From: Saccoglossus kowalevskii
Taxonomy: Eukaryota; Hemichordata; Enteropneusta; Harrimaniidae
NCBI RefSeq assembly: GCF_000003605.2
Contig: NW_003108090.1
Location: 183,645 to 205,239 of the forward strand
DNA: 21,595 nt
Reading direction: 5' to 3'
The translations under genes and the position numbers were made by a program. Under the pieces are notes generated by a model. It was not told where the DNA came from. It saw nothing but the letters and a program-made list of their open reading frames with translations, and did no database searches. This document shows, one piece after another, positions 1-21,595 of this stretch. Every line of letters begins with the position of its first letter. Positions within the stretch are counted from its first letter, which is position 1.

Positions 1-925
1 ATTTGAAATGGGGAGTGGGGTTATAAAAATGATGAGTGACTGTAGAAATGGACATTTGAAATGGCCACTTGAAATGGGAAGCAGGGTTATAGAAATGAAA
101 ATGGTTGTAGAAATGGACGTTTGGAATTGTCATTTGAAATGGGGAGTGGGGTTATAAAAATGATGAGTGACTGTAGAAATGGACATTTGAAATGGCCACT
201 TGAAATGGGAAGCAGGGTTATAGAAATGAAAATGGTTGTAGAAATGGACGTTTGGAATTGTCATTTGAAATGGAGAGTAGGGTTGTAGAAATGAGGAACG
301 GTTGTACAAATGGACATTGGGATTGGTTACTAAAATCAATCATAGAGACTGGTCACTAGAAAAGTAAATTGGATTGGTCATGAAAAATTAGACATCAAGA
401 CTGGTCTGTAGAAATAGCTATTGGAAATGATCACTAGAAAAGAACATTGGAAATGGTCACTAGAAATGGACATTGGGAATGATCACTAGAAATGGACATT
501 GGGAATGGCCACTTGAAATGGGAAGCAGGGTTATAGAAATGAAAATGGTTGTAAAAACGGACGTTTGGAAATTGTCATTTGAAATGGAGAGTGGGGTTGT
601 AGAAATGAGGAACGGTTGTACAAATGGACATTGGGATTGGTTACTAAAATCAATCATAGAGACTGGTCACTAGAAAAGTAAATTGGATTGGTCATGAAAA
701 ATTAGACATCAAGACTGGTCTGTAGAAATAGCTATTGGAAATGGTCACTAGAAAAGAACATTGGAAATGGTCACTAGAAAAGAACATTGGGAATGGTCAC
801 TAGAAAAGAACATTGGGAATGGTCACTAGAAAAGAGCATTGGGAATGGTCACTAGAAATGGACATTGGGAATGATCACTAGAAATGGACATTGGGAATGG
901 TCACTAGAAATGGACATTGAATCTA
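1..925. repeat. Minisatellite with 26-bp units and higher-order 131- and 314-bp repeats
   Basis: The 3' half is a clean 26-bp tandem array. Units of the form agaacattgggaatgg followed by tcactagaaa recur at 26-bp spacing (for example 785 to 811, 861 to 887). The 5' part shows higher-order structure: 1-131 is repeated almost perfectly from 132 and begins again at 263, and the block 263-576 is repeated from 577 (314 bp). Units vary by substitutions such as gatcac/ggtcac and aaaag/aaatgg. All open frames in this stretch, on either strand, arise from the repeat (NGHWEW- or ISNDN-like peptides). The array continues past the left edge of the window. Confidence 0.92.
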
Positions 926-2529
926 GAGTTTGGTCACTAGAAACCATGATAGACAAGAAATACATGTCATCCATTCACAACTACTATTGTATAAAAGTAA
1001 CACAAGGTGGTAACAACAGAACATCAGTATTCTCTTCTAGTATACACATTATATTAGTAATTCCACGACATCAACTCCATAGCATAAAATGACAAGACTT
1101 TCAACGAGTGATTAGCTTTACGTCTTTTCCAAAATACTCAAAGCTTGAACAGAATGATTAAGTAAATGTTTGGGTGATAAAACCAAATGATGCCTTTTTT
1201 TTTTGTTACAAAATCATAAATACACCAATTGACAATAAATTTTTGTTGATACTCTGATGACAATAAAAGACGTTATTTTCAGATATTTGCCCCAAATTGA
1301 ACATCAACAAAAATTACTGTTAATGATGGTCACCGGAATAGTTGTTCACGGTATGCAAGTACCTAAGTCCATTTCCATTCTAAAAGAACCTGCAAAAGAA
1401 ATTTTACTACCACCAAATGCTGCATTGTCATGTACCCCAAATATAAAACACGCATAAAGCCAAAAGAATGCATTGATTGTATACTGAATCATTGGAATAC
1501 ACCTTGATATTACCCTAGTCTGTGTCATTTATGTATTAGGCACATGTGTTGCATATGCAGTAATGTTGTCATCGCTTCTAAAATTGTTACATTGATTGGT
1601 ATAGGGAAAGCACTGTCATGGAAAAGTGCACATACTGATTTTCTAGAAAAGGTATTTTCACACAGTAACATTTTAGTTCTATTGTTTCTCATCAAATCTC
1701 GGCAAGAATCAGATTAGACTTTGAGAAAACAATACATGTAGTTAAAAGCATTGAAAATCTGCTTTTATTTATTTATTTATTCTGCAAAGTGAATTATTGT
1801 TGATCACTTGATGGCAACATTTTTTCAATTGAGAAAACATGAACCATTGCTGATATATCCCATTGGGAATTCACCTGATAAGAGACTCAATAGCAAGCTA
1901 ATTTAGACAATTTCCTCTCTTCTCCAACAGTAGACCTTTTGACAGCTCCCGAGTGTTTACATCATGACAGAATACACTGGAATTGACGAACCCTCACTAC
2001 GTGAACGCTATTACAGTTGACTTATCTAAATTGAACAGTGCCGATAAACTTCCCATCATTCAGCATCAGGAAATGTTCTTAATTGAAAAGTGAAGCTAAG
2101 AAATTGCCAAACGACCCAATAAGCGGTTTAGCTGACCCTCAATGCTATATTACAACGCTTCACTCAATGTTTGTACATAGAACACACAATTTTGATGTCA
2201 TTTCTCAGGTCTCACAACCATCAACAAAGAAAGATCTTATCTACTAAAATGTCTAATATAATTTATGAATGTGGTTTTTATCCATGCTTCCTATTAACCC
2301 TAGAGTTCACCTGTATATTGCTTAAACTTACAGACTCACCTGTCACGATTGCTTAATATCAACACCATATATACAAGTATCCTTATCTTATCTGTACTTA
2401 TTCTGTTTTCTAATTGATTTTCTCTTAGCAATCTTTCTGCTGACATGATGTTATCTTGTCAGTTTGCATTCTAGTGTATTATACAACACATGAGGATGTC
2501 AGACCCATCAAACTTCATCCTCCACAGAT

Positions 2530-2866
2530 CAGTCACATCGCCAACACACAAGTCACATTGTAAACATAACAGTCACATTGTCAATAAATAAGACACATCA
2601 CCAACATAACTAGGTCTCATCGCCAACACACAAGTCACATTGTAAACATAACAGTCACATTGTCAATAAATAAGACACATCACCAACATAACATAGGTCT
2701 CATTGTCAACACATAACAGTCACATTGTCAACACATAACAGTCACATTGTCAACACGTAACAGTCACATTGTCAACACATAACAGTCACATTGTCAACAC
2801 ATAACAGTCACATTGTCAACACATAACAGTCATATTGTCAACACATAACAGTCACATTGTCAACAA
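2530..2866. repeat. 22-bp minisatellite next to the E-protein exon donor
   Basis: The unit is cacattgtcaacacataaca plus gt. From 2705 to 2864 the word gtcaac occurs eight times at exact 22-bp spacing, with single changes (acgtaa, catatt). The left part (2539-2700) is an older, more diverged version containing an 82-bp duplication: the block starting cgccaacacacaagtcacat occurs at 2539 and again at 2621. The array ends about 45 bp from the splice donor of the exon at 2910, so it is the first thing in the following intron. Confidence 0.93.
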
Positions 2867-2909
2867 AATGCAGTCACCACTTAGCCCCAGAAAGTGCAAA
2901 AAAACTTAC

Positions 2910-3027
2910 CCATAAATGAAGACATACTACTATTATTAGAGTTCATATCATGGGAATATGACATATTATTATTAAGCTGCATTCGATTATCAGGCATATG
3001 ATCATTGTAAGATGAACCTTCATATCC
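2910..3027 (-). CDS. TCF4/TCF12: E-protein (class I bHLH, TCF3/4/12-Daughterless family) internal exon
   Basis: This is an internal coding exon of an E-protein, a nuclear transcription factor that binds E-boxes (CANNTG) as a homodimer or as the partner of tissue-specific bHLH proteins. On the minus strand an acceptor (ttttattttag) precedes GGATATGAAGG at 3027, and ATGG at 2910 is followed by a consensus donor GTAAGT. The exon is 118 nt, or 39 codons plus one base. It encodes GYEGSSYNDHMPDNRMQLNN, then NMSYSHDM, then NSNNSSMSSFM plus the first base of a codon (G). It enters in phase 0, matching the end of the exon at 10987, and leaves in phase 1. From memory, vertebrate E-proteins have RGFTDSPHYSDHLNDSR and then ...MNSNLMGK here, so the Y-x-DH-x-x-(D/S)-x-R core and the N/S/M-rich tail ending MG agree. 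The region is disordered, with no folded domain. The next coding exon should begin with two bases completing a Gly codon, and I do not find it in 1-2909. Confidence 0.85.
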
Positions 3028-3235
3028 CTAAAATAAAACATAAAATAGAAATTTAGTATGAATGTCATAATTCACATTAAAACAGAATCATGGGCCTGTC
3101 AGTATACAATAATGTGTAGTGTATATGCCAGTACTGTACATAAATGATCTATCATGTCTATTACTCCAAGGAATAATTCCATTGGTTAGTGTATCTAAAC
3201 ATTTTAGGCACAATCAGGCAGATAGTTCTGGATTT

Positions 3236-3600
3236 TATTATACACCATGTAATGTCACCGATGAGTCACATGTCCTGGATATCAGTATTATACACCATGT
3301 AATGTCACCGATGACAGTCACATGTCCTGGATATCTGTATTATACACCATGTCATGTCACCGATGACAGTCACATGTCCTGGATATCAGTATTATACACC
3401 ATGTAATGTCACTGATGACAGTCACATGTCCTGGATATCTGTGTTATACACCATGTAATGTCACCGATGACAGTCACATGTCCTGGATATCTGTATTATA
3501 CACCTTGTAATGTCACTGATGACAGTCACATGTCTTGGATATCAGTATTATACACGATGTAATAATGTCACCGATAACAGTCGCATGTCCTGGATATCTC
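3236..3600. repeat. 52-bp minisatellite upstream of the E-protein exon
   Basis: Seven units occur. The word tacacc (tacacg in the last) starts at 3241, 3291, 3343, 3395, 3447, 3499 and 3551, so the period is 52 bp, with a shorter first unit. Each unit reads tacaccatgtaatgtcac, cgatgacagtcacatgtcct, ggatatcagtatta, with few changes (ctgatg/ccgatg, cagt/ctgt). Inside the unit, tgtcaccgatgaca is a 5-bp inverted repeat, and cacatg is a CANNTG E-box. The array lies about 210 bp upstream of the acceptor at 3028, in the same intron. The short open frame across it on the plus strand (YYTPCNVTDDSHMSWIS repeats) is a repeat artefact. Confidence 0.94.
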
Positions 3601-4336
3601 TATGTTAGGAATTTCATAAAACTACTAGTTCTATACGCCAGAGTCAATTAAGCGTGCAAGACAGTGTACAAGCCAGGACAACTAATGACAATGGGGACCT
3701 CTTTATATATACACAGTATAGGACTAGAGGGGGTTAGTTAGTGTTACAAATAGCCTCTCACTTTCATAATTCTCTGACGTTTTACAGCAGAATTGACCAT
3801 GCTATCCAGTAACACAGAATGGATTCTATGCTTAGATAGCATGCATTACAGTAGACATTTCTTCAGTTGAACCATATATATGAAAAAGAATTTGATACAT
3901 TGGGAAAACCTCTCAATTGGTCAAACTGTTTGGTGTTAGGATTGGGTAGCCAATTGGGCACCATCTTCTCAGTAGCTTCGCTCTGACTCTAAAAAGTGAC
4001 ATGCAGCCATGGCTCACTAGACATATTATATTAAGCTAACAAGACAAATTGGTGTTCCCACCCAGCTTTCCTAGCTGACCACCTATTTTGTTAGGGGAAA
4101 CCCCAATTGAATTTTGAATTTAGATGACCTGTTTTTTAACCATTTAACAGTAATATAATTTTCTAACTAATAACAGCTGTAATACCTGCCTGGGGTGAAA
4201 TATTAAAACAAGTTATCAAGTCCAAGAAGTAGCTCTATTAGCAACCCAACTACATTTGTTTTTAATAGGATGTATTTTTTGTAGATCTTCTTAAAATATC
4301 AAGATATAAAATCTTACTTTTTCACCAATTGAAATG

Positions 4337-4687
4337 TTCACCAACATTAACCAAAGGGCGATGGATGACGTTTTGACAGTTTGGTATCTCCTAGTTTGAA
4401 AGATTTCTGAGAATTTGAATTTGTGATTCTCAAAATTAAAATGGTCACTTACATGCATATATTATATCGATCAATTTGAACCTAACATGCCCAAATTAAA
4501 TGTTTGTTTTTTTCACCAACATTAACCAAAGGGCGATTGGATGACGTTTTGACAGTTTGGTATCTCCTAGTTTGAAAGATTTCTGAGAATTTGAATTTGT
4601 GATTCTCAAAATTAAAATGGTCACTTACATGCATAAATTATATCGATCAATTTGAACCTAACATGCCCAAATTAAATGTTTGTTTTT
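4337..4687. repeat. Near-identical 175-bp tandem duplication
   Basis: The block beginning ttcaccaacattaaccaaag occurs at 4337 and again at 4512, and each copy runs to a T-rich tract. The copies differ by one inserted T (gatgg versus gattgg) and by atatatt versus ataaatt, with little else. This suggests a recent duplication. It lies in the intron between the two E-protein exons and contains no coding signal. Confidence 0.92.
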
Positions 4688-4850
4688 TTCCAAAATCAGT
4701 ATTTTCACTTGCATAAATTATATCACATGATCAATTTAAACCAATCATGCATTCATTAAATCTTTTTTTCCAAAAATCATGAAATAAAATCAGACTACAG
4801 TATTTTCACATGCATAAATTATATCACATGACCAAATAAACCAATCACAC
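4688..4850. repeat. Degenerate relatives of the preceding duplication
   Basis: Two further, diverged repeats follow the duplication. Their shared words are attttcac(t/a)tgcataaat and tatatcacatga, then caa and taaaccaatca, at about 4701 and about 4799. They resemble the end of the 175-bp unit (acttacatgcataaattata, tcgatcaatttgaacc). The region therefore seems to have grown by repeated local duplication, of which 4337-4687 is the latest round. Confidence 0.7.
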
Positions 4851-5457
4851 GTTGATAATCAGTATGGATTATAGGTTCTAAACATCAGATATTCGCTAAT
4901 CGGACATCAATTTCACACATCTAGACATGTACATTTGGACTTTATATTCCATACACAAACTTTTGTTTCCTTTTTACATTTAATGGATGAGTACTTTTGT
5001 GAGGAGATCAGGCTAAATGACTAGTTTCACCAATTTACACACTCGTTTTGATTCACAGCCAGCCTTCAATGAAAACTGTGACTTGCATATCATCTGATAA
5101 CATATTTTGAAGTACTGTACTTGAATACATATGGGGATTGCCATTTCATTTTACATTATATTTTACTTTCACAAGTTTCCTCTGAATAGTAATGAATGCT
5201 ACACAAAAAATCTGCTAAAAAAAGTGTTGATGCAATTCAATTTTATTGAAGTAACATATTCACTGGGTTTTAATTTCAGTAATCAGGAAATAATTAAGTT
5301 TGTTATAGTAATAATAATTTTTTTTTTAAATTAACTTTTCTCTAAAATATTATCTTTATAATTAATTCAGAATGTTAATTATTGTAAAGTTACAATGTTT
5401 CTGTAATAAATTGGCCCTCCACGAGCTTCAGAACGTTTCGGAGATGTATTTGTATGA

Positions 5458-5498
5458 ACCAATCAGAGAGCTACTATGGGTTTACACCAAGTGTAAAC
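5458..5498. promoter_or_regulatory. CCAAT box beside a perfect GTTTACAC/GTGTAAAC palindrome
   Basis: ACCAATCAGAG at 5458-5468 is a near-ideal NF-Y (CCAAT) site. Twelve bases later GTTTACAC (5480-5487), a CAA spacer and GTGTAAAC (5491-5498) form a perfect 8-bp inverted repeat, each arm containing a forkhead-like GTAAAC core. The cluster lies in the intron of the E-protein gene in a slightly GC-richer patch (5412-5600). It could mark an internal promoter or enhancer. No transcription start or coding exon can be assigned to it, so the function is inference. Confidence 0.35.
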
Positions 5499-8259
5499 AG
5501 GTTGTTCGTTTTGTTTAAAAGTAAAACAGTCACTGTGCAACACACCTTTAAATTTGCATAACTGTATTTTACGTGCGTTGCGTTGATTCAGAGAGACGAT
5601 TGTGAATTACAGATATAACAAGTCCTGGCTTCAGAAGTAACATAGTTGATTCTAAATTTTTATATATTTTCAGGTAAAGTATTAACTTTCAACAAATCCT
5701 ATTTTGCAATCTGTATAGCACAACGTCGTCAACGGCTATGTGAGTTATGCTGATACTGGTACAAGCGTGAATATATCTGATGGACAGAGCTGACAAACAA
5801 CTTTTCCGCTTTTTATTTGAATAGCAAAAAATGATTAATACCCTGGATGTGTTTTGATAGCAAACATACTAGATACAGCTAATTCAAATCACAAGACTTG
5901 CAATTAACACCAACATCGGTGATTTCAAGAAATATTTTTACAAAGCTGTTGATCAATTTATTTGTGATTTCACAAAAAAAAAGTATTTTGTACCTTTGGG
6001 CTAGAGTCTAAGTGACGTTTGTTTAATGGTGACCTTTGTGAATGCCCACGATTTATCAAATCGAAAAAATGTCCAGCATTTAAAATTTACTGATTTATAG
6101 TTATTTTGAGGTATCTCCCCAGACAAATGATCATAGGATAACAATCTTCTAAATGTTGTTACGATCATCAGGTTACAGACTAGACTCGCTAAAAACATAA
6201 TGTACATTTCCTTCTCGTTTACTGAATGACTCTGGGATAACGTAAATCTAAATTGCGCACTCATTTAAACAATATTTTATCTCAGTTCTGTCTTGAGATT
6301 TCTATACTTGCAGGGAAGATAATAGCAATATAAATGGAAATCGATGAGACACACATACACTTAGGACTTAGGAATAGAAGAACCATGTTCGTTTATGACA
6401 ACCCACCCTCAGCCAATCCCAAAAACCCTTCTTGCTGCCTCCATTCCTCTTCCATATAATGCTGATGTCAGAAAATCAACAAAGAATAACATGCACCTTA
6501 CATGCTTTGCATTGAATAAATAAAATATTAAGTATTATGAATTGGATGCAAAAAAAATAACATTTTTAGATTCTGGAATCAAATCAAGAAACTTTATCAC
6601 CAGGAAGGGCAAGATAGAGAAAGTTTGTCCTTAGTCAATTTCTATATCACCTTTTGCAACCAGAACGACTTTACTTGAATGCATAGTGTAACAAGATATC
6701 TAGCTGGACATTTCTCAGCGGCCATATATCTCATACTATAATACAACACTGATCTGCTCATAAAAATAACATTCATTTTTTATGTGTCCTCCATGGTTTC
6801 ACCGACTTAGGGAGCATATAGCTACTTGCTGTAAACTAGACATAATACTCATACTTCATACCACTGCAATGTTACTTGTTCATTTGCAGTGTAAATTACC
6901 ATCATACCAAACAGTGAGACTCTACCGCTCACTGCAACAGCGTCATGTTATACGAAAGCGTGAATTCTCCACGTTATTTTAATTGTATTAGTCACAGTAT
7001 GTTATAAGCAGCGATAAAACTATTCCACTACGAGCAGGGTTTCACTACAGCACAGCAGGTTTTCTTTTTTGCTTTGTATGATAGCATAACAACCGGAATT
7101 TCAAAACAGTGTATGAAAGAAGAGGATTAACCATACAGCAATAAATTCATGGGTTCAACATAAACAACGCAATTTTTATAAATTTTGATTGTTTTTAAAA
7201 ATCTATTTTTCCAGTCAACCTAATCCAACTACGTGAAGACACTTTTCGCAATCAAAATCGCATCCCAAATTGCATTTATATCACCTCCCAGCAATCGACA
7301 CCAAAGAAATTGTTGTTCATCGATTGGAGGAACACAAACACAATTTGACTGAAGGTCTTTGATGGCTACTTGATGAGATTAAAGTAAATTCCATTACATG
7401 CCTGTCGATCAGGTTATTGTTTGAAAAAAAAAAAAACACTTCATTTGCGGTCATCATTCTTAATCCGGCACACTTTGAGCAAACCACGTTATTCAGTCGT
7501 CTTCTGGTGAATTGAAAGCTATATCTATTGCAGGATGGCAGGTTAGGGATTATGTCGGATAAGCTCATGGTAGAAGAAAGAAGAGAGGCAGAGTTTGGGC
7601 AGGAAAAGATTTAAAGTTCAGTTAGGGAGAGAAGTGACGACGAATTATTCCTAATGATGAGCGCGCTTGGATAAACCATCTTTAAGGATTCATCCACATT
7701 ATTATTGTTGACATGCTCACAAATTGAAACCAACTTAACAAACACTACGAATTCTATAAAGCTCCTTTCAATCTTTCATCTAGTCTTTCAATATTTGCAT
7801 GTAATTTATTATTTCCCTGGGAAAAAAAATCGTTCTGGAAATAAATTGTAAGGAAACATAATAACCATGCAGGTTGTACAGAGAAAGGATGAAATTAAAA
7901 GCTCCATCTTTCCATTGATATCACAGCCTGTGTGTGTGCCTTGGGGCAAAGCAGAGAATTGAATTCGCTTGCCTTTCAATAGAAATATTGCCATTTTCAA
8001 ATGGAAGTCCTTTGTTAGTAGGTGATGGCAATATAGTATATATCTATACGACATTATCTCAGCAACCCAACACTTGGGAGAAACTATGATAACTGTCTCT
8101 ACAAATTCCAATACATTATTCAGTCTGCGCAGAAAGAGATGATTCTTTGATTATTTATTTGTGTAAAATTAGCATGTGTATTATGCGAATTCAATGTGTA
8201 TTTTGCCTTATTTAGTTATTTCAATGCCAACTTTTGTTATATTTCCACAAAATTAAACC

Positions 8260-8420
8260 TAAATAATATTTTTCAACATTTTTTTTATTGAATTTTGATT
8301 AAAACCAAATTGCAAATATTTTTTTTTTTTAAAGTCAAAATTTTTTTATAATTTTTGATGGAAAATTATTATTGTACCAGTGTTATGGTTTTTACAAAAA
8401 TTAGAATTTACAATAACATT
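8260..8420. repeat. A/T-rich low-complexity tract
   Basis: Long runs of T and A (including ten or more T near 8320) with almost no G or C. No coding potential and no clear periodicity. Confidence 0.7.
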
Positions 8421-9718
8421 GTTGATACTTTTGATAATCTGAGCCACTGAATATCAATTTAACAAGTGCCAAATCCGCAAAAATTAAATAGTTGCTATTT
8501 TAAATTATTTCAACAAATGTACAGTATTTTCTCTATTAGTATTGCTTATGTAAATTGGCAGAGGTGTCTGAGGCCAAAACAAGTCACATGTGTAAATTGA
8601 AGATGTGTTTGCATCACAGCAGATTCAGTAAGTATAAATGAAATCAACTTGTATTCAACAATTCTCCCACAATGCAATTCACTTCCTGTCACAGAAATAC
8701 TCATGTTTCTACATTTTTTGTTACAATCTACAAGTTTTGCTGTGCTCACTAAAATATCAGATTTATGGATCAGAACTTCAAGAATAATGTTGAGAGGAAG
8801 TCAAAAGAGCTAATGGTGGGGAAGTCCATCAATGTAAATAATACCCCCTAGATTTATAGGACTCTACCCAGGACCCCCTAAGATTTATTAAAAAATAAAT
8901 TTTCATTTTATCAGTGTATGTTCCAGTGCCAATATATCGACACTAAACTTTAATGTTATGACTGTGCAAGTGGGAAAAAATGCTTAAAACTTGTGATAAT
9001 ACCCAGAACACATCTTAAATGAACTGGTATGCTGTTTTTATTTTGTTTTAGACATAAAACTTAACTGCAACTATTAGAGGCATTATTAAATTTATTATCA
9101 AAACCTTAAAAAAAAAATCTCAAACAGCAAGTGATAGGAGTGTACAAGTTCATGCCAAGTGACATATTGAGTGTTTATCTAGTGTGCAACAAACTCAAAT
9201 CTCTAGCTTTGATTTATTTTACATTGGTTTATTAAAGAAGATATAAAACACTACAAGTTTCATTTCAGTGATATCCTGGCAGGCTCAGCCAATTACTTTT
9301 ATGGTGTACATGCATACCGTGAAGTACTTGGATAGACAACTTGATATACTCAAACCGTGTGTTAACTGCTGGGAAGTAGACCTACAAAACCCATGTCATT
9401 GATGTACTGGTGCATGCACCATAAGGTAAATATTACAAGAGATCTCAAATAATGCTACCACAGTCTCCCATACTTCAACAGTCATCTACGTTTGCAGCCG
9501 AATCAATGTTCACTACGGCAATCTTACAGTATTAATAGTCAATTTTACGTGTTAATTGTTCATGCACAGACTGTAGACGTGTAAGGTTACTACAGTTATT
9601 TTACCAGTGGAAATCATAGCACTCATATGGAATCCTTGGTAATGGTAGTTCCATGGAATCTACGTTCATCACAGGTACTCGAACTCGTACAGAATAGCAT
9701 ACAGAATGATATACTATG

Positions 9719-9751
9719 AGAATAGAATAGAATGGAATAGAATAGAATAGA
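9719..9751. repeat. (GAATA)n microsatellite
   Basis: Six to seven GAATA units in a row, one carrying a substitution (aatgg). It is a simple pentanucleotide repeat within the intron. Confidence 0.9.
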
Positions 9752-9753
9752 TA

Positions 9754-10158
9754 CTATGTGTACAGAGAGGTATCTAATATTCCTATGTTATCCATCAGCA
9801 ATTCTTCTCCAATAGAAGTGCATATGTAAACCAAAAAGGTCAGTTTAGTTGTTGTGAAACGAACTAACCCAATACTGTCACTGATTTGACAGGGTGTTTT
9901 AAATAACGCTTCCAATAAAGCAAATATGCCAATGATACTCCTATGTAATACCATGGCAGGTGTGCTATATGGACATCCCATAGTGAACAATATCAGATGT
10001 GTCACTGTGAGCTGCTCGTATACATATCTTTGTGTATTACATATAAACAGATGTTTGTGAAAACTACAATAAATTTGACGTCGGCATAGAAACAGGTTGC
10101 TAATTAACTGGGTCACATTCATGAATATCATCTGCTGAGTTGCAAATAGATTCAACAT
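9754..10158 (-). other. Longest open frame in the window (134 codons), probably not a gene
   Basis: An open frame on the minus strand starts with ATG at 10158. It encodes a rather hydrophobic peptide with scattered Cys and no domain, signal-peptide pattern or repeat that I recognise. A frame of this length is not surprising somewhere in about 21 kb of AT-rich DNA read in six frames. It lies inside the E-protein intron, on the same strand, directly beside a tandem array, and has no splice sites or promoter. I report it only because it is the longest frame. Confidence 0.12.
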
Positions 10159-10166
10159 AGTAATGA

Positions 10167-10531
10167 CAGTGAAACCTGTGTAAACTGAACACTGGCCAGT
10201 TTACAGAGGTATTTCATAAAGTGAAACCTGTGTAAACTGAAAAATGGCCACAGTTTACAGAGGTATTTCATACAGTGAAACCTGTTTAAACTGAAAAATG
10301 GCCACAGTTTACAGAGGTATTTCATACAGTGAAACCTGTTTAAACTGAACAATGGCCACAGTTTACAGAGGTATTTCATACAGTGAAACCTGTGTAAACT
10401 GAAAAATGGCCAGTTTACAGAGGCATTTCATATAGTGAAACCTGTGTAAACTAAACAATGGCCACAGTTTACAGAGGTATTTCATACAGTGAAACCTGTG
10501 TAAACTGAAAAATGGCCACGGTTTACAGAGG
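10167..10531. repeat. 54-bp tandem array with an internal hairpin in every unit (left part)
   Basis: Units starting cagtgaaacctg, tgtaaactga, acaatggccacagtttacag, aggtatttcata begin at 10167, 10219, 10273, 10327, 10381, 10433 and 10487. The spacing is 54 bp, or 52 bp where one CA is missing from the gccacag segment. Within each unit gtaaactg and cagtttac form an inverted repeat around a loop of about a dozen bases, so the array is a string of hairpins. The last unit here is cut at 10532 by a MITE. The related open frame on the minus strand (MKYLCKLWPF repeats) is a repeat artefact. Confidence 0.93.
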
Positions 10532-10533
10532 TA

Positions 10534-10741
10534 CTGTGGAATACTTTATTTTCGCTGGAATTAATTTTCGCTGAAAAGGCTTTTTGGGCGTTCTTTATGG
10601 AATTTATTTTCACTGATTTTTGATGAGTTGAATGTGAAATATAGGAAAAAAAGTATATTCGCTGGATTTTATTTTCACGGAATCATCCCTTCAGCGAAAA
10701 TAGCGGAAATAAATTCCAAGCGAAAATAAAGTATTCTACAG
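10534..10741. mobile_element. 208-bp MITE with long TIRs and a TA target duplication
   Basis: The element runs from CTGTGGAATACTTTATTTTC to GAAAATAAAGTATTCTACAG. Its ends are inverted repeats: the first 23 bases match with one difference, and similarity extends further (GGAATT.ATTT.CGCTG.. on both sides). TA lies on each side (10532-10533 and 10742-10743). Neighbouring repeat units read aggTAtttcata uninterrupted, so the target and its duplication are directly visible. The interior holds several TTTTCGCTG/TTTTCACTG motifs in both orientations and no coding sequence. A TA duplication suggests mobilisation by a Tc1/mariner-type transposase, though the superfamily is inferred. Confidence 0.9.
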
Positions 10742-10795
10742 TATTTCATACAGTGAAACCTGTGTAAACTGAACAATGGTCAGTGTATAATGGTT
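10742..10795. repeat. Final unit of the 54-bp hairpin array after the MITE
   Basis: TAtttcata at 10742 completes the unit interrupted by the MITE. One last unit follows (cagtgaaacctgtgtaaact at 10751), decaying after aatggtcagtg. It belongs to the array at 10167-10531. Confidence 0.88.
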
Positions 10796-10986
10796 TTACA
10801 TATAAATAATTTGGAGAAGAAACTGTACACATACTGTTTATATTTCAACAATATTCAGACACATTATAATGTGCAGTTTAAAATGAAATTTTATATTTAG
10901 ATCGTAGCAAAATCAACTAGCAGACTACCAAAAATGTAAACCACAAAAATGTTCGGGAGAACACAGGAAGCAAGAAGATTACTTAC

Positions 10987-11051
10987 CCGCGAGTCATAGC
11001 TAGGACTCGGGTGACTGTTAGAACCCCATGAACCCTGACCCTCTTCCATTC
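10987..11051 (-). CDS. TCF4/TCF12: E-protein (class I bHLH) internal exon with the SWG...PSPSYDSR motif
   Basis: This is a 65-nt coding exon of the same E-protein gene. The minus-strand acceptor is a T-rich tract ending ttattgcag at 11052, and the donor is CGCGG followed by GTAAGT at 10986. Two bases (GA) complete a codon begun in the previous exon. Twenty-one codons follow: MEEGQG then SWGSNSHPSPSYDSR. It ends in phase 0, so it reads directly into GYEGSSYNDHM of the exon at 3027. From memory, TCF4 has GSWGNGGHPSPS and TCF3/TCF12-type proteins have SWGTSGQPSPSYDSSRG at the same place. The SWG-x-x-x-(H/Q)-PSPSYDS-R match is what identifies the family. In vertebrates this segment follows AD1 (the LDFS helix) and its FSPPV extension. 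The ATG two bases after the acceptor could serve as a start if this were a first coding exon, but the acceptor signal argues it is internal. Confidence 0.87.
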
Positions 11052-12991
11052 CTGCAATAAAAAAAAAAAAAAGAATGGTAGCATTACATGTGGAATTACA
11101 GACAGTATTGGCAACTATTGATCATAATGCAATGTATTATAGATTGAAACCTATACTAGAGTATGAATTACAAGTTGCTTGTTCGTTGAAAATGTCAGAC
11201 TGATAACAAATATCATTGAAAACAGATCAACTTTGTTTCTGATGTACCCAAGTGATTTCAAAATACCGTAGATTATTAGTCTTGTTTGGATAAAAAGAAC
11301 TGCAAAGATAAGGTATTTCTTTTTTGTTTTTTTACAGGTGAAACAAATACTGTAGATGCATTAATTTAAAGATATTCTTGGAGCGAACATCCAGGCATTT
11401 TCTCCCAAAGGATGAAAACTCTCTGAAAACTGCACTGTAAAACTGCAGACTCCCTTGAATAGTGTAACAAGGATTACCCCTACGTGTGCAACATATATAA
11501 ATTTGGTTTCTCAGGATTACTTCAAAGTTGCATTTGTGCTGTTTGCTAACAGAGAGCCCATGGAAATACATGGTACAGTCGTGCATGTCTCAGTCTGTGA
11601 CGTAGCTTGGCCCCCAAAAAACAAACTTTTGTGAAACATCACGACTTGAAGTTTAAACTGCAAGAATGCTTATACAAATTCAAGGAAGCAAAACTTGATA
11701 ATTGTTATTGGGAATGTAACAACAATTGAGGTTGACTTATTTGGGATAAAATTTTTTAATATGACATAGGTCATACGACATCTAGACTATGAATAGTGCA
11801 ATGCAAGTATAAAGTCTGACAGGTCTATAGCGACTATGCAGTACATCAAAGTATTTGCAACTAAGGTTATGACCTCGTGGAGTCTGGATTAGAAAAGATC
11901 TACCAATGGCCAGTTCTAGCAAGCTAACAGATCAAGAGGATTAATAAACTGACCAATCACATCACAGGTACCATTATTTTGGTTTCTTTGATGTCATGAC
12001 AATCATCTAATACCGTTATACGAGGCCAATTTAGAGTTAGTGCAATAGTGAAAAGGAAATTTGATTTCAAACTGCCGTATTTTTTTATGACAAATGCTAA
12101 AATTTATGCGACTGTTTTGAATTCAAAGGGAGATTATTGACTAAAGACTGGACCTTACAATTACTCACTGATGCAAATTTGTTGAGATTGTCTTTTTGAC
12201 AAGTTTCAGGGTCATCTTGACACCTTTCCACAATGAAGGTGTGAAAATGAGTGTTTTATGACTAGTACTAAGTCAATGAATACTACTTAATATGGCTCCC
12301 ATTGAGAAGAAGCCACCCATGTTACAAGTATTCAGATTTGACCTTGTCAGATCTTCTCTTGTCTTTATTCCAGAATGAAGATAACTTCACACTGCTACCC
12401 CGCCTCGCCCAACTAAATCCCAACACCCTCAACCACATCCAGTTAGAGCTTTCTGCACCATATCAGATGAAGTCACTTTATATAACGTTCACTACAAATA
12501 CCCAAGAAAGTCAACTGGGACAACACCTTGTAATATGAGCTCAGAAAATACTAGCTTCATCTTGGGTCAGATTAAGCCCCAGCAACTCTCTTGGATTAAC
12601 TTGAGAGACACACTAAGAATAATACTGCAAAACCAGTCAATTACCATCAATATACATTTCCTGATGTGATTATTCAAAGAATCTTTGTGAAAACCAAAGT
12701 CCCTGCAAAAATTTGCTTGAAAGAGGCTCAAGCTGAATTTGAAATGATATTTCATTTTATGAATAATTTCACTATTATAGGATCATCAGGATGCTGAAAA
12801 ACAACAAGAATCGAAGTCACCAGAAAAATGTTCAAGGAATTGTTCCAAAATGTCTTGTGAAATTGTCAAATTTTGCCCTTTTGCACTTATTTCTATGGTC
12901 AAATTACTTCTTCATATCTAGAGATGTTGCTCAGTGACAAAAATGAAATAGTTTTGTATCAATATAGTCCCGATGAAGACAAAGATAATAT

Positions 12992-13047
12992 ACATGTCCA
13001 AACTTAAAATAAGAGAAATACATGTCCAAACTTAAAATAAGAGAAAT
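12992..13047. repeat. Two perfect 28-bp tandem copies
   Basis: The unit acatgtccaaacttaaaata plus agagaaat is present twice head to tail, at 12992 and 13020, with no differences. It is a simple recent duplication in the intron. Confidence 0.95.
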
Positions 13048-13762
13048 ACAGTAAAAACTTTTAAGTGCAGATGGTTGTAGCAAACTTCAGGGCAAATACG
13101 AGAATGATAAGTGTTGCTTGAGTACAGTTCAAAATTGTCTTTTATTTGCATTTAAATGAAGTCAAGTTCTGTGTTAAATTGGACCCCTATGACAAGTTGT
13201 TTTGAATAGAAGTTAACCATATGGTTTACTGAACAGACAAAGCCATGGTAGGGAGTGGTTGACAGTAAGTATTTCAGAAAGCCTCGGCTTTTATCAACTC
13301 CTTCAAAAGGCTTTAAGAAAATATTTTTATATATTTTCTGAAATGATAATGCTCAATTTTGAATCACTTTTTATTTTTCATGATGAGAAGCAAACTTTTC
13401 CTCTTTTCATAAATGAATTCTACCAGCACAATCCTAAAAGTTAACTTTTTCTGATTTCTTGAGCAAAGAGGGAAATGTAAACAAGAAATGGAAATACAGA
13501 GTGAAGTGTGTTCTGTAGTTACATTAGAAAGTGAACTGCTATTCATCACATAATTGAGAGTTTTGATAACTGAACTTTACTGAAGATTAAAGCCATAAAA
13601 CACCAAGATATGTGAGAGAATGAAACAAGACACCTATCAAAGCAGTCTAACCAATCATCAAGACCCTATCAGATTGTGCCTCTGTACAGGTCAAATCAAA
13701 TGACAACCCGATCTGGGTCACAAAGTAGCAGAAAATTGTGATCAAAAAAAAAATCTATATTC

Positions 13763-13779
13763 AATAAACCATGTTTATT
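13763..13779. repeat. Perfect 7-bp inverted repeat, AATAAAC-CAT-GTTTATT
   Basis: AATAAAC at 13763-13769, a CAT spacer and GTTTATT at 13773-13779 form a perfect palindrome in A/T-rich intron DNA. It may be coincidental at this base composition. Confidence 0.5.
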
Positions 13780-14572
13780 CCAAATGACTTGTTTTCCCGC
13801 CAAAATGTGTGTTGAAGATTTTATAAATTCCAAATGTTAATAACACATCCAACGGACACAACTTAAATGATGACTAACATTTTGGGGGGGGGTTCAAACA
13901 GTGACTATTGTAGGAAGTGAAAAAAGTTAACAAAACTAATGGATGGATGAATAAAAAAACTTACATTTTGCTATAGATGATTTCTATTTACATTATTAAT
14001 CTTCATTAATTGTTCCAACTTTCGCAAGTTATTTCTTGTATTTGTAAAAATTTAACAAGAAAAACACAAAACAAATAATATTTTTAAATTTTATACAAAA
14101 TTGTACTTTTCAGAAACATAAAAGGTATCTTCAATTTGTTGATAACTATTAAACACAGTTATAAATTGATTTTGATAAAACAAGTCTATCAGCCACTCTT
14201 TGTCCTCTCCTTGTTCCCCTCGACAATAAACATGCCAGAGACTTGGCATTATTTTTATTTATTAAAAGTAACATACCGACAACAGAGAGCAAAGATCAGA
14301 CAACTTTTTGCGTTGCTAGTTACCGCGTCAATGCTGCGTACTACATTCATTGGTCGCTCCCCCCTGAATCCATTCCATCCACCCACTAAATCTCACCATT
14401 GTTAGTTGCTGGGAGATGCAAAATCGGGATCTTTACGAACCAAAAAAATTGACACAGAGTACGTCTTTCCCAATGAGAGAAACAGGGCACAGGAAAACTG
14501 AGTAATTTATATAAATAAGCTAAAATTGCAAATAACAAAAATTCTAAATTCACATCCAATTGTTGAATTAAG

Positions 14573-14807
14573 TTTAATGAAACATTTTGCACACACAATA
14601 TGATTTTTCAAAAACAACATTTGTGGTGCAGTATTTGGTCTGTTTTCATGTATTTTTTTATTTTTTGAAGTCGAGTTTTTTGGATAAATGAACATAATTC
14701 CCTATTATTGATCAAAATTTTGAAACAATTACAAAAAAAAAAAAATTATATGGGTTTTAAAAAATTTGAATGGTGATAAGTCAACTTTGGTGCTAGAAAG
14801 GTTTAAA
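14573..14807 (+). mobile_element. MITE-like element, copy A (decayed left end)
   Basis: This copy shares an ordered series of words with the element at 16765-16983: (g/t)gtgca, then tttggtctgtttt or tttgtctgttttt, a T-rich core, gaacataat or gggcataat, atcaaaattttgaa or atcaaaactttgaa, and a right end of ggtgataag, caactttggtgct, then aaaggtttaaa. The right terminus is clear at 14807. The left terminus (tttaatga at 14573) is degraded. There is no coding capacity. Confidence 0.6.
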
Positions 14808-16764
14808 CACCAATTATAAAAAGTTCCCATCAGTGAAGAATCAGTATAAACCTGAATATGTAAAATGATTGAAACCCTACTGTGAACCCCTCCAATCAAT
14901 CCTCACTGCAACAGTAGATGCAAAGAATTCTGTTATCAGGACAAACAACTACACTGTCAACCAGCCTCTTCACCTAGTAAAGCTACCATGCTTTGCTATC
15001 AACAAAACAGTTAGCATTTAGATTGGGTTGGCTCATACACACACCAGGGCTGCCAAGCAAAAAGATCAAAGCACACAGTTCAGCTATCTCACGGTTTCCA
15101 CACATGAACATGGTTGAAACTTTGATATCAGTTTGTTTTTAAGCCATACTTCACAATCATCGTGATTTTGATTCTTTTGTTTAATCTTTTAAACATCAAC
15201 TCAACATTTATCAGTTACGATTATACCACACATAAACCTGCATCAATTAATTTAGATATTTTTTCTAAAATTTCGATTAGAATTTGTTGGATATGTGAAA
15301 TCACATTTGGTGTATAAGAAATTACAGTATTTATAAATTCCTAAATTTGCCAAATGATGCACCAACATTTTTGGGATTAAATTGTGGCATCTCAAAGCAT
15401 TTAAAAGTTTTGTTCTATATTACATATTAATATTAATTATGTGTTTTTGAGTTGAATACACAATAGTAATCTGTTAAAGATAGGAAGAACTACAAGAATA
15501 TGCATGTCATTTGAATTAATAGTATAACAAAAATTCAAAGCACATCTAATATTTCACGGAATGAATAATAATTTTTGCATGATCAAAACAACAACTTTTT
15601 TTCTGATTTCACAGCAAATGTGTTTTTTGGGAAGAAAATTGGCATTATCCGTACAATAAAAAATAATGCACCAGATAAACTGATCTAAAAACTCAATTCA
15701 CTCACCAATTGGCTTACATTTATACCACCACCCCCACCCCAGACAGCTGGTAAAACACTATCATTGGGAGCAAATGGTAGTAAATTAATGTAAAACAAAT
15801 TTATTAATTAAAACTGAACATTTAGTACTAACTTCTGATAACATCAAGTTATAGACCTTTACACAAAACGTGTGCAAGTACAGTGTGAGAAAATGTTCAA
15901 TGTTTTCATGGACACACAGTGGATTCCATGGTAGCCACGGTGGCAATGTCGGCCATATTGGATTGCAAGACAAACCAGTATGGTTTAAGTTCAGGACTGC
16001 AGTGAAACAACAATAGCCAGTATTCTGTTCAGTATATTAAACATAATCCAATCAAAATAATTACAAAGAGCTAAAAATTACAATAAAGCCAAACTATTTG
16101 AAAAATCTTGCTATTTTGTGAATTTTGCACATTTCAAGTTTACTGAACTTGAAATTTGTCAGAATTACAAAATAAACTTGACAACTTAAATACTGAAAAC
16201 ATTTTCGACCCACCCTAATTACTAGAAATGTCTCCTTTTTTTTTAATAAAATTCATCAGAATAACTGCAAAAAATCCAAACTAAAAAAAATGTAAAGAAA
16301 TATTGCATCTACTAGTATTTTTTTTTTTAAGATAAAAAAAGTTTGTTATCATTTGCATAGTTGCGTCCCCTACTAGCTATCTCTGCACATACTGTTGGAA
16401 TAGCTTGCTATCTCCACCACTCACTTCAAGCGTATTTACCCTGTCATTGTTTTGATTGTTCTCCAGATAGATTTGATAAATCAAGCTGAGGGGTAGAGTT
16501 GGAGTGAAGGAGGGTCAGAGTTTCACCCCACACGCCCATACCACGTTGAAAAGCAGTCGGCACGAGTAGAAAATCACAGCCTTCCAAATCACGAATTCAA
16601 AAACATTTTGGTCAAAGTTGGCATAATTTCAATATGCATAATGTTACACATTTCCTTCTATAAAATACCCTTCATAATTAAATTCTCATTTACCGCAAAA
16701 TAAACGGGCCGCATTAATTAAAAATTTAGCACATAGTGTTCAGTTTGTATTCACGTCTTCAATC

Positions 16765-16983
16765 TTTAACCCTGCAAGCACCATAATTTTTTTCGCCAAA
16801 ATTTTTGTGCAACATTTTGTCTGTTTTTAAATATTTTTATAAAACTGTTTTGTTCATTTCGGACTTAATGGGCATAATCTTCTCTTTGCTATTTATCAAA
16901 ACTTTGAAGAAGAAAAAGTTGAAAACATAACATTTTTATTTAGTGATAGGTAACCAAAGTTTACTTTCGTGCTCAAAGGATTG
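16765..16983 (+). mobile_element. MITE-like element, copy B
   Basis: A 219-bp element starts TTTAACCCTGCAAGCACC and ends GTGCTCAAAGGATTGA. The ends are imperfect inverted repeats (TTTAACCCT..(A/G)AGCAC). Its internal words match copy A (14573-14807) in the same order. It is A/T-rich and non-coding. The target duplication is not clear. Confidence 0.68.
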
Positions 16984-17212
16984 ATTTTAATGACTTTCAT
17001 ACAATTGCGCAAATTAAAAACAAAAAAACAGAAATTGACTTCAATTCTAATGCCAAAATAAACACATTTACAACACGCCTTTAGTAAGCAATAGTAAGCA
17101 CAAGTTTCTGTAAAAAAAATATTAAGCCGCCAAATTTAATCAGAAGGTTCCACGCAGGATAAATATAAAAACACAAATACAAAGACAGAGTTTAGAGGCT
17201 AATAGTATCCAG

Positions 17213-17254
17213 TTATGTCACTTTAAGTCAAGTTTATGTCACTTTAAGTCAAGT
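17213..17254. repeat. Two 21-bp tandem copies
   Basis: The unit ttatgtcactttaagtcaag plus t is repeated exactly at 17213 and 17234. It is a short recent duplication. Confidence 0.93.
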
Positions 17255-17335
17255 CGGTTTATTTAAAATCTAAAATATTTGGTCAACGAAGCACAGTGCA
17301 TTGCCGTGTCCATCAAACATAGAGACAACCAATCC

Positions 17336-17460
17336 GGGGGCATAGCTCAGTTGTCAAGAACTTGTATAAGGGGGCAAATTTCCAATTTTGGGGAGTTGGG
17401 TACTTTGGCATAACAAGCAAAGGAAATAAGCCTCCTTATGCTATATATATATATATATAT
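17336..17460 (+). mobile_element. Possible tRNA-derived SINE remnant (A-box head, (AT)n tail)
   Basis: GGGGGCATAGCTCAGTTG at about 17336 closely resembles the 5' end of tRNA-Ala (GGGGG-ATAGCTCAGTGG) and includes an A-box-like TAGCTCAGTTG. No acceptable B box (GTTCGANNCC) follows, and the body does not fold as a tRNA, so it is not a functional tRNA gene. The segment ends in a simple (AT)n run at 17442-17460, as many SINEs do. No flanking target duplication is evident. The resemblance covers only about 18 bases, so this is a guess from the combination of head and tail. Confidence 0.35.
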
Positions 17461-18068
17461 GGTTCAATACGAAGCCATACTTAAAATGTGTATATTAGAT
17501 TGTTATAATGTAAACAGCGATGCCAGAATTTGGAATCAGACGATGTCAGTGATTTCATGTGGCGCTACACAAAACATACCTTGTGTATGCAAACCACTCA
17601 AAAGGATGGCACGGCCAAGCACAAAAGTTTGACATTTTACAAAAGAACCTGGGTTGAAAATAAAAAGTTAATTTGTCGGCAGCTGACAAGAGCACGTTTG
17701 TTCTTAGTATTAAAAGTGAATTGGTCATTCACAAAATGTCACCTTCAAAGTATGAATACACAGGGACATGTGAAAACCAAACAAAGAAACCACACTCCAA
17801 AGTTTCTGCCTCGCAGTAATGGGTAAAACAATGGGTGGAAATTGATTAAAACTCTACCATGCGGTGAGATGCCGAGACTATCGGGGAAATAACTGCAAAT
17901 CTCAGGGAAACTGACCCTTCCTGAAAAGCCATAATCAACAGATCAGGCCAGATGTGTTTTCAAACAATGACACCATCACCATCTTTCTTAAAGTGAGTAA
18001 ACTTAGATCAACTCATTCACCCCTTCTAGGAATCTCATGAGAAACAACGCTAACATGCCGAAGCTTAC

Positions 18069-18114
18069 CTCGGTAGTAATATGCTGGTATTCCTGGACGC
18101 ATGTCTGATTTCAT
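18069..18114 (-). CDS. TCF4/TCF12: Candidate alternative first coding exon of the E-protein gene
   Basis: On the minus strand, ATG at 18114 opens MKSDMRPGIPAYYYR and one further base, then a consensus donor (CCGAG followed by GTAAGC) at 18068. The exon leaves in phase 1. The exon at 11051 begins with the two bases GA, so the junction codon is GGA (Gly) and the joined product reads ...AYYYRGMEEGQGSWG. The frame stays open upstream for about 21 codons to a TAA, with another in-frame ATG 15 nt earlier, so the true start could be MCLLLMKSD. It is known that vertebrate TCF4 and TCF12 use many alternative 5' exons that give different N-termini, some lacking AD1; this exon would be such a case. I do not recognise the peptide itself. 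The alternatives are a chance donor next to a short open frame, or an exon of another transcript. No TATA or clear promoter element is visible just upstream. Confidence 0.5.
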
Positions 18115-18452
18115 AAGTAATAGGCACATGGCATGCAGAATGAATTTCCAGTTAAAAAGATCACGATTTGCGCACAGCCATTATCACAATACAACATGAA
18201 TGAACTGACCACAGATCACTGTCAGATGACCCCCTAAGTGACTTATATTGAACACTATGGCTGCTAAGTAAAAAAGAGGATTGTACATTTATAGAGTATC
18301 ATTGGAAGAGCTGGCAACATAAATCAAGAAAAGAATCTTGGGGAGAAAGGCCAACTTTTAAAAATTAATCATAAACTGAAACAAAAAAATCAGTTCAAAG
18401 AGCAAAAGAAGGTCAACCAAGGAAGGTTTCAAGTTGCACTGCAAATGAAAGG

Positions 18453-18484
18453 GTGTAAACTGTCCATACCCTTATAGTTTACAC
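18453..18484. repeat. Inverted repeat GTGTAAACT ... AGTTTACAC
   Basis: A perfect 9-bp stem (18453-18461 with 18476-18484) around a 14-base spacer. The arm sequence is the same GTGTAAAC(T) word that makes the hairpins at 5480-5498 and in the array at 10167-10795. Confidence 0.75.
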
Positions 18485-18489
18485 TCTCA

Positions 18490-18665
18490 GGAGACATGTT
18501 TTTTTTTGTTTGTTTTTTAAAGTTTAAAACTTTTTTAAAATTTGTCTTAAAAGTTTGACTAAAAAAAATAGTGGTTTTAAATTTTTAGAATTATGGTCTA
18601 CTGTTGTAAAATTTAAATTAAAAAAAAAATTAAAATGTGGTCTTTTTTTCTTGTTTTTTTTTAAT
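18490..18665. repeat. A/T low-complexity tract
   Basis: Runs of T and A up to about nine or ten bases, with almost no other signal. No coding potential. Confidence 0.75.
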
Positions 18666-19220
18666 TTTTCTGCACATCATGACATAACTGACCAAGTCAA
18701 AAACAGTGAGAGAAAAACATAATAAAACAAACATTTAGTCATTAAATGACAGACAGGAGGATGACCCATCAAAAAAATAGTGCAACTTTTGGCTGATATG
18801 AATAGTCACCACATGGCGAAGACAGATCAAAACAAATACATATTGGAATTTAAAACAGTGTACAAGACATGGCTATCATACAAACACAGAACACATGCGA
18901 TCACACTACATGAAATCTACTAGCAGACAGAAAATAAATAAATATCATAACAGCAACTCCAAAAGTTTTTTTTTTTTTTGTGGTAGATTGATTTTAAATT
19001 CAGCTTATTTTAGGCAGTTATTTTATTTTTCGGATTAATTTAATAGTTTGAGGATTAATTTTTAAGTTCATTGACAAATTTTTACGAGTCACATAAAATT
19101 GTAAATTTGTAGTAGTGAAAATTTAACAACGGTCCATTGCGAAGTTACGGTGACATTTAGACATACATGTGAATAACCATCATTACAAAATCAAATGACA
19201 AAAAGTTCCAGGAGTGAAAA

Positions 19221-19460
19221 TTGAACAATTTGAGAGTCAATGTCAACTTTTGGCACCATCTACAAAAGTATTGTATACAGCTTCTCCCCACATGAAATGT
19301 TTGATAAAAATTTACAAAACTTTTGATCAAAAACTAAAAACAATACCGGAAACTGTACCATCTAAAAAGACGATGAAATTTAGTGAAAAATTTCCCAAAA
19401 TGTGAAAAAATTTGCACTAAATTTTACGCAGGAAAAATACATGGTACTGAAGGGGTTAAA
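19221..19460 (-). mobile_element. MITE-like element, copy D (minus orientation)
   Basis: Read on the minus strand it begins TTTAACCCCTTCAGTACC at 19460. It ends with GGTGCCAAAAGTTGACATTG and a terminal stretch which, read on the plus strand, is TTGAACAATTTGAGAGTCAA at 19221. Both ends resemble the TTTAACCC(T)TTGAG(A/C).. ends of the copies at 16765 and 20081, and the interior shares atcaaaagttttg. It is about 240 bp. The short plus-strand open frame inside is incidental. Confidence 0.62.
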
Positions 19461-19913
19461 TGAGTGAAAACATTAAGCAGCTAAAAGTATTAGAATGATA
19501 TCACAAGACATAGACACTGGCAATTAATGCAGAAATTGGAAATAAGAATCTTTCAGCGGAGTAGGGATTCTGGGCTTCCCACAGACAAGAAAATTAGCAG
19601 CTTGTTGCCAATCAGACGCAACAGCCTAACAAATCAGTGTTCATAATGAGCCATGGTGAGCCATGAATTACCAGCCAGGACACCTTTCATATTTACTACG
19701 TCTTCCAGTTAACATGTAATACGACTATCAGATTCAGCTGTTGTTGTCATTTGGCGGTTTTCTTGATCCGATGTTCGATCACCTACAAGTTTAATGTTTT
19801 ATTCCCAAAATATCTCAATATAGGGGTCACATGACGAAAGGCAAGTAATCATTGAAAAACAATCACCACACAATCAGACAATTACTGTTCATCACTTTTT
19901 TCCACTGTAATTT

Positions 19914-19927
19914 ATTTCAGCTGAAAT
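19914..19927. promoter_or_regulatory. 14-bp perfect palindrome centred on a CAGCTG E-box
   Basis: ATTTCAGCTGAAAT is a perfect palindrome whose centre is CAGCTG, a core bound by E-protein dimers. It lies about 1.8 kb upstream of the candidate first exon. That it is a binding site is inference; a single CAGCTG is common by chance. Confidence 0.3.
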
Positions 19928-20080
19928 CAGCTTGCTGATGTTTGGGAGTTGGGAGTAATATCTTTGCCAAAAATACAGTTTTATTTTCACCGATTTCTTT
20001 CCACTGGACTGTATTTTTCTAAAGAGAAAATAAATTCCTTTTCTTACCAGGGAGATATTTCTTACTGCTTATATAGTTCC

Positions 20081-20288
20081 TTAACCCGTAGAATGTCATT
20101 ATTCTTCATGCCAAAATGTAGTGCAAAGTTCAGCACTTTTTTTTTTTTAAATATATAAGTTTTTTTTTTAACAGTTTCTTTGTTAATTTTGGACCAAATA
20201 GGTCTAGATGAAAACTTTTGACAGAATAATGCAGGCAGGTTAATTTCAATGGCAACGACAAAAGTTTACTTCAACATTCAAAGGGTTA
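20081..20288 (+). mobile_element. MITE-like element, copy C
   Basis: It starts TTAACCCGTAGAATGTC and ends ACATTCAAAGGGTTAG, so the ends are inverted repeats (TAACCC.T.GAATGT). The interior contains the family words aatgtagtgcaaag, an A/T core and aaaagtttacttcaa near the right end, matching copies at 14573 and 16765. It is non-coding. Confidence 0.68.
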
Positions 20289-20577
20289 GTCCTTGTCAGA
20301 TAAAAACAATTTGAATGAGAAGACTACACTATATAAATTTCAGATACCCAAAGATTACCATCAAGCATTAAAATATTCAACATCCATTTCTCATCTCTTA
20401 GTCAGTGCAGTATTTGTCATCCTCACTGTTCCACAGTACTGGAGTGATTGTTATTCTCATATGTCTCGGCAAAAAATGCAAATCTCAACAAACCCCATTG
20501 TTATCACTAAAACACCTGCCATGGATACCACCCCCTCCATGCATCTCTGGATCAGTTGCTATGGCAACAGCTTCTTT

Positions 20578-20685
20578 CTATTCTTCTTCCATAATGACCC
20601 AAAGTGTGTCTAAACCAGCACTGCGGTAATCTCCTTGGCAATAACTGTTGATCTCATCTACGATCCTCCGGGCAGAATAATAATT
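20578..20685 (-). other. Short orphan open frame, possible terminal exon or decayed coding fragment
   Basis: The minus-strand frame from 20685 to a TAG at 20578 encodes NYYSARRIVDEINSYCQGDY, then RSAGLDTLWVIMEEE. Its composition (mixed charged, aromatic and hydrophobic residues, two acidic patches) is more protein-like than other short frames here. A stop lies immediately upstream in frame, so coding use would need an acceptor inside it; cccggag before GATCG is the only candidate and its pyrimidine tract is poor. I do not recognise a family. It could be the last exon of another minus-strand gene, a transposase scrap or chance. Confidence 0.18.
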
Positions 20686-21452
20686 TCAGACCTTGATGAA
20701 ATGTGACAGTGGTAGTTCATTGAAGTTGGCTTAAATAAAATTAATGTCAAAACCTTTGCCTTCAGCGTGGTTAGATACACTATGACAGCCACCATTTATG
20801 AAAAATTAACTGGTATTGGTGGCTGGTAATTGAATTACAGTAATAAATATAGCAGTAATTGGCCGTACACGATGGTCACCAGAGACGAGAACCTAGCCTG
20901 GGTTTGTAATCATGCAGTTTTCAGTCATAAAGCGGTTTATTAATGATCAAATCCCCTATGAGTTTGACTGTTTACTCCAATTTTATTATATTCATCAAAT
21001 GAAGAAAGATCTGTAAAATAAAAGGGAGGATTCCCTTGGTACTCAACCTCTGTAGCTGCAATATACCGGTTATACAGAAAATTAAAATCTTTACAAATTT
21101 TGTTTGTTTAATTCTATGAAATTGAGATTTAAATAATATTTCTAAAGTGGTGAGACAGATTAAATGATTTATAAAAGCAAGGATTATTTAAATACATCTT
21201 CAAATTCTTCCAACTTTTCATTATTTTGACAGAATCAGAAGAGCGAGGAAGGATGTTGAAACTAACAAACGTCAAGTTGACATTATTCATAAGAGTCTTC
21301 AGCATTTGGAATGACTATCAATAAATACAAGTCAAATTTAAGTTAGTTTGGTATGAATGGGGAATATTTTTGCGTCCTGTTCTCATCTATCAAATTTAAT
21401 TGCATTCATCTTATGATAAATGAGCACTGAGAATACCCAACCAGATCTTTAC

Positions 21453-21471
21453 TTTTTTTTTTTTTTTTTTT
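21453..21471. repeat. T19 homopolymer
   Basis: Nineteen consecutive T. It could be the poly(A) end of a minus-strand retroposed sequence, but no element body is recognised to its left. Confidence 0.9.
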
Positions 21472-21554
21472 CAAAACCCTTGGGTCTTGTCAATCTCGGG
21501 AGTCAAATATTCCACAAAGCGGTCTACACTGACAACTTGCCCGTCGTCGGAAAG

Positions 21555-21562
21555 TATAAAAG
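21555..21562 (+). promoter_or_regulatory. TATA-box-like motif at the right edge
   Basis: TATAAAAG is preceded by a locally GC-richer stretch (cttgcccgtcgtcgg). It could be a core promoter for a plus-strand transcript starting about 30 bp further on, but the window ends before anything could confirm it. Confidence 0.25.
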
Positions 21563-21595
21563 AAATAATGCAGCGTGTTTGGTCGCTAAGCTATA

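What the first reader, a model, noticed from the sequence alone, without database searches (positions are those of the whole stretch)
2910..11051. E-protein (TCF3/4/12-Daughterless) gene recognisable from two tiny exons 8 kb apart
The exons at 11051-10987 and 3027-2910 have consensus splice sites and join exactly in frame (R, then G). They read MEEGQG-SWGSNSHPSPSYDSR-GYEGSSYNDHMPDNR. This matches the conserved PSPSYDS-R...Y.DH...R segment of vertebrate E-proteins as I recall it. Neither exon is visible as a long reading frame, so ORF-based annotation would miss the gene.
Basis: partly seen in the sequence, partly recalled or inferred. Interest (0 to 1): 0.7.

Follow-up and report, generated by a model that had tools for sequence, protein, structure and literature searches.

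The report
Two exons of animal E-protein gene
This stretch of what is most likely animal DNA holds two small exons of an ordinary, widely conserved gene for an E-protein, a transcription factor that helps control cell development; it is a normal gene fragment and not a new kind of system.

Summary
On the minus strand, 11051-10987 and 3027-2910 are flanked by good splice sites and join in frame. By splice score alone, exon A ranks 1st and exon B 9th of 7,708 open candidate exon frames. Nearly full-length human TCF12 (recalled) against all six frames gives these exons as its two best hits, E 0.003 and 0.012, next 4.5; none of 300 shuffled windows reaches either score. A profile of three E-proteins, one from the PDB (E2A, 8ubk_P), again ranks them first and second. 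Exon A's boundaries (phase 1 in, phase 0 out, last codon Arg) match human TCF4 introns at c.145/146 and c.207/208, read from variant names in papers. So this is part of the N-terminal activation region of an E-protein gene (TCF3/TCF4/TCF12/Daughterless family) in an animal I could not name. The bHLH and LDFS motif were not found in the window, and no RNA data were available. Missing short exons in an ORF scan is normal for animal genes. Real but ordinary.

The parts
10987..11051 (-). Exon A, 65 nt, phase 1 at its 5' end and phase 0 at its 3' end: (split codon)-MEEGQGSWGSNSHPSPSYDSR; counterpart of human TCF4 c.146-207 (62 nt)
   Evidence: Sequence and translation; splice score rank 1 of 7,708 candidate exon frames; best six-frame hit of TCF12, TCF4 and E2A in the window; profile hit 1; boundaries match human TCF4 c.145/146 and c.207/208
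2910..3027 (-). Exon B, 118 nt, phase 0 at its 5' end and phase 1 at its 3' end: GYEGSSYNDHMPDNRMQLNNNMSYSHDMNSNNSSMSSFM-(split codon); counterpart of the human TCF4 exon that begins at c.208
   Evidence: Sequence and translation; rank 9 of 7,708 candidate exon frames; second-best six-frame hit of TCF12, running 8 bases past the donor; profile hit 2
3028..10986 (-). Intron between exons A and B, 7,959 nt, GT-AG, with tandem repeats inside
   Evidence: Splice sites read; repeats; only noise-level E-protein hits inside
11052..21595 (-). Inferred upstream intron (at least 10.5 kb of it); the preceding exons, expected to encode LDFS and MF-PP, were not found in the window
   Evidence: Only noise-level hits to residues 1-48 of the E-proteins; inference
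1..2909 (-). Inferred downstream intron (at least 2.9 kb of it), with tandem repeats at 1-919 and 2523-2865
   Evidence: Repeats; only noise-level hits to downstream E-protein segments; inference

Best explanation
[quoted passage not shown] TCF3/TCF4/TCF12 in vertebrates, Daughterless in flies) of an unidentified animal. Transcription runs along the minus strand, and an 8.0 kb GT-AG intron is removed to join the two exons. Together they encode about 60 residues of the N-terminal activation region, just after the LDFS-type AD1 helix. The gene most likely works as E-proteins do: the bHLH, encoded outside the window, dimerises with itself or with tissue-specific bHLH partners and binds CANNTG E-boxes, while the N-terminal region recruits co-activators. 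Shown here: the exons, splice sites, frame, similarity, and exon A's intron phases. Inferred: splicing in the living cell, the rest of the gene, and its function.
For: Consensus splice sites and exact frame joining. A and B rank 1 and 9 of 7,708 candidate exon frames by splice score alone. The two best of the six-frame TCF12 hits are these exons in collinear order, 30.4 and 28.5 bits, next 20.0; the best of 300 shuffled windows is 25.8 bits. The joined peptide scores 114 against TCF12 and 78 against TCF4, with 0 of 500 peptide shuffles reaching the observed score in each case, and 62 against PDB E2A, with 1 of 2,000 reaching it. A three-sequence profile ranks them 1st and 2nd of 1,613 open pieces of 8 residues or more (E 0.0012 and 0.012; next 5.4; best reversed decoy 5.1). 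Human TCF4 has introns at c.145/146 (phase 1) and c.207/208 (phase 0, after Arg69), bracketing a 62-nt exon aligned with the 65-nt exon A. TCF4's AD1 is encoded by its exons 3-6 (PMC3137626).
Against: No bHLH or LDFS motif was found in the window, and the joined peptide has no Pfam family. The human TCF12 and TCF4 letters were recalled, although several residues agree with published positions; TCF12 agrees only with an offset of 23, where I would expect 24 from the isoform lengths as I recall them. Exon B is the weaker part: TCF4 hits it only out of place (residues 250-283, 19.2 bits, noise level), TCF12 hits it a second time out of place (262-297, 18.5 bits), and its TCF12 hit runs 8 bases past the donor; its second half aligns poorly. 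Against database E2A alone, exon A is top at 23.5 bits, but 1 of 300 shuffled windows reaches 24.3, and exon B is not among the four hits kept. The passage giving c.146 does not name its transcript. No related locus in the viral or prokaryote collections, as expected for an animal gene. No expression data.
Confidence: 0.94

Rival explanations
1. The exons belong to an unrelated Ser/Pro/Gly-rich protein that resembles E-proteins by composition.
For: The segment is short, of low complexity in part, and has no Pfam family; the two PDB matches to the joined peptide itself are irrelevant and weak, E 0.1 and 0.12; exon B also gives out-of-place noise-level hits to TCF12 and TCF4.
Against: Two separate exons are the top two hits, in collinear order, to one protein; shuffled peptides and windows do not reproduce it; both intron phases of exon A match human TCF4.
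Confidence: 0.03
2. A non-functional remnant (pseudogene or partial duplicate) of an E-protein gene.
For: Only two exons are seen in 21.6 kb, and the surroundings are rich in tandem repeats.
Against: Frame, splice sites and intron are intact, so it is not a processed copy. Long 5' introns are normal in this family: the human TCF4 gene spans 437 kb, and one named variant lies 23.6 kb before c.146.
Confidence: 0.02
3. Chance: two open stretches with fortuitous splice sites.
For: The window holds 7,708 open candidate exon frames, so some will look good.
Against: The splice ranking and the homology ranking were obtained separately and agree on the same two stretches; 0 of 300 shuffled windows reach either TCF12 hit.
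Confidence: 0.01

Closest known systems
TCF12 (HEB), vertebrate E-protein
   Same: SWG...PSPSYDS-RG....Y.DH..D.R in the same order, 48% identity over the segment (TCF12 letters recalled); highest-scoring of the three tested
   Different: Four residues shorter in the aligned part up to DNR, and six longer in the Asn/Ser/Met-rich end of exon B
TCF4 (E2-2 / ITF2), vertebrate E-protein
   Same: GSWG..HPSPS...Y..DHM (letters recalled); exon A boundaries and phases match c.145/146 and c.207/208
   Different: TCF4 lacks the YDS residues after PSPS; exon A is 65 nt, the human exon 62 nt
TCF3 (E2A), PDB 8ubk_P
   Same: GLEDRPSSGSWGSS...S.D.SR.Y, 38% identity over the segment, from a database sequence
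   Different: TCF3 lacks the PSPSYDS motif and the DH..D.R segment
Drosophila Daughterless
   Same: Named in papers as the fly's only E-protein (abstract, passage)
   Different: Not compared: no Daughterless sequence was used here

Membership tests
E-protein (class I bHLH: TCF3/TCF4/TCF12/Daughterless) | C-terminal bHLH domain (Pfam HLH) | not testable with these tools
   Not seen in the window: none of the 12 listed window hits of recalled TCF12 lies in its bHLH part. The rest of the gene could not be reached: the search of the window's own assembly did not complete nine times
E-protein (class I bHLH: TCF3/TCF4/TCF12/Daughterless) | AD1 helix with LDFS motif, exon upstream of exon A | tested here: inconclusive
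   Not found in 11052-21595 above noise, but the upstream intron may be longer than the window
E-protein (class I bHLH: TCF3/TCF4/TCF12/Daughterless) | Conserved N-terminal segment after AD1 (SWG...PSPSYDS-R...Y.DH...R) | tested here: met
   two of the three reference proteins were recalled
E-protein (class I bHLH: TCF3/TCF4/TCF12/Daughterless) | Conserved intron positions and phases around that segment (phase 1, then phase 0 after Arg) | tested here: met
   Human TCF4 positions from variant names in PMC3668172 (transcript not named in the passage) and PMC11101122 (ENST00000354452), mapped on recalled TCF4 checked at Y148, A315 and G316. One human gene only. The 3' boundary of exon B (phase 1) could not be checked: one paper search gave no position that I could use
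E-protein (class I bHLH: TCF3/TCF4/TCF12/Daughterless) | Spliced transcript across 10987/3027 | not testable with these tools
   No RNA reads available

The most novel reading that the evidence does not exclude
The long introns could hide lineage-specific alternative first exons of the kind described for human TCF4, and the Asn/Ser/Met-rich end of exon B could be a lineage-specific expansion of the activation region. Nothing here shows either.
Probability: 0.1. Interest if true: 0.25.

Novelty: new member of a known kind. Interest (0 to 1): 0.12.

Why it matters
It implies that the window is animal nuclear DNA and identifies the gene it crosses. The conserved intron phases and the PSPSYDS segment would be a useful anchor for annotating E-protein genes in poorly annotated animals. 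It raises no new biology by itself.

Tried and rejected
Pfam and PDB searches with the joined 60-residue peptide gave nothing useful. IMG/VR scans with the peptide and with the four-row alignment, and a GTDB genome scan with the alignment, matched 6, 9 and 16 stretches by pattern but confirmed none. The plasmid collection has no near match to the window. No RNA family reached its gathering score and no tRNA was found. The ten longest of the 14 ORFs of 70 aa or more have no Pfam match above the curated cut-off; three have sub-threshold matches, E 0.1 to 0.3. A 27-nt candidate exon at 1389-1363 (minus), in phase with exon B by eye, was rejected by eye because it does not resemble the KTSERGSF segment expected from recalled TCF12 and its donor (gtactt) looks weak. 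Candidate exons near 17648, 18260 and 16485 (minus) score well as splice pairs; the one at 18260 overlaps a TCF12 hit of 18.9 bits, which is noise level, and I found nothing better there. One paper search for the literal motif PSPSYDS found nothing. Three searches for further human exon boundaries and two for E-protein evolution or lophotrochozoan E-proteins gave nothing that I used; I saw passages of PMC8199221 and did not use them.

Full report
What is there. On the minus strand of the window, 11051-10987 reads as 65 nt preceded by a T-rich tract ending ttgcag and followed by gtaagt. Its frame is two bases of a split codon and then MEEGQGSWGSNSHPSPSYDSR. 3027-2910 reads as 118 nt preceded by ttattttag and followed by gtaagt. 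It translates as GYEGSSYNDHMPDNRMQLNNNMSYSHDMNSNNSSMSSFM plus one base. The first exon ends and the second begins on a codon boundary, so the join is R|G, and the intron is 7,959 nt. The M sits behind a split codon, so it is read as internal and not as a start.

Is it more than chance? Two tests, made separately, point to the same two stretches. First, splice sites: with an approximate consensus matrix (recalled, vertebrate-like) the exon A acceptor ranks 2 of 2,165 and its donor 2 of 2,481 over both strands, and those of exon B rank 46 and 12. Of 7,708 open candidate internal exon frames of 40-250 nt on both strands, A ranks 1 (tied with its own second open frame) and B ranks 9, the sixth distinct place. 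The hits run slightly over the exon edges, by 4 bases before exon A and 8 bases after exon B. In 300 dinucleotide-shuffled windows the best TCF12 hit was 25.8 bits and none reached 28.5. TCF4 (recalled, first 409 residues) has exon A as its best hit, 26.9 bits, against a best of 26.2 in 300 shuffled windows. TCF4 does not hit exon B at the expected place; it hits it only at residues 250-283, 19.2 bits, and TCF12 hits it a second time at 262-297, 18.5 bits. Both are noise-level hits that show how far Asn/Ser composition alone carries.

Checks on the recalled references. In recalled TCF4, residues 148 and 316 are Y and G, as in the construct boundaries of PMC3137626 (passages), and the printed stretch around 316 has A at 315, as in the variant Ala315Val of PMC11101122 (passages; residues). 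In recalled TCF12, the block that PMC12034182 gives as Gln421-Met489, 69 residues (section 10 read), is found as Q...M with length 69, and G491 and S583 fall in place with an offset of 23. I would expect an offset of 24 from isoform lengths as I recall them, so my TCF12 may hold one residue too many. The first 125 residues of recalled TCF12 match a deposited E-protein, PDB 8ubk_P 'Transcription factor E2-alpha', at E 5.8e-28 over residues 3-124. Using those deposited E2A letters, the joined peptide scores 62, reached by 1 of 2,000 shuffled peptides. In the six-frame search exon A is the top hit at 23.5 bits, but 1 of 300 shuffled windows reaches 24.3, and exon B is not among the four hits kept. 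The E2A test alone is therefore suggestive, not decisive. A profile of the N-terminal parts of the three E-proteins ranks exon A first (E 0.0012) and exon B second (E 0.012) of 1,613 open pieces of 8 residues or more; the next is 5.4 and the best reversed decoy 5.1.

Intron positions. Papers give human TCF4 variants c.146-23634T>G and c.146-17653T>A (PMC3668172, one passage; the passage does not name the transcript) and c.207+13A>G on ENST00000354452 (PMC11101122, passages). Taking both on the same coding sequence, the human gene has introns before c.146 (phase 1) and after c.207 (phase 0). On recalled TCF4 these fall in codon 49 (N, followed by V-E-D-R) and after codon 69 (R). Exon A has two bases of a split codon followed by M-E-E-G, and ends after R: same phases, same aligned places, 65 nt against 62 nt. 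This evidence does not depend on similarity scores, though it does depend on the recalled TCF4 letters. For exon B the 5' boundary (phase 0) matches; its 3' boundary (phase 1) could not be checked, because one search of papers gave no position that I could use (listing only).

What it is and how it works. [quoted passage not shown] Names differ between papers: PMC11101122 calls the domain that only the longer isoforms carry AD3 (passages). By the intron match, exon A is probably the counterpart of TCF4 exon 5 and exon B of exon 6; this numbering is my inference. The window therefore crosses the part of an E-protein gene just after the LDFS exon. The rest of the mechanism (dimerisation with other bHLH proteins, binding to CANNTG, recruitment of co-activators through AD1) is established for the family and is inferred here. 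I found no bHLH or LDFS exon in the window. Long introns at this end are normal for the family: human TCF4 spans 437 kb. With three references I cannot say whether this is a single pre-duplication E-protein or one of the vertebrate paralogues. TCF12 scores highest of the three (48, 41 and 38% identity for TCF12, TCF4 and E2A), but two of the three references were recalled and no invertebrate sequence was at hand.

Source organism. Not identified. The window is about 34% G+C with many minisatellite-like arrays, no Rfam family at its gathering score and no tRNA, and no Pfam domain above cut-off in the ten longest of 14 ORFs. Scans of viral and prokaryote collections found no relative. The search of the window's own assembly did not complete in nine attempts. 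Animal DNA is inferred from the gene itself.

Verdict. Observation confirmed; interpretation supported. The finding is an ordinary member of a well-known gene family. The point that ORF scans miss it is true of short animal exons in general.

Noticed in passing
window 1-936: Dense complex of related tandem repeats (units of 13, 26, 65, 131 and 314 nt), at the end of the window.
   Followed up: no
window 2523-2865: About 16 copies of a 22-nt unit with higher-order 82-nt units, beginning only about 45 nt beyond the donor of exon B.
   Followed up: no
window 3236-3603: Seven copies of a 52-nt unit, 91% matches, inside the 8 kb intron some 200 nt before exon B.
   Followed up: no
window 4337-4690: Two tandem copies of a 176-nt unit, 98% matches, so probably a recent duplication.
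   Followed up: no
window 10166-10533, with one stray copy at 10741-10804: About seven copies of a 54-nt unit (92% matches) some 450 nt beyond exon A, plus a separated copy. The repeat makes a 75-aa repetitive ORF at 10152-10379 minus that I take for no gene.
   Followed up: no
window 17648, 18260, 16485 (minus) and 9893 (plus): Open stretches with good splice-site pairs by consensus score and no E-protein similarity above noise; possibly alternative exons, probably chance.
   Followed up: partly
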